Source: Bradyrhizobium sp. 195 (GTDB taxonomy: Bacteria; Pseudomonadota; Alphaproteobacteria; Rhizobiales; Xanthobacteraceae). Taken from it: a DNA stretch of 64,000 bases. Shown here in pieces: positions 1-64,000 of this stretch (position 1 is its first letter; every line of letters starts with the position of its first letter). The notes beneath the pieces were generated by a model. The model was given only the letters and a program-made list of their open reading frames with translations. It searched no databases and had not been told where the DNA came from. The stretch is taken from contig NZ_CP082161.1 of assembly GCF_023101665.1 (NCBI RefSeq), positions 6,944,001 through 7,008,000 on the forward strand. Reading direction: 5' to 3'. The position numbers and the translations under genes were made by a program.

Positions 1-261
1 CAACACTTCGGGCGTCGCCTGGATGCTGCCGACCTTGGCGCGCGCATTGGTGACGCCGAGCAGCACGTCCTTCTCCTGCTGCGCAAAGCCCTTCACCGAG
101 TTGACGAGATTGGGCACAAGATCGGCGCGGCGCTGATACTGGTTCACGACCTCGGACCAATTGCCCTTGATCTGCTCGTCCTCGCTCTGGATCGCGTTGT
201 AGCCGCAATTGGTGAGGCTCAGCGAGGCCAGCGCCGCCAGCACGGTCAGGATCTTGCGCAT
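1..261 (-). CDS. LemA family lipoprotein (N-terminal part, runs off the window)
   Basis: Only the first 87 codons are present; the gene continues beyond the left edge. The protein opens with a short basic and hydrophobic signal (MRKILTVLAALASL) followed by the lipobox-like LTNC-G, so it is probably a lipid-anchored envelope protein. The mature part contains NQYQRRADLVPNLVNSVKGF, the typical first-helix signature of LemA proteins, which have a mostly helical periplasmic or exposed domain. The role of LemA is poorly defined. Recognition rests on this motif alone, because the C-terminal half is not visible. Confidence 0.85.
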   Translation of the reverse strand, partial: MRKILTVLAALASLSLTNCGYNAIQSEDEQIKGNWSEVVNQYQRRADLVPNLVNSVKGFAQQEKDVLLGVTNARAKVGSIQATPEVL

Positions 262-328
262 TGAATTTCTCCCGGTGGAATCTGTCACAAACTACCAGAT
301 CGGACACGCGGAATGTCGAGATTTGTTC

Positions 329-425
329 CGTCATTCCGGGGCGATGCGAAGCATCGAGCCCGGAATCTCGAGATTCTCAGGTGCGCAATTGCGCACCATA
401 GTTCGCTTCGCGCCCCGGAATGACG
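329..425. repeat. REP-like palindromic element, family A copy 1
   Basis: A perfect 15-bp inverted repeat (CGTCATTCCGGGGCG at the left end, its complement at the right) bounds a 97-bp unit with inner palindromes GATGCGAAGCATCG and GTGCGCAATTGCGCAC. A second member lies at 28021-28102. It fills the gap between the lemA start and the enoyl-CoA hydratase gene, and no gene is seen in it. Confidence 0.85.
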
Positions 426-547
426 GCAACAAGCATGTGCGTGTCCACACGCCAGCCGACTGACGCAAGCCTCTTGCCTCGCACGGGCCGACATAGTCAA
501 CTCAGGCAAAACAACAATGGAAACGCCGAAGACGGCAAGGGAACGCG

Positions 548-1402
548 ATGACCTCGTTCGAGACCATCCTCGTGGAGCGGCCGGATCCGGCGATCACCCG
601 GATCGTGATGAACCGGCCGGAGGCGCGCAACGCGCAGAACCTGCAAATGACCTACGACCTCAACGCCGCCTTCGATGCGGCGGTGCAGGACGATTCGGTC
701 AAGGTGATCATCCTCGCCGGTAACGGTCCGCATTTCTCCTCCGGCCACGACCTGCGCCCCGGCGGCAAGAACGCCGCCGGCGTCGATTTTCCACCGATCG
801 GAAATTGGGGCGGTTTTGCCGAGCCAAATGCCCATGGCCGCTTCGCGCGCGAACAGGAGATTTATCTCCAGATCACGCGGCGCTGGCGCAATCTCGCCAA
901 GCCCACGATTGCCGAGGTCCACGGCAGGTGCATCGCCGGCGGGCTGATGCTGGCCTGGGCCTGCGACCTCATCATCGCCAGCGACGACGCGCAGTTCTGC
1001 GATCCCGTCGTCACCATGGGCGTCTGCGGGGTCGAATGGTTCGTGCATCCCTGGGAGCTCGGCCCGCGCAAGGCCAAGGAGTTCCTGTTCACCGCCGACA
1101 ATTGGAGCGCGCAGGAAGCGCACCAGCTCGGCATGGTCAATCAAATCGTGCCGCGCGCGGAACTGTCGGCGCGCGTGCTGGAGCTGGCGAGGCGGATCGC
1201 GGCAAAGCCGTCCTTCGCGCTGAAGATGACCAAGGAAGCCGTGAACCGCTCGATCGACGTGATGGGCCAGCCCGCCGCGATCGACCAGGCCTTTGCGCTG
1301 CATCAGCTCTGCCACGCGCACAATCTTCAAGAATTCGGCATGATCGTCGATCCCTCAGGCCTGCATCCCTCCGTGCGCAAGCCGCCGGCGGCGGCGGAGT
1401 AG
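548..1402 (+). CDS. Enoyl-CoA hydratase/isomerase family protein
   Basis: This is a 284-residue crotonase-fold protein, the usual size for a single-domain enoyl-CoA hydratase. Family motifs visible are the oxyanion-hole segment NGPHFSSGHDL (about residues 59-69) and the second segment HGRCIAGGLMLAWACDLIIAS (about 124-144). The C-terminal region carries the usual trimerisation helices. The start is supported by AAGGGA five bases upstream of the ATG. It sits five bases before an acyl-CoA dehydrogenase gene and probably forms an operon with the two dehydrogenases, giving consecutive beta-oxidation steps. Substrate cannot be read from sequence. There is a glycine/alanine-rich loop insertion near residues 75-95. 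Confidence 0.93.
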   Translation: MTSFETILVERPDPAITRIVMNRPEARNAQNLQMTYDLNAAFDAAVQDDSVKVIILAGNGPHFSSGHDLRPGGKNAAGVDFPPIGNWGGFAEPNAHGRFAREQEIYLQITRRWRNLAKPTIAEVHGRCIAGGLMLAWACDLIIASDDAQFCDPVVTMGVCGVEWFVHPWELGPRKAKEFLFTADNWSAQEAHQLGMVNQIVPRAELSARVLELARRIAAKPSFALKMTKEAVNRSIDVMGQPAAIDQAFALHQLCHAHNLQEFGMIVDPSGLHPSVRKPPAAAE

Positions 1403-1407
1403 ACAAC

Positions 1408-2547
1408 ATGGATCTCAATCTCAGTGACGAGCAAAGGCTGCTGGGCGAGAGCGCGGAGCGCTTCGTGGCCGGAAGCTACGACGCCGATCACCGCCGCAAG
1501 ATGGCGAACGATCCGCTGGGCTTCAGCCCTGCGGTGTGGAAACAATTCGCCGAGCTCGGCTGGCTGGCGCTGCCGCTGCCCGAAGAGTTCGGCGGGCTCG
1601 GCGGCGGCGCGGTCGAGATCGGCATCCTGATGGAAGCCTTCGGGCGCGGGCTGGTGTCGGAGCCCTATGTCGCGACCGTGGTGCTGGGAGCCGCGCTGAT
1701 CGCCAGATGCGGCACCAATGAGCAGAAGCAAACCAGCCTGCCCAAGGTGGCGGACGGATCACTGAAGCTTGCATTGGCGCATTCCGAGCGCGCGGCACGA
1801 TTCGATCTTGCCAAGGTCGCCACCAGCGCCAACAAGACGGCACAGGGCTGGCGCCTCGCCGGCAGCAAGATCGCCGTTCTCGACGGGCACGCCGCCGACG
1901 AGATCATCGTCTCCGCGCTCATCCATGACCATCACGGCCCTTCCGGGCGCATCGGCCTGTTCGTCATGCCGGCAACGGCGGAGGGCCTCGCCATCTCCGA
2001 CTACGCGCGTCTCGGCGGCGGACGCGCCTGCAACATCGAGCTCTCCGACGTGCATCTGCCCGAGGACGCCCTGCTCGGCGACGGCAGCGATGCCCTGCCC
2101 GCGATCGAATGGGCCGTCGATTGCGCCATGGCCGCGTTAGCTGCGGAAGCCGTCGGCATCATGCAGACGCTGCTCGACACCACGCTGGAATATACCAAGA
2201 TCCGAAAGCAGTTCGGCCGGCCGCTGTCGGCCAACCAGGTCATCCGCCACCGCCTCGCCGACATGGCGATGCAGGTCGATGAATCCCGCTCGATGGCGCT
2301 ACGCGCCGCGCTGAAGGCGGACAGCGCGCCGGTCGAGCGCGCGCGGGCCGCATCCGGCGCAAAGGCGAAGATCGGCAAATGCGCCCGCTTCGTCGGCGAG
2401 CAATCGATCCAGCTCCACGGCGGCATGGGCGTCACCGAGGAGCTCGAGGTCGGCGCCTATTTCAAGCGGCTCGTCGCCTTCGACACTTTGTTTGGCGGCA
2501 GTGCGCACCACTACGCGCGCCACGCCGAGCTTGGCCGCAGGGCCTGA
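1408..2547 (+). CDS. Acyl-CoA dehydrogenase, small subunit type (PimD-like)
   Basis: A 379-residue FAD-dependent acyl-CoA dehydrogenase. It starts MDLNLSDEQRLLGESAERF and has N-terminal helical, middle beta and C-terminal helical domains, with the C-terminal FAD-domain signature IQLHGGMGVTEE near residue 335. Length and order resemble the small subunit of two-subunit dehydrogenases such as PimC/PimD of dicarboxylate degradation. The next gene, 15 bases downstream, is the larger partner. The position that holds the catalytic Glu in MCAD-type enzymes reads FGGS here, so this chain may be structural or use another base. The ATG directly follows the stop of the hydratase gene. An upstream extension in the same frame exists only as antisense-like overlap and was rejected. 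Confidence 0.9.
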   Translation: MDLNLSDEQRLLGESAERFVAGSYDADHRRKMANDPLGFSPAVWKQFAELGWLALPLPEEFGGLGGGAVEIGILMEAFGRGLVSEPYVATVVLGAALIARCGTNEQKQTSLPKVADGSLKLALAHSERAARFDLAKVATSANKTAQGWRLAGSKIAVLDGHAADEIIVSALIHDHHGPSGRIGLFVMPATAEGLAISDYARLGGGRACNIELSDVHLPEDALLGDGSDALPAIEWAVDCAMAALAAEAVGIMQTLLDTTLEYTKIRKQFGRPLSANQVIRHRLADMAMQVDESRSMALRAALKADSAPVERARAASGAKAKIGKCARFVGEQSIQLHGGMGVTEELEVGAYFKRLVAFDTLFGGSAHHYARHAELGRRA

Positions 2548-2562
2548 CACTGGGAGAGCCTC

Positions 2563-3759
2563 ATGGACCTCACGTTCAATGCCGACGAGCGCGCCTTCCA
2601 GAGCGAGGTGCGCGCTTTCATCGCGAAAAATCTCACCGAGGAGATGAAGCGCGCGACCGCGCTGACGCCGTCGGTGTTTTCCGATCCTGACATCGGCATG
2701 GCCTGGCAGCGTGCGCTACACCGGCAGGGCTGGGGCGCGCCGGGCTGGCCGGTCGAGCACGGCGGGCCGGACTGGACGCCGGCGCAGCGCTGGATCTTCG
2801 AGACAGAGTCCGCGCGGGCCGGCGTGCCCAACGTGAACGTGATGGGCGTGAAGATGGTCGGGCCCGTCATCATCGGCTTCGGCTCACCGGAGCAGAAGAA
2901 CTTCTACCTGCCGCGGATTCTCTCCGGCGAGGATTACTGGTGCCAGGGCTATTCCGAACCGGGCTCCGGCTCCGACCTCTCCTCGCTGAAGACGCGCGCG
3001 GTGCGCGACGGCGACGGTTACATCATCAACGGCACCAAGATCTGGACCACCCATGCCCACCACGCCAATCGCATGTTCGCACTGGTGCGCACCAGCGACG
3101 GGCCGCGGCAGCAGGACGGCATCAGCTTCATCCTGATCGACATGAAGACGCCGGGCATCACCACGCGTCCCATTCTCACCATCGGCGGTGACCACGAGGT
3201 CAACCAGGTGTTCTTTGACGACGTGCGCGTGCCCGTCGCCAACCGGGTCGGCGAGGAAGGCAAGGGCTGGACCTACGGCAAATATCTGCTCGAGTTCGAG
3301 CGCGGCTCGGGCATTGCGTCGGCCAAGCTGCGCGAAGGGCTGAAGGCGATCGCGGATCTCGCCGAGTCCGACCTGACCGGACGGGCCATCGACAGCCCCG
3401 ATATCGCGACGCGCATCTCCGAGGTCGAGGTCGACATCGACGCGCTGGAGATGACAGAGCTGCGCGTGCTCTCGGCGCTACAGACCGGGCAGAACCCCGG
3501 CGCGGTGTCGTCGATCCTGAAGCTGCGCAACAGCGAGATCCGCCAGGCGGTGACGCGGCTGGGCGCCGACGTGATCGGCCATGACGCCCTCGCCGTCGAG
3601 CCGATGCGCCCGCTCTACAAGCTCAACCACGAGCCGGCGACGCCGGAGGAGATGCTGACAATGGTGCCGGAATATCTCAACGGCCGCGCCTACACGATCT
3701 TCGGCGGCACCTCGGAGATCCAGCGCGATATCATTGCGAAGATGATGCTGGGGATTTGA
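2563..3759 (+). CDS. Acyl-CoA dehydrogenase, large subunit type (PimC-like)
   Basis: A 398-residue acyl-CoA dehydrogenase with the flavin-contact motif [17 protein letters not shown] (about residues 126-142), [17 protein letters not shown] in the middle domain and [19 protein letters not shown] at the C terminus. A purine-rich site (GGGAGAG) precedes the ATG. In many family members the C-terminal motif is YEGTSEIQR; here the Glu is Gly. With the preceding small subunit it probably forms an alpha2beta2 oxidoreductase that takes acyl-CoA electrons to ETF. Likely substrates are branched, dicarboxylyl or aromatic-derived acyl-CoAs, inferred from family only. Confidence 0.9.
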
Positions 3760-3778
3760 AGGCTAGGGCTCTCTCTTC

Positions 3779-3866
3779 CGTCATTGCGAGGAGCTCTTGC
3801 GACGAAGCAATCCAGGATCTTTCCGCGGAGGGATTTCTGGATTGCTTCGCTGCGCTCGCAATGACG
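3779..3866. repeat. REP-like palindromic element, family B copy 1
   Basis: The ends are CGTCATTGCGAG and CTCGCAATGACG, a perfect inverted repeat, with inner arms GACGAAGCAATCCAG and CTGGATTGCTTCG. The element is preceded by a CTCTCT tract, as in the other copies (13380-13496 and 16240-16326). It separates two convergent transcription units and could fold as a long hairpin in RNA from either side. Confidence 0.88.
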
Positions 3867-3880
3867 GTGCCCGTGAAGGA

Positions 3881-6205
3881 TTACCCCGCCGCCGTCGCAT
3901 CCCGGATCGCCTGCCACACCTTCTGCGGCGTCAGCGGCGTATTCAGCTGGGTGATGCCGAGATCGGCGAGCGCGTCCATCACGCCGTTGGTGACGCAAGG
4001 CGGGCCGCCGATGGCGCCGGATTCGCCGCAACCTTTGGCACCGAGCGGGTTGGTGCGGCAGGGCGCGGAATCATCCAGCGTCACCACGATCGGCGGAACG
4101 TCGTCGGCGCGCGGGATGCAATAATCCTGGTAGCTCGCGGTGAGGAGCTGGCCGTCGGCATCGTAGGAGACGCCCTCATACAACGCCTGGCCGATGCCCT
4201 GCGCGACGCCGCCATGAATCTGGCCCGTCACCAGCATCGGGTTCACGGCGACGCCGACGTCGTCGACCGTGGTGTAGCGCACGACCTTGGAGACGCCGGT
4301 CTCGGGATCGATCTCGACCTCGCAGATATGCGTGCCGTTGGGCCAGCTCGGACCGTCGACCTCACCTTCCGAATCGACGCTGAGCCTGGCGCCGCTTTCC
4401 TTCTCGGCGATGTCGAACAGGCTGATGCGGCGGTCGGTGCCGACCACGGTGAGCATGCCGCCCTGGTATTCGATGTCCTCGACCGAAGTCTCCAGCACGT
4501 GCGCCGCCTTCTCGCGCGCCTTCTGGATCAGATCGTTGGAAGAGACGGCCACGGCCGTGCCGCCGACGAACAGCGAGCGCGAGCCGACGCTGCCAAAGCC
4601 CATAGCCAAATCAGTGTCACCCTGGACCACGTCGATCTTGTCCATGGCAATGCCGAGCGTGTCGGCGATCATCTGCGTGTAGGTGGTCTGCAGGCCTTGG
4701 CCCATCGCCATGGTGCCGGAATGCAGCACGACGCGGCCTTGCGAGGTCGCCTGCAGCGTGACCTTCTCGGTGTGGGCGCGGCCGCCGGTCCATTCGATGT
4801 AGGAGGTGAGACCGCGGCCGTAGAGCAGGCCCTTCTTTTTCGCCGCCTTCTTGCGCGCGGCAAAGCCGTCCCAGTCGGCGAGCTTCACGGCGCGGTCGAG
4901 CATATGCGTGAACGCGCCGGAATCGTAAACCTGCCCGGCCGCGTTGGTGTAGGGCAGCTGCGCCGGCTTGATGTAATTGGCCTTGCGGATCGCGCGCGGG
5001 TCCATGCCGATCTTTCGCGCAGCAGCGTCGAACAGGCGTTCGACGATGAAGAGGGCTTCGGGACGGCCCGCGCCGCGATAGGCGCCGACAGGCGCGGTGT
5101 GGGTCATCACCGACTTTACTTCGAAATGCACCAGCGGCAGGTCGTAGACGCCGGTCTGCACGAACGGCCCGAGCACCAGCGGGATGATGTTCGCCGCACC
5201 CGAGGAATAGGCGCCGGTGCAGCCGATCGACCTGACGCGATAGGCCAGCACCTTGCCCTTTTCATCCAGCGCGAAGGACGCCGTCGAGGTGAGATCGCGG
5301 CCATGGGTGCCGCCAACGAACTCGTCGGTGCGGTCGCCGCGCCAGCGGATTTTCTTGTTCAGCTTGATTGCCGCGTAAGCGACAATGCCGTCTTCCGGGT
5401 AGAGATTGGTCTTCTGGCCGAAGCCGCCGCCGATGTCGCCGACCAGCACGCGGATGCTGTCCGTGGGACGCTTCAGCACGGCCTCGGCGAGCACGTCGCG
5501 GGTCGAAGCCGGGGTCTGCGATTGCACATGCAACAGGAGACGTCCGCTCTTCTTGTCGATCTCGGCAATGGTCGAGCGCGGCTCCATCGCGGACGGTACG
5601 AGGCGCTGGCTGACGAGATCGAGCTCGACGGTGTGCGCCGCCTTGGCAAAAGCCTCGTCCACCTTGGCGGCATCGCCGTAAGCCATGGCGCCGACGATGT
5701 TGTCGGGCGCCTCGGGCCATACCACCGGCGCACCGGGCTTGACGGCCTCGACCGGGTCGACCACCGCGGGCTGCACGTCGTATTCGATCACGATCGCCTC
5801 GGCCGCGCTCTGCGCCTCCACGCGCGATGACGCCACCACGGCAGCCACGGCTTCACCGGCATAGCGCACGATCTCGTGGGCCAGCAGCCGGCGCGGCGGC
5901 ACGGTCATCGGCTTGCCGTCGGGGCGCTTGAAGATGCTCAGCGTCGGGATGCTGCCAATGTCGTCCTTGACGAGGTCGGCGCCGGTGTAGATCGCGGCAA
6001 CACCGGGCATCGCGGCGGCCGCGCTGGTGTCGATCGAGGAGATCTTCGCGTGGGCGTGCGGCGAACGCAGCACGTGCAACCACAGCGCGCCGTCCTGCGG
6101 CTTGTCGTCGATGAACTGTCCCTTCCCGGTGAGCAGCCGCTGGTCTTCCAAACGCTTGACGGGCTGCCCCGCTCCGAAACGCAAATTGCCGGGAAGAATG
6201 TTCAT
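3881..6205 (-). CDS. Molybdopterin-binding large subunit of a xanthine dehydrogenase/CO dehydrogenase family enzyme (form II CoxL)
   Basis: The 774-residue protein has the architecture of CoxL/XdhB-like large subunits: an N-terminal Ald_Xan_dh_C-type domain ([22 protein letters not shown] at the start) and two molybdopterin-cytosine-dinucleotide-binding halves. Motifs include [10 protein letters not shown] and [11 protein letters not shown]. The active-site loop AYRGAGR marks form II enzymes, unlike the AYRCSFR of true CO dehydrogenases, so the substrate is probably an aldehyde, purine or heterocycle. The FAD (medium) and 2Fe-2S (small) subunit genes that normally accompany it are absent from both sides, so it must pair with subunits encoded elsewhere. 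The upstream neighbour on the same strand is an unrelated protease gene. Confidence 0.92.
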
Positions 6206-6330
6206 TCCGCTCTATCCTTGAAATCCGGAAAACGACCGCGGGGGTTTTAGCCGATTTTACGGGCCAGACAACCGAGCCGCGGCACATCTGCATTGCGTGC
6301 CATGCCTCTTGGCCGGGCAGATTACCGGGG

Positions 6331-7431
6331 TCAGGAACGCTCGATGTCGATGATGGCCACGTTCACGTCGCGGCTGTCCGAGCCGCGCTTGACCGTGAGC
6401 CGAACGGTCTTCCCTGCACCGGCCTGCTCCAGGGCATCGGTCAGGTCGGAGAGGCGCCGCACCGGCTTGCCTTCGACCCCAGTGATGATGTCTCCGACCG
6501 CGCCGGTCGTCATGTTGACACCGCGAATCCCGGCCCGCTCGGCAGGGCTGCCGGGACCCGTCCGCACGACGATCACCCCTTCGACACCAAGCCGCGTCGA
6601 GACATCCTCGCCGGCGGCCACGATGCCGATGCCGGGTGTCGGCACCCGGCCGTTGCGGATGAGTTCGGGGACAATCCGGTTCACGACATCGACCGGCACC
6701 GCAAAACCGATGCCGGCGTTCGAACCCGACGGCGATATGATCGCCGTCGTGACGCCGATCAGCCGGCCGGCGGAATCCAGCAACGGTCCGCCCGAATTGC
6801 CCGGGTTGATCGCGGCATCCGTCTGGATGACGTTGGCAATCTCCCGGCCGCCATGGGTCGGAAGCCTGCGCTTGAGCGCGCTGATGATGCCGCTCGTCAT
6901 CGATTGATCCAGCCCGAAGGGATTGCCGATCGCAAACGCAGACTGCCCGACCTTCAGGTCGTTCGAACTGCCGAGAGCCACCGGCGGCGGAAGCTCGCGC
7001 ACGCTGCGGATCCGCAGCACTGCGAGATCGTAATTGGGGGCGGTGCCGACAAGGTCGACCTCAGCCACCTCGCCCGATGCAAAGCGCACGGCGATCTCGC
7101 CGCCATTGGCCACGACGTGATTGTTCGTCACGAGGTGCCCGTCGCGGTCCCAGACGAATCCCGTGCCGGACGCGCCGCCCTGCCCCTCCTCGCCCATGAG
7201 AGGACTGGCCGTCGATTTCACCGCCACCTGGACAACCGAAGGCGACACGCGTTCGAAGATGTCGATGGTCGCCTTTTCGCCATCGGACAGCGGCCCGCGC
7301 TGCTCGACCGCACGTGCGGAGGATGCCGCCCATGGGACATGCAGGATCGGGACATGCAGAATCTTCGCGGCAGTGACGGCGAGCAGCAGGGCCGCAAAGG
7401 CTGCCGCGCCGATGACGTAGCGACGATTCAT
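6331..7431 (-). CDS. HtrA/DegP-like trypsin family serine protease with one PDZ domain
   Basis: A 366-residue envelope protease with an N-terminal signal anchor (VIGAAAFAALLLAVTAA). The S1C domain has a complete triad: His in TNNHVV, Asp in NYDLAVLRI and Ser in GNSGGPLLD. A single PDZ domain follows (about 270-355; GSPAERAGIRG and GDIITGVEGKPV). Such proteins degrade or chaperone misfolded periplasmic proteins. The length and single PDZ fit the short DegS/HhoA-like class rather than DegP with two PDZ domains. It is probably monocistronic. The window also holds an inactive relative at 9705-10571. Confidence 0.93.
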   Translation of the reverse strand: MNRRYVIGAAAFAALLLAVTAAKILHVPILHVPWAASSARAVEQRGPLSDGEKATIDIFERVSPSVVQVAVKSTASPLMGEEGQGGASGTGFVWDRDGHLVTNNHVVANGGEIAVRFASGEVAEVDLVGTAPNYDLAVLRIRSVRELPPPVALGSSNDLKVGQSAFAIGNPFGLDQSMTSGIISALKRRLPTHGGREIANVIQTDAAINPGNSGGPLLDSAGRLIGVTTAIISPSGSNAGIGFAVPVDVVNRIVPELIRNGRVPTPGIGIVAAGEDVSTRLGVEGVIVVRTGPGSPAERAGIRGVNMTTGAVGDIITGVEGKPVRRLSDLTDALEQAGAGKTVRLTVKRGSDSRDVNVAIIDIERS

Positions 7432-7606
7432 CGGTGATCACCGCGATGCGTGCTGAAAGCAGAGTTCTGAATGCACATGCATGAGATGTCGGACCTCGCT
7501 CACGCAGCAACGTCGCAGACCCCTGGAAGTTTCCTGATCGAGACAGATAGGGTTCCGTTTGGCTTTCCGCAGGGCGTTCAGGGACATATTGCCGCGTGAC
7601 ACTCGG

Positions 7607-8482
7607 CTACGCGACCTCGCGCAACGCCGCTTCTACGGCCTTGCACGCCTCGGCCGTCAATGGAGCCTGCGGCGGGACGGGATCGCCGACCTCATAGCCC
7701 TGGATCGCGAGCCCCGCCTTGATGCAGGCGGCGAGGTTGAAGCCGGCGAAGGCCTCGTTGATGCGCCACAGCCGGCGCTGCAGCGCCATGGCCTCGTCCC
7801 AGCGGCCGGCCTTGCAGAGGTCGTAGAGCGCGACGCTCTGGCGCGGGATGATACAGGCCGGGCCCGCCATCCAGCCGAGGCCGCCGATCAGCATCACCGC
7901 AGCCGGAATATGGGCGGAGGCCGAGAACACGCGCAAGGAATCGCCGCAGCGGTTCATGATCGAGAGCAGCCGGCCCGTATTGGTCGAGGCGTCCTTGATG
8001 TAGCCGATGCGCGGATGCTCGGCGAGACGCGCGATGATGTCGAGGGTGAGATCGGAGCGTTGGAATTGCGGATTGGTGTAGATGACGACGGGGATGTCCA
8101 CCGCATCCGCAATGGCGCGGAAATAGGATTCGACCTGGGCGTCAGTGAGCGGGAAATAGGCTTCCAGGATTGCCAGGATGCCGTCGGCGCCGAGCTTCTG
8201 GTACGCCTTCGCCTGCGCCACCGCATCCGCGGTCGAAGTCGAGGCGACACCCGCGATAACAGGCACCCGGCCCTTCGCGGCCTCGATGGTGGTCTGCACG
8301 ACGGAGCTGCGTTGCGCGGCATTGAGATAGGCGAATTCACCGGTCGAGCCGAGCGGCGTCAAGCCGTGCACGCCGGCGCCGATCAGATCGTCACAGAGTT
8401 TGCCGAGGACTTCGGTGCGCACGATGCCGTCGGTATCGAGGGGCGAGACGAGATAGGGAAAGACGCCGTGGAATTCGGACAT
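7607..8482 (-). CDS. Dihydrodipicolinate synthase (DapA) family aldolase/lyase
   Basis: A 291-residue TIM-barrel protein of the DapA/NanA superfamily. The GSTGE substrate-carboxylate motif ([13 protein letters not shown], near residue 42), the Tyr of VIYTNP and the Schiff-base Lys of IGYIKDAS are all present, so it is probably catalytically active on a 2-oxo acid. True DapA is usually essential and found in other contexts; this copy sits next to a VOC protein and a protease, so a catabolic or unassigned lyase role is more likely. The gene lies about 65 bases after the VOC gene on the same strand and may be cotranscribed. Confidence 0.9.
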
Positions 8483-8546
8483 GTCGGTGATGACCCCGGA
8501 GCGCTGGTTTGCGACTGATGGGTCTTACCAACGCCTGCGCTCGCGA

Positions 8547-9512
8547 TCAAACCCTGAGCAGCCGCACGCGCGTGCCCCAGGGATCGGCGGCCTCCACGCC
8601 GCTTGCGAGCGTTGTCAGCCGCACGCCGCCCTTGCGCAGGCGCTCCTCCTGCGCGGCGAGAATGTCCGGCTTCTCCGTCACCAGCGAGAACCAGGCAAGG
8701 CCGGTCATCTGATCGTCGCGCTGGCCCGCGCCCTGGCTCTGCCAGACGTTCATGCCGAGGTGATGATGATAGCGGCCCGACGACAGGAACGCTGCGCCGC
8801 TGCGGCTGCGGGTCGGATCGAGGCCGATGTTGCCATGATAGAAGTTTCCGGCCTGCGCAAGATCGCCGACACGCAGATGCATGTGGCCGATGCGCACTCC
8901 ATCCGGCGCCTTGGCATAATCCGGCACGCGCGTATTGGTCAGCGACAGCAAATCGGGGATGTTGAGCTCGTCGCTCGCCATCTTCACGCTGCCCTCGCTC
9001 CACTGCCATTGCGAGGGATCGCGGTCGGCATAGACCTCGATGCCGTTGCCCTCGGGGTCGTCGAGATAAACGGACTCGCTGACGAGATGGTCGGCAAAGC
9101 CCGACAGCTTCACGCGGTGCGAGGCGGCGTGAACCAGCCAGCGCGCCAGGTCCTTGCGGGTCGGCATCAGGAAGGCGGTATGATAGAGGCCGGCGGCGTT
9201 GCGCGGCTCGATTGCCGCATCGGGACGGGCTTCCAGCACCAGCAGCGTGATGCCTGATGTGCCGAGCCTGGCGGCGGCTGCCGAGCGCTCCATCACGGTG
9301 AGCCCGATCACGTCGCGGTAGTAATCCGCAACCTTGTCGAGATTCTTCACCCGGAGCGTCACCATGCCGACCCGCATCGGCGTGCGGCTGGCATAGGTCG
9401 GCCCGCCGCCCTGCGGAGCGCCCTCGGCGCGGGCCGCGGCCGCGGCCGCCATCGCAAGCGAGGTCGCGCCGGCGAGTTGCAGCAGGGTACGGCGGGTGAG
9501 GTCGATGGTCAT
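8547..9512 (-). CDS. Tat-exported VOC family (glyoxalase/extradiol dioxygenase-like) protein
   Basis: A 321-residue protein with an N-terminal twin-arginine-like signal (DLTRRTLLQLAGATSLAMAAA). Two vicinal-oxygen-chelate modules follow: MRVGMVTLRVKNLDKVADYY (about residue 46) and MHLRVGDLAQAGNFYHGNIG (about 210). The segments HTAFLMPTRKDLARWL and YHHHLGMNVWQ resemble catechol 2,3-dioxygenase-type VOC proteins that hold a divalent metal through His and Glu. Export by Tat is unusual for dioxygenases, but suits a cofactor-loaded metalloprotein folded before export. The substrate is unknown. Confidence 0.85.
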   Translation of the reverse strand: MTIDLTRRTLLQLAGATSLAMAAAAAARAEGAPQGGGPTYASRTPMRVGMVTLRVKNLDKVADYYRDVIGLTVMERSAAAARLGTSGITLLVLEARPDAAIEPRNAAGLYHTAFLMPTRKDLARWLVHAASHRVKLSGFADHLVSESVYLDDPEGNGIEVYADRDPSQWQWSEGSVKMASDELNIPDLLSLTNTRVPDYAKAPDGVRIGHMHLRVGDLAQAGNFYHGNIGLDPTRSRSGAAFLSSGRYHHHLGMNVWQSQGAGQRDDQMTGLAWFSLVTEKPDILAAQEERLRKGGVRLTTLASGVEAADPWGTRVRLLRV

Positions 9513-9704
9513 TGGTCAGGACTCGCTGAAATGCTTGAGGCGAAATGGCGCAATTTTCGGATTGCTACACGTTCCCGTGAGGCGCTCCCAATCACATATT
9601 CGTCGGCCGTGGTCCTACGGAGAGCCGCCCCGGTCCTGGCCACCCGGCCAGTTTCGCAATCGCTCGCGACATCCCAAATTGAGGACAACTTACAGGAGCT
9701 TACC

Positions 9705-10571
9705 ATGACCGACCTGACCGCCCTGTCCTCACTGTCATCCGCCCTCGCGGACGTCGTGGCGCGCACCGCGCCCTCGATCGTCTCCGTGCACTCGCATCGC
9801 TCCCGTGCCACCGGCTTCGTCTGGAAAGCAGGCCTGATCGTCACCGCCGACGAGGCGCTGGCCGACGAGGGTGAGGTCGAGATCGGCCTCCCCGACGGCA
9901 GCCGCGTGGCCGCCACGATCGCCGGCCGCGACCACACGACCGATATCGCGCTGCTCCGCGCCGACATTGCGGCGGCCCCGGTCAAGCTCGTCGCGACCGT
10001 CCCGCCGCTGGGGGCCTTGTCGGTGGTGGTCGCGACCCATCGCGATACGCCGAGCGCGGCGCTCGGGATGGTATCGGCGTCCGGCAACAGCTGGCGCTCA
10101 TTGCGCGGCGGCGACATCGATGCCCGGATCGAGCTCGACGTCCGCCTGCGTCCCGCCCAGCAGGGCGGCCTTGCGCTCGATGCATCGGGCGGCGCGTTCG
10201 GCATGGCCGTGCTCGGCCCGCGGCGCGTGCTGGTGATCCCGACGGCGACGATCGAGCGCGTCGCGCCGCAACTCGAGACCCGTGGCCGCATCGCGCGCGG
10301 ATACCTCGGCCTCGGGCTGCAGCCGGTGCGGCTCGAGGACGGCATCGGCGCGATGGTGATGAATGTCGACAAGGCCGGACCTTCGGCCGCGGCCGGCATC
10401 CGCCAGGGCGACGTGATCGTGGCGGTCAACGACCAGAAGCTGTCGGGCGTGCGCGCTCTGTCGCGAACGCTGGGTCCTGCGAGCGTCGGCGCGGTGGTCG
10501 ATCTTGCGGCGCGCCGCGGCGGCGAGCCGGTCAGCTTCAAGGTCACGGTCGGCGAGAGGCCAGAGGCGTGA
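9705..10571 (+). CDS. Trypsin-like/PDZ protein with lost catalytic residues (HtrA pseudoprotease)
   Basis: A 288-residue protein with an HtrA-like beta-barrel followed by a PDZ domain (LGLGLQPVRLEDGIGAMVMN, then GPSAAAGIRQGDVIVAVNDQK). The triad is largely missing: the usual TNNHVV reads IVTADEAL and the usual GNSGGPL reads AQQGGLALD, whereas the Asp-containing TTDIALLRA is kept. It has no signal peptide and probably acts as a cytoplasmic or peptide-binding scaffold. The ATG with AGGAGC five bases upstream was chosen; an open upstream extension lacks such a site. Its TGA overlaps the GTG of the following LuxR-type gene (GTGA), so the two are translationally coupled and probably function together. 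Confidence 0.85.
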   Translation: MTDLTALSSLSSALADVVARTAPSIVSVHSHRSRATGFVWKAGLIVTADEALADEGEVEIGLPDGSRVAATIAGRDHTTDIALLRADIAAAPVKLVATVPPLGALSVVVATHRDTPSAALGMVSASGNSWRSLRGGDIDARIELDVRLRPAQQGGLALDASGGAFGMAVLGPRRVLVIPTATIERVAPQLETRGRIARGYLGLGLQPVRLEDGIGAMVMNVDKAGPSAAAGIRQGDVIVAVNDQKLSGVRALSRTLGPASVGAVVDLAARRGGEPVSFKVTVGERPEA

Positions 10572-10939
10572 GCGAGGACAAGACGCCGGAGATCGTGCTC
10601 GCTCTGGAGATCGACGACCCCGCGCTCGCCGATCGCCTGGCGGCCTTGCTCGGCAACGTCGCCGGGCTTCGTCTTGCCGGGCCCGGCGAGCAGGCCGCCG
10701 CGGCGATCGTCGCCCGCGATGCGCGCGTCATGCCCGAGGACATCGCGCTGACCCAGCGCGAGCTCGACGTGCTGGCGCTGATGGCCGAGGGCGCCTCCAA
10801 CAAGATGATCGCGCGCCGGCTCGGCATCTCCGTGCACACCGTCAAATTCCATGTCGGCTCGCTGCTCGACAAGCTGGACGCGACCGGCCGCACCGACGCG
10901 GTGGCGCATGCGGCGCGCCGCGGTGTGATCGAATTGTGA
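10568..10939 (+). CDS. Short LuxR/NarL-type helix-turn-helix regulator without a normal receiver domain
   Basis: A 123-residue protein. Residues about 58-120 form a clear LuxR/GerE helix-turn-helix (LTQRELDVLALMAEGASNKM, then IARRLGISVHTVKFHVGSLL). The preceding 57 residues are too short for a phosphorylatable receiver domain, and no phospho-acceptor Asp with DxxMP context is seen. They hold an alpha/beta stub that ends IVARDARVMPEDIALT. The start is a GTG overlapping the stop of the upstream PDZ protein gene. Activity may therefore be controlled by that partner rather than by a kinase. Confidence 0.88.
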   Translation: MSEDKTPEIVLALEIDDPALADRLAALLGNVAGLRLAGPGEQAAAAIVARDARVMPEDIALTQRELDVLALMAEGASNKMIARRLGISVHTVKFHVGSLLDKLDATGRTDAVAHAARRGVIEL

Positions 10940-10951
10940 TGCCACCGGGTC

Positions 10952-12028
10952 TCACTTCGCCGATGTCGCGGGGAAGCTGAGCTGCACCATCAGCCCCGGC
11001 GCCTTGTCACGCAGCGCGATCTCGGCGCCGTGAAGGCGCGCGACGGCTGCCACCAGACTGAGGCCAAGCCCATTGCCCGGCGTGTAGCGGCTCTGTTCGA
11101 GCCGATAGAAGCGCTTGAAGACGTGATCGCGCTCCTCAGTGGGAATGCCCGGACCATCGTCCGCAACGGCGATCACCGCGCCACCGTCGGCGCTGCGGCA
11201 GGTTACCGTCACCTGCCCGCCTGGCCGGCCGTGCTTGATCGCGTTGTCGACGAGATTGGCGATGGCATCGAACAGCAGGTCGCGATCGCCCGTGATCGGC
11301 ACCTGGCGGTCTCCGGCAAGGCTGAGCTTTGTAGCAACCTGCTCGGCGGCGGCATCGTAGAGCTCGACGACCTCCCCGGCGATCTCGGCAAGGTCAAGCG
11401 CGCGGAAGGCGCCGGTGCGGGCGCGGGTCTCGATCTCCGAGATCCGGGTGATGGAGGCGAACATGCCAAGCACGGCGTCGAGATCGGCGATGGTGTCGCC
11501 GATCAGCGCCGCGTCCGCCTCGCCGTTGCGCTCGTGATGATAGGCCTTTTCCAGCCGGCCGCGCATCCGCGTCAGCGGCGTGCGCAGATCGTGGGCGACG
11601 TTGTCGCTGACCTGCTTGACCTCGCCCATCAGCGTCTCGATGCGGTCGAGCATCTGATTGAGGCTTTCGGCGACGCGGTCCCATTCGTCGTTGCTGCCGC
11701 GCAAGGGGATGCGCTGATCGAGGCCTGCGAGCATGATGGCGCGGCTGGTGGCATTGATCTGTTCGATCCGCCCCACCGTGCGCCGCGTCACCAGCACGGC
11801 GGCGAGGCCGGCGAGCACCAGCAGCAGCACGGCAACCGCAGCCATCGCGAGCTCGATCATGCCGGTGAAGCCGTCATGGTCGACGGCGTGGCCGAGCCGG
11901 CTCTCCACATAGGCCAGCGTGCCGAAATAGACATAGGCCATGATCGCCGCGACGATCAGTCCGAACGCGGCGATCGCGATCAGCGCCAGACGGAAGGTCG
12001 AGGAGCGGAGCGTCTTAGCCAGGAGCAC
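10952..12028 (-). CDS. Sensor histidine kinase of a two-component system
   Basis: A 358-residue inner-membrane kinase with two membrane helices (LALIAIAAFGLIVAAIMAYV and a second near residues 60-80) flanking a short periplasmic segment. It then has HAMP (about 80-135), a HisKA dimerisation domain with the phospho-acceptor in NVAHDLRTPLTRM, and HATPase_c with DNAIKHG and DDGPGIPTEE boxes. It overlaps the 3' end of the response-regulator gene by 14 bases, so both come from one mRNA. The small sensory loop gives no hint of the ligand. Confidence 0.93.
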   Translation of the reverse strand: MLLAKTLRSSTFRLALIAIAAFGLIVAAIMAYVYFGTLAYVESRLGHAVDHDGFTGMIELAMAAVAVLLLVLAGLAAVLVTRRTVGRIEQINATSRAIMLAGLDQRIPLRGSNDEWDRVAESLNQMLDRIETLMGEVKQVSDNVAHDLRTPLTRMRGRLEKAYHHERNGEADAALIGDTIADLDAVLGMFASITRISEIETRARTGAFRALDLAEIAGEVVELYDAAAEQVATKLSLAGDRQVPITGDRDLLFDAIANLVDNAIKHGRPGGQVTVTCRSADGGAVIAVADDGPGIPTEERDHVFKRFYRLEQSRYTPGNGLGLSLVAAVARLHGAEIALRDKAPGLMVQLSFPATSAK

Positions 12029-12707
12029 GGAGGCAATATCCGATGCCGCGGATGGTGTGGATCAGCGGATAGGCCTGGGCGTCATCGACCTTGCGGCGGA
12101 CGCGCCCGACATAGACGTCGATGATGTTGGTGGAGGGATCGAAATGCAGGTCCCAGACATGCTGGAGCAGCATCGCGCGGGAGACGACGCGGCCCTCGTT
12201 GCGGACGAGATATTCGAGCAGTTGAAACTCGCGCGGCAGCAGCGGGATCTTGCGGCCGCGGCGGCTGGCGTTGCGCGCGATCAGGTCGATGGCGAGATCG
12301 CCGACCCGCAGCAGCGTCTCCTTGGCGATGGTCTCGCTGCGGCGGCCGAGGGCCTCGAGCCGCGCCAGCAATTCGGTGAACGAGAACGGCTTGACCAGAT
12401 AATCGTCGCCACCGGCGCGCAAGCCGCGCACGCGGTCATCGACCTCGCCGAGCGCGGAAATGATCAGGAACGGCGCGGCAACGCCGTCGTCGCGCAATTG
12501 CCGCATCACGCTGATGCCGTCGACATCAGGCAGCATCCGGTCGATCGTGATCACGGCATAGTCGCGCGCGGCGCCGTGGCTCAGCGCTTCGCGGCCGCTC
12601 GCAGCGAGATCGACCTCGTATCCCGAGATCGTCAATTCCTCGACGAGCTGGCCTGCGGTTTCCGGATCGTCCTCGACGACCAGGATGCGACGATGACCTC
12701 CGGTCAT
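12015..12707 (-). CDS. OmpR/PhoB family response regulator
   Basis: A 230-residue regulator with a receiver domain: acidic pair VVEDDPETA, phospho-acceptor in ITIDRMLPDVDG near residue 53, and conserved Lys in LVKPFSF. A winged-helix trans_reg_C domain follows (LLPREFQLLEYLVRNEGRVV, then NIIDVYVGRVRRKVD). It is the first gene of the pair with the overlapping histidine kinase and is presumably phosphorylated by it. The target genes cannot be identified. Confidence 0.94.
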   Translation of the reverse strand: MTGGHRRILVVEDDPETAGQLVEELTISGYEVDLAASGREALSHGAARDYAVITIDRMLPDVDGISVMRQLRDDGVAAPFLIISALGEVDDRVRGLRAGGDDYLVKPFSFTELLARLEALGRRSETIAKETLLRVGDLAIDLIARNASRRGRKIPLLPREFQLLEYLVRNEGRVVSRAMLLQHVWDLHFDPSTNIIDVYVGRVRRKVDDAQAYPLIHTIRGIGYCLRAPG

Positions 12708-12807
12708 GCAAAACTCCGCGCGACGATCGCCACCAGACTATCCCGTTCCGGGGCTGGACGGAACCGCCCGGTGGCGACCGCGACAATGGTGCGGTACGGC
12801 GATGTGA

Positions 12808-13245
12808 CTACCAATAGTCTCCGCACACATTGACCCATTGCCATCCATAGGGCGTCCAGCTCCTGCGCCAGCAGCCACCACTATAGCCGGCGTAGACAAA
12901 GGGCGCGCCGAAGACGGCGAAACGGCGGAAGTGATGATGATGGAAGGCGTGGCGGCCGTGCCAGCCGGCGCCGGCGAAGCGCGGCCCGATCGCCGCGTGC
13001 GCGAAGCGTGCCCCGCCGAAGCCGGGACCGCCGACATGGGCGAAGCGCGCGCCGCCCATCCCGCCGGCACGCATGCCGCCAAAACCGCCTGCGTGCATGC
13101 CGCCACCGAAATGCCCGCCGCCGCCGAAATGGCCGCCACCGCCAAAGCCGCCGTGACCTCCGCCACGCGCGAGCACGGGTGAGGCGACCGCCATCATCGC
13201 GGCGAGCGTCGCCGCGGTGAGGCCTTTGAGAAGCCTGCTGTTCAT
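12808..13245 (-). CDS. Secreted glycine/histidine-rich hypothetical protein
   Basis: A 145-residue protein with a standard signal peptide (MNSRLLKGLTAATLAAMMAV, cleavage likely after ASPVLA). A low-complexity stretch of repeated FGGGGH units follows, then a HAFHHHHFRRF cluster and an aromatic/Cys tail ending VNVCGDYW. The His-rich segment could bind metal, but no known family was recognised. The start was chosen because AAGGAGG lies eight bases upstream. The gene precedes and is codirectional with the two-component genes but is separated from them by about 100 bases. The repeat codes are a natural source of slippage. Confidence 0.8.
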   Translation of the reverse strand: MNSRLLKGLTAATLAAMMAVASPVLARGGGHGGFGGGGHFGGGGHFGGGMHAGGFGGMRAGGMGGARFAHVGGPGFGGARFAHAAIGPRFAGAGWHGRHAFHHHHFRRFAVFGAPFVYAGYSGGCWRRSWTPYGWQWVNVCGDYW

Positions 13246-13379
13246 CGAAAGGTCCTCCTTGCAGTGCGGCGGTCTCTGCGCCGCACGAGGACGATCAGAT
13301 GAAAGCAAGGAACAGGCAGCTTCAACTTACAAAGACGCCAGATTCTGACGCGGGTGTTAGGGAGCGGGCGCTCTCTCCC

Positions 13380-13496
13380 CGTCATTGCGAGGAGCTCGCG
13401 ACAAAATTGCGCAGCAATTTTGCGCTGATGCGACGAAGCAATCCAGACTGTTTCCGCGGCGGGACCCTGGATTGCTTCGCTGCGCTCGCAATGACG
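13380..13496. repeat. REP-like palindromic element, family B copy 2, with an inner insertion
   Basis: It has the same ends and arms as the copies at 3779 and 16240 but is about 30 bp longer. The extra part is an inner palindrome, AAAATTGCGCAGCAATTTT, placed between the left end and the GACGAAGCAATCCAG arm. It lies between the Gly-rich protein gene and the 3' end of tex. Confidence 0.86.
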
Positions 13497-13534
13497 GCGT
13501 GGATGGAGCTTGCCCTATTCAGGCTGCTCAGCTG

Positions 13535-15874
13535 CTACGCCCGCTTGCCGTTGTTCTTCTCCGCAGCGCGGCGCAGTGCTTCGGCGAGCGCCCCACCGCC
13601 GCCGGAGGATTCCTGCTTGCGGGGTGCGGAGGAGGTCATGCGCGACGGGTTGCGCGAGCTGTTGTCGCGCTGCATTCCGGGGGCGTCCTTCTTGGAGCCG
13701 ACCTCGTCGTCGAGGCGCAGCGTCAGCGAGATGCGCTTGCGCGCGACCTCGAAGTCCAGCACCTTCACCTTGACGATGTCGCCGGGCTTTACCACCTCGC
13801 GCGGATCCTTGATGTAGGTCTTGGACATCGCCGAGATGTGCACGAGACCGTCCTGGTGAACGCCGATGTCGACGAAGGCGCCGAACGCGGCGACGTTGGT
13901 CACGGTGCCCTCGAGGATCATGCCCTTCTTGAGATGCTTGATCTCCTCGACGCCCTCCATGAACACCGCGGCCTTGAACGCCGGACGCGGGTCGCGGCCG
14001 GGCTTTTCCAATTCACGCAGGATGTCGGTGACGGTCGGCAGACCGAAGGTCTCGTCGACGAAGTCCTTCGGCTTCAGCGTGCGCACGATCTCGCTGCTGC
14101 CGATCAGCGCCTTGATGTCGCTCTTGGTGGCGCTGAGAATCCGGCGCACCACCGGATAGGCTTCCGGATGAACACCGGACGCATCGAGCGGGTCCTCGCC
14201 ACCGAGAATGCGCAGGAAGCCGGCGCACTGCTCGAACGCCTTCGGCCCGAGCCGCGGCACGTCCTTGAGCGCCTTGCGCGACTTGAACGGGCCGTTGGCG
14301 TCGCGGTGGGCCACGATGCTCTGCGCCAGGCCTGAGCCGACGCCGGACACGCGGGCGAGCAGCGGCGCCGAGGCGGTGTTGACGTCGACGCCGACCGCGT
14401 TCACACAATCCTCGACCACGGCGTCGAGCGATTTGGCGAGCTTGGCCTGGCCGAGATCGTGCTGATACTGGCCGACGCCGATCGCCTTGGGCTCGATCTT
14501 GACCAGCTCGGCGAGCGGATCCTGCAGACGGCGCGCGATCGAGACGGCGCCGCGCAGGGTGACGTCGAGGCCCGGCAGTTCCTCAGAGGCGAAAGCCGAA
14601 GCCGAATAGACCGACGCACCGGCCTCCGACACCACGATCTTGGTCATCTTCAGCTCGGCCAGACCCTTGACGAGATCGCCCGCGAGCTTGTCGGTCTCGC
14701 GCGAGGCGGTGCCGTTGCCGATCGCGATCAGCTCGACGCGATGCTTCAACGCGAGCTTGCCGAGGATCGCGAGCGACTCGTTCCATTGCCGCTGCGGCTC
14801 GTGCGGATAGATCACCGCGGTATCGACCACCTTGCCGGTCGCATCGGTGACGGCGACCTTGACGCCGGTGCGGTAGCCGGGATCGAGACCCATGGTGACG
14901 CGGGTGCCGGCAGGCGCGGCCAGCAGGAGATCGCGCAGATTGGACGCGAACACGCGCACGGCCTCGGTCTCGGCGGCGTTCCACAGCCGCATGCGCAAGT
15001 CGATGTTGAGATGCACCTGGATCTTGGTGCGCCAGGCCCAGCGCACGGTGTCGATCAGCCAGCGATCACCGGCGCGTTTGAGGTCGGCGATGCCGAACCG
15101 CTTCATGATCTTCAATTCATAGGCGCTCGGCACGCCCGGCGGCGGCGCCTCGGCCTCGGCCTGGATTTGCAGGTCGAGGATCTCTTCCTTCTCGCCGCGG
15201 AACATCGCGAGGATGCGGTGCGACGGCAATTTGGTCAGCGGCTCGGAGAACTCGAAATAGTCGGCGAATTTTTCGCCCTCGGTCTTCTTGCCGTCGCGCA
15301 CCTTGGACGCCATGCGCGCGTTGGTCCACATCTCCTCGCGAAGCGCGCCGATCAAATCGGCGTCCTCGTCGAACCGCTCGACCAGGATGGCGCGGGCGCC
15401 GTCCAGCGCAGCTGTGGCATCCGCAACGCCCTTCTCGGCGTTGACGAAGCTTTCCGCGACGACCTTCGGATCGTTGGTGGGTTCCGCCATCAGCTGATTG
15501 GCGAGCGGCTCGAGGCCGGCTTCCTTGGCAATCTCCGCCTTGGTGCGGCGCTTCGGCTTGAACGGCAGGTAGATGTCTTCGAGGCGGGCCTTGCTGTCGG
15601 CGGCGAGAATGGAGGCCTCGAGCGCGGCATCGAGCTTGCCCTGCTCCCGAACTGATTCGAGGATGGCCTTGCGGCGGTCTTCAAGCTCGCGCAGGTAACC
15701 CAGGCGCTCTTCCAGAGTACGCAATTGCGCGTCGTCGAGCGCACCGGTCGCTTCCTTGCGGTAGCGGGCGATGAAGGGAACCGTGGCGCCGCCGTCGAGC
15801 AGCGTCACCGTCGCTTCGACCTGCTCGGCCCGAACCCCAAGCTCTTGCGCAATTTTCTGGTTGATATTTGCCAC
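13535..15874 (-). CDS. tex: Tex family RNA-binding transcription accessory protein
   Basis: The 779-residue protein matches Tex in length and domain order. It has an N-terminal helical region with the usual [20 protein letters not shown], a YqgF/RNase H-like core ([19 protein letters not shown]), helix-hairpin-helix motifs ([18 protein letters not shown]) and a C-terminal S1 RNA-binding domain ([20 protein letters not shown]), then a low-complexity basic tail. Tex binds RNA and affects transcription and translation under stress. The start is GTG with AGAGGAA seven bases upstream. No operon partner is seen. Confidence 0.96.
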
Positions 15875-16239
15875 GCGAGAATTCCTCTATCCAAGCACGC
15901 AATACGGGGGCGAACCACCGACCACGGGACGCCGCTTATGGACCAACCGGGGTTGATTCATCAAGGTACCGCGGGCGACCGTCGACAGGGGATTTTTTTG
16001 TTGAACCGATGCGATCTCGCCACATTCGTGGGGATGCCGCACACAGCACCTTTGCGCGTCCCGGACGGCGCTGCAGCGCGCAAGCGATGCGGCGCAGAGC
16101 CGGGACCCAGGAACGGCACGGCGCGCGGCGAGATGGCCCCGGCTCTGCAGCGCACCACCCCCGACGATGCTTCGCGTCGCCGGCGGCGCTGCGCTGCGTC
16201 CGGGGCATGAGCGGAGAGTATGGCGGCCCGCTCTCTCCC

Positions 16240-16326
16240 CGTCATTGCGAGGAGCCCTTGCGACGAAGCAATCCAGAGTCTTTCCGCGGAGGTATTCTGG
16301 ATTGCTTCGCTGCGCTCGCAATGACG
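16240..16326. repeat. REP-like palindromic element, family B copy 3
   Basis: The ends are CGTCATTGCGAG and CTCGCAATGACG, with inner GACGAAGCAATCCAG and CTGGATTGCTTCG arms. A CTCTCTCCC tract lies just before the left end. It is part of a gene-free stretch between tex and the amidase gene that consists almost wholly of repeats. Confidence 0.88.
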
Positions 16327-16361
16327 GAGTGTGGCGTGGCAGCTTGCTTCTCCAACTTCCG

Positions 16362-16466
16362 CTGTCATTCCCCGCGAATGCGGGGAATCCAGTACGCCGC
16401 GGCTTCTCGATTCAACAACCGCCGTCTCGGCGTACTGGATCGCCCGGTCAAGCCGGGCGATGACAG
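16362..16466. repeat. REP-like palindromic element, family C copy 1
   Basis: It begins CTGTCATTCCCCGCG, contains AATCCAGTACGCCG and CGGCGTACTGGAT arms, and ends GCCCGGTCAAGCCGGGC followed by GATGACAG. A second copy with the same arms is at 59881-59998. No coding potential is supported. Confidence 0.85.
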
Positions 16467-16496
16467 CGAGTGTGTAGGCGCAGATATGCCTTCACC

Positions 16497-17027
16497 TCCT
16501 CGCGGCTTGTTCCGCCCGAGTTTTGCTGTCCTCTTCACGCCCTCATAGCGAGAGGGCGCAGGGAAGGCCGGGCGCCGGCTGGCACCCGCTTGTCCGTCGT
16601 GCGATGAGAATGCACACGCAATGCACAACGGATAACAGGTGAAGCCGGAAACGTCCGGCCTTCCCTGCGCGATGTTTGACGGCGTATGGCGCGCTCTCCC
16701 CGGAGACGAGTTCCTGCTTGCCTCCGTCTCCTCGCGAATTGGCGGTGCGCTTCGCCCGGTCGGGCGGCCCGCACCTCCGCAAGGCTTGGCTGTAGCAACG
16801 ACAGCCAGGACCACGCGATTTGGCCGTACGCATCAGCGCCGCTCGTCCGCACGCCGCCGGGACCTCACGGGGTTCTCCCGCCCTGTTCCCGCCTCTCGTG
16901 CACGACGCTGCCGCGTCCACCGCTCCCCGATCCGCGGTTCGAAACGACGTACGACCGCCCCTTTCGCCGGATCAGGATGGCCGACACATACGCCGAAACC
17001 GAATTTCGGTAAAGCGGAATATTTTTG
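16497..17027. repeat. Long dispersed non-coding repeat (about 530 bp), copy 1
   Basis: This stretch aligns with 41391-41924 over its whole length. Shared landmarks in order are CCCGAGTTTTGCT, GGGCGCAGGGAAGGCCGGG, CGGCCTTCCCTGCGCGATG, CCGTACGCA, CGAAACGACGTACGACCGCC, GGCCGACACATACG and GAATATTTTTG. No frame is conserved between copies, so it is not a protein gene. Read on the minus strand it begins with an AT-rich CAAAAATATTCCGC segment. No transposase or terminal inverted repeat is seen. It occupies most of the gap before the amidase gene. Confidence 0.85.
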
Positions 17028-17218
17028 CACGTGTGGATTGACATAGGCCGACACAGGGACGATCGCGTAGCCCGGGTTGCAGCGACCGCACGACTGTCGG
17101 ATCGAGACGGCCCGTCACCTCTCCGCCCCACGCAACCCTGCCCCTCGCGCCGGCTCAGTTGATTCAGGCGGCCCCTTGCGAAAAAGGTGGCCCCACTATT
17201 CAAGGGGATTTGGACGTC

Positions 17219-18688
17219 ATGACCTTGCCGATGAGCTGGACTGAATGGGCGCAGCACGACGGCGTCGCGCTGGCGGGGCGCGTCCGCAAGGGCGAGCTGA
17301 CGGCGAAGGAGCTGGCGCGCCAGGCTGCCGCGGGGATCGCCAAGGTCAATCCGGCGCTGTCGGGCGTAGTCGAGCTGTTCGAGGACGTGATCGCCGATCC
17401 CGCCAAGGACGGCGCCAATCTCGCAGGTCCGTTCGCCGGCCTGCCGTTCCTGATGAAGGACCTCGGGCCGACCATGAAGGGCCGGCTGCAGGAAATGGGC
17501 TCGCTGTTGATGCGCGGCAATCGCGCCGCGGCCGACACGTTCCTCACCGGAAAATTCCGCCAGGCTGGGCTCAACCTGATCGGACGCACCACCACGCCGG
17601 AATTCGGCGTGTGCTCTTCGGCCGACAATCCCGCCGTCTACGTCACCCGCAATCCCTGGAATACTGACTACACCACCTGCGGCTCGTCCGCGGGCAGCGC
17701 CGCGATGGTCGCAGCCGGCGTGGTGCCGATCGCGCATGCAACCGACGGCGGCGGCTCGATCCGCATTCCCGCCGGCGTCAACGGCAATATCGGGCTGAAG
17801 GTTTCGCGCGGCGTGTTTTCGCTCGCACCGCACATGTCCGACCTCACCGGCCTCGTCTCGATCCAGGGCTGCCAGTCGCGCTCGGTGCGCGACACCGCCG
17901 CCTTCGTCGATCATGCGAGGGGACCTGCGCCTGGCGAGTTCATGCCGTTCTGGACCACGGCGCAGCCCTATTCCGAGATGATCAAGCGCGATCCCTCAAA
18001 GCTGCGCATCGCGCTGTCGCACACATGGGGCGACTACAAGGCTACGCCTGAGATCGCAGCCGAGTTGGAGAAGACCGGCCGCTTCCTCGAAGGCCTCGGC
18101 CATCACGTCGACTACGCGCTGCCCGAGCTCGATTTCCGAGCCGCCTTCGCCGCGCAGACCACCTGCTACATCTCGAACTTTGCGGTGGTGATCTCCAACA
18201 TGCTCGCCGCGCGCGGGCTGGACAAGCCGCCGGAAGACCTGATCGAGCCCATGAACATCCGGATCTGGGAAGCCGGCCGCCATACCACCTTTGCCGAGCG
18301 GGCGAAGATGCAGGGCGTATTCAACACGACATCGCGCGGCTTCGGCGCCTTCTTCGAGCAGTGGGACGTGATCCTGACGCCGATCACGGCGCTGCCGACG
18401 CCGAAGGTCGGTACCAGGGAATATCTCACCATCTCCGACAATCGCGATGTGCTGGACTGGTTCGGCAATCTCTGGCGCTTCTTCGCCTTCACGCCGCTCG
18501 CCAATCTCTGCGGCATGCCGGCGATCTCGATGCCGATGGCGAGCCAGGAGCACGGCCTGCCGCTCGGCATCCAGGCCATCGCCAAGCAGGCCAATGACGG
18601 CCTCCTGCTGCAGCTCGCCGCCCAGATCGAGCGCGCGCTCGACGGCAAGTGGAACGGCGGCAGGAAGCCGAAGGTGCATGTGGGCTGA
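17219..18688 (+). CDS. Amidase signature family enzyme
   Basis: A 489-residue amidase. The Ser-cisSer-Lys triad is visible: Lys in PFLMKDLGP (about residue 81), the cis-Ser in CGSSAGSAAMVAAG and the nucleophile in TDGGGSIRIPA (about residues 182-186). The Gly/Ser-rich signature is intact, so it should be active in hydrolysing an amide. Length fits GatA-like and aryl or aliphatic amidases, but the gatCAB context is missing, so a catabolic role is likelier. The ATG preceded by AAGGGGA was chosen over an upstream TTG. Confidence 0.92.
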   Translation: MTLPMSWTEWAQHDGVALAGRVRKGELTAKELARQAAAGIAKVNPALSGVVELFEDVIADPAKDGANLAGPFAGLPFLMKDLGPTMKGRLQEMGSLLMRGNRAAADTFLTGKFRQAGLNLIGRTTTPEFGVCSSADNPAVYVTRNPWNTDYTTCGSSAGSAAMVAAGVVPIAHATDGGGSIRIPAGVNGNIGLKVSRGVFSLAPHMSDLTGLVSIQGCQSRSVRDTAAFVDHARGPAPGEFMPFWTTAQPYSEMIKRDPSKLRIALSHTWGDYKATPEIAAELEKTGRFLEGLGHHVDYALPELDFRAAFAAQTTCYISNFAVVISNMLAARGLDKPPEDLIEPMNIRIWEAGRHTTFAERAKMQGVFNTTSRGFGAFFEQWDVILTPITALPTPKVGTREYLTISDNRDVLDWFGNLWRFFAFTPLANLCGMPAISMPMASQEHGLPLGIQAIAKQANDGLLLQLAAQIERALDGKWNGGRKPKVHVG

Positions 18689-18728
18689 GAAGCTGCGATC
18701 GCAGTGTCATGCGATCGCACAAGCAGCC

Positions 18729-19049
18729 TCAGTTCTTCACCGCCGGGATCTCCTCCGCCACCGGTTGCTTCTGGCCCTGCTGGTACATCGCCAGCGCCTT
18801 TTCGAGCGCTTCGCGCAGCGCCAGCGCGGCGGCCACGCTGCAACGTAAGTGCGCGGTCTGGACCACGTCGACCCTGACGGCGGCGCCGATCGGCATCAAG
18901 AGGTTCGCGGCGAGCTCGATCTGGATCGCGCCGTTGTGATGGCCGAAGCAGGACGCGCCGTCGAAATAGATGATCGGCGCCCGCTCCGAGCTGGAGGTCG
19001 AGATAGTGACGGGCCCCTGATTGGCGGCAGGCGTTTCGGGGTCGGCCAT
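18729..19049 (-). CDS. Hypothetical protein, 106 residues
   Basis: No family is recognised with confidence. The sequence has a short beta-rich start (PIIYFDGASCFGHHNGAIQI), a VQTAHLRCSVAAALALREAL segment that should form an amphipathic helix, and a charged tail. There is no signal peptide or membrane helix. It faces the end of the amidase gene and is divergent from the thioesterase gene 116 bases away. Codon use looks native. Confidence 0.65.
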   Translation of the reverse strand: MADPETPAANQGPVTISTSSSERAPIIYFDGASCFGHHNGAIQIELAANLLMPIGAAVRVDVVQTAHLRCSVAAALALREALEKALAMYQQGQKQPVAEEIPAVKN

Positions 19050-19165
19050 GGGCGCTCCTTGCAGCTAAACGACGAACGAAGCGCCCACCATCGGTGCTTT
19101 GGCCCGCTCTGTCGAGGCCCTTCAGGGGTTTTGCGCGGCGCCCGACACTGGTCTAGAACGTCACC

Positions 19166-20074
19166 ATGAGCACCATACCGACCACGCTCCCGTTCGAGGA
19201 ACTTGCCGAGGCGATCAAGGGCCGCCGTTCCGATTACGGCCATATCAGCGGGCTCCAGCTCGACCGTTTCGCGCCGGCTGAGGCCTGGTCCAGCCTGCCC
19301 TACCGGCCCGTCTTCGTCGGCGACATCGAGACCGGTGTGCTGCACGGCGGCGTCGTCACCGCAATGCTGGACGAGAGCTGCGGCATGGCGGTGCAGCTTG
19401 CGCTCGACGGCACGCGCGCGATTGCCACGCTCGATCTGCGCATCGACTACCAGAAGCCGGCGACACCCGGCCTCGACATCAAGGCGCATTCGGTCTGCTA
19501 CCGCACCACACGCTCGATCGCTTTCGTGCGCTCCACCGCCTATCAGGAATCCGAGGACGATCCGGTGGCGACCGCGACCGCCTGCTTCATGATCGGCGCC
19601 AACCGCACCAACATGCTCGCGGACCGCAGGATGGACGCACGGAGCATCCCGACGCTGGAGGCACCGGCGGACCCTGACGGTCCGTTCGCGCACAGCCCGT
19701 TTGCGCGCTGCCTCGGCATCCGCGTCAACGGCGACAGCACGCTGACGATGCCGTTTTCGCCTGTGATCATCGGCAATCCGATCCTGCCTGCGATCCATGG
19801 CGGCATGACAGGCGCCTTCCTCGAGACCACCGCGATCGTCGGCGTGGCGCGCGAGCTCGGCACCGCCGCGCTGCCCAAGCCGATCGGCCTTACCGTCAAC
19901 TATTTGCGTTCCGGCCGCGCCCTCGACACGTTCGCCGATGTTTCGATCGTGAAGCAGGGACGGCGCATCGTCGCCTTCGAGGCGCGCGCCTGGCAGGACG
20001 ATGCGGAAAAGCCGATCGCCACCGCTTTTGGTCATTTCATGCTGCGCCCGACGCCGGGAAGTGACGAGGAATAA
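19166..20074 (+). CDS. Tandem hotdog-fold thioesterase (PaaI/acyl-CoA thioesterase family)
   Basis: A 302-residue protein made of two hotdog domains. The first has ETGVLHGGVVTAMLDESCGM (about residues 53-72), the PaaI-type active-site helix with a Gly-Gly turn. The second has ILPAIHGGMTGAFLETTAIV (about 207-226). Strands such as ATLDLRIDYQKPATPG match the family. The enzyme probably releases CoA from an acyl- or aromatic acyl-CoA, and the fused dimer replaces the usual homodimer. No associated pathway genes adjoin it. Confidence 0.87.
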   Translation: MSTIPTTLPFEELAEAIKGRRSDYGHISGLQLDRFAPAEAWSSLPYRPVFVGDIETGVLHGGVVTAMLDESCGMAVQLALDGTRAIATLDLRIDYQKPATPGLDIKAHSVCYRTTRSIAFVRSTAYQESEDDPVATATACFMIGANRTNMLADRRMDARSIPTLEAPADPDGPFAHSPFARCLGIRVNGDSTLTMPFSPVIIGNPILPAIHGGMTGAFLETTAIVGVARELGTAALPKPIGLTVNYLRSGRALDTFADVSIVKQGRRIVAFEARAWQDDAEKPIATAFGHFMLRPTPGSDEE

Positions 20075-20141
20075 GCGCCTTTTGACTTGACGGCCGCAGT
20101 TCCGGCCACAACGATAGCGCGTCACTGCGAGAGGTATTGGA

Positions 20142-20507
20142 TTGCGGCATCCGCTCGACATCGTCGCCATGTTCGCCGCACTCTGGCTGCTGGCCTCGAT
20201 GATGCTCGACGCGCTGACGCCGAAGGAGCTGACCGCAATCATGATCGGCGTTGCGATCGGTCCCGCGGTTCTCATCACCGCCGTGTTCTACTACCTCCGC
20301 TGCCCGCGAACCGACTTTGCGGTGATCTTCGCAGCGCTCTGGCTGATCTCGGACATCGCCATCGCCTTCGTCTCACCGACGCAGCTGCCGCATTTCCTGA
20401 TCGTGCTCGGCTTCCTCCCAGCCCTGCTGATCGGCACCGCGCTGCATTGGCAACGCCTCCAGCGCCGTGAGCAGCGGCTGCCGGCACCTTCGGTGAAGCG
20501 GGGTTAG
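20142..20507 (+). CDS. Small integral membrane protein, unknown function
   Basis: The 121-residue product has four predicted hydrophobic helices: IVAMFAALWLLASMML, AIMIGVAIGPAVLITAVFYY, FAVIFAALWLISDIAIAF and FLIVLGFLPALLIGTAL. The two FAALWL segments suggest internal duplication of a two-helix unit. The start is a TTG; an internal ATG nine codons in is an alternative. No family is recognised. Confidence 0.6.
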   Translation: MRHPLDIVAMFAALWLLASMMLDALTPKELTAIMIGVAIGPAVLITAVFYYLRCPRTDFAVIFAALWLISDIAIAFVSPTQLPHFLIVLGFLPALLIGTALHWQRLQRREQRLPAPSVKRG

Positions 20508-20540
20508 CCGCGCATGAAGGGCTCGTCCACTTCTCCCCAA

Positions 20541-20564
20541 CCCTCTCCCGCAAGCGGGAGAGGG
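20541..20564. terminator. Hairpin between convergent genes
   Basis: CCCTCTCCCG and CGGGAGAGGG form a perfect 10-bp stem with a 4-base CAAG loop. It sits between a rightward membrane-protein gene and the leftward poxB gene, so it could end both transcripts, but no T-run follows. It also resembles half of the REP-type unit at 25908-26064. Confidence 0.45.
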
Positions 20565-20592
20565 CGCGCACCGCCGCTGTAGCCATCACGCG

Positions 20593-22305
20593 CTAGCGTG
20601 GCAGCAAGTTCGTCTTCGCGAGATCCAACACCTCGTCGCCGCGGCCGTTCATCACCGCGCGCAGCACCCAGAGGCTGAAGCCCTTGATCTGCTCGGTGGT
20701 GATGGTCGGCGGCATCGACAATTCCTGCTTGGCGGTGACGACGTCGAGCAACGCCGGCCCGTTATGGGCGAGCATCTCCTTCACCGCACCGGGGAGCTCG
20801 CCGGGATCCTCGACGCGTTTGGCAAAGATGCCCATCGCGCGCGCCATCGCCGCGAAGTCAGGGTTCTCCAGGTCGACATTAGTGTCGACGAAGCCGGCCG
20901 CCTTCATCTCCAGCGCGACGAAGCCGAGCACGCCGTTATTGAATATCACGACCTTCACCGGCAGCTTCTCTTGCGTCAGCGTGATCAGATCGCCCATCAG
21001 CATGGTGAAGCCGCCGTCGCCGGAGAGCGAGATCACTTGTCGGCCGGGTTGCGAAGCCTGCGCGCCGATCGCCTGCGGCATCGCGTTGGCCATCGAGCCG
21101 TGCACGAAGGAGCCGATCAGCCGGCGGCGGCCGTTCATGTCGAGATAGCGCGCGGCCCACACCGTCGGCGTCCCGACATCGGCGGTGAAGATGGCGTCAT
21201 TTGAGGCGTGGTCGCTGATGATCTTTGCGAGATATTGCGGGTGGATCGGCTTGCTGCCCGGCGTGCCCTTGGCGAGCGAATCGAGCCCTTCGCGCGCCTT
21301 CTTGTAATGCGCAATGGCATCGTCGAGATGCTTGCGCGGGGTCTTGGCTTTGAGCAGCGGCAGCAGCGCCGCGATGGTGAGCTTGACGTCGCCGACGAGG
21401 CCGAGATCGATCCTGCACCGCCGTCCCAGATTTTCCGGGCGGATGTCGATCTGCGCGACCTTCGCATCGGTCGGGAAGAACTGCTTGTAGGGAAAATCGG
21501 TGCCGAGCATCACCAGCGCGTCGCAGGCGTGCATGGCCGCGTAGCCCGAGGAGAAGCCGATGAAACCGGTCATGCCGACGTCGTAGGGGTTGTCGTATTC
21601 GACATGCTCCTTGCCGCCGAGCGCATGCACGATCGGGCTCTTCAGCGCCTCCGCAAGCTGCATCAAGGGCGCATGCGCGCCGGCGCAGCCGCGGCCACAG
21701 AACAAGGTGATGCGCTCGGCGCCGTTGAGGAGGTCGGCCAGCGCCTGCAGCTCGTCCGCCTGCGGCATCACCTTCGGCGCCGGCACGTTGAGGCCGCGCG
21801 CCGTCGACAGCGCGCGCTTGGGCGGGCTGCGGAACGCGACGTCGCCGGGCATGGCGACGACCGCGACGCCGCGCAGGCCCACCGCCGCGCGGATGGCGTT
21901 CTCCAGCACGAAGGGAAGCTGGCTCGGGTCGGAGACCAGCTCGCAATAATGGCTGCATTCGCGGAACAGGTTTTGCGGATGCGTCTCCTGGAAATAGCCG
22001 CCGCCGATCTCGGCCGTCGGGATCTGCGCGGCGATCGCCAGCACGGGAACGCGGCTGCGATGCGCATCGAACAGCCCATTGATCAGATGCAGATTGCCGG
22101 GACCGCAGGAGCCCGCGCAGACCGCAAGGCTCCCGGTCATCTCCGCTTCGCCGGCGGCGGCGAACGCTGCGACCTCCTCGTGGCCGCGGCGGCGCAGCGC
22201 CTCGGTCAGGGCGTTCAGGCTGTCGCCGACAATGCCGTAGATGCGCTTGACGCCGGCCTGTTCGAGCGTTGCCACGAACAGATCGGCCACGTTGTTGATC
22301 GCCAT
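20593..22305 (-). CDS. poxB: Pyruvate oxidase/pyruvate:quinone oxidoreductase (ThDP enzyme)
   Basis: A 570-residue thiamine-diphosphate enzyme, close to PoxB along its length. The N-terminal Pyr domain has [19 protein letters not shown] and the [20 protein letters not shown] segment with the catalytic Glu. The motif [20 protein letters not shown] and the stretch [20 protein letters not shown] are characteristic. The C-terminal PP domain has the ThDP motif [12 protein letters not shown]. It should convert pyruvate to acetate and CO2, passing electrons to quinone through FAD. The C-terminal tail ([20 protein letters not shown]) is like the lipid-binding end of E. coli PoxB. The start was chosen at an ATG preceded by AGGAGA. 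Confidence 0.93.
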
Positions 22306-22385
22306 GTCGGTCTCCTGATCTCGCTGATCACGCAAGATAGGATAACGCGCGACGGTGACGGCATCACGGCTTGTTTATTGGCGGC

Positions 22386-23018
22386 TCAGTCTTTCGCAAT
22401 CGCCCGATCGTAAGCCGCGATCGTCACCTTTGCGCGAGCGGCCACATCCGTTGCGCTCATGCCGGGCTTGTAGAGGCTCGAGCCGAGCCCGAAGGCGGTC
22501 ACGCCGCCCTTGATATATTCGGCAAAGTTCTGGTCGGAGACGCCGCCGACGGCGGCGATCATCACGCCTGATGGCAGCACCGCCTTGATCGCGGCAATGC
22601 CGGCGGCGCCTAGCACGCTTGCCGGAAAGAATTTCAATCCCGATGCGCCGGAGCGTGCGGCAAGCAGCGCCTCGGTCGGAGAAAACACGCCGGGCAGCGT
22701 CACCATGGCGTACTGATGTGCACGCACGAGCACCTGCGTGTCGACGTTCGGCGAGACCATCAGCTTGCCGCCGACGTCGTTGAGGCGATCGACATCCGCG
22801 GTGGTCAGCACCGTGCCGGCGCCGATCAGCACGCCTGACGGCGCCTGCTTCACCGCCGTTGCGATGGAGCGGAATGGATCAGGCGAGTTCAGGGGGATCT
22901 CGATCGCGGTCATGCCGGCTTCGATCAGCACGCTGACGATGGCCTCGGTCTCCTCGGGCTTGACGCCGCGCAGGATCGCGACCAGCGGCCGCTTCATCGG
23001 CGGAAAGGCAACGGTCAT
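22386..23018 (-). CDS. dgoA: 2-dehydro-3-deoxy-6-phosphogalactonate aldolase
   Basis: A 210-residue class I aldolase of the KDPG/KDPGal family. The catalytic Glu lies in AIEIPLN and the Schiff-base Lys in SGLKFFPAS (about residue 127). GAGTVLT and GVSDQNFAEYIKGGV are family signatures. It cleaves KDPGal into pyruvate and glyceraldehyde 3-phosphate in the De Ley-Doudoroff pathway for galactose or galactonate. The kinase gene lies 12 bases upstream and supplies its substrate. AAGGAAC precedes the ATG by six bases. Confidence 0.93.
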   Translation of the reverse strand: MTVAFPPMKRPLVAILRGVKPEETEAIVSVLIEAGMTAIEIPLNSPDPFRSIATAVKQAPSGVLIGAGTVLTTADVDRLNDVGGKLMVSPNVDTQVLVRAHQYAMVTLPGVFSPTEALLAARSGASGLKFFPASVLGAAGIAAIKAVLPSGVMIAAVGGVSDQNFAEYIKGGVTAFGLGSSLYKPGMSATDVAARAKVTIAAYDRAIAKD

Positions 23019-23030
23019 CTCAAGTTCCTT

Positions 23031-23945
23031 CTACTTCCTCCAGATCGCGGCAGCCGCCATCGACAGGCCGCGGCGAACGGCTTCATCCGCATCGACCGGC
23101 CCGGCGGTCACTGACAAGGCGTCGAAGGCGTGGCGATACAGCATCGCAAGCCGCCCCGAGGCAATCAACGCGACACCCGCTCGCGGCACGGTGCCGGAGA
23201 GCCCGGCCGCCAGCTCGATGCCGATCAACGTGCCCGACAGCGTCTCGCGCGCCGCGGCCGGCGTGCCGCCGAACAGAAGCTGGCGCGACCGCGCACCGAA
23301 CAACAGGTTGGCGGCGAAGGCCGGCGCCGCGTACGCGGCCTTGACCGCCGCCTTGAAGCTCGCGACATCCTCGGCTTCATCAGCGCCCGCGACCGCGAAC
23401 GACAGGATCGTCTCGCGCGAGACCACGCTGAAGAGCTCGCCGGTCATGAAGGTGGAGAAACGTTCGACGATGCCCCCTTTGACGCGCACCCATTTCGAAT
23501 GCGTGCCGGGCATGCAGACCAGCGCCTCGCCGGCGGCATCGAGGCCGAGCGCGCCGAGCAGCTGCGTCTCCTCGCCGCGCATGACGTCCGGCGCGGCTGC
23601 GTCGCGCTGTGCAATGCCGGGCAGGATCCGGATGTCGCGCGCCTGGCCGGGAACGCGCACGGCCTGTTTCAGCACGGCCGAGAGCGGCGCCGGCGTATCG
23701 ACATAGCCGGCTTCGACCCAGCCGGTCTTGGCGCCGGCCATGCCGCAGACGAGAACCGGCAGATGATCCGGCGCTTCGGCCGCCGCAAGATGCGCTTGCA
23801 GCACGGCGGGAAAGCCGGTCTTCGCCGCCGCCAGCATACCCTCGTCGCTGCGGCGCTCGGCCAGCACCTCGCCGGCACGATCGACCAGCCACAGGCGAAA
23901 ACTGCTGGTGCCCCAGTCCACCGCGACATAAGCGGGTTCGGTCAT
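23031..23945 (-). CDS. dgoK: 2-dehydro-3-deoxygalactonokinase
   Basis: A 304-residue ASKHA-fold sugar kinase (DgoK family). The N-terminal phosphate-binding motif VAVDWGTSSFRLWLVD and the segment CMPGTHSKWVRV (about residues 155-165), near the catalytic region, are visible. It phosphorylates 2-keto-3-deoxygalactonate before DgoA. It is the first gene of a two-gene operon. The galactonate dehydratase, dehydrogenase, transporter and regulator expected for a complete pathway are not adjacent. Confidence 0.92.
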   Translation of the reverse strand: MTEPAYVAVDWGTSSFRLWLVDRAGEVLAERRSDEGMLAAAKTGFPAVLQAHLAAAEAPDHLPVLVCGMAGAKTGWVEAGYVDTPAPLSAVLKQAVRVPGQARDIRILPGIAQRDAAAPDVMRGEETQLLGALGLDAAGEALVCMPGTHSKWVRVKGGIVERFSTFMTGELFSVVSRETILSFAVAGADEAEDVASFKAAVKAAYAAPAFAANLLFGARSRQLLFGGTPAAARETLSGTLIGIELAAGLSGTVPRAGVALIASGRLAMLYRHAFDALSVTAGPVDADEAVRRGLSMAAAAIWRK

Positions 23946-24162
23946 CTCAACGCGTATCCTCGTCTCAACGCCAAGACACCGTCTCGCGACAATGAGACGA
24001 CGCTTAGCAAATCCGCCCCGGGATATCGGCTATTGCCGCCGCAAACCAGCCTTTTCTCGCGGGGCCCGAGACGTTGCCGCGCTGGCACACCGCTTGCTCA
24101 TGGCTACGCACTCACATCCGTCAACGCGCGACAAGACGCGTCAACACCAGATGAGGAAACCC

Positions 24163-25260
24163 ATGGAGATCGGCTATTTCACGATGCCTTCGCATCCGCC
24201 GGAGTGCGGCCTGAAGGAAGGGAACGACTGGGACCTGCAGGTCATGCGCTGGCTCGACGAGCTCGGCTATCAGGAGGCCTGGGTCGGCGAGCACCACACC
24301 GCGCCCTGGGAACCCAACCCCACGCCGGACCTGTTGATCGCACAGGCGCTGATGCAGACCAAGAAGCTTCGCATCGGGCCGGGCGGCTTCCTCCTGCCCT
24401 ATCACCACCCGGCCGAGCTCGCCAACCGTGTCGCGATGCTCGACCATCTCTCCGAGGGCCGGCTCAATTTCGGCGTCGCAGCGTCGGGCCTGCCGAGCGA
24501 CTGGGCGATGTTCAACGTTGACGGCATGAGCGGACAGAACCGCGACATGACCCGCGAGGCGCTCGAGATCATCTTGAAACTCTGGACCGAGCCTGCGCCG
24601 TTCACCCACAAAGGCAAGTTCTGGACGGTGACCAAGCCGGACACGATGTTCGACTTCCTCAAGCCGCACATCAAGCCGTTGCAGGCGCCGCATCCGCCGA
24701 TCGGCGTCGCTGGTCTGTCGAAGAACTCGGACACGCTGAAGCTCGCGGGCGAGCGCGGCTTCATCCCGATGAGCCTCAACCTCAACCCCGCCTATGTCTC
24801 CAGCCATTGGGACTCCGTCGAGATCGGCGCCGCCAAGACCGGACGCAAGCCGAACCGCGCGGACTGGCGTCTGGTGCGCGAGGTGTTCGTTGCCGACACG
24901 GATGAAGAGGCCTGGAAGCTCTCGACCGGCGACATGATGGGCCGGATGATGAGCGAGTACTTCCTGCCGCTGCTCGGCCATTTCGGCTTCAAGGATTATC
25001 TGAAGCACGCGCCCGACGTGCCCGACAGCGACGTCACCGTCGAATATTGCGCCAAGCGGAACTGGATCGTCGGCTCGCCCGCGACCGTCGCCGAGAAGAT
25101 CGAGAAGATCTACGACGAGGTCGGCGGCTTCGGCGTGCTGCTGGTGTTCGGCTTCGACTACAAGCACAAGGCCGAAGCCTGGCATCACTCGCTCTCGCTG
25201 CTGAAGAACGAGGTGATGCCGCGCGTTGCGCATCTCGGCTCCGCGAAGAAGGCGGCTTGA
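24163..25260 (+). CDS. LLM class flavin-dependent monooxygenase (LimB-like)
   Basis: A 365-residue luciferase-like TIM-barrel oxygenase. Typical segments are EAWVGEHHTAPWEPNPTPDL, the GPGGFLLPYHHPAELANRVA flavin loop and LDHLSEGRLNFGVAASGLPS. Length and motifs resemble limonene 1,2-monooxygenase-type enzymes that use reduced FMN from a partner reductase. Such a reductase gene follows 56 bases downstream. The ATG with GAGGAAA six bases upstream was chosen over in-frame starts further back. It is divergent from dgoK. The substrate is not known. Confidence 0.88.
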   Translation: MEIGYFTMPSHPPECGLKEGNDWDLQVMRWLDELGYQEAWVGEHHTAPWEPNPTPDLLIAQALMQTKKLRIGPGGFLLPYHHPAELANRVAMLDHLSEGRLNFGVAASGLPSDWAMFNVDGMSGQNRDMTREALEIILKLWTEPAPFTHKGKFWTVTKPDTMFDFLKPHIKPLQAPHPPIGVAGLSKNSDTLKLAGERGFIPMSLNLNPAYVSSHWDSVEIGAAKTGRKPNRADWRLVREVFVADTDEEAWKLSTGDMMGRMMSEYFLPLLGHFGFKDYLKHAPDVPDSDVTVEYCAKRNWIVGSPATVAEKIEKIYDEVGGFGVLLVFGFDYKHKAEAWHHSLSLLKNEVMPRVAHLGSAKKAA

Positions 25261-25316
25261 CCCGACGCGGGTGCGGCGCGATCGTGCCGCACCCGCAGCG
25301 ATTTTCGGAGATTTCC

Positions 25317-25880
25317 GTGGACGCCAAACCTCTCGACGCCAAGGATTTCAAGCAGGCGATGCGCCAATGCGCCGGTGCCGTCGCGCTGGTCACGGTCGGC
25401 GCAGAGCATGGCAAGCGCACCGGGTTGACGGTGACGTCGGCATGCTCGCTGTCGGACTCACCGCCCTCGCTGATCGTCTGCGTCAACCGCAACGCCAGCG
25501 CGCATGGGCGCATCCGCGAGGAAGGCGCGTTCGCGATCAATTTCCTGCACGAGGATCACGCGCTGCTCGCGCTCACCTTCAGCGGCCAGAAGGGCGTCAA
25601 CGGCGACGACCGTTTTGCCTTCGGGCAGTGGACGCGCGGCGCGACCGGTGCCCCGGTGCTGACGGATGCGGTCGCCGCATTCGATTGCGTTCTGGCGCAG
25701 GAGTTCGAGACCAGGACGCATTCGATCTTCGTCGGCGAGGTGCGGGGGGTGTCGCATGCGGATGGAGCGAGGCCGCTGGTGTACCTGCGCAGCAGTTTCC
25801 ACACACCGCATGAAATGCGCGAGACGGTGACGGTCGGCGACCTCGATTCACGGCATTTGAGCTGGACGGATTTTTCGTAG
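25317..25880 (+). CDS. Flavin reductase family protein, monooxygenase partner
   Basis: A 187-residue FMN-binding split-barrel protein. The segments FKQAMRQCAGAVALVTVGAE, KRTGLTVTSACSLSDSPPSL and LIVCVNRNASAH match the flavin reductase-like domain of HpaC/LimB-partner enzymes, which make free reduced FMN with NAD(P)H. The GTG start was chosen because GGAG lies six bases upstream and the conserved domain begins there. It probably serves the adjacent LLM oxygenase. It converges on the sigma-54 activator gene. Confidence 0.88.
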   Translation: MDAKPLDAKDFKQAMRQCAGAVALVTVGAEHGKRTGLTVTSACSLSDSPPSLIVCVNRNASAHGRIREEGAFAINFLHEDHALLALTFSGQKGVNGDDRFAFGQWTRGATGAPVLTDAVAAFDCVLAQEFETRTHSIFVGEVRGVSHADGARPLVYLRSSFHTPHEMRETVTVGDLDSRHLSWTDFS

Positions 25881-25907
25881 GCCTTGCGCTCCAGGCTCGC
25901 TGCCCTT

Positions 25908-26064
25908 TCCTTCTCCCCTTGCGGGAGAAGGTGGCGCGAAGCGCCGGATGAGGGTATCTCTCGGCGAGTTCGAGCGGGAATTGGATTCGCGGAGAGATAC
26001 CCCTCACCCGTCTCGCCGCTGTGCGGCGAGCCACCTCTCCCACAAGGGGAGAGGGGAAGGAAGA
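25908..26064. repeat. Compound REP-like element (family E)
   Basis: The segment holds CCTTCTCCCCTTGCGGGAGAAGG at the left and CACCTCTCCCACAAGGGGAGAGG-type sequence at the right, with a GAGGGTATCTCTC and GAGAGATACCCCTC inverted pair in the middle. It fills the whole space between the flavin reductase and regulator genes, which converge, and may serve as a bidirectional transcription stop. Confidence 0.75.
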
Positions 26065-26067
26065 ACG

Positions 26068-27936
26068 CTACTGGGCAGTCTCGATCTTCATCGCCTTGAT
26101 CTTCCGATAAAGCGTCGCGCGGCTCAGCTTCAATGCGCGTGCTGCCTCCGTCACGCGACCGCCGTGCTTAAGGAGCGCCTCGATGATCGTGGCGCGCTCG
26201 GCTGCTTCGAGGTCGGGCTCAACCCGCCCGCCAAACGGCGGCAGATCGAGATCGGCATCGGTGATGACGCCGTTCTCCGCGGTGCAGCCGGCGAGCCGCA
26301 GCACGTGGCGGAGCTGGCGCATGTTGCCGGGATACGGATAGGCCGCAAGCTGCGACCAAGCTTGGTCCGAAAGCCTGCAGCTTGGTGCTTCCTCGCGCGC
26401 AATCTGACGGATGATATCGTCCCGGTCGGCGCGTTCGCGCAGGGCCGGCAGCCGCACCGCAAGGCCGCGCAGACGGAAATAGAGATCGGCGCGGAAGGCG
26501 CCCTCCTCCGCCATGCGGCCCAGGTCCCGATGCGTGGCGCTGATCAGGCGGATGTCGACTGCGACAGGCTTGAGCGCGCCGAGCGGCCAGACTTCGCGGT
26601 TTTCCAGCACGCGCAACAGGCGCGTCTGCAGCGCGATCGGCATGTCGCCGATCTCGTCGAGAAACAGCGTGCCGCCATCGGCCTGCACGATCAGGCCCTT
26701 TGAGCCGTCGCGGCGCGCACCGGTAAAGGCGCCGGCCTCGTAGCCGAACAGTTCGGCGTCGATCAGGCTCTCGGGCATCGCGGCGCAATTCAGCGCGACA
26801 TAATTGTTGCGCGCCCGGTTGCTCGCCGCGTGAATGGCGCGCGCGAACACGTCCTTGCCGACGCCGGTCTCGCCCTGCAGCAGCACCGGCAGATTGTGGT
26901 CGCCGATGCGCTTCAGCCGTTTCACGCTTCTGACCAGGCCGGGATCGCCGCCGGCAAGCCGGTGCAGCGCATCGAAGCGATCGACGGGCGGATCGCGGCG
27001 CTTGGTGAGCGGCCGCGCGCGCTGCGGCGGCGCGATCTGACCCTGCCCCAACGGACTGCCATCGGCGCGGCGCAGCTGGACGATGTCGCCCTCGTCGCGC
27101 GCAGCGTGATGATCGAACTTGATGTAGCGCGACAGGTCGATGCCGGAAGCGATCAAGCCGTCGGTAAGGCCCAGCAGTGCGCGCGCGGACCGGCAGGCGC
27201 CGACGACGCGGCGATCGTCGTCATAGGCGAGCAGGCCGCTGCCGTCATCGCCGGGCACGGTCGCGATCCAGGCGTTACGGAAATGGTCGCGGAAGATCGC
27301 GCCCTCGATGCGGCGCGTCGCCTGCATCGTGACCGCGAGCGCAAGCTGGTGCGCGGCGCGGCTGAGGTCATCACGACAGGACGTGATGTTGACGGCGCCT
27401 GCGATACGGCCGGCCTGGTCGAACAGCGGCGTCACCGCACAGGAGAAGATGCCCCATTGCTCGCGAAAATGCTCGTCGCGATGAACCAGGATCGGCTTTT
27501 GCTCCGCAAGGCAGGTGCCGAGCCCGTTGGTGCCTTCATGGGCCTCCGAGAAATTCGAGCCGGTATAGACCTTCCAGCGCAGGAAAATCTCGGTGTCGGC
27601 CTCGCCCGGCAGGCGGCTGAACAGCATGGTCGCGTTGGCATCAGCGAGGTTGACGCAATAGCCGGCCTCCCGCAGCACGCGGGCGAGATCCTCGAGCTCG
27701 GACGTGGCGAGCCGGATCGTCTCCTCCATGGGCTGGGCGACGTGGCGGATCTCGGCTGCGGTCAGCGTCTGCGGCGGTCCCCGACGGGCGGGATCGAGCT
27801 TGTGGCTGATTAGGGAGCGCCGCCAGGAATCGGCAATGCGCGCAGAGGCATCGACGTCGGCCACATGATTGGCGACGGACAAGACCCGGGCGACATGGTT
27901 CGAGGCCGACAGGCTGGCCATCGCGGACGTCTCCAC
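26068..27936 (-). CDS. Sigma-54-dependent Fis family activator (AcoR-like)
   Basis: A 622-residue regulator. The N-terminal part (about 1-300) has an AcoR-type GAF domain (GTNGLGTCLAEQKPILVHRD) and PAS-like region. The AAA+ core follows: Walker A GETGVGKDVFARAI, the sigma-54 contact loop GAFTGA and Walker B GGTLFLDEIGDMP. A Fis-type helix-turn-helix lies at the C terminus (ALKLSRATLYRKIKAM). It should activate sigma-54 promoters in response to a small molecule. The nearest codirectional targets are the acyl-CoA carboxylase and CoA ligase genes upstream, but no GG-N10-GC element was verified. Confidence 0.93.
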   Translation of the reverse strand: METSAMASLSASNHVARVLSVANHVADVDASARIADSWRRSLISHKLDPARRGPPQTLTAAEIRHVAQPMEETIRLATSELEDLARVLREAGYCVNLADANATMLFSRLPGEADTEIFLRWKVYTGSNFSEAHEGTNGLGTCLAEQKPILVHRDEHFREQWGIFSCAVTPLFDQAGRIAGAVNITSCRDDLSRAAHQLALAVTMQATRRIEGAIFRDHFRNAWIATVPGDDGSGLLAYDDDRRVVGACRSARALLGLTDGLIASGIDLSRYIKFDHHAARDEGDIVQLRRADGSPLGQGQIAPPQRARPLTKRRDPPVDRFDALHRLAGGDPGLVRSVKRLKRIGDHNLPVLLQGETGVGKDVFARAIHAASNRARNNYVALNCAAMPESLIDAELFGYEAGAFTGARRDGSKGLIVQADGGTLFLDEIGDMPIALQTRLLRVLENREVWPLGALKPVAVDIRLISATHRDLGRMAEEGAFRADLYFRLRGLAVRLPALRERADRDDIIRQIAREEAPSCRLSDQAWSQLAAYPYPGNMRQLRHVLRLAGCTAENGVITDADLDLPPFGGRVEPDLEAAERATIIEALLKHGGRVTEAARALKLSRATLYRKIKAMKIETAQ

Positions 27937-28020
27937 CCTGTATTATTGTGCAAAGTCTGGCAGCACGGGCGGGGATGTCAATCGGGAACCGGGAACTGGA
28001 TGGAAGGGACACTGCCTCCT

Positions 28021-28102
28021 CGTCATCCCGGGGCGATGCGAAGCATCGAACCCGGGATCTCGAGATTCCGGATTCGGCTCTTCGAGCCGCCCCGGAATGA
28101 CA
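28021..28102. repeat. REP-like palindromic element, family A copy 2
   Basis: It starts CGTCATCCCGGGGCG and ends CGCCCCGGAATGAC, matching the element at 329-425, with an inner GATGCGAAGCATCG palindrome. It lies in the gap between the carboxylase gene end and the start of the sigma-54 regulator, so it may influence read-through between them. Confidence 0.82.
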
Positions 28103-28146
28103 GCTGAAGTAACAGCCGCGGCATCATCAAAATTGCTGCACTGCCC

Positions 28147-31100
28147 TCACCACGTATCGATACACGGCCGCTTCTTTCCCGTTCTGGCGGGCGGCTTCGG
28201 CGCCGACCGCAAGCCGGCCATGATCCAGCGCCGCGTCTCGGCGGGGTCGATGACGTTGTCGATCTCGAACACCGAGGCGATCGAGACCGCCTTGCCGTTG
28301 GCATAGAGCTCGGCGACCTTGTTGCGGTAATAGGTCTCGCGCTCCTCGGGGTCGGCGATCGCCTCCATCTCCTTGCGGAAGCCGAGGCGGACATAGCCCT
28401 CCAGGCCCATGCCGCCGAACTCGCCGGTCGGCCAGGCCGCGGTGAAGAAGGAGGCATGGAAGCCGCCGCCGATCATCGACTGCGCACCTAACCCATAGCC
28501 CTTGCGCAGCACGATGCCGAACAGCGGCACGGTGAGGCTCGCACCTGTCACGAACATCCGCGAGACGTGGCGCACGATCGCGGTCTTCTCGGCTTCGGGG
28601 CCGACCATGAAGCCGGGCGTGTCGCAGAGCGAGATGATCGGAAGATCGAAGGCATCGCAGAGCTGCAGGAAGCGCGCGGCCTTGTCGCCGGCATCGGCAT
28701 CAATGGCGCCGCCGAGATGGCGCGGGTTGTTGGCGATCAGGCCGAACGGCTTGCCCTCGATGCGGATCAGTGCGGTGATCATGCCGACGCCGTAGTCGCG
28801 GCGCAGCTCCAGCACGGAATCCTCGTCGGCGACGAGATCGATCACGCTGCGAATGTCGTAGACGCGCAGGCGGTTCTCCGGAATGGCGCGGCGGAGCAGG
28901 CGCTGGTCGGCGGCCTGCCACTCCGTCACCGCGCCCTGGAAGTAGGAGAGGTATTTCTGCGCGACGCGGGTTGCCTCCTCCTCGTCCTCGACGAGGATGT
29001 CGATGACGCCGTTCGGCGACTGGAACGCAACAGGGCCGACCTCGGCCGGATGATAGACGCCGAGGCCGCCGCCCTCGATCATGGCGGGACCGCCCATGCC
29101 GATCGAGGCGTTCTTGGTCGCGATGATGACGTCGCAGCAGCCGAGCATCGCGGCGTTGCCGGCAAAGCAATAACCGGAAACGACGCCCACGACCGGGACG
29201 AGGCCGGAGAGCCTTGCGAACTGCACGAAGGACGGGCCGTCGAGCCCGGTCATGCCGAGTCGGTCGGTATCGCCGGGCCGGCCGCCGCCGCCTTCGGCGT
29301 AAAACACCAGCGGCACGCGCCAGTCTTCCGCAAGCGTCAGCATGCGGTCGATCTTCTTGTGGTTCATGTGGCCCTGCGTGCCCGCGAGCACGGTGTAGTC
29401 GTAGGCCACGACGATGCAGCGCGCCCCTTCGGGTCCGAACTTCTCGCCGTTCACCGTGGCAACGCCCATGACGAGGCCGTCCGCGGGCGTGTTCCTGATG
29501 AGATCGTCGAGCTTGCGCCGGCGCCGCTGTGCCGCGATCGCAAGGCTGCCGTACTCCATGAAAGAGCCGTCGTCGACGAGCTGGGCAACGTTCTCGCGCG
29601 CGGTGCGCTGGTTGGTGTTGCGGCGGCGCTCGACCGATGACGGGCGGTTCGCATCCAGCGTGTTGGCCTGACGCGCGATCAGCTCGGCGAGATCGGGACG
29701 GATGTGATCGAGATCGATATCGGCTTCCGCGGCCGTGCTATCGGCCGCAACGTCGAGCGGCTCGAGATACATGATGGCCTCGCCATGCAGCAGCGTGGCG
29801 CCGTCGCCGGCGGCGAGCTTCATGACCCGGCCGCCCTGCTCGGCCATCACGAGATGCTCCATCTTCATGGACTCGATCACGGCAAGCTGCTGGCCGGGGC
29901 GCACGATCTCGCCTTCCTTCACCTGGATGGTGACGATGGTTCCCTGCAAGGGCGCCGCGACCATCACCGTGCCTTCCGGCACGATTTGCGCAGTTTGCGC
30001 CTCCGCGCTGTGGCCGCCGCCTCGCTCGGTCGCGGCGAAGTAGAGCGGCCTGGCCGCGCCGTCGGCCGCGTCCACGAGCTTGGCGATATTGCGATCGATG
30101 AAATCGGTCGCAATGCGGTTGGTCCTGAAATCGGGGTGTGCGAGCACGGCCTGAAGAAAGGCGATGTTGGTGACGACGCCGTCGATCCGGAACTCCCGCA
30201 AGGCGCGCGAGGCCTTGGCGACGACGTCATGCCAGGCTTCGCCCGGCGTATGCACGATGACCTTCGCCAGCAGCGAATCGAAGGCCGCGCTGGTCTTGTA
30301 GCCGGCGTAACCAAAACTATCGACGCGGACACCGGGCCCCGATGGCGGCTCGAACAATGCGAGCACGCCGCCGGTCGGATGCGTCGCGCCCGTCTCGTCC
30401 AGCGTTTCCATGTTGACGCGAAGCTGCATGGCATGGCCGCGCGGCTTCGGGATCGAGCCTTGCGCAAGGTCGAGCGAGGCCAGCGTGCTGCCCGCAGCAA
30501 CCGCGAGCTGGGCGCGGACGAGGTCGAGCCCGAGCACCTCTTCGGTGACGGTATGTTCGACCTGAAGCCGCGGATTGGCCTCGATGAAAGCAAAGCTGTC
30601 CTCGGCGGTGCCGTCGACCAGGAACTCGAAGGTGCCGAGATTGTCGTATGCCGCTGCCGTCGCGAGCTGCCTCGCCGCCTCGATGATGCGGCCGCGCAAG
30701 GGATCGCTCAGCGAGGGGCTCGGCGCCACCTCGATCAGCTTCTGGTGGCGGCGCTGGATGGTGCATTCGCGCTCCCAGAGATGAGAGATCGCGCCGTGAT
30801 GGTCGCCGATGATCTGCACCTCGATATGGCGCGCCTGCCGGATCAGCCGCTCGGCATAGACGCCGTCGAAGCCGAACGCGGCCTTGGCCTCCGACTGGCA
30901 GCGCGCATAGGCTTCCGCGAGATCGGACGCGTTCTCCACCACGCGCATGCCGCGGCCGCCACCGCCGGCCATCGCCTTGATCACGATCGCCGCATTGCCA
31001 CCGAGCGACGTGAAGAACGCCGAGATCTCGTCGAGCGAGGACGGCCCGCTGGTCCCGGCAATGATCGGCACGCCGCAGCGTTTTGCCAGTTGCCGTGCCG

Positions 31101-31452
31101 CAACCTTGTCGCCGAACAGCTCGAGCGCCGCAGCCTTCGGCCCGACGAAAACGATGCCCGCATCGCCGCAGGCCCTGGCAAACGCCGCGTTCTCGCTGAG
31201 AAAACCGTAACCTGGATGCACGGCATCGCAGCCGACGCTCTTCGCCGCTTTCACCACCGCATCGATGTCGAGATAGGCCCGGGCGCCGCGGCCGGGAATT
31301 TCGACCGCTTCGTCGGCAACACGCACGTGCAGCGACAGCGCATCGTCGGCCGGATGGATCGCAACGGTCGCGATGCCGGCATCGGCCGCCGCACGCGCGA
31401 TGCGAATGGCGATCTCGCCGCGATTGGCAATCAGGAGTTTCTTGAACGACAT
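28147..31452 (-). CDS. Single-chain biotin-dependent acyl-CoA carboxylase (BC-BCCP-CT fusion)
   Basis: An approximately 1101-residue protein with all parts of a carboxylase in one chain. The biotin carboxylase domain comes first (FKKLLIANRGEIAIRIARAA, ATP-grasp loop MAGGGGRGMR). The biotinyl domain follows with the lysine in VIESMKMEHL near residue 530. The carboxyltransferase domain occupies the last half (GTQGHMNHKKIDRM, GYCFAGNAAMLG, LCDTPGFMVGPEAEKTAIVR). Such fusions are known as long-chain acyl-CoA carboxylases in mycobacteria and Rhodopseudomonas. It carboxylates an acyl-CoA with ATP and bicarbonate. A CoA ligase gene just upstream probably makes its substrate. The ATG at MSFKKL was chosen over a GTG four codons earlier. 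Confidence 0.93.
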   Translation of the reverse strand: MSFKKLLIANRGEIAIRIARAAADAGIATVAIHPADDALSLHVRVADEAVEIPGRGARAYLDIDAVVKAAKSVGCDAVHPGYGFLSENAAFARACGDAGIVFVGPKAAALELFGDKVAARQLAKRCGVPIIAGTSGPSSLDEISAFFTSLGGNAAIVIKAMAGGGGRGMRVVENASDLAEAYARCQSEAKAAFGFDGVYAERLIRQARHIEVQIIGDHHGAISHLWERECTIQRRHQKLIEVAPSPSLSDPLRGRIIEAARQLATAAAYDNLGTFEFLVDGTAEDSFAFIEANPRLQVEHTVTEEVLGLDLVRAQLAVAAGSTLASLDLAQGSIPKPRGHAMQLRVNMETLDETGATHPTGGVLALFEPPSGPGVRVDSFGYAGYKTSAAFDSLLAKVIVHTPGEAWHDVVAKASRALREFRIDGVVTNIAFLQAVLAHPDFRTNRIATDFIDRNIAKLVDAADGAARPLYFAATERGGGHSAEAQTAQIVPEGTVMVAAPLQGTIVTIQVKEGEIVRPGQQLAVIESMKMEHLVMAEQGGRVMKLAAGDGATLLHGEAIMYLEPLDVAADSTAAEADIDLDHIRPDLAELIARQANTLDANRPSSVERRRNTNQRTARENVAQLVDDGSFMEYGSLAIAAQRRRRKLDDLIRNTPADGLVMGVATVNGEKFGPEGARCIVVAYDYTVLAGTQGHMNHKKIDRMLTLAEDWRVPLVFYAEGGGGRPGDTDRLGMTGLDGPSFVQFARLSGLVPVVGVVSGYCFAGNAAMLGCCDVIIATKNASIGMGGPAMIEGGGLGVYHPAEVGPVAFQSPNGVIDILVEDEEEATRVAQKYLSYFQGAVTEWQAADQRLLRRAIPENRLRVYDIRSVIDLVADEDSVLELRRDYGVGMITALIRIEGKPFGLIANNPRHLGGAIDADAGDKAARFLQLCDAFDLPIISLCDTPGFMVGPEAEKTAIVRHVSRMFVTGASLTVPLFGIVLRKGYGLGAQSMIGGGFHASFFTAAWPTGEFGGMGLEGYVRLGFRKEMEAIADPEERETYYRNKVAELYANGKAVSIASVFEIDNVIDPAETRRWIMAGLRSAPKPPARTGKKRPCIDTW

Positions 31453-31464
31453 CGTATCTCTCAC

Positions 31465-33186
31465 TCAGACGGCAGCAGGACGATTGGGATCGAGGTCCTG
31501 CTTCTTTACCTTGCCTGTTGCCGTCAGCGGCAGGGCTTCAATGATGCGTATCTCCGGGACCTTGTAGACGGCCATGCGCTCGGCGCACCATGCGCGCAGG
31601 TCTTCCGCAGAGATGGTGCCGACCGCCTCCGGCTTGAGCTGGATGTAAGCCACCGGCACCTGGCCCTTGTCAGGGTCGTCGCGCCCGACCACGCCCGAGC
31701 CTAGCACCTTCGGATGCTGCCCCAGCAGCGCCTCGATCTCCGGCGGAAACACGCTCATGCCCTTGACCTTCAGCATCTCCTTGCGGCGGCCGAGGAAGTG
31801 CAGGAAGCCGTCCTTGTCGATGTTGCCGATGTCGCCGGTGCGCAGCCAGCCGTCGACGAGCGACTCGGCGGTCGCCTCCGGCTTGTTCCAATAGCTCTTG
31901 AGCAGCGACGGCGTGCGCACGCGGATCTCGCCTTCCGCACCGAGCGGCAACAGCGCGCCGGTTTCGAAATCGGTGATCTTGAACTCGGCGCCGGGGACCG
32001 GCAGGCCGACGAAGATCGGCTGATTGTTGAGGTCCAAATCGTCGTGCTGGAAACCCGCCGTGAAGGTGTTGGAAGTGTGGGTCTCCGTCATGCCCCAGGC
32101 CGCTTCCATCAGCACCGTCCCGGTGAGATCCTTCCAGCGCTTTCGGTAGTCGGCATTGAGCTTCTTGACGAAGGAGACGACGCGCACCTGGCTCAGCGAG
32201 GACAGATCGAACTCGCTCCAGCGCGGATGGTCCATCAATTCGACCGCGCCGTCGACCGGCATCGCGGTGATCGTGACCTTGTATTTGTCGATCGCCGCCA
32301 TCGCACCGACGGCGTCCCAGCGCGCGAGCAGCACCAGCGTGGCGCCGGAGAACAGCGGGAAGATCAGGCCGAAATTCTCGCCTGCAATCCAGAACTCCGG
32401 AAAGAACGACAGGAACACGCTGCTCTCGTCCGACAGCACCGAGATGCCGTAATTGGCCGCTGCCGTGTAGACCATGTCGCGGTGGGTATGGACGCAGCCC
32501 TTTGGCATGCCGGTGGTGCCGCCGGTGTAGTTGAGTGCCGCGACATCATCGAGCCCGGGCGCCGGCAGCGGCGATGGTGCGGGCATCGCGGCGAGTGCGG
32601 GCAACAGATCGGTCGCGCCCGCAACCGCGACGCGCGGCGCACGGATCGAGTCCGGCGCGGGGAACGTGGGCGTTGCCGGCACGACGTCGGCGAAGCTGGT
32701 GACGATGATCTCGCGCAGGCGCACCTCGCCCCTCACCTGGTCGACGACGGGGGTGAGTTGATCGAGCGCGACGATCACCTCGGCCTGGGTGTCGTTGAGC
32801 TCGTAGGCCAGCTCGAACGCGCGCGACAATGGGCTGACGGGGACGTGGACCGCGCCGAGCTTCAAAATGCCGAAGAACACGATGTGGAATTGCGGGCAGT
32901 TCGGCAGGAACACGGCGACGCGGTCGCCCTTGCCGACGCCCTTGGCCTGCAACAGCGCGGCAAAGCGGTCGCTCTGCCGGTCGAGATCCGCGTAGGTCGT
33001 GACGTGACCGTAGAAGATCACCGCGGGTCGTTCCGGACTGCGCCTCGCCCACGCGCGCAGATATTCCGTCAAGGGAACTTCGCCGTGCAGATAGTTCGGC
33101 GAACGCGGCATGCTCTTCGGCCAAGCCTTGTCCCACAGGCCGTGCAGGGTGGCGAGATAATCGGTCTCGTTGAGGGGCGCGCTCAT
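31465..33186 (-). CDS. AMP-dependent acyl-CoA synthetase/ligase
   Basis: A 573-residue ANL-superfamily enzyme. The P-loop motif LNYTGGTTGMPKGCVHTHRD, the adenylate motif WGMTETHT, the hinge GWLRTGDIGNIDKDGFLHFLG and the C-terminal catalytic Lys region LTATGKVKKQDL are all intact. It activates a carboxylic acid to its CoA thioester through an acyl-adenylate. GGGAGG lies six bases before the chosen ATG. Its stop lies 12 bases before the carboxylase start, so ligase and carboxylase form one operon. No substrate is indicated. Confidence 0.92.
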   Translation of the reverse strand: MSAPLNETDYLATLHGLWDKAWPKSMPRSPNYLHGEVPLTEYLRAWARRSPERPAVIFYGHVTTYADLDRQSDRFAALLQAKGVGKGDRVAVFLPNCPQFHIVFFGILKLGAVHVPVSPLSRAFELAYELNDTQAEVIVALDQLTPVVDQVRGEVRLREIIVTSFADVVPATPTFPAPDSIRAPRVAVAGATDLLPALAAMPAPSPLPAPGLDDVAALNYTGGTTGMPKGCVHTHRDMVYTAAANYGISVLSDESSVFLSFFPEFWIAGENFGLIFPLFSGATLVLLARWDAVGAMAAIDKYKVTITAMPVDGAVELMDHPRWSEFDLSSLSQVRVVSFVKKLNADYRKRWKDLTGTVLMEAAWGMTETHTSNTFTAGFQHDDLDLNNQPIFVGLPVPGAEFKITDFETGALLPLGAEGEIRVRTPSLLKSYWNKPEATAESLVDGWLRTGDIGNIDKDGFLHFLGRRKEMLKVKGMSVFPPEIEALLGQHPKVLGSGVVGRDDPDKGQVPVAYIQLKPEAVGTISAEDLRAWCAERMAVYKVPEIRIIEALPLTATGKVKKQDLDPNRPAAV

Positions 33187-33348
33187 GACGTCCTCCCGTG
33201 TTGCTTTTCTTGTCATGAGGCACGCACGTGCCGTCGATCGACATCGCTACACGTCGAGCACGCCAGAGGTCATGTCAAGAAAAACAGCGTCCGCGTCACG
33301 ACCGATGCCGCGACGCGGAAAAAGCAGTCGTCTCGCAGCGCTTTTCAG

Positions 33349-35043
33349 TTACGCAGCCCGCACGCCCGCGACGAAGGTGCTGACTTCGTTTTCGAGCGAT
33401 TGCAGCTTCTGCGTCAGCCGGCCGCTCGACTGCAGCACGAGGCCGGCGGCCTGGCCGGTCTCCGCGGTCGCATCGGTCACGCCGGAGATGTTTTGCGAGA
33501 CCTGGTCCGTGCCGGAGGCCGCCTCCTGCACGCTGTGGGCGATCGCCTGCGTGGCGGCGCCTTGCTCCTCGACGGCGGCGGCGATCGAGGAGGAGATCTC
33601 GTTGACCTCCATGATGGTGGCACGGATGCTCTCGATGTTGCCGACGACCTGATTGGTCTCGGCCTGGATCGCGGTGATCTGCGCGCCGATCTCGTCGGTC
33701 GCCTTTGCGGTCTGGCTCGCCAGCGACTTCACTTCGCTCGCGACCACGGCAAAACCCTTGCCGGCTTCGCCGGCCCGCGCCGCCTCGATGGTGGCGTTGA
33801 GCGCGAGCAGATTGGTCTGCGAGGCGATCTGGTTGATGAGGTCGATGACCTCGCCGATCTTGTGGGCGGCCGCAGCCAGCCCCTGCACGGTGTCGTTGGT
33901 GCGCTGACCGTCGGCGGCGGCCTTGTCGGCCACGGTCGCGGCCTGCGCGACGCGCTGGCTTATCTCCGATATCGAGGACGACAATTCGCTGGCGGCGGAG
34001 GCCACCGTCTGCACGTTGTCCGAAGCCTGCTGGCAGGCGGATGCGACGAAGCTGGCGCGGTCGCTCGCCCGGTTCGCGGTCTCCGACATGCCTTGCGCGG
34101 CCTGCTGCATCGCGCGCGCCTCGTTGAAGACGTCGCGAACGACGGCCTGGACACTCGCCTCGAACTTGCCGGCGAGATCGGCCATGGCCTTGCGCTTCTC
34201 CTCGTCGGCCCGCTGCTTCAGTTCCTGCTGCTCGGTATGCATCCTGCCGACCGCCGACGCGTTGTCCTTGAACACGGCCAGCGCCTTGGCGAGCCCGCCG
34301 ACCTCGTTGCTGCGGTCGGTGTAGGGCACCTCGAAGGCACTGTCGCCGGCGGCAAGTCGCTCGGTCAGCGCGGTGATTTTTGCAAGCGGCCGGGTCACGC
34401 TGCGACCGATCATGAAGGAGGCGCCGAGGACCAGGACCAGCACGGCCAGGCAGACGTAGCCGAACGTCGTCGCGGCCTGGCGGAAGACGGCGTCGACGTC
34501 GTCGAGATAGATGCCGGTGCCGATGATCCAGCCCCAGGGCGCAAAGCCCTTCACATAGGAGATCTTCCCGACCGGCTGGTCGAAGCCGGGCTTCGGCCAG
34601 AGGTAGCCGTAGAAGCCCGCACCCTGCTTCTTGACGACGTCAACGAAGCCCACGAACAGCGCGTTGCCGGCGGGGTCCTTCATGCCGGAGAGATCCTTGC
34701 CGTCGAGCTCGGGCTTGATCGGGTGCATGACCATCTTGGGGGTCATGTCGTTGATCCAGAAATACTCGACCTTGTCGTAGCGCAGGCTCTTGATTTCAGC
34801 CATTGCGGCGGCCTGGGCCTGCTCGCGCGGGAGTTTCCCCTCGCTCTCGAGCTTCTGATAGTGCGCGAGGATGCCGTAACCGACATCGACCATGTGCTGC
34901 GTCTTGGCCTGGCGATCGGCCACCATCTGCGCGCGCAGGGTCGACAGCGCGATCGGCGCCAGCGCGATCATGCCGAGGAGGCTGATGCCGACAATCAGAA
35001 CCAGCTTGAAACTGATGCGGGAGAAAATCATCGGGGCTCGCAA
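33349..35043 (-). CDS. Methyl-accepting chemotaxis protein with a single Cache domain
   Basis: A 564-residue chemoreceptor. The first membrane helix ([19 protein letters not shown]) leads to a periplasmic Cache_2-type domain ([48 protein letters not shown]) that binds small organic acids in characterised relatives. The second membrane helix is near residues 190-210, followed by HAMP and the coiled-coil signalling domain with the hairpin tip [20 protein letters not shown], then [16 protein letters not shown]. There is no CheR-tethering pentapeptide at the C terminus. It is not next to other chemotaxis genes. Confidence 0.94.
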
Positions 35044-35316
35044 AATTGGCGGTACAGATATGCCAGATTATCCCGATCCTCTTAGCAAAGCCTTAAGCAT
35101 TCGGGTTCCGCAACGCGCCCGCCGAAGGCCTGCGGCCGCGCACCGCTTTCGTATTCCGACGACACGGCTGCGCCCTGCGAATGTAAAGCTCTTCAAATCT
35201 AGAACACCTCGATATCGCCCTTCCGCGCGTTGACTTGAAGAGGGCTCTGGCAGAACGATCGATGCAGACAATCAGCGCCAGCTGTGGCGTGAGCGCAGCC
35301 AAGGGCCAGAGGCTTC

Positions 35317-35817
35317 ATGCATTCATCGACATCATCGGGGTCTCTCGACCTTCCCGCACTCAGCGCGGCGGAACGGCTCTTCATTTGGGGTTTCAGGGCC
35401 AAGGCGCGCAGCAGCGGCGCCGTTCCGACCGCCGCCGACATCCAAGAGGTGTACGACCATTTTCGCGTGGGCGACGCCGTGCTCTCGCTGGAATCCATCA
35501 TCGAGATCTTCGCCTGCACGGCCCATACGGCCATCGAGGTGCACTGCCCGACTTGTCCGCGCATGTCGGACAGCGAGCACGGAATCTTGCACGCCATTGC
35601 CGCGGCACAGCAGGATCGCGTCGACGTCGCGCGCGAACAATTCGAGAGCTGGCTGCCGCCGGTCGGCGCCGATTGGGCGCTCGCGCCCGTGCGGGGCCTG
35701 GCGACGATCTTCCGCATGGCAGGTCTCATCCTGCCCGACCGGCACGTGCGCACTTTGGACCACGACCGGACCATGGCGATGAAGAGCTGGCTGGTCGGAA
35801 GCCCGACATTGCATTGA
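35317..35817 (+). CDS. Hypothetical protein, 166 residues
   Basis: No family was recognised. The protein is helix-rich with a nitrogen-fixation-regulator-like look (SAAERLFIWGFRAKARSSGA) and a single CPTCPRMS motif near residue 86 that could bind metal or form a disulfide. There is no signal peptide. It is followed 12 bases later by an ATG that would begin the next reading frame. Codon use fits the chromosome, and two antisense frames over it look like shadows. Confidence 0.65.
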   Translation: MHSSTSSGSLDLPALSAAERLFIWGFRAKARSSGAVPTAADIQEVYDHFRVGDAVLSLESIIEIFACTAHTAIEVHCPTCPRMSDSEHGILHAIAAAQQDRVDVAREQFESWLPPVGADWALAPVRGLATIFRMAGLILPDRHVRTLDHDRTMAMKSWLVGSPTLH

Positions 35818-35904
35818 CGAGATCGTTCATGAACCCGGATAATTGCGCTTCTGCGGCGATGCCCGACGCCGGCCAGATGCGGCACTGTCCGCTGCAGGCC
35901 GCGC

Positions 35905-36300
35905 TTGCGGCGCCCCTGCGTCGACAGCTACGATGATTTCTGCCGCGTCGCGCTGTCGCTGTTCCGGTTTATCGGCGCGGCCTATACGACCGGCGCGTCC
36001 GATTGCTGGGAAGCGGCCTATCGCTATGCCGACGAGGCGCCGGGGATTTCCGACAGTCCGTTGCTGGTGGCACGGGCGGCCGCGCTCGTCAGAATCCTGC
36101 GCAGCGGCCGGCCATGCGAGCTGTGCTTCATGCCGCCATCCTGCCGCCGCCTGTCGAATGACGAGGCGGAATTGATGCGAGTGCTGGCGGTCGCGCGCCG
36201 CAAGCAGCCGGGCGAGATCGAATCCATCGTCTGCCAGCTCGTCGGCGCCGGCAAGGAAGCTGCGGCAACGCGGGCGGTCAACGCGCTCGCGCTGTGCTGA
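35905..36300 (+). CDS. Hypothetical protein with possible 5' frameshift, 131 residues
   Basis: No family was recognised. The frame contains ALSLFRFIGAAYTTGASDCW and a CELCFMPPSCRR cysteine cluster. The only start in frame is a TTG. An ATG at 35829 with the peptide MNPDNCASAAMPDAGQMRHC is in another frame and would run into this one after a one-base shift near 35900-35930. This gene is 12 bases downstream of the preceding gene if that ATG is used. The Cys-rich pairs in both hint at related metal-binding proteins. Confidence 0.5.
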   Translation: MRRPCVDSYDDFCRVALSLFRFIGAAYTTGASDCWEAAYRYADEAPGISDSPLLVARAAALVRILRSGRPCELCFMPPSCRRLSNDEAELMRVLAVARRKQPGEIESIVCQLVGAGKEAAATRAVNALALC

Positions 36301-36303
36301 CAC

Positions 36304-36903
36304 CTAGCCGCCCTTCTTGCCGAGCACGAGATCGATGGTGTGCGCGGCGATCTTTCGCAACTGCGGCTCGTCGCCAAAGGCACGTTCGAGCACGGCGAGG
36401 CCGCGCGTGACCGTAACGACGTGCAACGCCGCGGCCGCGGGATTGCCGTTGAATTCGCCCCGCTCCGCGCCTGCCGACAACGTCTCCTGAACCAGTGCGG
36501 TGATGCGCGCGATGAGGCTTGCAAAGGCCTCGCGCGCGTCGTCATCCAGCCCCTCGCCTTCGGCGGCGCCAAGCTCCATCAGCCCACGTGTCGTCGGACA
36601 GCCGCGCGGCGGCGAACCGGCGCGGAAATTGGTGATTGTGAGATCGAAGAACGCGGTGAGGCGCTTGCGCAAGGAGCCGGTCCCGAGTGCTTTCTGCAGC
36701 GCTGCGAGATAATCCCCCGCATAGCGTTCATAGGCCTGGAGAAACAGCGCCTCCTTGCTGCCGAAGGCGTTGTAGAGGCTGCCGCGCTGGACCCCGGCGT
36801 CGCGCGCGATGTCGGACAGCGACGTGCCGCGCACGCCGTTGCGCCAGAACTGGTCGAACGCGATGCGCAGCACCTCGTCGTGATCGAATTCGCGCGGCCT
36901 CAA
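36304..36903 (-). CDS. TetR family transcriptional repressor
   Basis: A 199-residue regulator with an N-terminal TetR helix-turn-helix (GTSLSDIARDAGVQRGSLYN, then AFGSKEALFLQAYERYAG) and a helical ligand-binding domain. The start chosen is TTG, because AGGAG lies seven bases upstream. A longer ATG start would place an operator-like palindrome inside the coding sequence. The divergent neighbour is a tautomerase gene, and the twin operator between them is the probable target, including autoregulation. The ligand is unknown. Confidence 0.9.
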   Translation of the reverse strand: MRPREFDHDEVLRIAFDQFWRNGVRGTSLSDIARDAGVQRGSLYNAFGSKEALFLQAYERYAGDYLAALQKALGTGSLRKRLTAFFDLTITNFRAGSPPRGCPTTRGLMELGAAEGEGLDDDAREAFASLIARITALVQETLSAGAERGEFNGNPAAAALHVVTVTRGLAVLERAFGDEPQLRKIAAHTIDLVLGKKGG

Positions 36904-36920
36904 AACTTTGCTCCTCGATA

Positions 36921-36967
36921 TTTGACACGCTGTCAAAAACATGCATTATCGACATTGTGTCAAAAAC
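36921..36967. promoter_or_regulatory. Twin TetR-type operator between divergent tetR and tautomerase genes
   Basis: TTTGACA-CGC-TGTCAAA is a perfect 17-bp dyad. A second, weaker dyad, GACA-TTG-TGTC, follows 27 bp away, and both are followed by AAAAAC. The two half-sites share GACANNNTGTCAAAAAC, so they are probably bound by one TetR protein. They lie about 20-65 bases upstream of the repressor start and about 90-135 bases before the tautomerase start. Confidence 0.7.
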
Positions 36968-37057
36968 CAGATGGGATTGATAGTCGTTCCGTCAATGGGG
37001 CGAGCCGACGCCGCAACACGCGCTGTCGGATCGAGCCCGCTTGCAAAGGACCAGTTC

Positions 37058-37435
37058 ATGCCTCTCATCCACATCGCGATGCGCGCCGGCAAGTCCGAAG
37101 CCTACCGGCAGGCGATTCTCGACGGCCTTTACGACGCCATGCGCGAGGCGCTCAATGTGCCCGATGACGACGCGTTCATGTCCATCACCGAGCATGAGCC
37201 GGCGAACTTCCGCTGCGGCACCGGTTACGGCGTCGCGCGCAGCGACGACGCGGTGATGATCCAGATTACCGTATTCGCCTCGCGCACCACCGAGCAGAAG
37301 AAGGCGCTGTATCGCCGGATCGCGGATCGTCTCGGCGAAAATCCGGGCATCCGGCCCGAGGACGTGTTCGTGAACGTGCTCGATGCGCCCAAGGAGAACT
37401 GGTCGGTCGGAAACGGCATCGCGCAGTTTGCGTGA
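37058..37435 (+). CDS. Tautomerase family protein
   Basis: A 125-residue protein of the 4-oxalocrotonate tautomerase superfamily. After removal of Met the N terminus is Pro (MPLIHIAMRAGK), the catalytic base of this family. A second half shows DVFVNVLDAPKENWSVGNG. The length is that of a double-unit or cis-CaaD-like tautomerase rather than the 60-residue 4-OT. AAAGGA lies seven bases before the ATG. It is divergent from the TetR gene and likely repressed by it. A substrate such as a dienol or dehalogenation intermediate is inferred from family only. Confidence 0.88.
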   Translation: MPLIHIAMRAGKSEAYRQAILDGLYDAMREALNVPDDDAFMSITEHEPANFRCGTGYGVARSDDAVMIQITVFASRTTEQKKALYRRIADRLGENPGIRPEDVFVNVLDAPKENWSVGNGIAQFA

Positions 37436-37448
37436 GGCGGCTGCAGCT

Positions 37449-38378
37449 TCAATCCGCAACGCACGCCTCCAGGATGCTATCGAGCTCGGCCTTCGAGAGC
37501 ACACCGAGCTCGGCGATGAAGACGATCCGCGATCGCGGCACGCCTGCCGCCGGCGCATCATCGCCAGGGGCGAGCGTGGCGCGGCCGGCGGCGAACTGAA
37601 ACACCATTTGGCGCCCGGGCTGCTCGACGGTCTCGAACAGGCCTTTCGCGCGAGCCAGCTTCGGCGCCAGCTTACCGATCGCCTGCTGCAGGCGCGGCAG
37701 CGAGAGCGGATGATCGGAGGTCCAGCTCAGCGTCTCGAAACGATCCTCTGCCGGCCGTTTCGGGCTTGGGGTGCGCGGCGCGGGGTTGCGATCGACATGC
37801 GCGGGAAACAGCAGCGCTGACGGAATCTCGCCGTATGGCGCATCGACCACCACGGCGGGAACGCACTGGGCGCGAATGGCCGCGCGCATTCGATCTCCCG
37901 CGCTTTCGTCCGCCAGATCCAGCTTGCTCAGCGCCACGATGTCGGCAACGCGGAGCTGCGAGCGCTGGAGCGCGTCATCGAGCGCGGACGGCGGCGTGCC
38001 AACGTCCATCACGCAGAGCACCGTCTCCAGCGGCGCCTCGCGCAGGATCACCGGGTCCATCAGATTGCGAACGATGTCGGCGGGGTCGGCGACGCCGCTG
38101 GTCTCGATGACGATGTATTCCGGCTTCGGATCGCGCCGCAGCAGGCTCGAGAGCGTGCGGAGCAGATCGCCTTCCAGCGAGCAGCAGATGCAGCCATTGG
38201 CAAGGCTGACAACGCCGTCGCTCGCGCCCGCAATCAGCTCCGCATCGATGTTGATGGCGCCGAAATCGTTGACGACGGCAGCAATGCGCCGTCCCTCCGC
38301 ATGCGCCAGCAGATGGTTGACGACCGTGGTCTTGCCCGCCCCCAGAAAGCCCGTGACCAGGAGGATGGGGACCGGCAT
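37449..38378 (-). CDS. COG0523 (CobW-like) GTPase, putative metallochaperone
   Basis: A 309-residue G3E GTPase. The P-loop GFLGAGKTTVVNHLLA, the CxCC metal-binding motif (ANGCICCSLEGDLLR), Walker B-type IETSGVADPADIV and the SKLDLADE specificity motif are all present. A CobW_C-like domain follows, including FETVEQPGRQMVFQFAAGRA. These proteins insert metals such as zinc, cobalt or nitrile hydratase iron. The stop of the upstream amidohydrolase gene is only three bases away, and the pair forms an operon, so the GTPase may load metal into that enzyme. Confidence 0.9.
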   Translation of the reverse strand: MPVPILLVTGFLGAGKTTVVNHLLAHAEGRRIAAVVNDFGAINIDAELIAGASDGVVSLANGCICCSLEGDLLRTLSSLLRRDPKPEYIVIETSGVADPADIVRNLMDPVILREAPLETVLCVMDVGTPPSALDDALQRSQLRVADIVALSKLDLADESAGDRMRAAIRAQCVPAVVVDAPYGEIPSALLFPAHVDRNPAPRTPSPKRPAEDRFETLSWTSDHPLSLPRLQQAIGKLAPKLARAKGLFETVEQPGRQMVFQFAAGRATLAPGDDAPAAGVPRSRIVFIAELGVLSKAELDSILEACVAD

Positions 38379-38381
38379 GGA

Positions 38382-39872
38382 TCAGCTCTCGACGACGGGA
38401 CGGCGCACCGGCTTGCCCGGGCGCGCCGCGACATCGAGAATGCCGTCGCTGATCAGCACCTGGCCGCTGACAACGAGGTGCCGCACGCCTTCCGACGGAC
38501 GGTTCATCGCGGTGAAGGTGGCGCGGTCCGAGAGTTTTTCGTAGTCGAACACGACGATATCGGCATCGGCGTCCTTGGTGAGCCTGCCCTTGGCGCGCAT
38601 CGCGGGCGTGCTCTGCGACAGGATTTCCGCCGGGATCAGCGCGCATTTGCGCACGCCTTCCAGCAGCGACACCGCCTTGCGCTCGCGCACCCATTCGCGG
38701 ATGAATTTCGTGAAGCAACCAGCCGAGCGCGGATGCGAGGTCGCATCGTCAGGCAGCGGCCAGGCATCGCCGGTGTAGGTCTTGCCGTCCGACGTCGTCC
38801 ACGGCATCGCGTCGGAGGCGATGGCGCCGCCGGGATAGAGCACCGACATGTCGAGCAGGTCGCGGTGATGCGCATTGTTCTCGGTGTCGAGGATGTGCCA
38901 GAGCACCAGCGAGGACGGCTCTTCGGCCTGTGCCTTCAACAGCTCCTCGCGGTCGTGGAAGCGATAGCCGTCGGTCACGCGCTGCACGGAATCGTAAGCA
39001 GTGCCGTTGCGCTCGACGAATTCGGGATCGCTGAAGAAGGCGGCGGCGAGCACGGTGGAGCCGGTGCCGTAAGGATAGGCCTCGACGGTAATCGGCAGGC
39101 CCTGCGCCTGCGCCTTCGCGATCAGCACGCGGCAACGCTCGACGTCGGTCTTGCTCGACGAGTTGAAATGGCAGATGTGCATGTGCGCGCCGGTGGCGCC
39201 GGCATAGCCGATCAGGCGGATATAGGCTTCCACCGCGCTTTCGGGGTCGATGCGCGACATGAAGGCGACGTGGGTGAAGGTCGGCACGTCCTTGACCGCG
39301 GCGAGCTGGCAGACCGCGGTCAGCTCCTGCACGCCGGCGCCCGGCGCGTAGGCGTTCAAAATGCCGATGCCGATGCCGCCTTCGTCGAGGCCGCGCGAAA
39401 GCCGCTCCAGAATGCCCGCGACTTCCGCATCGGTCGCGACGTTGTCCATCCAGCGGCGGTCGCGCATGGCATTGCCGAACGCCTCCAGCGAGCTCTCGGC
39501 ATTCGAGCCCGTCATCGCGCCGATGCGCGCAAAGGCCCAGTTGGTGGCGGCGCCGTAGTTCAGCACGCGGCCTCGCCTGGCCTGGCGTTCATACCAGGAG
39601 CCGACCGGCAGCACGCCGGCCTCGAGATCGAGCGTCGTCGTCACGCCGTCGAAGGCCTGCATGCGGTCGGCTGGAAGCGACTGGCCGTGTGCGTGCAGAT
39701 CGATGAAGCCGGGCGCGACCACGAGCCCGGTCGCGTCGATCACCCGCTCGGCACCGCCGAGCGAGGCGCCGACCGCGGCGATCCTGCCATCCACCACCGC
39801 GACGTCGCCGATAGCGTCCATCCCGCTCGCGGGATCCACCACCCGGCCGCCAGAGATCACCAAGCCGCTCAT
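38382..39872 (-). CDS. N-acyl-D-amino-acid deacylase/D-aminoacylase family amidohydrolase
   Basis: A 496-residue metal-dependent hydrolase. The HxH motif is GFIDLHAHGQS near residue 57, and metal-ligand positions lie in THVAFMS, MHICHFN and the C-terminal SDAMPW. The small N-terminal beta domain (LVISGGRVVDPASG) is typical. Family members remove acyl groups from D-amino acids or hydrolyse related amides. GGAGGAG precedes the ATG. The gene is the first of a two-gene operon with the COG0523 GTPase. Confidence 0.9.
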   Translation of the reverse strand: MSGLVISGGRVVDPASGMDAIGDVAVVDGRIAAVGASLGGAERVIDATGLVVAPGFIDLHAHGQSLPADRMQAFDGVTTTLDLEAGVLPVGSWYERQARRGRVLNYGAATNWAFARIGAMTGSNAESSLEAFGNAMRDRRWMDNVATDAEVAGILERLSRGLDEGGIGIGILNAYAPGAGVQELTAVCQLAAVKDVPTFTHVAFMSRIDPESAVEAYIRLIGYAGATGAHMHICHFNSSSKTDVERCRVLIAKAQAQGLPITVEAYPYGTGSTVLAAAFFSDPEFVERNGTAYDSVQRVTDGYRFHDREELLKAQAEEPSSLVLWHILDTENNAHHRDLLDMSVLYPGGAIASDAMPWTTSDGKTYTGDAWPLPDDATSHPRSAGCFTKFIREWVRERKAVSLLEGVRKCALIPAEILSQSTPAMRAKGRLTKDADADIVVFDYEKLSDRATFTAMNRPSEGVRHLVVSGQVLISDGILDVAARPGKPVRRPVVES

Positions 39873-40204
39873 GCCAAAACTCCTCCGCGCTGAATTCGCA
39901 TTGAGGCAGATTCCGGCAGCAACGACCACCTCCACCGATGCCGACGCATCATGCATATTGCTGCGCCGCTGGTGCGAGGCCGCCGCAAAGCAATGCAGTC
40001 TCGGGTTGCAATCCGGCCGATGCCGAGTTATTGGATGTGCGCAATTCGTTTTGGAGGCGACCATGTCTACGACAGCACGCTTCCCGGGTTCGACGCACGA
40101 TATTTGATGCGTCCCCCCGGGATCGATTCCCGGGTGAAATCTCAAGACCCATATCAAATCGAATCTGCCGCGGCCCGTTGGCCCGCGATCGAGACTCTAT
40201 TGTC
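39873..40204. other. Intergenic region, about 330 bp, no gene seen
   Basis: The segment between divergent genes contains no convincing open frame with a ribosome-binding site. A near-palindrome CCCGGGATCGATTCCCGGG lies at about 40117-40135. Further upstream bases are GC-rich with no clear -35/-10 pair. Confidence 0.5.
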
Positions 40205-41335
40205 ATGACATCCAATCTTCTGCTGGCCCCCCGTCAGGTGGCCGGGCGTTCCGACCTGCTCGAACGCAGGCTTCGGCGCTATCATCCGCGCTTCCAGGGC
40301 GCGGTGCGCGCCTTGGCCTTGCGGCACTCGCGCCTTGCGGACCTTGCCGCAAGCTTTCCCGCGCTGCTCTTCGCGCTGGCCTTTCCGCGCGCGCGGCTCG
40401 ATCCCGCGCGCGCGATTGCCGGCGTGATCGATGGCCGCCCGCTCGCGGAGGCGGCGGCTGCCGCCGGCGTTCCACTGTGGCTGCGCAAGCTGCCGCCGGA
40501 AGCCTTTGCAGGTCCGATCCCCCGATTGCCCGATGGTGAACTGTTTCGCCGGCAGATCGCGAACCACCTTCCTCGCTCTCCCAAGCTGACGCCGACATGG
40601 CTTCAGCTCGTGGCCGACGCCGCCGAACTCGCGCATGAGCCGGTGGCCGTATGGATCGCACGCGAGTTCATCCGCGAGCCGGAGCGGGTGAAGACTGCGC
40701 GGCTGCGTTCGATCTGCCTCTGGGCCTGGTTTTCCTCTCAGCCCGCGACGCTGGGGCATGACCTGATCGAAAGGCCGTGGACACCGGACATGCGCATCGA
40801 TGCCGCACGTGCGGCCGCAAGCGATTGGCTGACGATTGTCGCCTTGCATGCCAATCTCGGCCGCAAAGCGATCGCCGACATGTGGCTGCGGCCGGGCCGG
40901 ATGGCGGGCTACGAGTTCATGCCGCTGGATTCGATTGCTGCCATCATCGAAGAGGCGAAAGCGATGCGGAATTGCCTCAGAACCTTTGGCAACAGCCTCG
41001 CACACAATCAGGCCCGGCTCTGGAGCATCCGGAAAGACGGCGAGCGACTCGCGACGTTGCGGATAGCCCGCCGCTATCGCGATCCGCTGCCGAACCTCGT
41101 CGAGCTCAAAGGTCCCGACAACGTCGAGGTCTCGCGCGAATTGTGGTGGGTCGCTCGCCAATGGCTGCACAAGCACGATCTGTCGCAGATCGACATCGGG
41201 CAATTTGACTGGGGTACGGCGCCGCTCAACCGCGGAAGCTGGATGTCGCTGTGGCGCCCCTACTGGCTCGCCAAGCGGCGCATCCCGTTCTGGCTGCCGA
41301 TGACCCCGTCGCGCCAGGTGCTCGAGACGCTGTGA
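40205..41335 (+). CDS. PcfJ-like hypothetical protein
   Basis: A 376-residue protein with a helix-rich N-terminal half (LRRYHPRFQGAVRALALRHS, then LADLAASFPALLFALAFPRA) and a C-terminal segment AMRNCLRTFGNSLAHNQARL, followed by WSIRKDGERLATLRI. This segment resembles the PcfJ-like domain, where a CxxxF/Y motif is followed by a strand with RxAT. The ATG at MTSNLLL was chosen; an upstream open extension has no supported start. Function is unknown, and PcfJ relatives occur in mobile elements, though no other such genes adjoin here. Confidence 0.6.
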   Translation: MTSNLLLAPRQVAGRSDLLERRLRRYHPRFQGAVRALALRHSRLADLAASFPALLFALAFPRARLDPARAIAGVIDGRPLAEAAAAAGVPLWLRKLPPEAFAGPIPRLPDGELFRRQIANHLPRSPKLTPTWLQLVADAAELAHEPVAVWIAREFIREPERVKTARLRSICLWAWFSSQPATLGHDLIERPWTPDMRIDAARAAASDWLTIVALHANLGRKAIADMWLRPGRMAGYEFMPLDSIAAIIEEAKAMRNCLRTFGNSLAHNQARLWSIRKDGERLATLRIARRYRDPLPNLVELKGPDNVEVSRELWWVARQWLHKHDLSQIDIGQFDWGTAPLNRGSWMSLWRPYWLAKRRIPFWLPMTPSRQVLETL

Positions 41336-41390
41336 GCAGATATGATGTTCTCCGAAATTCTTGCGGGCAGATCGACACGCGTTCGCGGCC

Positions 41391-41924
41391 TCGCGGCATC
41401 GTTTGCCCGAGTTTTGCTTTTTCCTCGCCCTCTCGGAAAGAAAGGGCGCAGGGAAGGCCGGGCGCCGGCTGGCACCCGTAAAGACCCCCGTGCTGAACAG
41501 GTGCACACCAATGCACAGGGGAGACACAGGGCAGCCGAAACCCGGCCTTCCCTGCGCGATGGTTTGACGGCCTATGCCGCGCTCTCCCGGGAGCCGAACT
41601 TTCCTCTGGCCTCCCTCGCCCCGCGAATTGGATGATGCAGTCTGCCCGGCTGGACTCGCTTGCATCTCCGCGAAAGGCTTGACCGTAGCAACGACGGCCA
41701 GGACCACACGGTTTCGCCGTACGCAGGGGCGCCGTTCGTCTTCGCGGGTCACGCATGCTCACGAGGTTCATCTCGCCCTGCACGCGCAAGCTCCGCCTTA
41801 ACGCCGCCCGCGTCCACCGCAACTCCCAGCCCGCGCTCGAAACGACGTACGACCGCCCCTTTGGTGGGTTGGGATGGCCGACACATACGATAAATCCGAA
41901 CTTCGGTAAAGTAGAATATTTTTG
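41391..41924. repeat. Long dispersed non-coding repeat (about 530 bp), copy 2
   Basis: It aligns with 16497-17027 across its whole length and in the same orientation. Landmarks are CCCGAGTTTTGCT, GGGCGCAGGGAAGGCCGGG, CGGCCTTCCCTGCGCGATG, CGTACG-rich CGAAACGACGTACGACCGCC, GGCCGACACATACG and GAATATTTTTG. Identity falls in the central part. Immediately to its right lies the broken higB gene. Confidence 0.85.
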
Positions 41925-42060
41925 ATGGAAGGGATTGACAGCGAATTGGGTGTTTTGGCCGACGAGTGCCTTCGATCGGCCCACGCGATGACCGGCGCTG
42001 GTATCTCGGCGAGATACGAAGGCTTTGAACTACGTATCTCAATGAGGACGTATAACCATG

Positions 42061-42105
42061 ACGAACGCGGGCCCGGAAGACGTCGAGATCATGGACTATC
42101 ATTAG
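42061..42105 (+). pseudogene. higB: Degraded higB toxin gene, C-terminal remnant
   Basis: The frame ends TNAGPEDVEIMDYH before TAG. This matches the C terminus typical of HigB-like RelE-family toxins (WTDAGPEDVEIxDYH). The upstream part that should encode the catalytic core shows only scattered similarity and contains stops and missing bases, so no intact toxin exists. It lies 41 bases before higA. Confidence 0.65.
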
Positions 42106-42145
42106 TCCGACAGGCCGAGTGTGGCCAACCGAAAGGAGTTCGCAG

Positions 42146-42442
42146 ATGGCAAGAAAACTCCCGCCGATTCATCCCGGCGAAATCCTGCGCGAAGAATTTC
42201 TCATTCCGCTCAAGCTAACGCCCTACGCGGTCGCGGCCGCCCTGAAGGTGCCGCGCACGCGGATCGAGCGCATTGCGCGCGAAGAAAAGCCCGTCACGGC
42301 CGACACCGCGCTGCGGCTCGGAAGATTCTTCAAGACAGGCGCGGCGTTCTGGATGAACATTCAGACCCGCTTCGACCTCGAAACGGCGGAAGACGTGCTC
42401 GCACCTCAGATCGAGAAGATCGCGTCTTACGAAGCGGTTTGA
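42146..42442 (+). CDS. higA: HigA family addiction-module antitoxin
   Basis: A 98-residue XRE-type helix-turn-helix protein. The HigA signature MARKLPPIHPGEILREEFL opens the sequence, with PYAVAAALKVPRTRIERIAR as the recognition helix region. Normally it neutralises HigB and represses the operon. Here the toxin is broken, so the protein is an orphan regulator. AAAGGAG lies eight bases upstream of the ATG. The next gene starts 10 bases after the stop. Confidence 0.9.
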   Translation: MARKLPPIHPGEILREEFLIPLKLTPYAVAAALKVPRTRIERIAREEKPVTADTALRLGRFFKTGAAFWMNIQTRFDLETAEDVLAPQIEKIASYEAV

Positions 42443-42452
42443 GTGTGCTGAT

Positions 42453-42899
42453 ATGGCGCCAACCTCGATGCCCGTGAAATTCCAAGACATCGCCACAGCG
42501 TTCGAGTTCGCCAACACCAATGGCGACATGGGGGAATTTCGCGCCTTCGTCTGCAAGCAGACCGGAAAGATCTACTATCAGACCGATTTTATCGACGCAG
42601 CAGAGTTCAACGACGAACTGCCTGACGACATCGAGGACGAAGACAAATATATCCCGCTTCCCGACAAGCGCGAACTCGACCTCGGCAAGCCGCTGGTGCT
42701 CGCTTTTGTCCGCGAGTTCCTGCGGGACGATCTTGACGACGTCCGCTATTTCTTCAGCAAGCGGGGCGCATATCCGAAATTCAAGTCCCTGCTCGCCCGA
42801 CGAGGAGCGATCGATCGCTGGCATGCTTACGAGAATGAGGCGAGAAAGCGGGCCTTGCGCGATTGGTGCACGCTCCATGCGATCGAAATCATCGATTGA
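42453..42899 (+). CDS. UPF0158 family protein
   Basis: A 148-residue protein resembling UPF0158. Recognisable parts are KIYYQTDFIDAAEFNDELPD, then IPLPDKRELDLGKPLVLAFV and RGAYPKFKSLLARRGAIDRW, where GxF/YxxFK is the family hallmark. It is acidic in the first half and basic near the C terminus. Function is unknown. Ten bases after higA, it may be cotranscribed with it. A second ATG five codons in is an alternative start. Confidence 0.75.
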   Translation: MAPTSMPVKFQDIATAFEFANTNGDMGEFRAFVCKQTGKIYYQTDFIDAAEFNDELPDDIEDEDKYIPLPDKRELDLGKPLVLAFVREFLRDDLDDVRYFFSKRGAYPKFKSLLARRGAIDRWHAYENEARKRALRDWCTLHAIEIID

Positions 42900-43026
42900 T
42901 CAGGCGCGCGTTCGGACGCCGTGACTTGGACCAACGGTGACGCAGCTCCGCCGTCTTCTCGCCCCCATTGTCATTCAGAGGATAGGCGGGGCGGCGTTAC
43001 GGTGGGCAAGTTCCCTGGGGTTCCGT

Positions 43027-44052
43027 GTGATCGTCCGACATCTTCCACCACGTGCTTCCCGTCATTCTGTTTCGCGCCGCGCTTTCCTCGGCGGACTTGC
43101 GTCGGCAGGCAGTGCCCTCGCGCTCGGCGGATGCGCCGGCCTGGGTGCGACCGGCGCGCGCTTCGACGCCTCGTCGCTCTCGGTCGACCCCACATTGCTC
43201 GTCGTCACCACGCGCAAGCCCGTGAACGGCGCCCGCACCAAGCCCTGGTTCGGGCCGGAGCGCGCGACCAGCATGACGGTCGCGCGGGCGAAGCTGGCGG
43301 CGCCGGACGAGAGCCGTCTGTCTCTCGCCTCGGTTGGGCTTGGCGATTGGCGCCTCGATCGGGTCGAGCCGGTGTCGGCCGACGGAGGCGATCTCGCTGC
43401 GCAGGCCGGCGGGGGAGACGTGCTGATCTATGTGCACGGCTTCAAGCAGACATTCGAGACGGCGGTGCTGGATGCCGCCCATCTCTCCGACGGGATCAAG
43501 TTCCGCGGCCGGACCATGGCCTTCTCCTGGCCTTCCAAGGCAGGACTGTTCGACTATGCCTATGACCGCGACAGCGCGATGTGGTCGCGCGACGATTTCG
43601 AACGCGTGCTCTCCGCGCTGGTGTCGGCGCCAAGTGGCGGGCGCGTGCACATCGTGGCGCACAGCATGGGAACCATGCTGACGTTAGAGAGCCTGCGTCA
43701 GCTCTATGCGCGCTACGGCGACACCGTGACGAGCAAGATCGGCAGCGTCGTGTTTGCCGCGCCCGACATCGACATGGACGTGTTTACGTCCGCGATCCAC
43801 CGCATCGGTCCACTTGCCGGCAAGATCACCGTGATCGCCGCGACCAACGATCGCGCACTCGCGCTGTCCGGACAAATCGCGGGTGGAATGACCAGGGTCG
43901 GCGCCGCCGAGAAGGCCGTTATCGCGCAGCTCGGCGTCCGCGTGGTCGACGCCTCCCAGGAAGGCTGGGGCATCATCAACCACGATCTGTTTCTGTCGAA
44001 TGCGGAAGTGCAGCGGGTGATCCGCCGCTCCATCGACGGGACGATCGCGTGA
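43027..44052 (+). CDS. Alpha/beta-hydrolase (DUF900) lipoprotein, Tat-like signal
   Basis: About 341 residues. The N terminus contains SRRAFLGGLASAGSALALGG followed by Cys, a Tat-like and lipobox-like signal, so the protein is probably exported and anchored. The hydrolase domain has the oxyanion motif LIYVHGFKQTFETAV, the nucleophile elbow HIVAHSMGTMLTLES (GHSMG-like with Ala) and late His positions in INHDLF. It is related to DUF900 esterases. A GTG start in front of the signal sequence was used; an earlier in-frame GTG at 42937 gives a longer head with no better support. The substrate is unknown. Confidence 0.82.
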   Translation: MIVRHLPPRASRHSVSRRAFLGGLASAGSALALGGCAGLGATGARFDASSLSVDPTLLVVTTRKPVNGARTKPWFGPERATSMTVARAKLAAPDESRLSLASVGLGDWRLDRVEPVSADGGDLAAQAGGGDVLIYVHGFKQTFETAVLDAAHLSDGIKFRGRTMAFSWPSKAGLFDYAYDRDSAMWSRDDFERVLSALVSAPSGGRVHIVAHSMGTMLTLESLRQLYARYGDTVTSKIGSVVFAAPDIDMDVFTSAIHRIGPLAGKITVIAATNDRALALSGQIAGGMTRVGAAEKAVIAQLGVRVVDASQEGWGIINHDLFLSNAEVQRVIRRSIDGTIA

Positions 44053-44315
44053 GAGAGCGGTCGCGCCGAGCCATGCGCGAAGCTTGCTCCTGCGCACGCT
44101 CGCTACGGCTCCGAGGGCAAAACGGCCGGCTTTGACTGCCACTCTCGACCGAAATGGCGCCTCCGCGCAGAATAAAGTCGCGAACGCTGAATTGCAGCTT
44201 GCGGATGGAAGACCTATGTTGGGTCTCTAGTCAGGCAGCCGCCCATCGTATGGCGAGAGTCTGCAGGGGTCGACCTCGCGGTGGATGGTTTGCATTCCGC
44301 ATCGGAGGTAATGCC

Positions 44316-44786
44316 ATGGCCGTTGCTCCCACGCTCCAGAAATACCTCGCCGCTGAGAACATCCAGTACGAGGTGATCCCGCACGAACTCAGCATGACGT
44401 CCGCTCGAACGGCCGAGGCATGCCATATCTCGGGCGACCGCCTCGCCAAGGGCATCGTGTTGCGACGCGACGGCGGATACATGCTGGCCATCTTGCCCGC
44501 ATCGCATCACCTCCGCCTGTCGGACCTGAGAGCAAGCCTCGGCGACAATGTCCACATGGCCAATGAAACCGAGGTCAATCGGCTGTTCAGCGACTGTGCA
44601 CACGGTGCGGTTCCCGCCGTCGGCAAATGCTACGGGTTGGAAATGATCGTCGACGACAGCATCGAGGCACAGCCAGACGTCTATATGGAAGCCGGCGATC
44701 ATGAAACACTGCTCCATATGGGTCACGCGCAGTTTGCGCGCCTGACGGCCAACACACCGCACGGGCGCTTCAGCGCGCATGACTGA
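44316..44786 (+). CDS. YbaK/EbsC family aminoacyl-tRNA deacylase-like protein
   Basis: A 156-residue protein with the YbaK/ProX fold. The segments YEVIPHELSMTSARTAEACH and RLAKGIVLRRDGGYMLAILP show the conserved His and Lys that line the deacylation pocket. Homologues clear mischarged Cys or Ala from tRNA. GGAGG precedes the ATG by seven bases. It is the first of two adjoining genes with a CBS protein downstream. Exact tRNA specificity is not deducible. Confidence 0.88.
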   Translation: MAVAPTLQKYLAAENIQYEVIPHELSMTSARTAEACHISGDRLAKGIVLRRDGGYMLAILPASHHLRLSDLRASLGDNVHMANETEVNRLFSDCAHGAVPAVGKCYGLEMIVDDSIEAQPDVYMEAGDHETLLHMGHAQFARLTANTPHGRFSAHD

Positions 44787-44960
44787 GGGTTTTGTAGACC
44801 GCCCATTGCCGTTGCAATCTTGGGCGTGAACTCTGGCCGCGAGGTCGCCGTCATACTGTTCGCAGGGTGGCGGCGAGAGTGTCTGCGCTTGTCTGGTCGG
44901 AGATCGGAAGATTGGGGCCGCATTGCATCAACACTTGAAACCCACGAACGGAGGCTCGCC

Positions 44961-45380
44961 ATGAAAGTCAAAGACGTGATGCACAAGGGTGTCGACTGGG
45001 TCAGCCCCAACACCCCAATCACCGAGCTTGCCAAACTGATGCGGGCGCATGACATCGGCTGCATTCCGATTGGCGAGGATGACAAGCTGGTTGGAATGGT
45101 GACCGACCGCGATATCGTCTGCAAAGGGCTCGCGAGCCACAGCTTCGATGCCGACCGCGCGACGGCGCGCGACGTGATGACCGAGGGCATCCATTGTTGC
45201 CGCGAGGACGACGACCTCGCCAAGGCGATGCATCACATGGAGAAGCTGCAGGTCCGCAGGCTGCCGGTGATCAACAAGAGCAAGCGGATGGTCGGCATCA
45301 TTAGCCTCGGCGACGTCGGCCATACCGCGTCCGGTGATATGCTCACCGAGACCGTCAGGAGCATTTCGGCGCATCACTGA
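44961..45380 (+). CDS. CBS-domain pair protein
   Basis: A 139-residue protein of two CBS repeats (VKDVMHKGVDWVSPNTPITE at the start; ARDVMTEGIHCCREDDDLAK at about residue 70). The GMVTDRDI and GIISLGDV motifs are the usual ends of each repeat. Such stand-alone pairs bind adenosyl ligands and regulate a partner protein. GGAGG precedes the chosen ATG. No partner gene adjoins. Confidence 0.9.
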   Translation: MKVKDVMHKGVDWVSPNTPITELAKLMRAHDIGCIPIGEDDKLVGMVTDRDIVCKGLASHSFDADRATARDVMTEGIHCCREDDDLAKAMHHMEKLQVRRLPVINKSKRMVGIISLGDVGHTASGDMLTETVRSISAHH

Positions 45381-45419
45381 ACTTGCGGCCAGGACTTGCG
45401 GTCAGGACTTGCGGCCAGG
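45381..45419. repeat. Three tandem 13-bp repeats
   Basis: ACTTGCGGCCAGG occurs three times in a row directly after the CBS gene stop, the middle copy with one change (GGTCAGG). They are the end of the native sequence before the integrated element. The following 220 bases up to the att repeat show no gene. Confidence 0.9.
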
Positions 45420-45641
45420 ACTCCTCTCGCGATCGCCGCTCGAACAGGCGTTGAGGAGAGCCCGAGGCATGCGCTCCTCATCCAATTGTCGCGCGGCGCG
45501 GAAGCGCCGGCGCGAAGTGGCCTATTTTGCGCCGGAGTAGATGCAAGGCGGGCTCACTCAATCACTTCATCGGCGGCGACGCTGCGGCGCGCAACCTGTG
45601 AACGAGCGACGTCGCGCGGCCGGACGGGGAATATCGCGGAT

Positions 45642-45658
45642 TGGCGCTCCCTAGGGGA
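45642..45658. other. attL-type 17-bp direct repeat
   Basis: The sequence is identical to the 3' end of the tRNA-Glu gene at 57175-57191, in the same orientation. It is the duplicated attachment core made by site-specific integration, left behind at the end away from the tRNA. Confidence 0.92.
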
Positions 45659-45694
45659 CTTTAGGCACCTAGGAAAAACAAACACTTACGGGAT

Positions 45695-45703
45695 GGTGGG
45701 ACA
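45695..45703. promoter_or_regulatory. Candidate integrase arm-type site near the left att core
   Basis: GGTGGGACA followed by an A-run occurs 36 bases inside the left core. The same 9-mer followed by AAAAA is near the right core. In the excised circle both flank the core as direct repeats. No other role is visible, as the helicase start is 90 bases further. Confidence 0.45.
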
Positions 45704-45792
45704 GAAAACGGTTCTACGGAATCGTTATCGTTTATAGCGCGACTGTCTCACCAGCGGAGCCCATCGGGCAGCCGCGAGAGGTGAAATTCGAT

Positions 45793-47325
45793 ATGACCGA
45801 GATTGTGCACGGTGGCCTCCCCGAGGCCGCCGCAAAACCCGTTGACGGCATCCCTCCGCACGAGCGGATTGCCGACTGGATCGAATCCGACGATGGCGGT
45901 TCCGGCCCTACCCCCGAGGGGGAGCGAGGCGATAGGAGCGGCGTAGATGCGCCAGACGCGTCCCCCCGTTCCTGGGGCTTCGATGTTGAGGAAATCAACC
46001 GTAGCTACGCTGTAGCCATTTGGGGCGGCAAAACGGTGGTGGTGAACGAACAGGCTGCCGGCCCGGTCAATGACCGCGTGCGGGTGATGTCGTTCGAGTC
46101 TCAAAACGCCTGGTTCGCGAACCGGTACACCGAAATCAAGGGGTCGGACGGAAAGGTTCGGCCCGTCACCTGGGCGCAGGCGTGGCAGAGGCACCCCGAC
46201 CGGCGGCAGTATGAGGGGATTGAATTCTTCCCCAATCCCGACGGCGCCAAGGGCACCCCCAACTATCTCAATTTCTGGCGGGGTTTTGACGTAAAGCCCT
46301 CACCGGCCGGAAAGTACGACGTCTTTCGCGACCACCTGCTCAATAATGTGTGCGACGGCGATCCCGAGCTATTCAAGTACGTTTTCGCATGGATGGCGCA
46401 CATCGTTCAGCGGCCGCGAGAGCGGCCCGGCACGGCCCTTGTTCTGATCGGGCGGCGCGGCACGGGTAAAAGCAAGGTGGGCGAAGTGTTGGGATCGTTA
46501 TTCCCGGCGCACTACTATCAAGTAGACGATGCTCGTTACATCACCGGCCAGTTTAACGAGCATATGGCTAGTTGCTTGCTGTTGCAGGCTGAGGAAGCGA
46601 TCTGGGCGGGTGACAAAGCGGCTGAAGGCCGACTTAAGGGTTTGATCACCAGCGAAATGCAGATGATCGAATCAAAAGGCGTCAACGCGATCCGCATGCG
46701 CAACTTCGTTCGGGTAATCATGACATCGAACGAGAGTTGGGTCGTACCCGCCGGCATGGACGAGCGCCGATTTGTTGTTCTCGACGTGAACCCACGGTGC
46801 GCTCAGAATCACAGCTACTTTGCCGAGATGGATGAGGAACTGAACAATGGCGGGCGTGAGCGGCTGCTTCACGACTTGCAGACGTTCGACCTATCTCAGG
46901 TAAATCTAAGGCATCTCCCGCAGACGCCGGCCCTTCTTGAGCAGAAGATTCGGTCGCTCGATACGATCGACGACTGGTGGTTCAATCGCCTTCACGAGGG
47001 CGGCGATTGGCCAGAGCGGACTCGGTGCGACGATCTTTACACCGAGTATTTCAAGGCTCCCGGCGTAGGCCGTAAACGCGGTCCCGCCGAATTTGGCAAG
47101 CGGCTCTTGAAGCTTGCGTCCATCCGCAAGGTACGGCCCGCAATGGAAGCCGATGAGCCAGGTACAATGAAACGAGTATGGTGTTATGAGTTGCCGTCTC
47201 TTGACGAGTGCCGTGCGGCATTTGATGATCTGGTCGGTCAGCCAGTACCTTGGCCGGCGCTGCCCCCGGGAGAGGGCGAGCGAGCGCAGCGGTCATCCGG
47301 GCCGGATGAAGCCATTCCGGCCTAG
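45793..47325 (+). CDS. Phage/plasmid SF3 primase-helicase (D5-like, DUF5906)
   Basis: About 510 residues. The helicase core has Walker A LVLIGRRGTGKSKVGEVLGS, a Walker B region CLLLQAEEAIW, the sensor segment VIMTSNESWVVPAG and the arginine finger region MDERRFVVLD, all as in D5/DUF5906 superfamily-3 helicases of phages and satellites. The N-terminal third has no recognised primase active site. It should open the replication origin and load replication proteins. GAGAGGT is ten bases before the ATG. It is the first gene of the element and is followed by 9-bp iteron-like repeats that would be its target. Confidence 0.88.
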   Translation: MTEIVHGGLPEAAAKPVDGIPPHERIADWIESDDGGSGPTPEGERGDRSGVDAPDASPRSWGFDVEEINRSYAVAIWGGKTVVVNEQAAGPVNDRVRVMSFESQNAWFANRYTEIKGSDGKVRPVTWAQAWQRHPDRRQYEGIEFFPNPDGAKGTPNYLNFWRGFDVKPSPAGKYDVFRDHLLNNVCDGDPELFKYVFAWMAHIVQRPRERPGTALVLIGRRGTGKSKVGEVLGSLFPAHYYQVDDARYITGQFNEHMASCLLLQAEEAIWAGDKAAEGRLKGLITSEMQMIESKGVNAIRMRNFVRVIMTSNESWVVPAGMDERRFVVLDVNPRCAQNHSYFAEMDEELNNGGRERLLHDLQTFDLSQVNLRHLPQTPALLEQKIRSLDTIDDWWFNRLHEGGDWPERTRCDDLYTEYFKAPGVGRKRGPAEFGKRLLKLASIRKVRPAMEADEPGTMKRVWCYELPSLDECRAAFDDLVGQPVPWPALPPGEGERAQRSSGPDEAIPA

Positions 47326-47331
47326 CAGCGC

Positions 47332-47587
47332 GTCCAAGGTGTCCAAGGGCGTCTAAGCGCCTCAAATCTCAATCTAACCTACAATATACGGCGTGCGTCC
47401 AAGGTGTCCAGGGTGTCCAGGTCGCGCGCGCGTAGGCGAAGCAAGCCGGTCTCAATGTTGAGGCCGGCTTTTGTTTTACCTCAACCCCCTTGGAGTCCTT
47501 GGACTCCTTGGACACCCTAGACCAACCCTAGAATTACAGCCGTTTCTCGCAGTCCAAGCACATCACCAGTGCTTGGACTGCTTGGAC
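47332..47587. repeat. Clusters of 9-bp iteron-like repeats, candidate replication origin
   Basis: Four clusters of the 9-bp unit GTCCAAGGT are seen. Two units plus a variant lie at 47332, 47341 and 47351; three lie at 47397, 47406 and 47415; three in reverse orientation lie at 47488, 47497 and 47506. The last cluster is a perfect 10-bp inverted repeat (GTCCAAGCAC, spacer of 7, GTGCTTGGAC) followed by one more unit. Spacing is exactly nine bases within clusters. It follows the SF3 helicase gene, the place where satellite origins sit. Confidence 0.75.
47443..47476 (+). terminator. Rho-independent terminator inside the iteron region
   Basis: AAGCCGGtCTCAA and its complement TTGAGgCCGGCTT form a long stem with one wobble pair, followed by TTGTTTT. 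It would end the helicase transcript after the first iteron clusters. Confidence 0.7.
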
Positions 47588-47866
47588 ATGTCTACAGAGC
47601 ATCAAATGAGCAAGTTGACCAAAGACCAAATCGAATTCTCCAAGTCGATGACCATCAAGCAGCGGCACGTTCTGCGAGCACTCGCGATCTATCCGAACGG
47701 ATGGTTCATGAGCGCGAGCGAGCGGGCCGACCCGGAATTGTATGAGCTGTTCAAGCATCGGCTCGTCCAGTGCCATCACGTGTGCCCAGGTGGTGGCCTC
47801 CCGTCGTGGGGAGTTACCGAGTTTGGAAAACGGATTGCGGAACGGCAGGCGACGGGAGCCGTCTAG
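47588..47866 (+). CDS. Small hypothetical protein, 92 residues
   Basis: The frame runs from MSTEHQMSKLTKDQIEFSKS to a C terminus GVTEFGKRIAERQATGAV. The size, the basic C terminus and position in the element suggest a DNA-binding or winged-helix regulator of about 90 residues, but no motif is clear. The ATG is preceded by CTTGGAC repeats rather than a ribosome site; an ATG six codons in is an alternative. Confidence 0.55.
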   Translation: MSTEHQMSKLTKDQIEFSKSMTIKQRHVLRALAIYPNGWFMSASERADPELYELFKHRLVQCHHVCPGGGLPSWGVTEFGKRIAERQATGAV

Positions 47867-48158
47867 GGGGATGGGTCCCTCCCGGCACCCCGCCCCCTAC
47901 GGCCCAAGCGCGCCCCGAAATATCCCCAGACGCAGTTTCTGAATCGTGTCCGAACAAACCGAACACGTCGAACATGAGGCGGATTCCTTGGAAACCAAGA
48001 TTCCAGCCACTTCTTCGAGGTCGCGCTCACCGATGGGGAGTGCTTGGACTCACCCAAAGAGCGACCAAACAGCGAGACCAAACCGGCTTGGCGACGGCAA
48101 TGACTATCAAACAAGTCGTGTTTTGTCGGCGCGGTCCATCTCTCTGGAGGGATGATTT

Positions 48159-48338
48159 ATGAGCGCGAACAAGTGCGGTGTGACCCAGAAGTCGACCTTA
48201 TTGAGCACCGCCCGGTTGAGCGCCATGAGCCATTCTGGCACTTGGCTTGCCTGGCGTATCGCACGTCTTTGCAAAAGCATTGCTGAACGTCAGGCGAGGG
48301 AGGGCCTATCAGGGATGGGGCGGGGCCCTTTCCCATGA
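48159..48338 (+). CDS. Small ORF, 59 residues, element gene of unknown function
   Basis: GGAGGG lies six bases before an ATG and the frame runs 59 codons (MSANKCGVTQKSTLLSTARL at the start). The C-terminal half has a helix IARLCKSIAERQAREGLSG like the tail of the preceding 92-residue protein. An overlapping ATG (48152) in another frame would give a 44-residue alternative. Support is the ribosome site only. Confidence 0.35.
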   Translation: MSANKCGVTQKSTLLSTARLSAMSHSGTWLAWRIARLCKSIAERQAREGLSGMGRGPFP

Positions 48339-48552
48339 TCTCACCCCAGCTGGCCCATGAGCGCCCCCGAATCTGCCAGTCAGTGCAGCGTTTTTCTGAG
48401 TTGACAGATTGACAGCTTCTCAACTTAGACTAGTCCGCCGACATGAAGCAAAGGACGACTTTCTGCTCAGTTGCGGCTCGATGAGCACAGATATAACAGA
48501 GACTAGCCGTTCTCGCTTGACGGATAGGCTGCACGAAAAGGGCTGGGGAACA

Positions 48553-51432
48553 ATGCCAATCAGTTGGAATGAGGTACGGACGAGAGCTTCGAGTTTTGCC
48601 AATGAATGGAAGAACGCCCATTACGAGAAGGGCGAAGCACAAACTTTTTACAACGAATTCTTTCAGATCTTCGGCGTCGATCGAAAGAGAGTCGCGGTCT
48701 TCGAGAAGCAGGTACGAAAGCTCGACAATTCAAGCGGATTTATCGATCTCTTTTGGCCGGGGCAGCTGGTTGTAGAACAAAAGAGCGCGGGGAAGGACCT
48801 CAAAAAGGCAAATCAGCAAGCGCTTGATTATTGTTCCTCTCTCAAACCGAACGAGCATCCACGCTATATTCTGGTTAGCGACTTTCAACATTTTGAATTT
48901 TACGACTTGCAGGATCGAAAAGAATCTTCGTTCGCACTTTCCGAGCTAAGCCAAAACGTTGAGCTTTTCGGCTTCATCCTGGGTCGCGAAATCCGCGTAT
49001 ATTCAGACCAGCCGGCCGTAAATATTGAGGCTGCCGAGCTAATGGGAGCCGTGCACGACGCATTGGAGGAGTCGGGCTACGTTGGTCACGACCTGGAGCG
49101 TTTTCTAGTTCGCCTTCTGTTTTGCCTTTTTGCTGACAGCACCGGCATTTTCGAACCGCGAGGAATATTTCAGACCTGGCTACACGAGCGCACGGCAGAG
49201 GATGGCTCAACCTTAGGGGCGCAACTGATAGAGCTGTTCCAGGTTCTCGACACACCAATCGAGAAACGCCCCAAGACCCTGGACGATGACCTCGCCGATT
49301 TTCCCTATGTGAATGGCGAACTCTTTACGGAGGCGCTGAGAATCCCGTCGTTCAACTCAGCGATACGCCAGGAACTTATCAACGCGTCAGAATTCAAATG
49401 GGAGAATGTGTCCCCGGCGATTTTTGGTTCGCTCTTTCAGTCTGTAATGAAAAAGGAGGAGCGGCGCCAACTCGGCGCGCACTATACCACCGAAAAGAAC
49501 ATCATGAAGGTCTTGTCGTCCCTCTTCTTGGACGATCTGCATAGAGAGTTTGACGGGCTGAAGGCTCGCCGAGACACGCGTCGTACCGAGGCGCTGAAGC
49601 AATTTCACACCCGATTGAGCAAGATAACCGTTTTCGATCCCGCATGCGGCTGCGGAAATTTTCTCATCATCGCGTATCGAGAATTGCGACAGTTAGAAAC
49701 TGAAACGTTGATCGAAATCAGAAGGGAGACGGCCGGCGGTGGTCAGCTGTTTGACCCGGGCACCCTATCGACCGTCGATGTCGACCAGTTTTACGGTATC
49801 GAAATCGATGAGTTTCCTGTTCGCATCGCAGAAACTGCGATGTGGATGATGGATCACATTATGAACAATCGCCTCAGTGTGGCCTTCGGTCAGCCCTACC
49901 TGCGCATCCCGCTAAAGAAGGCAGCGCATATAACTAAGGCTAATGCTCTAGACTTGGATTGGGCTGAAGTCCTAGCTCCGTCGAAATGCTCTTATATCGT
50001 CGGGAATCCTCCATTCCGCGGACATCAATGGCGGACTCCGGAGCAACAGGCAGATATGGCACGCGTCTGGGGCAATGCCGGTCAGCTCAATCGGCTCGAT
50101 TACGTAACGTGCTGGTTTCGAAAGGCAGTCGACTATTCTGCACCGAATAAACACATCCTAATTGGATTTGTTTCGACCAATTCCATCACTCAAGGTGAGC
50201 AATCCGGTATTTTGTGGCCCCGCCTTTTCGGCAGTGGGGTAGCCATCTATTTCGCACACCGGACATTTCAATGGAATAGTGAGGCTCGTGGCGCCGCAGC
50301 GGTGCACTGTGTCGTGATCGGCTTGACGCGAGATTCATCCAAACAGCGCCAAATCTTCGATTACGCGCATCTGCGAGGAGACCCCCACGTTGCCAATGTG
50401 AAGTCAATAAACGGATATCTGATCGATGGCCCGCAATACGGAGTGCCAGCTCGAACGTCACCACCTCCGGGATATTTGCGAATGCATAAGGGCAGCCAGC
50501 CCACGGATGGCGCACGTCTAAAAAAACCCGGCGGCGGGTACATCACTACGAGCAATTTGATTCTGGATGACGACGATAAAAAGGCCTTCCTGAAATCTGC
50601 TCCAGCAGCGAAATCTTGGCTACGGCCTTTTGTCGGAGGTGACGAGTTGATCTCCGGAAAATGGCGGTGGTGTCTTTGGCTGAAAGATGCGAAGCCATCA
50701 GAAATTAAAGCGTGCAAGCCGTTGGCGGAGCGGCTAGAGCGCGTCCGCTTGGGACGGCTCCAAAGTCCGACGAAGAGTGTTAGGGACTACGCAAAGTATC
50801 CAACACTGTTCACACAAGACCGACAGCCGAGCGTTCCTTATCTCGCCATACCCGAGGTCTCCTCCGAAACCCGGGAATACATACCAATGGCAATGCTCAA
50901 GCCCAATGTCATCGCGTCAAACAAGCTGCAGATCATTCCCGGCGCACCGCTCTATTATCTCGGGATACTTACTTCAGCGATGCATATGGCCTGGATGAGA
51001 ACAGTGGCTGGTCGCTTGAAGAGCGATTACAGCTACGCGCCCGCCGTCTACAATTCATTTCCTTGGCCGGAATTGACGGACACAGACAAGCAAAGAATCG
51101 AAACTCTAACGAAAGCAATTATCTCTGCTCGCGAGAGGTTTTCGGATAGCTCACTTGACGATCTTTATGGCGCCGACAGCATGCCTCCTGCACTGCGGCG
51201 GGCGCATGAAGCTCTGGATGGAGCAGTCGATAAGCTATACCGAAAGTCACCATTTGCGTACGAACGAGAGCGCGTTGAATACTTGTTCCAGCTTTACGAA
51301 AGGACACTCTTGCCGCTAGGCGCCGCGAAAGAGAAAAAGCAAACATCGGAGCAGAAAGGTCCTGGGCCGAAGAAATCAGCTAGGAAGAACAAGTCCCGGA
51401 AGGAAAAGGCGCAAGCCACTGGCGTTGCCTGA
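48553..51432 (+). CDS. MmeI-type (Type IIL) single-polypeptide restriction-modification enzyme
   Basis: A 959-residue protein. Its N terminus (MPISWNEVRTRASSFANEW) and the nuclease motif FIDLFWPGQLVVEQK give Asp65, Glu75 and Lys77, the D-x9-ExK arrangement of MmeI. A helical connector leads to an N6-adenine methyltransferase core with motif X QLGAHYTTEKN, motif I VFDPACGCGNFLI and motif IV IVGNPPFRGH. The C-terminal third should hold the target recognition domain. It is predicted to methylate one strand and cut about 20 bases away on its own. The ATG follows GGGGA; an open upstream extension is not conserved. The AT-richer composition marks foreign origin. Confidence 0.9.
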   Translation: MPISWNEVRTRASSFANEWKNAHYEKGEAQTFYNEFFQIFGVDRKRVAVFEKQVRKLDNSSGFIDLFWPGQLVVEQKSAGKDLKKANQQALDYCSSLKPNEHPRYILVSDFQHFEFYDLQDRKESSFALSELSQNVELFGFILGREIRVYSDQPAVNIEAAELMGAVHDALEESGYVGHDLERFLVRLLFCLFADSTGIFEPRGIFQTWLHERTAEDGSTLGAQLIELFQVLDTPIEKRPKTLDDDLADFPYVNGELFTEALRIPSFNSAIRQELINASEFKWENVSPAIFGSLFQSVMKKEERRQLGAHYTTEKNIMKVLSSLFLDDLHREFDGLKARRDTRRTEALKQFHTRLSKITVFDPACGCGNFLIIAYRELRQLETETLIEIRRETAGGGQLFDPGTLSTVDVDQFYGIEIDEFPVRIAETAMWMMDHIMNNRLSVAFGQPYLRIPLKKAAHITKANALDLDWAEVLAPSKCSYIVGNPPFRGHQWRTPEQQADMARVWGNAGQLNRLDYVTCWFRKAVDYSAPNKHILIGFVSTNSITQGEQSGILWPRLFGSGVAIYFAHRTFQWNSEARGAAAVHCVVIGLTRDSSKQRQIFDYAHLRGDPHVANVKSINGYLIDGPQYGVPARTSPPPGYLRMHKGSQPTDGARLKKPGGGYITTSNLILDDDDKKAFLKSAPAAKSWLRPFVGGDELISGKWRWCLWLKDAKPSEIKACKPLAERLERVRLGRLQSPTKSVRDYAKYPTLFTQDRQPSVPYLAIPEVSSETREYIPMAMLKPNVIASNKLQIIPGAPLYYLGILTSAMHMAWMRTVAGRLKSDYSYAPAVYNSFPWPELTDTDKQRIETLTKAIISARERFSDSSLDDLYGADSMPPALRRAHEALDGAVDKLYRKSPFAYERERVEYLFQLYERTLLPLGAAKEKKQTSEQKGPGPKKSARKNKSRKEKAQATGVA

Positions 51433-51459
51433 ATCGAGTGCCCGTGGCCGCAGGATAAA

Positions 51460-51870
51460 GCCCGCCCGCTCCCGCGCGGCGGGGGTTCGCTATCTAGGAC
51501 AATCCGCAATCATACCTGCGGTCCCCCCGCACCCGGAAAAAGCGTCGAAACGCTGTTATTTAAGCGGTTTGGCGCAATCTCGTGTCCGGGTGCTTTGACG
51601 CGGAACGTAACTCTTGACATAACCCCGGACGCACCAAAAGGTGAAAGAGAAAGGCCCGCCCGCACCCGCTCGGCGGGCTTCGCACTTCTGGGACCGCGCA
51701 TCTTACCCTTTCGGCACCCGGGAGATCATCCGCGAAAAAACGTCGAAATCCGCTGCGATTTACGGAGTTTGCAGCGGACCCATGTCCGGGTGATTTGATT
51801 TCATGGGGAAGTATTGACATAACTCCGGACGCACTAAGAGGTCGAGACAACGGGGGCCCGCGCACTAGCG
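51460..51870. repeat. Degenerate tandem repeat of about 200 bp, two copies plus a fragment
   Basis: Matching landmarks recur 194-202 bases apart. GCCCGCC(C)GC is found at 51460, 51654 and 51856; CGTCGAAA at 51543 and 51741; TGTCCGGG at 51583 and 51783; TTGACATAAC at 51614 and 51814; CCGGACGCAC at 51625 and 51825. In each unit GTCCGGG and CCGGAC make an inverted pair around the TTGACATAAC. No protein frame is conserved. It lies between the R-M gene and the regulator gene. Confidence 0.8.
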
Positions 51871-51903
51871 CGGAAACCTTGATCAATCCTTCGAATCGCT
51901 CCG

Positions 51904-51933
51904 CGCAACACCGTTGCGTCGGGGCTTTTTTTT
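51904..51933 (+). terminator. Terminator-like hairpin before the regulator gene
   Basis: CGCAAC and GTTGCG form a stem with a 3-base loop, followed by TCGGGGC and a run of eight or more T. It lies just after the tandem repeats. Confidence 0.6.
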
Positions 51934-51980
51934 GGCCGCGCGCGCGGATCAATCACACATGAGAGATGGAGAAAGTAAAC

Positions 51981-52451
51981 ATGCTGAAGGACTATTCACC
52001 GAACGCGGCTGCTCACGCGGCGCGCTGCAAACCCGACACATTGCGCGACTGGCGTCGCCTTGGCTTTTTCAACGGTGTCGGCGAAAGGAAAGGCAAGGGC
52101 CATCGATACACATTGTCAGATGTCGCTCGCGTCGCAGTTGCTGCGTTCATCGCGCGAAACGGTGCGAGTCTTCGAGCGGCTTTCGAGATCGTTGGACAAC
52201 GAGGCAAATTGATCGACGCCATCGTTGCCCACGAACGGACTTCACCCGGCTCGGCCGATCAATTTTTGACATTCACCATCGATCTTGATGCGACCTTTCC
52301 GGCGGCGATCACCGGCGCGCCGATCGCAAACATCGAGTTCACAATCGCACCGATTGGCGTGTTGCAGGTGAACGTATCAAAGCTTATCCGATCTTCACTC
52401 GAACGGCTCGATGCTTTCGACAAGTGGGACGCTGACGCGTCGGCATCCTAG
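51981..52451 (+). CDS. MerR-like helix-turn-helix regulator of the element
   Basis: About 156 residues. The N-terminal part (MLKDYSPNAAAHAARCKPDT, then LRDWRRLGFFNGVG and GHRYTLSDVARVAVAAFIA) is a winged helix of the MerR/phage-regulator type. The rest is a beta-rich domain (IANIEFTIAPIGVLQVNVSK) with no known fold. GGAG is about ten bases before the ATG; an earlier ATG five codons up is possible. It lies directly after the 200-bp tandem repeats, which could hold its operators, and may govern the lysogeny-like state. Confidence 0.72.
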   Translation: MLKDYSPNAAAHAARCKPDTLRDWRRLGFFNGVGERKGKGHRYTLSDVARVAVAAFIARNGASLRAAFEIVGQRGKLIDAIVAHERTSPGSADQFLTFTIDLDATFPAAITGAPIANIEFTIAPIGVLQVNVSKLIRSSLERLDAFDKWDADASAS

Positions 52452-52520
52452 TCGCGGCTGCGTGGGTCGCCGCCTACGTCAGATGCCCCCTTTCTACTCG
52501 CCGCACGATTTCGAAAGCCG

Positions 52521-52670
52521 ATGCAACAAGGGCGGGCGAACCGACGACGATCGAATAACCGATCTGCCGGCCTTCCCTACGAATTTTTCGACAGCGCCCA
52601 TGCAGGATATGCCGCGCTACGCGGCTTGCTGGCCACGGTCGACCTTTCACTCCCTCGGCCACTCCACTAG
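52521..52670 (+). CDS. Possible small ORF, 49 residues
   Basis: The frame encodes MQQGRANRRRSNNRSAGLPY, then EFFDSAHAGYAALRGLLATV, ending LPRPLH. It has no good ribosome site and no known family, and other frames cross it. It is listed because it fills the gap before the capsid gene and uses the frame right after the regulator's stop. Confidence 0.25.
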   Translation: MQQGRANRRRSNNRSAGLPYEFFDSAHAGYAALRGLLATVDLSLPRPLH

Positions 52671-52693
52671 GCCGCACAAGCTAGAGGAATATC

Positions 52694-54712
52694 ATGACCG
52701 ACTTAACGGGCCGGCGCTCGCCGGCACGAACGGACTTGCACGTCCGTGACATTCAAAAGGATCCCCCGGCATTACCGATGCAGACGCGAGAGCTTCCGGT
52801 CGGTTCGGTCGACACTCAAAAACGCACCGTTAAAGTGGTCTTCACAACCGGCGCGGCCGTCAAGCGCCGTCGCTGGGCCGGATGGGACACGGCTGTTCCC
52901 TTTGAGGAAATTCTTGAGGTCTCGCGCTCGGCGATCAACCTCGATCGGCTCAATGCCGGCGCGCCGGCCCTCGACAGCCATTCGGCCTATTCCACGTCGG
53001 CGCAAGTTGGCGTCGTCGAGCGGGCTTGGATCGAGGGTGGCGAAGGTCGCGCCTTGATCCGCTTTCCCCGGGAAGGCTTGGACGCAAACGCTGATCGCAT
53101 GTTCGCACTGGTGTCAGACGGCATCATCCGCAACGTGTCCGTCGGCTATGCAATCGACGAGGTGCGCGTCGTCGAACCGCAGAAGAAAGGCGAGGTCGAG
53201 AAACGCATCATTACGCGTTGGACTCCTTTTGAGGTGTCCTTCGTCACCATCCCCGCTGACGCCGGAGCACAAGTGCGCGGCGCGGAGGAGACCTTCCCGG
53301 TGGTTATCAGCCGGGCGACTCAACACACAGTGCGCAACATGAAAGGAAGCACTTCAATGGACATTCACGAAGCAAACCAGAATGACGACGACGCTGTTGT
53401 GGCGTCGCGCTCTGATGAGAACAATCATCAGGGCGATCGCCGCGCCCTCGAGTTCTATGAGATGGCGGCACAGCGGGGCCTTCCGGCAGAATTCGCCCGC
53501 AAGCACATCGGGGCGGGCTCAACAATGAAGGCATTCCGGCTTGCCATTCTCGATGAGATGGCGGCAGCGGGGTCTCGTGCAAACATTTCGAGCCGCAGCG
53601 GCGACGGAGCTAGCGCGACTCTCGACAACCCCGACTTCCTTGCGCGCTCGATCGAGGATGCCATCGTCGCTCGTATGAGCGGCAAGCGTCCCGAGGGCGC
53701 GGCGATGGAATTGATGGGCCGCACCGTGCTCGACATGGGGGCGATGCTCGTGCAGGCTCGTGGCGAGCGGCCCATCTGGAACAATCGGGATCGGCTGTTG
53801 ACGCAGGTGATGCAGCGCTCGGGCGGGATGCAATCGACGAGTGATCTCCCAATCTTGCTGACCTCGGCGGGCAATCGTGTTCTCAATGACGCGTATCGGG
53901 TGGCGCAGACGCCCCTTATCAACATCGCCAAGCGTCGCGAAGCGGTTGATTTCCGTGCGCTCACGACAATCAAGCTGAGCGAGGCGCCGCGTCTCTCGGA
54001 GGTGAAAGAAGGCGGCGAGGTGACTCATGGCGCCCGCTCGGAAGCAAAAGAGAGTTTCAAGCTGAAAACCTACGCCAAAATCTTCGCGCTCAGCCGACAA
54101 GCGATCATCAACGACGACCTGGGCGCGTTCGCCGACTCCAATGCGGCCTTTGGCCGTGCGGCAGCTCAGACGGAGGCAGATGTCCTTGTTAGCTTACTGA
54201 CTGCCAATTCTGGCAACGGCGTCAATCTCGATGACGGCAGCCCACTTTACGGCACCGGTGCATCTCGCGGAAACAAGGCGGCGGCTGGCGGAGCAATTTC
54301 CGCCTCGACCTTGGATGCGGCGCGGCAGGCGCTGCGCGGGATGAAGGACATCGACGGGAAAACCGCGATCAATGTCACTCCGAAGCACCTTGTGGTCGGA
54401 CCTGCGAAGGAAACCGAGGCCGAGCAGTTTCTTGCGACAACGCTCTACCCGAACCAGCCGAGCGGCGTGAACCCGTTTGCCGGGAAGCTCACGCTGAGCG
54501 TCGATCCCCGGCTTTCCGGAAACGCGTGGCGGCTGTTCGCCGATCCAACCGAGGTGGCAACGATCCTGGTCGCGTATCTGAACGGTGCCGACGGCCCGAT
54601 CGTTGAGACTCGCCTCGGCTGGGATGTACTCGGCGTTGAAGTGCGCGCGGTGCTCGACTTCGGTTGTGGCGTGAATGATTTCCGCGGGACGTATCTGAAC
54701 CCCGGCAACTAA
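52694..54712 (+). CDS. Prohead protease-major capsid protein fusion (HK97-type)
   Basis: A 672-residue protein. Residues about 25-205 are an S78/U35-type prohead protease: strand-rich start VGSVDTQKRTVKVVFTTGA, the His in ALDSHSAYS and the Ser in NVSVGYAIDE. Residues about 290-670 are a capsid domain of HK97/Mu gpT-like type (LPILLTSAGNRVLNDAYRVA, then AIINDDLGAFADSNAAFGRA and LTLSVDPRLSGNAWRLFADP). Between them lies an acidic linker typical of a scaffold-like delta domain. The protein would self-assemble and cleave itself. AGAGGA lies five bases before the ATG. No portal or terminase genes adjoin. Confidence 0.9.
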   Translation: MTDLTGRRSPARTDLHVRDIQKDPPALPMQTRELPVGSVDTQKRTVKVVFTTGAAVKRRRWAGWDTAVPFEEILEVSRSAINLDRLNAGAPALDSHSAYSTSAQVGVVERAWIEGGEGRALIRFPREGLDANADRMFALVSDGIIRNVSVGYAIDEVRVVEPQKKGEVEKRIITRWTPFEVSFVTIPADAGAQVRGAEETFPVVISRATQHTVRNMKGSTSMDIHEANQNDDDAVVASRSDENNHQGDRRALEFYEMAAQRGLPAEFARKHIGAGSTMKAFRLAILDEMAAAGSRANISSRSGDGASATLDNPDFLARSIEDAIVARMSGKRPEGAAMELMGRTVLDMGAMLVQARGERPIWNNRDRLLTQVMQRSGGMQSTSDLPILLTSAGNRVLNDAYRVAQTPLINIAKRREAVDFRALTTIKLSEAPRLSEVKEGGEVTHGARSEAKESFKLKTYAKIFALSRQAIINDDLGAFADSNAAFGRAAAQTEADVLVSLLTANSGNGVNLDDGSPLYGTGASRGNKAAAGGAISASTLDAARQALRGMKDIDGKTAINVTPKHLVVGPAKETEAEQFLATTLYPNQPSGVNPFAGKLTLSVDPRLSGNAWRLFADPTEVATILVAYLNGADGPIVETRLGWDVLGVEVRAVLDFGCGVNDFRGTYLNPGN

Positions 54713-54721
54713 AAAACTTCT

Positions 54722-54746
54722 GGGCCGCACCCTATGGGGGCGGCCC
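54722..54746 (+). terminator. Hairpin after the capsid gene
   Basis: GGGCCGC and GCGGCCC form a 7-bp perfect stem extended by an ACCC/GGGG partial pairing; only CTTAG follows, without a T-run. It probably marks the end of the capsid transcript. Confidence 0.5.
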
Positions 54747-54884
54747 TTAGATATTGCGCGTGGGCAATTTCCCATAGGGCGAGCGGTCACGTCCTCGCCG
54801 AAAGCGATCCTCCCGGCTCACGCGCACAGAGTCTAGCGGGCCAAGGATCGTTGTGGCCGCACTTCATTTTTTTCAGGCTGTATC

Positions 54885-55139
54885 ATGCTCGACGAGAAAT
54901 CAGCGCGCCGTGGCAGCACATTGCCGCCATCGTTGCCGCCGCGAGGCTTATCGCGCGTTCAAGCCGCAGAATGGGTGGGGGTTAGCCCCTCAACGTTCGA
55001 CAAAATGGTCGCCGACCGACAAATGCCTCGCCCTAAAAGGATCGGGGGACGCGTGATTTGGGACCTGAAACAACTTGACTGCGCTTTCACGGCACTCGAC
55101 GATGACGGGGAAAACGAATGGGACAGGGACCTTCGCTGA
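54885..55139 (+). CDS. AlpA/excisionase-like helix-turn-helix protein
   Basis: An 84-residue protein with GLSRVQAAEWVGVSPSTFDK as the helix-turn-helix and MPRPKRIGGRVIWDLKQLDC as the wing, the pattern of AlpA/Xis-type regulators. It lies directly upstream of and overlaps the integrase gene by 22 bases, as recombination directionality factors often do. It should bend att DNA for excision. Confidence 0.85.
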   Translation: MLDEKSARRGSTLPPSLPPRGLSRVQAAEWVGVSPSTFDKMVADRQMPRPKRIGGRVIWDLKQLDCAFTALDDDGENEWDRDLR

Positions 55140-56179
55140 GCATGCGCGTGGCGCTTAAGTACATCTGCGAGGATGTTGACCGACATGGCAACGTCCGCTG
55201 CTACGTTCGCGCCCCCGGCAAGCGCAAGGTGCGCATCCGCGCACTGCCCGGCACCCCCGAGTTCATGGAAGAATATCAGGCTGCGATTGCGACGGCTGCT
55301 GAGGCGCCGCTGCGGCAGGCCGCCGAGGCGAAGCGCGGATCGTTCCGCTATCTCTGTATTCGCTATTATTCGAGCGCGACTTACAAAGCGCTGGATATCA
55401 GTACCCGCAACTGGCAGCGCCGCGCGCTCGACGAGATTGCGCAAGACCACGGGTCTAAGCAGGTCGCAACAATGCAGGCGCGTCACGTGCGCAGGCTTCG
55501 CGACGCAAAGGCAGAGACGCCGGCGGCAGCGAACCAGCGCCTGAAAGCGCTGCGCGCATTGTTTTCGTGGGCGACTGAGGCCGAAGAAACAACGGTCAAT
55601 CCGACACTCGGCGTTAAGAAACTCAAGTATCGGTCGGATGGACATCACACTTGGACCAATGACGAGATTCAGAAGTATTACGAGCGGCACCCGCTCGGGT
55701 CGCAGGCGCGGCTTGCGCTCGACTTGTTGCGGTTTACGACCGGCCGCCGCGAGGATGCGCCTCGCCTCGGGCGGCAACACACGCGGGATGGTCGTGTGCG
55801 CTTCCGCCAAGCCAAGAATGAGCATCGCAATCCGGTGGACATCGACATCCCGTTGCATCCCGCGCTCGCCGAGAGCATCGCGGCGGCGAAGGCTGTGAGC
55901 AACATGACGTTCCTAATCACCGAGTTTGGCAAACCGTTCACGGCCAACGGGTTCGGGAATAAATTCAAGGATTGGTGCCGCCAAGCTGGTCTCCCGCATT
56001 GTTCGGCGCACGGTATCCGAAAGGCGACGTTGACGGCGCTTGCCGAGGCGGGGGCAACGCCGCACGAGATCATGGCGGTTGGCGGACATCGTTCCCTTGA
56101 GGAGGTCGAGCGCTACACCAAGGCTGTGAGTCGAAAGAAAACAGCTGACACCGCCATGCAGAAGCTTCAACGCGGCTAG
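55118..56179 (+). CDS. int: Tyrosine recombinase (phage-type integrase)
   Basis: A 353-residue integrase. The N-terminal arm-binding and core-binding parts precede the catalytic domain, which shows the Arg in FTTGRREDAPRLG, the HxxR box in CSAHGIRKATLTALAEAG, the late His in AVGGHRSLEEV and the nucleophile Tyr in ERYTKAV. It catalyses integration at the tRNA-Glu att core about one kilobase downstream. The ATG with GGGGA six bases upstream was chosen; an ATG eight codons later is also possible. It overlaps the AlpA-like gene. Confidence 0.93.
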   Translation: MGQGPSLSMRVALKYICEDVDRHGNVRCYVRAPGKRKVRIRALPGTPEFMEEYQAAIATAAEAPLRQAAEAKRGSFRYLCIRYYSSATYKALDISTRNWQRRALDEIAQDHGSKQVATMQARHVRRLRDAKAETPAAANQRLKALRALFSWATEAEETTVNPTLGVKKLKYRSDGHHTWTNDEIQKYYERHPLGSQARLALDLLRFTTGRREDAPRLGRQHTRDGRVRFRQAKNEHRNPVDIDIPLHPALAESIAAAKAVSNMTFLITEFGKPFTANGFGNKFKDWCRQAGLPHCSAHGIRKATLTALAEAGATPHEIMAVGGHRSLEEVERYTKAVSRKKTADTAMQKLQRG

Positions 56180-56183
56180 ATCA

Positions 56184-57071
56184 TCATAATCTTCGCGTTT
56201 CGGTAGCGAGCAAAACTGCGCTTTCGCCTCCGCCGATTCCCGATGGCGCTGCCACGATGTCAGTTGCCTTTGAAGCGGCGCTTATCAGATTCAAAGCCGC
56301 CGCTGAAGCCAAGCCGGGGTCAACGTCGGCTACCTTCGATTTCCCGACGAGATCAAAATAGTCCTGGGTGAGAAACTGCTGTCCTACGCCCGCAATAACA
56401 TGTTGCTGATAATAGGGGACTTCGCCGAACGGCAATATCTGGCGATCACTATGAAGGTGAAAGCTATCTCCCCGGATCGTTGTTGCGGCCGTTACGGGCA
56501 AAGGTTGCAAGCCGAAGTTGCCAACAGGGTCTAGCTTGACCGCGAGGCTTAGAAGTTTGCTGGTTTGAGTGTCGGGCTCGAACTCTGCAAATATGATCTG
56601 CGCAATCTCAGTGCCGAAAAAGGGGTTGAGATTTCCAGCTTTAATGTACGGCACAATAGATTCGTAGATGTGGTCGGTTAGCGCCGCCCAATCCAACTCC
56701 GCAAACGGAGCGCTGGTGCTGTCCAGGAATTCGAGTGCCGATCGGCCGAAATCGATCGGCGCTCGATTTTTCGCGAGGTAGTCGCACAGATCGGTTTTGG
56801 GGATGTTTGAAGTGTTTTGGAGGGTGATATTGCCCGTCACGACAACAGCCGTACGCGGCCTGCGGGGTAGCAGGATTTTGTTTATCCCGTCACAGAAGAT
56901 GCCGCCGGGCGATTGGCGCATGTCCGCAGCGATCACCAAGCCGCCGCGAGTAGGAACGAAGATAGCCAGCGTTCCGCCGGCTCCGGAAAATTGGACGTAG
57001 CCCTGCTCCACGCAACCCATCGCTACCACCGAAATCAACGCTAAGGATGCATTGACAACAAGATGCCCCAT
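56184..57071 (-). CDS. Proteasome-fold (Ntn-hydrolase-like) hypothetical protein
   Basis: A 295-residue protein with a hydrophobic N-terminal helix (VNASLALISVVAMG-Cys), possibly a lipoprotein or signal anchor. The segment GGTLAIFVPTRGGLVIAADM, with GINKILL following, resembles beta-strands of proteasome-like Ntn hydrolases (GTT...AADxR...DKI). No free Thr/Ser/Cys nucleophile at an N terminus is proven. It is transcribed opposite to the integrase and lies between it and the right att site. An ATG was preferred over the TTG at 57158, whose extension covers a likely integrase arm site. Confidence 0.6.
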   Translation of the reverse strand: MGHLVVNASLALISVVAMGCVEQGYVQFSGAGGTLAIFVPTRGGLVIAADMRQSPGGIFCDGINKILLPRRPRTAVVVTGNITLQNTSNIPKTDLCDYLAKNRAPIDFGRSALEFLDSTSAPFAELDWAALTDHIYESIVPYIKAGNLNPFFGTEIAQIIFAEFEPDTQTSKLLSLAVKLDPVGNFGLQPLPVTAATTIRGDSFHLHSDRQILPFGEVPYYQQHVIAGVGQQFLTQDYFDLVGKSKVADVDPGLASAAALNLISAASKATDIVAAPSGIGGGESAVLLATETRRL

Positions 57072-57103
57072 CAAGTGGCTTGGTCCAAACCAGAAACTAT
57101 CGC

Positions 57104-57130
57104 TGTCCCACCGAAATGGGAGGTGGGACA
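57104..57130. promoter_or_regulatory. Inverted repeat, candidate integrase arm site at the right end
   Basis: TGTCCCACC and GGTGGGACA form a perfect 9-bp inverted repeat with a 9-base spacer, 44 bases from the right att core. The 9-mer GGTGGGACA recurs near the left core at 45695. Confidence 0.5.
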
Positions 57131-57174
57131 AAAATCCCAATAAATGGAGCAAAATCAACGTCTAAAAATTCAGA

Positions 57175-57191
57175 TGGCGCTCCCTAGGGGA
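57175..57191. other. attR-type 17-bp direct repeat (3' end of tRNA-Glu)
   Basis: The same 17 bases as at 45642-45658, forming the 3' acceptor-stem and T-arm end of the tRNA-Glu gene. Integration leaves the tRNA gene intact. Confidence 0.92.
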
Positions 57192-57249
57192 ATCGAACCC
57201 CTGTTTCAGCCTTGAGAGGGCCGCGTCCTAACCGCTAGACGAAGGGAGC
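57175..57249 (-). tRNA. tRNA-Glu (anticodon CUC)
   Basis: The transcribed strand has a 7-bp acceptor stem GCTCCCT/AGGGAGC with discriminator G and encoded CCA. It shows the D-loop (GTCTAGCGGTTAGGAC), an anticodon stem CGGCC/GGCTG with loop CTCTCAA giving CUC, and T arm CAGGGGTTCGATTCCCCTA. The 3' end is the integration site of the adjacent element. Confidence 0.97.
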
Positions 57250-57306
57250 GTGAGGGCTAGCCAATAGCCTCGAAATTTGTCCGCCGCAAGGACCCCGACG
57301 GGCCTT

Positions 57307-57651
57307 TTAGGGCTCATTGGCGAATTTCAGCCTTCCGGCCGGCTTCAGGGTATGGGCGTCGAAGGTGCGGATCTCGACGACCCCGCCGAGATCCAGCGTG
57401 ACCACGAGGCGGTCGCCGGCGACCCCGGTCGCGACGATTTTGGCGCCCTTGGGCAGCGTGGCGGTGACGTCGCTGGCCGCCTCAGTCGCCCTTCCCTCCG
57501 ACTTGAAAAGGCGGTAGCCCACCGCGATCAGCACGGCGCAGATCCCCAGCGCCGTGGTCAACCCCGCGATCAGCATCATCCGCCGCACCCGCGCGAACAG
57601 CGCGGCCTGCTCGGGGGTCGGTTCGGGAACAGCGGTATCAGACGTCGTCAT
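57307..57651 (-). CDS. Small single-pass membrane protein, unknown function
   Basis: A 114-residue protein with one transmembrane helix (MMLIAGLTTALGICAVLIAV, about residues 25-44), a cytoplasmic N terminus (PTPEQAALFARVRR) and a periplasmic beta-rich tail (KGAKIVATGVAGDRLVVTLD). It is divergent from rluD, with overlapping starts. No family is assigned, but the compact design suggests a conserved alphaproteobacterial protein. Confidence 0.8.
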   Translation of the reverse strand: MTTSDTAVPEPTPEQAALFARVRRMMLIAGLTTALGICAVLIAVGYRLFKSEGRATEAASDVTATLPKGAKIVATGVAGDRLVVTLDLGGVVEIRTFDAHTLKPAGRLKFANEP

Positions 57652-58657
57652 GGAAAGCTCAGGCTCTGCGCAAAGGTTGGAGGTTGTCGTTGCCGGCGAC
57701 GAGGGTTCGGTCCGGCTCGACCGCGTGCTGGCGGCGCGTCTGCCGGAGCTGTCGCGATCGAGGCTGAAAGCCCTGATCCTGGCGGGCGCGGTACACCTGA
57801 AGGCCTCCGCGGTCCGCGACCCCGCTTATCACGTCGCATCCGGCGATACGATCATAATCGACGTGCCGGAGGCGGCTCCGCCGGAGCCGAAGGGGGAGGA
57901 TATCGCCCTCGATATCGTGTTCGAGGACGACGACATCGTCGTTCTCAACAAGCCGAAGGGGCTGGTGGTGCATCCCGCCGCCGGCCACGAGACCGGCACG
58001 CTGGTAAATGCGCTGATCGCCCATTGCGGCACCTCACTCTCGGGCATCGGCGGGGTGCGCCGGCCCGGCATCGTGCACCGGCTCGACAAGGACACGACCG
58101 GGCTGATGGTGGTCGCCAAGAACGACCTCGCCCACGCCTCGCTGACCGCGCAATTCGCCGACCACGGCCGCACCGGCGAGATGCGCCGCGGCTACATGGC
58201 CTTCGCCTGGGGCCTGCCGGGCCGGCATCGCGGCACCGTCGATGCGCCGATCGACCGCCATCCGCATGCGCGCGAGAAGATGGCGGTGCGCCAGGGCGGC
58301 CGCGAGGCGGTGACGCATTGGGACGTCGTGGAGAGCTTTGCCGGGCGCGACGGCAAGCCGATTGCGACGCTGCTCGCCTGCGAGCTCGAGACCGGGCGCA
58401 CCCACCAGATCCGCGTCCACCTCGCCCATATCGGCCATCCCCTAATGGGCGATGCGGTCTATGGCCCGCATTTCAAGACCAAGGCGAACCAGCTTGGCCC
58501 GGAATCGCAAGCTGCTTTGGCAGCGCTGGGGCGGCAGGCCCTGCATTCGTATTTGCTGGTATTGGAGCACCCGAGGACCGGAGAATTACTCCACTGGGAG
58601 GCGCCTTTGCCGGAGGATTTGCTTCTCCTTCAGGGCGCGCTGAAAGCGGCGCAATGA
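57650..58657 (+). CDS. rluD: RluA/RluD family 23S rRNA pseudouridine synthase
   Basis: A 335-residue enzyme. An S4 RNA-binding domain lies at the N terminus (RLDRVLAARLPELSRSRLKA). The catalytic Asp is in the motif HRLDKDTTG near residue 145, and GRTHQIRVHLAHIGHPLMGD is the usual C-terminal motif. It makes pseudouridines in 23S rRNA helix 69 in E. coli; assignment to RluD rests on size and S4 domain. Its ATG overlaps the divergent membrane protein start by two bases. The rpoH gene follows in the same direction. Confidence 0.9.
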   Translation: MESSGSAQRLEVVVAGDEGSVRLDRVLAARLPELSRSRLKALILAGAVHLKASAVRDPAYHVASGDTIIIDVPEAAPPEPKGEDIALDIVFEDDDIVVLNKPKGLVVHPAAGHETGTLVNALIAHCGTSLSGIGGVRRPGIVHRLDKDTTGLMVVAKNDLAHASLTAQFADHGRTGEMRRGYMAFAWGLPGRHRGTVDAPIDRHPHAREKMAVRQGGREAVTHWDVVESFAGRDGKPIATLLACELETGRTHQIRVHLAHIGHPLMGDAVYGPHFKTKANQLGPESQAALAALGRQALHSYLLVLEHPRTGELLHWEAPLPEDLLLLQGALKAAQ

Positions 58658-58745
58658 CGCAGGAGCTTTAAGAAAAGCGTTACATTACAAAAGATTATAG
58701 CTGCCACACGGGGACGTGACGTCAGCAATCCTTCCCTTTTTGACC

Positions 58746-58755
58746 CCCCATGGGG
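58746..58755. promoter_or_regulatory. Palindrome in the rpoH upstream region
   Basis: CCCCATGGGG is a perfect 10-bp dyad 120 bases before the rpoH ATG and is followed by TATATT, a plausible -10 element. The 219-base gap between rluD and rpoH is otherwise free of genes. Which sigma factor uses it is not clear. Confidence 0.35.
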
Positions 58756-58876
58756 TATATTGCGCCTGCGTTGGAAATGACCAACGCGGAACATCGCAGC
58801 TACGGCCGGCTTTAACACAGCGGTCGTCTGCCTGGCCCGCCGCTATCGGGGGCCTGAACCTTTGGAGGGCTTCAGT

Positions 58877-59776
58877 ATGGCCCGTACCGCTGCTTTGCCG
58901 GTCCTCAATGGAGAATCCGGCCTTTCCCGTTACCTCGCCGAGATCCGCAAGTTCCCGATGCTGGAACCTCAGCAGGAATACATGCTCGCCAAGCGTTGGC
59001 GCGAACATGACGATCGCGACGCGGCGCACCAACTCGTCACCAGCCATCTCCGGCTCGTGGCCAAGATCGCCATGGGCTATCGCGGCTACGGCTTGCCGAT
59101 TTCCGAGGTCGTCTCGGAAGGCAATGTCGGCCTGATGCAGGCGGTCAAGCGCTTCGAGCCCGAGAAGGGCTTTCGTCTCGCCACCTACGCGATGTGGTGG
59201 ATCAAGGCGTCGATTCAAGAGTACATCCTGCGTTCCTGGTCGCTCGTGAAGATGGGCACCACCGCGAACCAGAAGAAGCTGTTCTTCAACCTGCGCAAGG
59301 CGAAGAGCAAGATCAACGCGCTGGACGAAGGCGATCTGCGCCCCGACCAGGTGAAGATCATTGCCAAGCGCCTCGGCGTCACCGATCAGGACGTGATCGA
59401 CATGAACCGCCGCCTCGGCGGCGATGCCTCGCTGAACGCGCCGATCCGCGACGACGGCGAAGCCGGCGAATGGCAGGACTGGCTGGTCGACAATACGCCC
59501 AACCAGGAAGCCATGCTGGCCGAGCACGAGGAATATGACGAACGCCGTGACGCGCTGAACGGCGCCATGGGCGTGCTCAACCCGCGCGAACGCCGCATCT
59601 TCGAGGCCCGCCGCCTCGCCGATGAGCCGATGACGCTGGAAGACCTCGCCGCCGAGTTCGGCGTGTCGCGCGAGCGCGTCCGCCAGATCGAGGTCCGCGC
59701 CTTCGAGAAGGTGCAGTCCGCGGTCAAGGGCACGATCGCAAGGGCCGAACAGGCCGCGCTGGAAGCCGCGCATTAA
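58877..59776 (+). CDS. rpoH: RNA polymerase sigma-32 type heat-shock sigma factor
   Basis: A 299-residue sigma factor. Region 2 has LRLVAKIAMGYRGYGLPISE, the RpoH box QKKLFFNLRKAK (about residue 131) that distinguishes RpoH from other sigma factors, and region 4 has LEDLAAEFGVSRERVRQIEV. It directs RNA polymerase to heat-shock promoters. GGAGGG lies eight bases upstream of the ATG; an earlier ATG five codons up is less likely. Alphaproteobacteria often have several RpoH copies; number here is not known. A strong terminator follows. Confidence 0.95.
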   Translation: MARTAALPVLNGESGLSRYLAEIRKFPMLEPQQEYMLAKRWREHDDRDAAHQLVTSHLRLVAKIAMGYRGYGLPISEVVSEGNVGLMQAVKRFEPEKGFRLATYAMWWIKASIQEYILRSWSLVKMGTTANQKKLFFNLRKAKSKINALDEGDLRPDQVKIIAKRLGVTDQDVIDMNRRLGGDASLNAPIRDDGEAGEWQDWLVDNTPNQEAMLAEHEEYDERRDALNGAMGVLNPRERRIFEARRLADEPMTLEDLAAEFGVSRERVRQIEVRAFEKVQSAVKGTIARAEQAALEAAH

Positions 59777-59821
59777 GCGGAGCGTTTCCGCGGCAAGAGA
59801 TTGGCGGATCGAAAAAGACAG

Positions 59822-59848
59822 AAAGCCGGCGGCAACGCCGGCTTTTTT
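59822..59848 (+). terminator. rpoH terminator
   Basis: AAAGCCGGC and GCCGGCTTT form a stem with a short loop, followed by TTTTT. It lies 45 bases after the rpoH stop. Confidence 0.88.
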
Positions 59849-59880
59849 GTTGGCTGATGAGAAGCGCCGCTCCACACGCG

Positions 59881-59998
59881 GTGTCATGCCCCGGCTCGAA
59901 CGGGGCATCCAGTACGCCGCAGCGGTTGTGGTCGCCGCGGGATCTCCAATGCGCGCCTCTGGAATACTGGATCGCCCGGTTGAACCGGGCGATGACAG
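59881..59998. repeat. REP-like palindromic element, family C copy 2
   Basis: It has the arms ATCCAGTACGCCG and ATACTGGATCGCCCGG and ends GATGACAG, like 16362-16466. It sits between rpoH and the next gene. Confidence 0.82.
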
Positions 59999-60133
59999 CA
60001 GTGGTTGTGGTTGTCGTGCGAGAATCACACTCTCCTCGTCCCGGCCGACATAGAACCAAGCTCGCCTTGAACCCCCGCGTCCGGTCACCCGACCCAACAT
60101 GATCAGGCCGACAGCATCGATAGGACACCCACC

Positions 60134-60475
60134 GTGTCGATCATCCTGCAATCCACCGTCGGCGGCTTCGAAGCCCAGTTCATGCGCAAGCTGCCGCTGG
60201 TCGAGCAGGCGATGCGCGAGCACGGACTGGAGCCGTCGGAGTTCGTGATCTCCAAGGACTATGCGGGCACGGCGACGATCCCGCTGATGGGTCCCTTCTT
60301 CTATAGCTACAGCGTGTTCTTCGGCGATGAGCAATTCACCGTCACCGAGCCGAACGACATGGTGTTCCTGGATTACTTCTTCAAACGCGTGCTGGCCGTG
60401 GACGAACCGCCCGAGCTGCCGCGCCGGCCGGGATTGATCCGGCAGCTGTTCGGCTGGATGGCGCAGGCGGTGTGA
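60134..60475 (+). CDS. Hypothetical protein, 113 residues
   Basis: The protein has VGGFEAQFMRKLPLVEQAMR, a beta-rich GTATIPLMGPFFYSYSVFFG region with several Phe and Tyr and a C-terminal basic PELPRRPGLIRQLFGWMAQ. No signal peptide or known family is seen. Start and reading frame fit codon use. It stands alone between repeats, so its role is open. Confidence 0.75.
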   Translation: MSIILQSTVGGFEAQFMRKLPLVEQAMREHGLEPSEFVISKDYAGTATIPLMGPFFYSYSVFFGDEQFTVTEPNDMVFLDYFFKRVLAVDEPPELPRRPGLIRQLFGWMAQAV

Positions 60476-60530
60476 TCTTCCCCTCGCCCGTTGTGGGAGA
60501 CGGGTGACGGTTCTCTCCGCGTGTCCGAAT

Positions 60531-60626
60531 TCGTAGGGTGGGCAAAGGCGCGCTGGCGCCGTGCCCACGAATTCTCTCCAGTTACATGCAAATGGTGGGC
60601 ACGCTTCGCTTTGCCCACTCTACGGC
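60531..60626. repeat. Inverted repeat element (family F)
   Basis: CGTAGGGTGGGCAAAG at the left and CTTTGCCCACTCTACG at the right are imperfect complements, with GTGCCCACGAATTC and AATGGTGGGCACG inside. It lies between two genes, near another REP-like element. Confidence 0.75.
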
Positions 60627-60650
60627 TTGCGTTACCCCCGAAGGATACCC

Positions 60651-60746
60651 CTCATCCGGCGCCATAGCCGAAGCTTCGCTTCGGCGTTCTCAATAACGGC
60701 GGCCGAAGGCCGCCTATGCCACCTTCTTCCGCAAGGGGAAAAGGAA
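60651..60746. repeat. REP-like element near the amidase gene (family G)
   Basis: It contains CCGAAGCTTCGCTTCGG and GGCGGCCGAAGGCCGCC palindromes and begins CCCCTCATCCGGCGCC, ending CCTTCTTCCGCAAGGGG. It resembles parts of the element at 25908-26064. No gene is inside. Confidence 0.7.
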
Positions 60747-60766
60747 GTGCACCGTCACCGCTAACT

Positions 60767-61393
60767 CTATTCCCCCCACACCCGCGCCAGGGTCGCGAGC
60801 CAGCAGCCTTCGCAGTAGCGCGCGTCCTTGTAGTCGATCCAATTGTGGGCATAGACGCGCTCGAGCGGGATGCCGTAGCGCGCGCGCAGCAGCTTGACGA
60901 GGATCTTCCACGTCGCGACCTGCGCCTCCGTGGGGCCTGCCGCGACATCGGGATAGTTGCCTGCGAACTCGACGCCGATCGAGTTGTCGCGCACGACCTG
61001 GCGGTAGGTCGAGCTGTTGTCGATGTACTTGTTGTCGTTGCGGTTGGCGCCGTCGCCATGGGTCGGCACCAGGTTTTCCGCGACCGCCCAATAGACCGTG
61101 CCGTCGGTCTCGACCCACACCGTGACGCCGCGCCGCGTCGGGGCCTTCGCTTGCGCTTGCGCGCCGCCGCGCGCCGAGCCCGCCGGCCCTTCGGTCTGGT
61201 GCACGATGATGTTGCGCCAGGGTTTTGCGTCGCGGACGTCGCCCCATGGCGCCAACCAGACCATCTTCAGGCCGGGGATGTCGGGCGTGCCGGTGGCGCG
61301 CGCGAGCTTTGCCAGTTCGGCATCCTCGGCAATGGCGGGGACGATCAGACAGAGAGCGGCGAGAACGGCTACGAGCAGGCGAGATATCATCAT
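60767..61393 (-). CDS. N-acetylmuramoyl-L-alanine amidase (Amidase_2/AmpD-like)
   Basis: A 208-residue exported amidase with signal peptide MMISRLLVAVLAALCLIVPA, cleaved near AIA. The Amidase_2 domain has zinc ligands in NIIVHQTEGPAG and YAHNWIDYKD. IGVEFAGNYPDVAAGPTEAQ matches the family catalytic region with Glu. It cleaves the lactyl-peptide bond of peptidoglycan or muropeptides. A Gly/Ala-rich insertion (ARGGAQAQAKAPT) is unusual. It is codirectional with, but 24 bases away from, a diguanylate cyclase gene upstream. Confidence 0.88.
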   Translation of the reverse strand: MMISRLLVAVLAALCLIVPAIAEDAELAKLARATGTPDIPGLKMVWLAPWGDVRDAKPWRNIIVHQTEGPAGSARGGAQAQAKAPTRRGVTVWVETDGTVYWAVAENLVPTHGDGANRNDNKYIDNSSTYRQVVRDNSIGVEFAGNYPDVAAGPTEAQVATWKILVKLLRARYGIPLERVYAHNWIDYKDARYCEGCWLATLARVWGE

Positions 61394-61417
61394 CCGGATC
61401 CGATCACGGACGCTGGT

Positions 61418-62704
61418 CTAGCACGGCTCTAGGCGAATTTTGCGCGCGCCCTCGTGAGAATCGACCGGCTCGGGCGAGAGCGGCGGCGCCGGATCGTAGA
61501 CGGCAAAGTCGTTCTTGCCGTTCTTCTTGGCGGCGTAGAGCGCGTGGTCGGCGTTGGCCATCAGGCGGTCCGGGAATGAGCCAATGCCGCGATCCCATTG
61601 CGCGACGCCGATCGAGATCGCGATCGGGATCTCGTCGCCGGTGCAGGCCTCGGCATCCTGACGGCAGACCTCGAGCACACGGCGGGCGATCGCGGCGGCC
61701 TCGCGCAAGGACGAGGACGGCAGCACGACGCAGAACTCGTCGCCGCCGGTGCGGGCGAGCATGTCGCCGGGCCGCAGGCGCGTCTGCGCCATCAGGGTGA
61801 AGTGCTTCAGGCAGGTATCGCCGGCGGCATGGCCGTGGGTGTCGTTGATGGTCTTGAAGCCGTCGAGATCGATCACCAGCAGCGAGAACGGCGCACCATT
61901 GCGCTCGGAGCGGGCGCATTCCTCGGTCAGGCGCTGCAGCAGATGCCGCCGGTTGGCGACGCCGGTGAGATCGTCGAGCAGAGCGAGGTCGGCAACCTCG
62001 CCCCGCAGGCGGTCCATCGCCATCAGCAGAAAGCCGAAATTGAGCGTCATCGACAGAAACAGCAGCCCCAGCACCATGACGGCATGGGCCTGGCCGCCGG
62101 CCCGTGCCGAGAGATCGTGGCCGAGCAGATTGCCCACCGTGCGGGCAACAAGGATCGCGAGGATGGTGAGAATGACGATGCTGGACAGTCGTGCGCCCGG
62201 GCTGACGCGGCCCTCCGGCGGCGACAGCAGCAGATGCAGCGCCAGCGCCAGCGGCAAGGCCTGACCGAGCGTGTAGCTGAGCATGCGCATCTGCATGTGA
62301 TCGAAGCCGACCATGAAGACCACGACGCCGGCAAGGCTCAAGCCTCCCGTCGCCGTCATCAGGCGCCATGAGACCGGCCGGTCATAGAAGCGCTGAATGC
62401 CCATGGCGGCGAGGCAGCTCGCGGCGATCACACCGGCTGCGCCGAGCAGAAGCGGCAAGGGAGACGCGACGAACAGGCGGACCAGCGCCGTCATCGCCCC
62501 GATCGCGCCGACAAACGACGACGCCATCCAGAAGCGCGCGGCGGCGAATTTCGGATAGGACCGCGTCACGTAGGCCCAAATCACGCCGAGCGCCAGGAAG
62601 TTGACGACGAAGACGGTCCACAATGTCGGTACGTTCAGCATGGCGCGTGCGGCACGCGCAGCGTTGCGCTCCCCGTCCCTGCCAGCCGTCCGTCCATGAC
62701 CCAT
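61418..62704 (-). CDS. Membrane-bound diguanylate cyclase (GGDEF)
   Basis: A 428-residue protein. The first 225 residues carry about six hydrophobic helices (LWTVFVVNFLALGVIWAYV, for example), a sensory module of unknown ligand. The GGDEF domain begins at LLDDLTGVANRRH and has an intact active-site motif RTGGDEF. An inhibitory I-site RPGD lies five residues before it, so c-di-GMP can feed back. It is an active cyclase candidate. The start is an ATG; another ATG 21 codons in (MLNVPTL) is a fair alternative because the helix follows directly. Confidence 0.9.
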   Translation of the reverse strand: MGHGRTAGRDGERNAARAARAMLNVPTLWTVFVVNFLALGVIWAYVTRSYPKFAAARFWMASSFVGAIGAMTALVRLFVASPLPLLLGAAGVIAASCLAAMGIQRFYDRPVSWRLMTATGGLSLAGVVVFMVGFDHMQMRMLSYTLGQALPLALALHLLLSPPEGRVSPGARLSSIVILTILAILVARTVGNLLGHDLSARAGGQAHAVMVLGLLFLSMTLNFGFLLMAMDRLRGEVADLALLDDLTGVANRRHLLQRLTEECARSERNGAPFSLLVIDLDGFKTINDTHGHAAGDTCLKHFTLMAQTRLRPGDMLARTGGDEFCVVLPSSSLREAAAIARRVLEVCRQDAEACTGDEIPIAISIGVAQWDRGIGSFPDRLMANADHALYAAKKNGKNDFAVYDPAPPLSPEPVDSHEGARKIRLEPC

Positions 62705-63045
62705 CCCCGTTTTCTTGCGGAGAAGATGCCGCCGGTGCGCTTAACGGAGTCTCACCGCGATCTGCCAAAACGCGCCTTTGGTTTTGGATTCATGAACGGC
62801 GAAGGGCGATTGTCGGATCGTTAGGGATGTCGGCGGCGACGGCGCTTCGATGCCGCGATGCGGATTCGCGCACCAAAATCACCCGAAAATGCATCTGAGC
62901 TGTGGATAACGCGATGACACCGATGTGACAGCGCGGGGCAGAGACCTGCGAATCTGCTGAGTTTGTCGTCGAGGATGTTGCGAGGCTGGCCCTCCGCCGA
63001 GCATCCCTCGTGTCGCGTTCCACCATTAACCCTTAAGAGGATCCT
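62705..63045. other. Intergenic region, about 340 bp, no gene seen
   Basis: It separates the diguanylate cyclase from the small Lys-rich gene. No convincing protein or RNA gene is apparent, and no repeat family was recognised. The AAGAGGA ribosome site of the next gene lies at its right end. Confidence 0.5.
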
Positions 63046-63114
63046 ATGGCTAAGAAAGCGAAGAAGGCGGCGAAGAAGAAGGCGAAGAAGGCCAAGAAGG
63101 CGAAGAAGAAGTAA
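63046..63114 (+). CDS. 22-residue lysine/alanine-rich mini-protein
   Basis: An ATG six bases after AAGAGGA opens a frame of 22 codons made only of Lys and Ala after the Met, with a TAA stop. It looks like the tail of histone H1-like proteins and should be strongly basic, maybe DNA- or RNA-binding. It is followed by a hairpin and a terminator, as for a real transcription unit. It is too short for most gene finders. Confidence 0.7.
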   Translation: MAKKAKKAAKKKAKKAKKAKKK

Positions 63115-63132
63115 CGAGGCTTCTTTTTCTTT

Positions 63133-63161
63133 GCCCGGGTGGAGCCTCGCTCCGCCCGGGC
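63133..63161. terminator. Hairpin after the lysine-rich mini-gene
   Basis: GCCCGGGTGGAG and CTCCGCCCGGGC form a 12-bp stem with one mismatch around a CCTCG loop. It lies 19 bases after the stop; no T-run follows, so it may be an mRNA-stabilising structure. Confidence 0.6.
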
Positions 63162-63191
63162 GTCGGGAAGGATCGAACGAGTTTGAAGACG

Positions 63192-63214
63192 GCGGGCGCA
63201 AGGCCCGCTTTTTT
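63192..63214 (+). terminator. Rho-independent terminator
   Basis: GCGGGC, GCAAG loop and GCCCGC are followed by six T. It lies about 80 bases after the lysine-rich mini-gene and ends that transcription unit. Confidence 0.85.
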
Positions 63215-63249
63215 ATTGGGTGGCGTTGAAGACGTGGACACTCTTGCAG

Positions 63250-63280
63250 CGTCATGACCGGGCTTGACCCGGGCATGACG
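63250..63280. repeat. Short palindromic element
   Basis: CGTCATGACCGGGC and CCCGGGCATGACG form an inverted repeat with a short TTGA loop. It resembles a minimal REP unit and lies between the terminator and lysE. Confidence 0.7.
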
Positions 63281-63301
63281 ATTTCGAGAGGTGAAGGGAA
63301 A

Positions 63302-63913
63302 TTACCTTTCCGCGAACGCCAGCTTGGCGCCGAGCGCCGCAAAGCCGGCGGCGAAGCTGCGGCGCAGCCAGGCCATGACGCCGGGACGGGAGATGACGCG
63401 CTCGCGCACGGAGGCGGCGCAGAGGCCGTAGACGACGAACACCGCAAACGTCATCGCCATGAAGGCGCCGCTCAATTCCAGCATGCGCGCCAGCACATGG
63501 GCCTCGTCCGCGGCGATGAACTGCGGCAGGAAGGCGAGAAAGAAGATCGACAGCTTTGGATTGAGGATGTTGATGAGGAAGCCGGTGACGATGACGCGGT
63601 GGGCCGACCGCTCCTTGATCTCGCCGCCAACCGCCAGCGTCCCAGTCTCGCGCAGCGCCTGCCAGGACATGTAGAGCAGATAGGCGACACCGCACCATTT
63701 CAACGCGGCGAAGGCGAGTGCGCTGGTGTGGAGCACCGCGGCAAGGCCGAGCATCGCAGCACACATGTGCGGCACGATCCCGAGCGTGCAGCCGAACGCC
63801 GCGGCGACGCTGGCGCGCGAGCCACGGGTGAGCGCCGCGGCCAGCGTGTAGAGCACGCCGGTGCCGGGCGAAGCGACGACGATGAGCGAGGTGAGCAGGA
63901 AGGACCAGGACAT
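63302..63913 (-). CDS. LysE/RhtB family amino-acid exporter
   Basis: A 203-residue membrane transporter of the LysE/RhtB family. Six hydrophobic helices are visible, and the motif SPGTGVLYTLAAALTRGSRA (SPGPxxL-like, with Thr) is the hallmark of the N terminus. The central LINILNPKLSIFFLAFLPQF is also a family signature. It should export an amino acid or related compound; specificity is not deducible. No LysG-like regulator is seen before the window ends. Confidence 0.9.
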   Translation of the reverse strand: MSWSFLLTSLIVVASPGTGVLYTLAAALTRGSRASVAAAFGCTLGIVPHMCAAMLGLAAVLHTSALAFAALKWCGVAYLLYMSWQALRETGTLAVGGEIKERSAHRVIVTGFLINILNPKLSIFFLAFLPQFIAADEAHVLARMLELSGAFMAMTFAVFVVYGLCAASVRERVISRPGVMAWLRRSFAAGFAALGAKLAFAER

Positions 63914-64000
63914 CGGCGGACCTTATCAGCCCTCCTCGCGACGAGGAAGCCGGGCCGGGTCCACGGGATGACGGGGAAGAACCGCCTACCACCGCAAAGC

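Follow-up and report, generated by a model that had tools for sequence, protein, structure and literature searches.

A capsid-encoding, phage-satellite-like element integrated in a tRNA-Glu gene of Bradyrhizobium sp. 195

Phage satellite P4 encodes no shell protein and re-sizes P2 heads via Sid. In its size (about 11.6 kb), its replication protein of the SF3 type, its integration in a tRNA gene, and its cos of the helper type, P4 resembles the element described here, which lies in a 64,000-nucleotide stretch of Bradyrhizobium sp. 195 DNA (the window, meaning the whole stretch analyzed). Satellites that carry a capsid gene and lack a terminase have precedents in print in E. coli (PMC10448857) and in the Vibrio element TG93 (PMC13230959). 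The E. coli RepA_N satellites, a set of 224 putative elements, are described as mostly tRNA-integrated and as encoding a major capsid protein without a terminase, like the window element; some of them recombine by means of a serine recombinase, like one relative of our element, L068 (PMC10448857). They also encode a tape-measure protein, a gene resembling which is present here in 12 of 19 family members but not in the window element, and they are stated to be without a prohead serine protease, AlpA, head-tail adaptors, and Pri-Rep, whereas the window element has a protease fused to its capsid protein and an AlpA-like protein; they have RepA_N, and the window element replicates by an SF3 helicase (PMC10448857). 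The capsid-forming cfPICIs, as described in three reports, share with our element an own capsid, a prohead protease, AlpA, an integrase, and an inferred dependence on helper tails, but also have the terminase, portal, and head-tail adaptor that the window element lacks (PMC10448857, PMC13230959, PMC11389934). The Vibrio TG93 PISP is similar in its size of 11.1 kb, its capsid and maturation protease, its MerR-like regulator, and its absence of tail genes; it differs in being episomal with no integrase detected and in having a PF03864 capsid and a small terminase, whereas the window element is integrated, has a PF25209 capsid, and gave no TerS match (PMC13230959). Among the open-licence literature matches listed, there was no description of such elements in Bradyrhizobium or Alphaproteobacteria.

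Organization of the element and its insertion site

The element occupies positions 45642-57191 of the window (11,550 bp), is bounded by 17-bp direct repeats, and lies within a tRNA-Glu(CTC) gene. The repeat, TGGCGCTCCCTAGGGGA, had been noted to have one copy at the 3' end of the tRNA; it is exact, with starts at 45642 and 57175, and no further same-strand match of at least 15 bp to the tRNA 3' region occurs anywhere else in the window. When 14 further loci were compared, three of them (L140, L142, and L143) showed the empty tRNA-Glu site. Here the left flank joins the tRNA directly at the 17-mer; next to this junction L143 has a stretch of about 190 bp of flank that was not alignable, but the last bases are alike. 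From left to right, the element contains the SF3 helicase, iterons, an 86-amino acid gene, cargo, a MerR-like regulator, the protease-capsid fusion, AlpA, and the integrase, as follows.

45642..45658, no strand: attL, the left copy of the 17-bp repeat (exact repeat; junction missing in the empty sites L140, L142, and L143)
45781..47325, + strand: SF3/DUF5906 helicase, matching a phage primase-helicase in its helicase half (PF19263 5.9e-23; phrog_1156 4.3e-41)
47333..47586, no strand: iteron cluster (nine copies of TCCAAG[GC], on either strand)
47606..47866, + strand: conserved protein of 86 aa (the listed ORF starts at 47471; phmmer matches in six of six Bradyrhizobium elements)
47853..47985, + strand: cos-like packaging site (core at 47873-47905; at 47948-47974, three units of 9 bp that end in GAACA)
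48138..48443, + strand: decayed second copy of the end of the 86-aa gene and the cos-like site (nhmmer 48271-48443 and 48352-48428; repeat D7; TTGACA units kept)
48409..51432, + strand: cargo, MmeI-type (type IIL/IIG) restriction-modification enzyme (Pfam, PADLOC; ORF limits, true start possibly further in)
51536..51798, no strand: repeats upstream of the regulator and capsid genes (repeat D4)
51966..52451, + strand: MerR-type regulator with a CvkR-like fold (PF13411; predicted structure)
52694..54712, + strand: prohead protease/major capsid protein fusion (NF045541 652 bits, PF25209, PF04586, phrog_4523 E 1e-175)
54885..55139, + strand: AlpA-like HTH protein, excisionase/regulator (phrog_25900, phrog_66)
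55118..56179, + strand: tyrosine integrase (PF00589 3.3e-15, phrog_1)
56184..57158, - strand: 324-aa cargo protein (ORF)
57175..57191, no strand: attR, the right repeat copy and 3' end of tRNA-Glu (repeat and tRNA calls)
57175..57249, - strand: tRNA-Glu(CTC), the attachment gene (ARAGORN)

The layout anticipated in the original prediction, with integrase and AlpA-like genes at the right end, an SF3 helicase and repeats at the left end, and a protease-capsid fusion in the middle, is borne out by these matches. The MmeI-type gene (48409-51432), the cos-like site (47853-47985), and the gene at 56184-57158 were absent from it.

The helicase covers positions 406-843 of the 855-position phrog_1156 profile, corresponding to only the helicase half of this primase-helicase; for comparison, the replication initiator of cfPICIs is a Pri-Rep protein. 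The iteron cluster is a probable replication origin, and at this position a 7-mer is repeated 8-12 times per 600 bp in all six Bradyrhizobium elements, with L002 and L066 using another unit and with a GC-rich 7-mer elsewhere equaling the iteron 7-mer in frequency in L067 and L069. Five MmeI Pfam domains (MmeI_N, hel, Mtase, TRD, and C) are present in the restriction-modification gene, which matched PADLOC REase_MTase_IIG at 1136 bits. The repeats at 51536-51798 form a possible regulatory region, of which 51536-51689 resembles positions 18334-18477 of prophage L072 (67%, E 1.7e-8) and also L068. For the AlpA-like protein no Pfam model scored above its cut-off, and the 324-aa protein had no match in Pfam, PHROG, PADLOC, or NCBIfam. 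The HTH protein encoded upstream of the capsid was considered as a small terminase, and this was rejected as the preferred reading: its model (pLDDT 88.6) matches MerR regulators, with CvkR as the best PDB match (7xn2, E 5e-5, TM 0.66), no terminase was among the 50 listed of 311 structure matches, and phmmer gave no match with phage small terminases.

The predicted absence of terminase, portal, and tail genes was confirmed for the eight main ORFs of the element and, with PHROGs, for ten further small ORFs. The window element also gave no match to head-tail adaptor, decoration, baseplate, or TerS families, contains no tape-measure gene, and its main ORFs matched no RepA_N family. Profile searches of its own genome found no PF03354, no phrog_21 portal, and no phrog_15 terminase, and no candidate helper was found in that genome. 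The element is integrated with its own integrase and att sites and does not have a full virion gene set, two of the general features of a phage satellite.

Related elements and the capsid lineage

The same shell lineage was found in the window, in five other Bradyrhizobium genomes, at nine loci of other genera, and in four viral contigs, giving 19 loci. A scan of the genus yielded 27 genomes with a capsid match; the surroundings were examined in 19, the other eight having short or weak matches only. A family-level scan covered 28 genomes, 12 of which gave 13 loci besides two Bradyrhizobium ones already included; the L193 locus was covered for 21 of 31 kb. An additional helicase scan of viral contigs gave 11 pattern matches and no relatives. 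A first capsid tree contained 39 rows. A second, of the shell domain only, contained 63 chosen rows from about 125 capsid-bearing loci, without L072, L107-L109, and further rows that were partial or long, and placed L232 in no group. The 19 capsids form one clade (100/98), a branch recovered in 100% of 200 bootstrap trees of the shell domain. This shell domain is specific to the satellites, and the protease domain has been exchanged with phages. The proposal that such elements are a novel family of small satellites of Bradyrhizobium-like bacteria is upheld with some corrections: five more genera of the same bacterial family carry the lineage, and satellites with a capsid gene but no terminase have been described elsewhere (PMC10448857; TG93 in PMC13230959).

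The 11 elements with delimited ends measure 9.7-12.1 kb; their cargos differ, they occupy six tRNA sites, and their recombinases are of two classes. L066 is not among them: its attR lies about 33 kb away (L111:15303), so that its right end was set arbitrarily (13500). L068, which uses the serine recombinase, has an att of only 12 bp, with a second 12-bp match inside the tRNA. No portal or large-terminase match was obtained by phmmer in any of the 19 loci, nor did the phrog_21 and phrog_15 profiles match inside a satellite in 13 of the 14 satellite-bearing genomes (all but G437).

The claim that the capsid is the only structural gene holds for the window element but not for every member of the lineage: a tape-measure-like gene is present in 12 of the 19 members, L069 has a tail-fibre protein, L185 has a gpW-like match, and L183 and L191 have TerS homologues. 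The tape-measure-like proteins of L066 and L069 match that of prophage L072 (E 8e-212 and 4e-219). L066, L069, and L182 show strong similarity, whereas L179, L180, L183, L185, and L186 show weak similarity (E 3e-28 to 8e-13, and 1e-11); L191-L193 and L198 were counted at a limit of 1e-3. Profile matches are weak (phrog_34270 at 8e-4 for L072, phrog_1272 at 2e-3 for L182, none for L066 and L069), and the name is based on the place of the gene in L072 and on mutual similarity.

Relatives at 77-89% identity to the integrase occur in six other Bradyrhizobium genomes. Reading frames are open for the helicase and capsid in six elements and for the integrase in the four compared; a TAA flagged in the L002 integrase match is that gene's own end (350 aa). 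The helicase has no internal stop and a dN/dS of 0.087-0.20 (six elements), that of the shell domain is 0.08-0.29, and the integrase is likewise under purifying selection.

The cos-like site

A cos-like site of about 100 bp was detected in 15 of the 19 satellites. Six of these, all six Bradyrhizobium elements, were training sites for the profile; L178, L179, L180, L182, L183, L185, L191, L193, and L198 lie outside the training set, and no site was found in L181, L184, L186, and L192. The window site aligned with 14 other sites and matched the profile at 3e-24, being itself a training site. Among phages, the site occurs in L040 and L072 (training), in L187, L156, and L158 (E 6e-6 to 3e-4), and weakly in L039 (0.009), and it lies 0-1.4 kb upstream of the terminase genes. 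As controls, 2.1 Mb of reversed sequence contained nothing that the profile matched at E 0.05, and the reversed pattern occurred at 2 places, compared with 12 for the pattern itself. The portal-bearing Bradyrhizobium elements L070, L071, L074, and L116 gave no match at E 0.1, nor any at E 0.05 when scanned together with the other loci. This site, common to the elements and phages, gives indirect support to helper dependence at the level of sequence. In the window the core is kept and the repeat units have diverged from GGTTGACA; with these changed units and a decayed second copy, the site may work poorly with helpers of the L072 type.

Proposed propagation and alternatives

We consider it probable (about 0.72) that the element is a phage satellite that would build its own shell and borrow the terminase, portal, and tail of a helper via the shared cos. 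Entry or induction of a phage with a lambda-type (GpA) terminase would trigger excision, and replication would proceed from the iterons. The shell would be made from the fusion protein and trimmed by its protease, the small and large terminase of the helper would recognize the common cos, and the particle would be finished with a portal, connectors, and a tail from the helper. By analogy with P4, the narrow element size of 9.7-12.1 kb suggests a small head of about T=3-4. The MmeI enzyme would protect the host, and hence the element, from other phages. The candidate phages, of which type a prophage is carried by genome G026, fit only partly: the window shell domain is 41% identical to that of L040 and 32% to that of L072, so each of these portals serves a shell unlike that of the satellite, which would have to accept a foreign portal. 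Other points against this reading are the lack of a candidate helper in the element's own genome, the changed repeat units and decayed second copy of the window cos, the four satellites in which no cos was found, the two places matched by the reversed pattern, and the viral-contig scan with the helicase, which gave no relative.

Rather than forming a whole shell, the capsid might co-assemble with, shrink, or poison helper heads, redirecting their size or interfering with them, which we regard as unlikely. The authors of the TG93 report suggest disruption of head assembly by that 11.1-kb capsid-plus-protease element (PMC13230959), and the window protease domain, 79% identical to that of phage L040, could act on helper heads. 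However, the shell domain shares no more than 41% identity with those of the six phages compared and forms a separate clade, which makes mixed lattices less likely, and the protease-shell fusion is retained in the six elements aligned.

A domesticated defence island, in which selection acts on the MmeI system while the phage-like genes passively carry it or act as a decoy, would be consistent with the presence of MmeI-family enzymes in three of six Bradyrhizobium elements (window, L068, and L002), but is improbable given that the cargo changes, being in turn a restriction enzyme, a sulfatase, or tape-measure-like and tail-fibre proteins, while the helicase, HTH gene, capsid, and a recombinase persist, and that the cos-like site is retained in all six. 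Least probable of all is a deletion remnant of an ordinary prophage with the capsid gene kept by chance: complete phages often carry the fusion family, with terminase and portal upstream, but a full prophage with the satellite shell lineage and damaged genes were both sought and not found, and the empty sites, the purifying selection on open genes, the similar minimal layout of 19 loci of one clade in the capsid tree, and the precise ends in 11 largely refute this origin, in agreement with the original prediction of a satellite.

To a more specific version of the satellite reading we give slightly less than even odds. In it, the elements would be a satellite lineage of single origin, with the window copy reduced to one head gene; the satellite-specific shell would be a dedicated small capsid that accepts a portal, terminase, and tail supplied by a phage with a lambda-type terminase; the fused protease would have been repeatedly swapped with phages; and the packaging site would track the helper, the three units in the window representing a re-specified terminase-binding block.

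If the satellite reading is correct, one head gene plus a packaging site would suffice for a satellite, and a concrete DNA site would point out candidate helpers (phages like L040, L072, and L158). It would also pose a testable structural question, namely how a shell made by a satellite takes on a foreign portal and determines its own dimensions. An alphaproteobacterial lineage, for which no earlier description was found in the open-licence literature matches listed, would be added to the capsid-bearing satellites, and these elements would offer restriction systems a means of moving between soil bacteria of the Bradyrhizobium group.

Ends, gene order and regulator of the element

The element lies between two exact copies of a 17-bp direct repeat, of which the right one forms the 3' end of a tRNA-Glu(CTC) gene; a 17-bp repeat with one copy at the tRNA-Glu 3' end had been set out in the original prediction. 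When empty tRNA-Glu sites were sought in relatives, as had been proposed, 3 of 14 other loci compared (L140, L142 and L143) were empty. The G+C content falls to 0.52–0.63 within the element, most of the window being at about 0.65.

45381-45422: three 16-nt copies, 13-bp spacing, ACTTGCGG[CT]CAGGACT, immediately outside the element
45642-57191: element, with the 17-bp repeat at both ends
57175-57249, minus strand: tRNA-Glu(CTC)

The left part of the element holds, in order, an SF3/DUF5906 helicase, an iteron cluster, an 86-aa protein, and a cos-like site with a decayed second copy. These are followed by an MmeI-type restriction-modification gene, repeats, a MerR-type regulator and a prohead-protease/major-capsid fusion, and then, on the right, by an AlpA-like gene, a tyrosine integrase and a 324-aa gene without assigned function. 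The helicase, repeats, capsid fusion, AlpA-like gene and integrase had all been listed from the sequence; the MmeI-type gene had been missed. The claim of a capsid gene unaccompanied by terminase, portal or tail was upheld, with no such family found in the 8 main and 10 further small ORFs, and a search of the whole genome for PF03354, phrog_15 and phrog_21 gave no matches. Both Pfam and a structure model (pLDDT 88.6; best PDB match CvkR, E 5e-5) class the 161-aa protein encoded upstream of the capsid as MerR-type; a search found 51 relatives besides the protein itself (ncbi source in 4 of 52 rows). We regard the element as an intact-looking member of the family described below.

A family of satellites with a capsid gene of their own

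Within the genus, 27 of 265 genomes gave a match to the capsid query at E 0.001. Six Bradyrhizobium elements among these (the window element, L002, L066, L067, L068 and L069) share one gene order, running from the helicase through the 86-aa gene, a variable cargo and an HTH gene to the capsid. Five of the six have AlpA and a tyrosine integrase, L068 having a serine recombinase instead; none of the six gave a portal or large-terminase match. A family-level capsid search at E 1e-70 matched 28 of 391 genomes. Thirteen loci were fetched. Nine of them (L178-L186, spread over eight genomes in five other genera) have a capsid but neither portal nor large terminase; in the four whose capsids are near 40% or lower (L187-L190), large terminase, portal and tail genes are present throughout. 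Scanning viral contigs with an alignment of 12 satellite capsids returned 54 contigs, several of them short. Large terminase and portal were both matched in 32, the portal alone in 12, the terminase alone in 1 and neither in 9; four of these nine (L191, L192, L193 and L198) have the satellite gene set. In a shell-domain tree of 63 rows, the 19 satellite capsids fall on one side of one branch (support 100/98), which was recovered in 100% of 200 bootstrap trees. We regard these satellites, which carry a capsid gene but neither portal nor large terminase, as a family of single origin, and the phage-satellite nature of the window element is strongly supported.

Element size varies little while the tRNA site, the recombinase class (two) and the cargo vary. 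With both ends known, the Bradyrhizobium elements measure 11,550 (window), 11,843 (L002), 11,707 (L067) and 11,544 bp (L069), and those of other genera 10,931 (L180), 10,977 (L182), 12,063 (L183), 9,718 (L184), 11,555 (L185) and 11,593 bp (L186); L068, at 11,375 bp, is delimited by a 12-bp repeat only. The mean of the 11 delimited elements is 11.35 kb. Attachment sites lie at tRNA-Glu, -Phe, -Met, -Arg, -Thr or -Val. The cargo is an MmeI-type enzyme in the window element and L068 (a diverged version in L002), a sulfatase in L067, and a tape-measure-like protein in L066 and L069, the latter with a tail-fibre protein as well. Of the 19 loci, 12 encode a tape-measure-like protein (L066, L069, L179, L180, L182, L183, L185, L186, L191, L192, L193 and L198), some of these assignments resting on weak similarity. 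A small terminase is present in L183 and L191, and L185 has a gpW-like match.

The capsid fusion is, on domain-by-domain sequence comparison, a chimera. The protease domain of the window is 79% identical to that of L040, the phage contig with the closest capsid overall, and 32-38% to those of the other five satellites; the protease domain of L068 is 94% identical to that of L069 and 57% to that of phage L008. The window shell domain is 61-87% identical to those of the other five satellites and at most 41% to those of six phages (L040, 41%; prophage L072, 32%). The capsid genes are open in all six elements, and dN/dS is 0.08-0.29 for the shell domain, 0.09-0.20 for the helicase and 0.05-0.08 for the integrase, values that are rough, many of the pairs being close to saturation at synonymous sites. 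The shell domain looks specialised and the protease domain exchangeable.

In its workings the element resembles three kinds of published system, but it departs from defining features of each. One comprises 224 putative satellites from E. coli and its near relatives. They carry genes for capsid, decoration, tape-measure and baseplate proteins and are described as lacking terminase, prohead protease, AlpA and head-tail adaptors (PMC10448857). Another is TG93 (11.1 kb), which is episomal and encodes capsid E, a protease, a small terminase and a MerR-like protein; it is reported alongside a cf-PISP that has fuller head genes (PMC13230959). The third is the cfPICIs, whose capsids fall into three clades (PMC11389934). 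Among the matches listed in the open-licence literature, none described such elements in Alphaproteobacteria.

Other compact elements were seen. Elements whose integrase is 77-85% identical to that of the window occur in three genomes without a capsid match (L097 in G102, L098 in G256, L099 in G183); two of the three adjoin tRNA-Glu, and in L099 the integrase is split. In G148 about 33 kb separate the two att copies (L066:2085 to L111:15303), and a serine-recombinase-like gene precedes the tRNA, which points to the accretion of at least two elements. A second Bradyrhizobium kind (L070:7353-19407, L071:899-12813, L074, L112 and L114-L117) has portal, capsid fusion and a gpW-like gene, with the integrase at tRNA genes where seen. 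In two of them, repeats of 19 and 18 bp mark out a length of about 12 kb; L071 has a large terminase, and none matched the cos profile; these are compact cfPICI-like satellites of another capsid clade. Many IMG/VR contigs of 8-14 kb (L196, L200, L207-L210, L213, L214, L220, L221, L225, L231 and others) carry large terminase, portal, capsid fusion and a decoration-like gene, often with AlpA and integrase, and matched none of the tail references used; they are perhaps a radiation of compact capsid-forming satellites. For two small plasmids, Klebsiella aerogenes pYD-K10_2 (L109, 10,541 bp) and Rhodovastum RHOAph (L108, 10,690 bp), the PLSDB gene tables, which may be incomplete, list a primase-like gene (DUF927 or DUF3987) together with a protease/capsid fusion, and neither portal nor large terminase; for L109 they also list integrase, AlpA and DUF1441.

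A cos-like site

Sequence comparison revealed one short non-coding stretch common to all elements compared, L040 and L072. Its core reads GGGTCCYTCC, about 12 variable bases, CTACGGCMC (one mismatch each in L002 and L067), then AAGCGCGCCCC with few changes and CAG, after which most copies have tandem GGTTGACA-like units 8-9 bp apart. The site ends about 80 bp (L072) or 250 bp (L040) before the small-terminase reading frame. In lambda-type phages, cos and its terminase-binding repeats occupy this place.

The strict core pattern was found 12 times, in 12 of the 257 genus genomes searched, as against 2 places for a reversed-pattern control; the wider motif is kept at all 12, with other repeat units in L135 and L138. 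A profile built from 15 sites gave no match at E 0.05 in 2.1 Mb of reversed sequence. It matched the non-training satellites L178, L179, L180, L182, L183 and L185, second copies in the window, L002, L133 and L136, and, among viral contigs, satellites L191, L193 and L198 and, weakly, the portal-bearing L214 (0.0095). Among non-training phage loci it matched L187 (6e-6, at the 5' end of the large-terminase frame), L156 (3e-5, about 0.7 kb before the large-terminase match), L158 (3e-4, 1.35 kb before the small terminase) and L039 (0.009, at the small-terminase frame start). In total the site is present in 15 of 19 satellites, and absent at the thresholds used from L181 (a 4-kb contig), L184, L186 and L192. 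Read from its sequence, this is a specific, packaging-type site that would tie the window element to one phage terminase type.

The window copy has an intact core, and its three 9-bp units (47948-47974) end in CGAACA, not TTGACA, in the same columns; the second copy keeps the TTGACA units and has a damaged core. The changed units may mean that the helper has a different small terminase, or that the site is weakened.

Paired copies lie at 47853-48443 in the window, 4954-5078 and 8198-8296 in L002, and 1784-1915 and 5074-5124 in L133; in L002 and L133 a large cargo ORF lies between the two copies, a layout that would fit exchange of cargo at cos. Six loci have the site without a matched capsid: L135 (G060), L138 (G230), L134 (G059), L136 (G155), L132 (G047) and L137 (G173). 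In L135 and L138 a small terminase adjoins a protein of 719-735 aa, and L135 has a tape-measure-like protein as well; neighbours in L134 and L136 are AlpA-like or defence-like by eye, those in L136 perhaps Gabija-like; around the site in L132 and L137 no phage genes were matched. These loci may represent a broader network of satellites belonging to a single phage type.

Candidate helper phage

L072, a prophage of genome G026, is myophage-type, with tail sheath, baseplate hub, portal, and large and small terminase by PHROGs and a weak tape-measure match. The tape-measure-like proteins of L066 and L069 resemble its own (E 8e-212 and 4e-219), and its large terminase is 82% identical to that of L040. 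At E 1e-50 the L040 large terminase was matched in 9 of 249 genus genomes (G179 at 57%, the other seven at 40% or less) and not in the window's own genome. Because the shell identity of L072 and L040 is low and the element's own genome has no such terminase, we infer that the candidate helper is a visiting phage of the L072/L040 terminase type. The window element would make its own small head and be packaged by the helper. In a study of Bradyrhizobium cultures, B. elkanii siphovirus-like particles had heads of 33-82 nm, and apparently tailless particles made up 71% of those imaged (PMC11599138); speculatively, small satellite heads could be among them.
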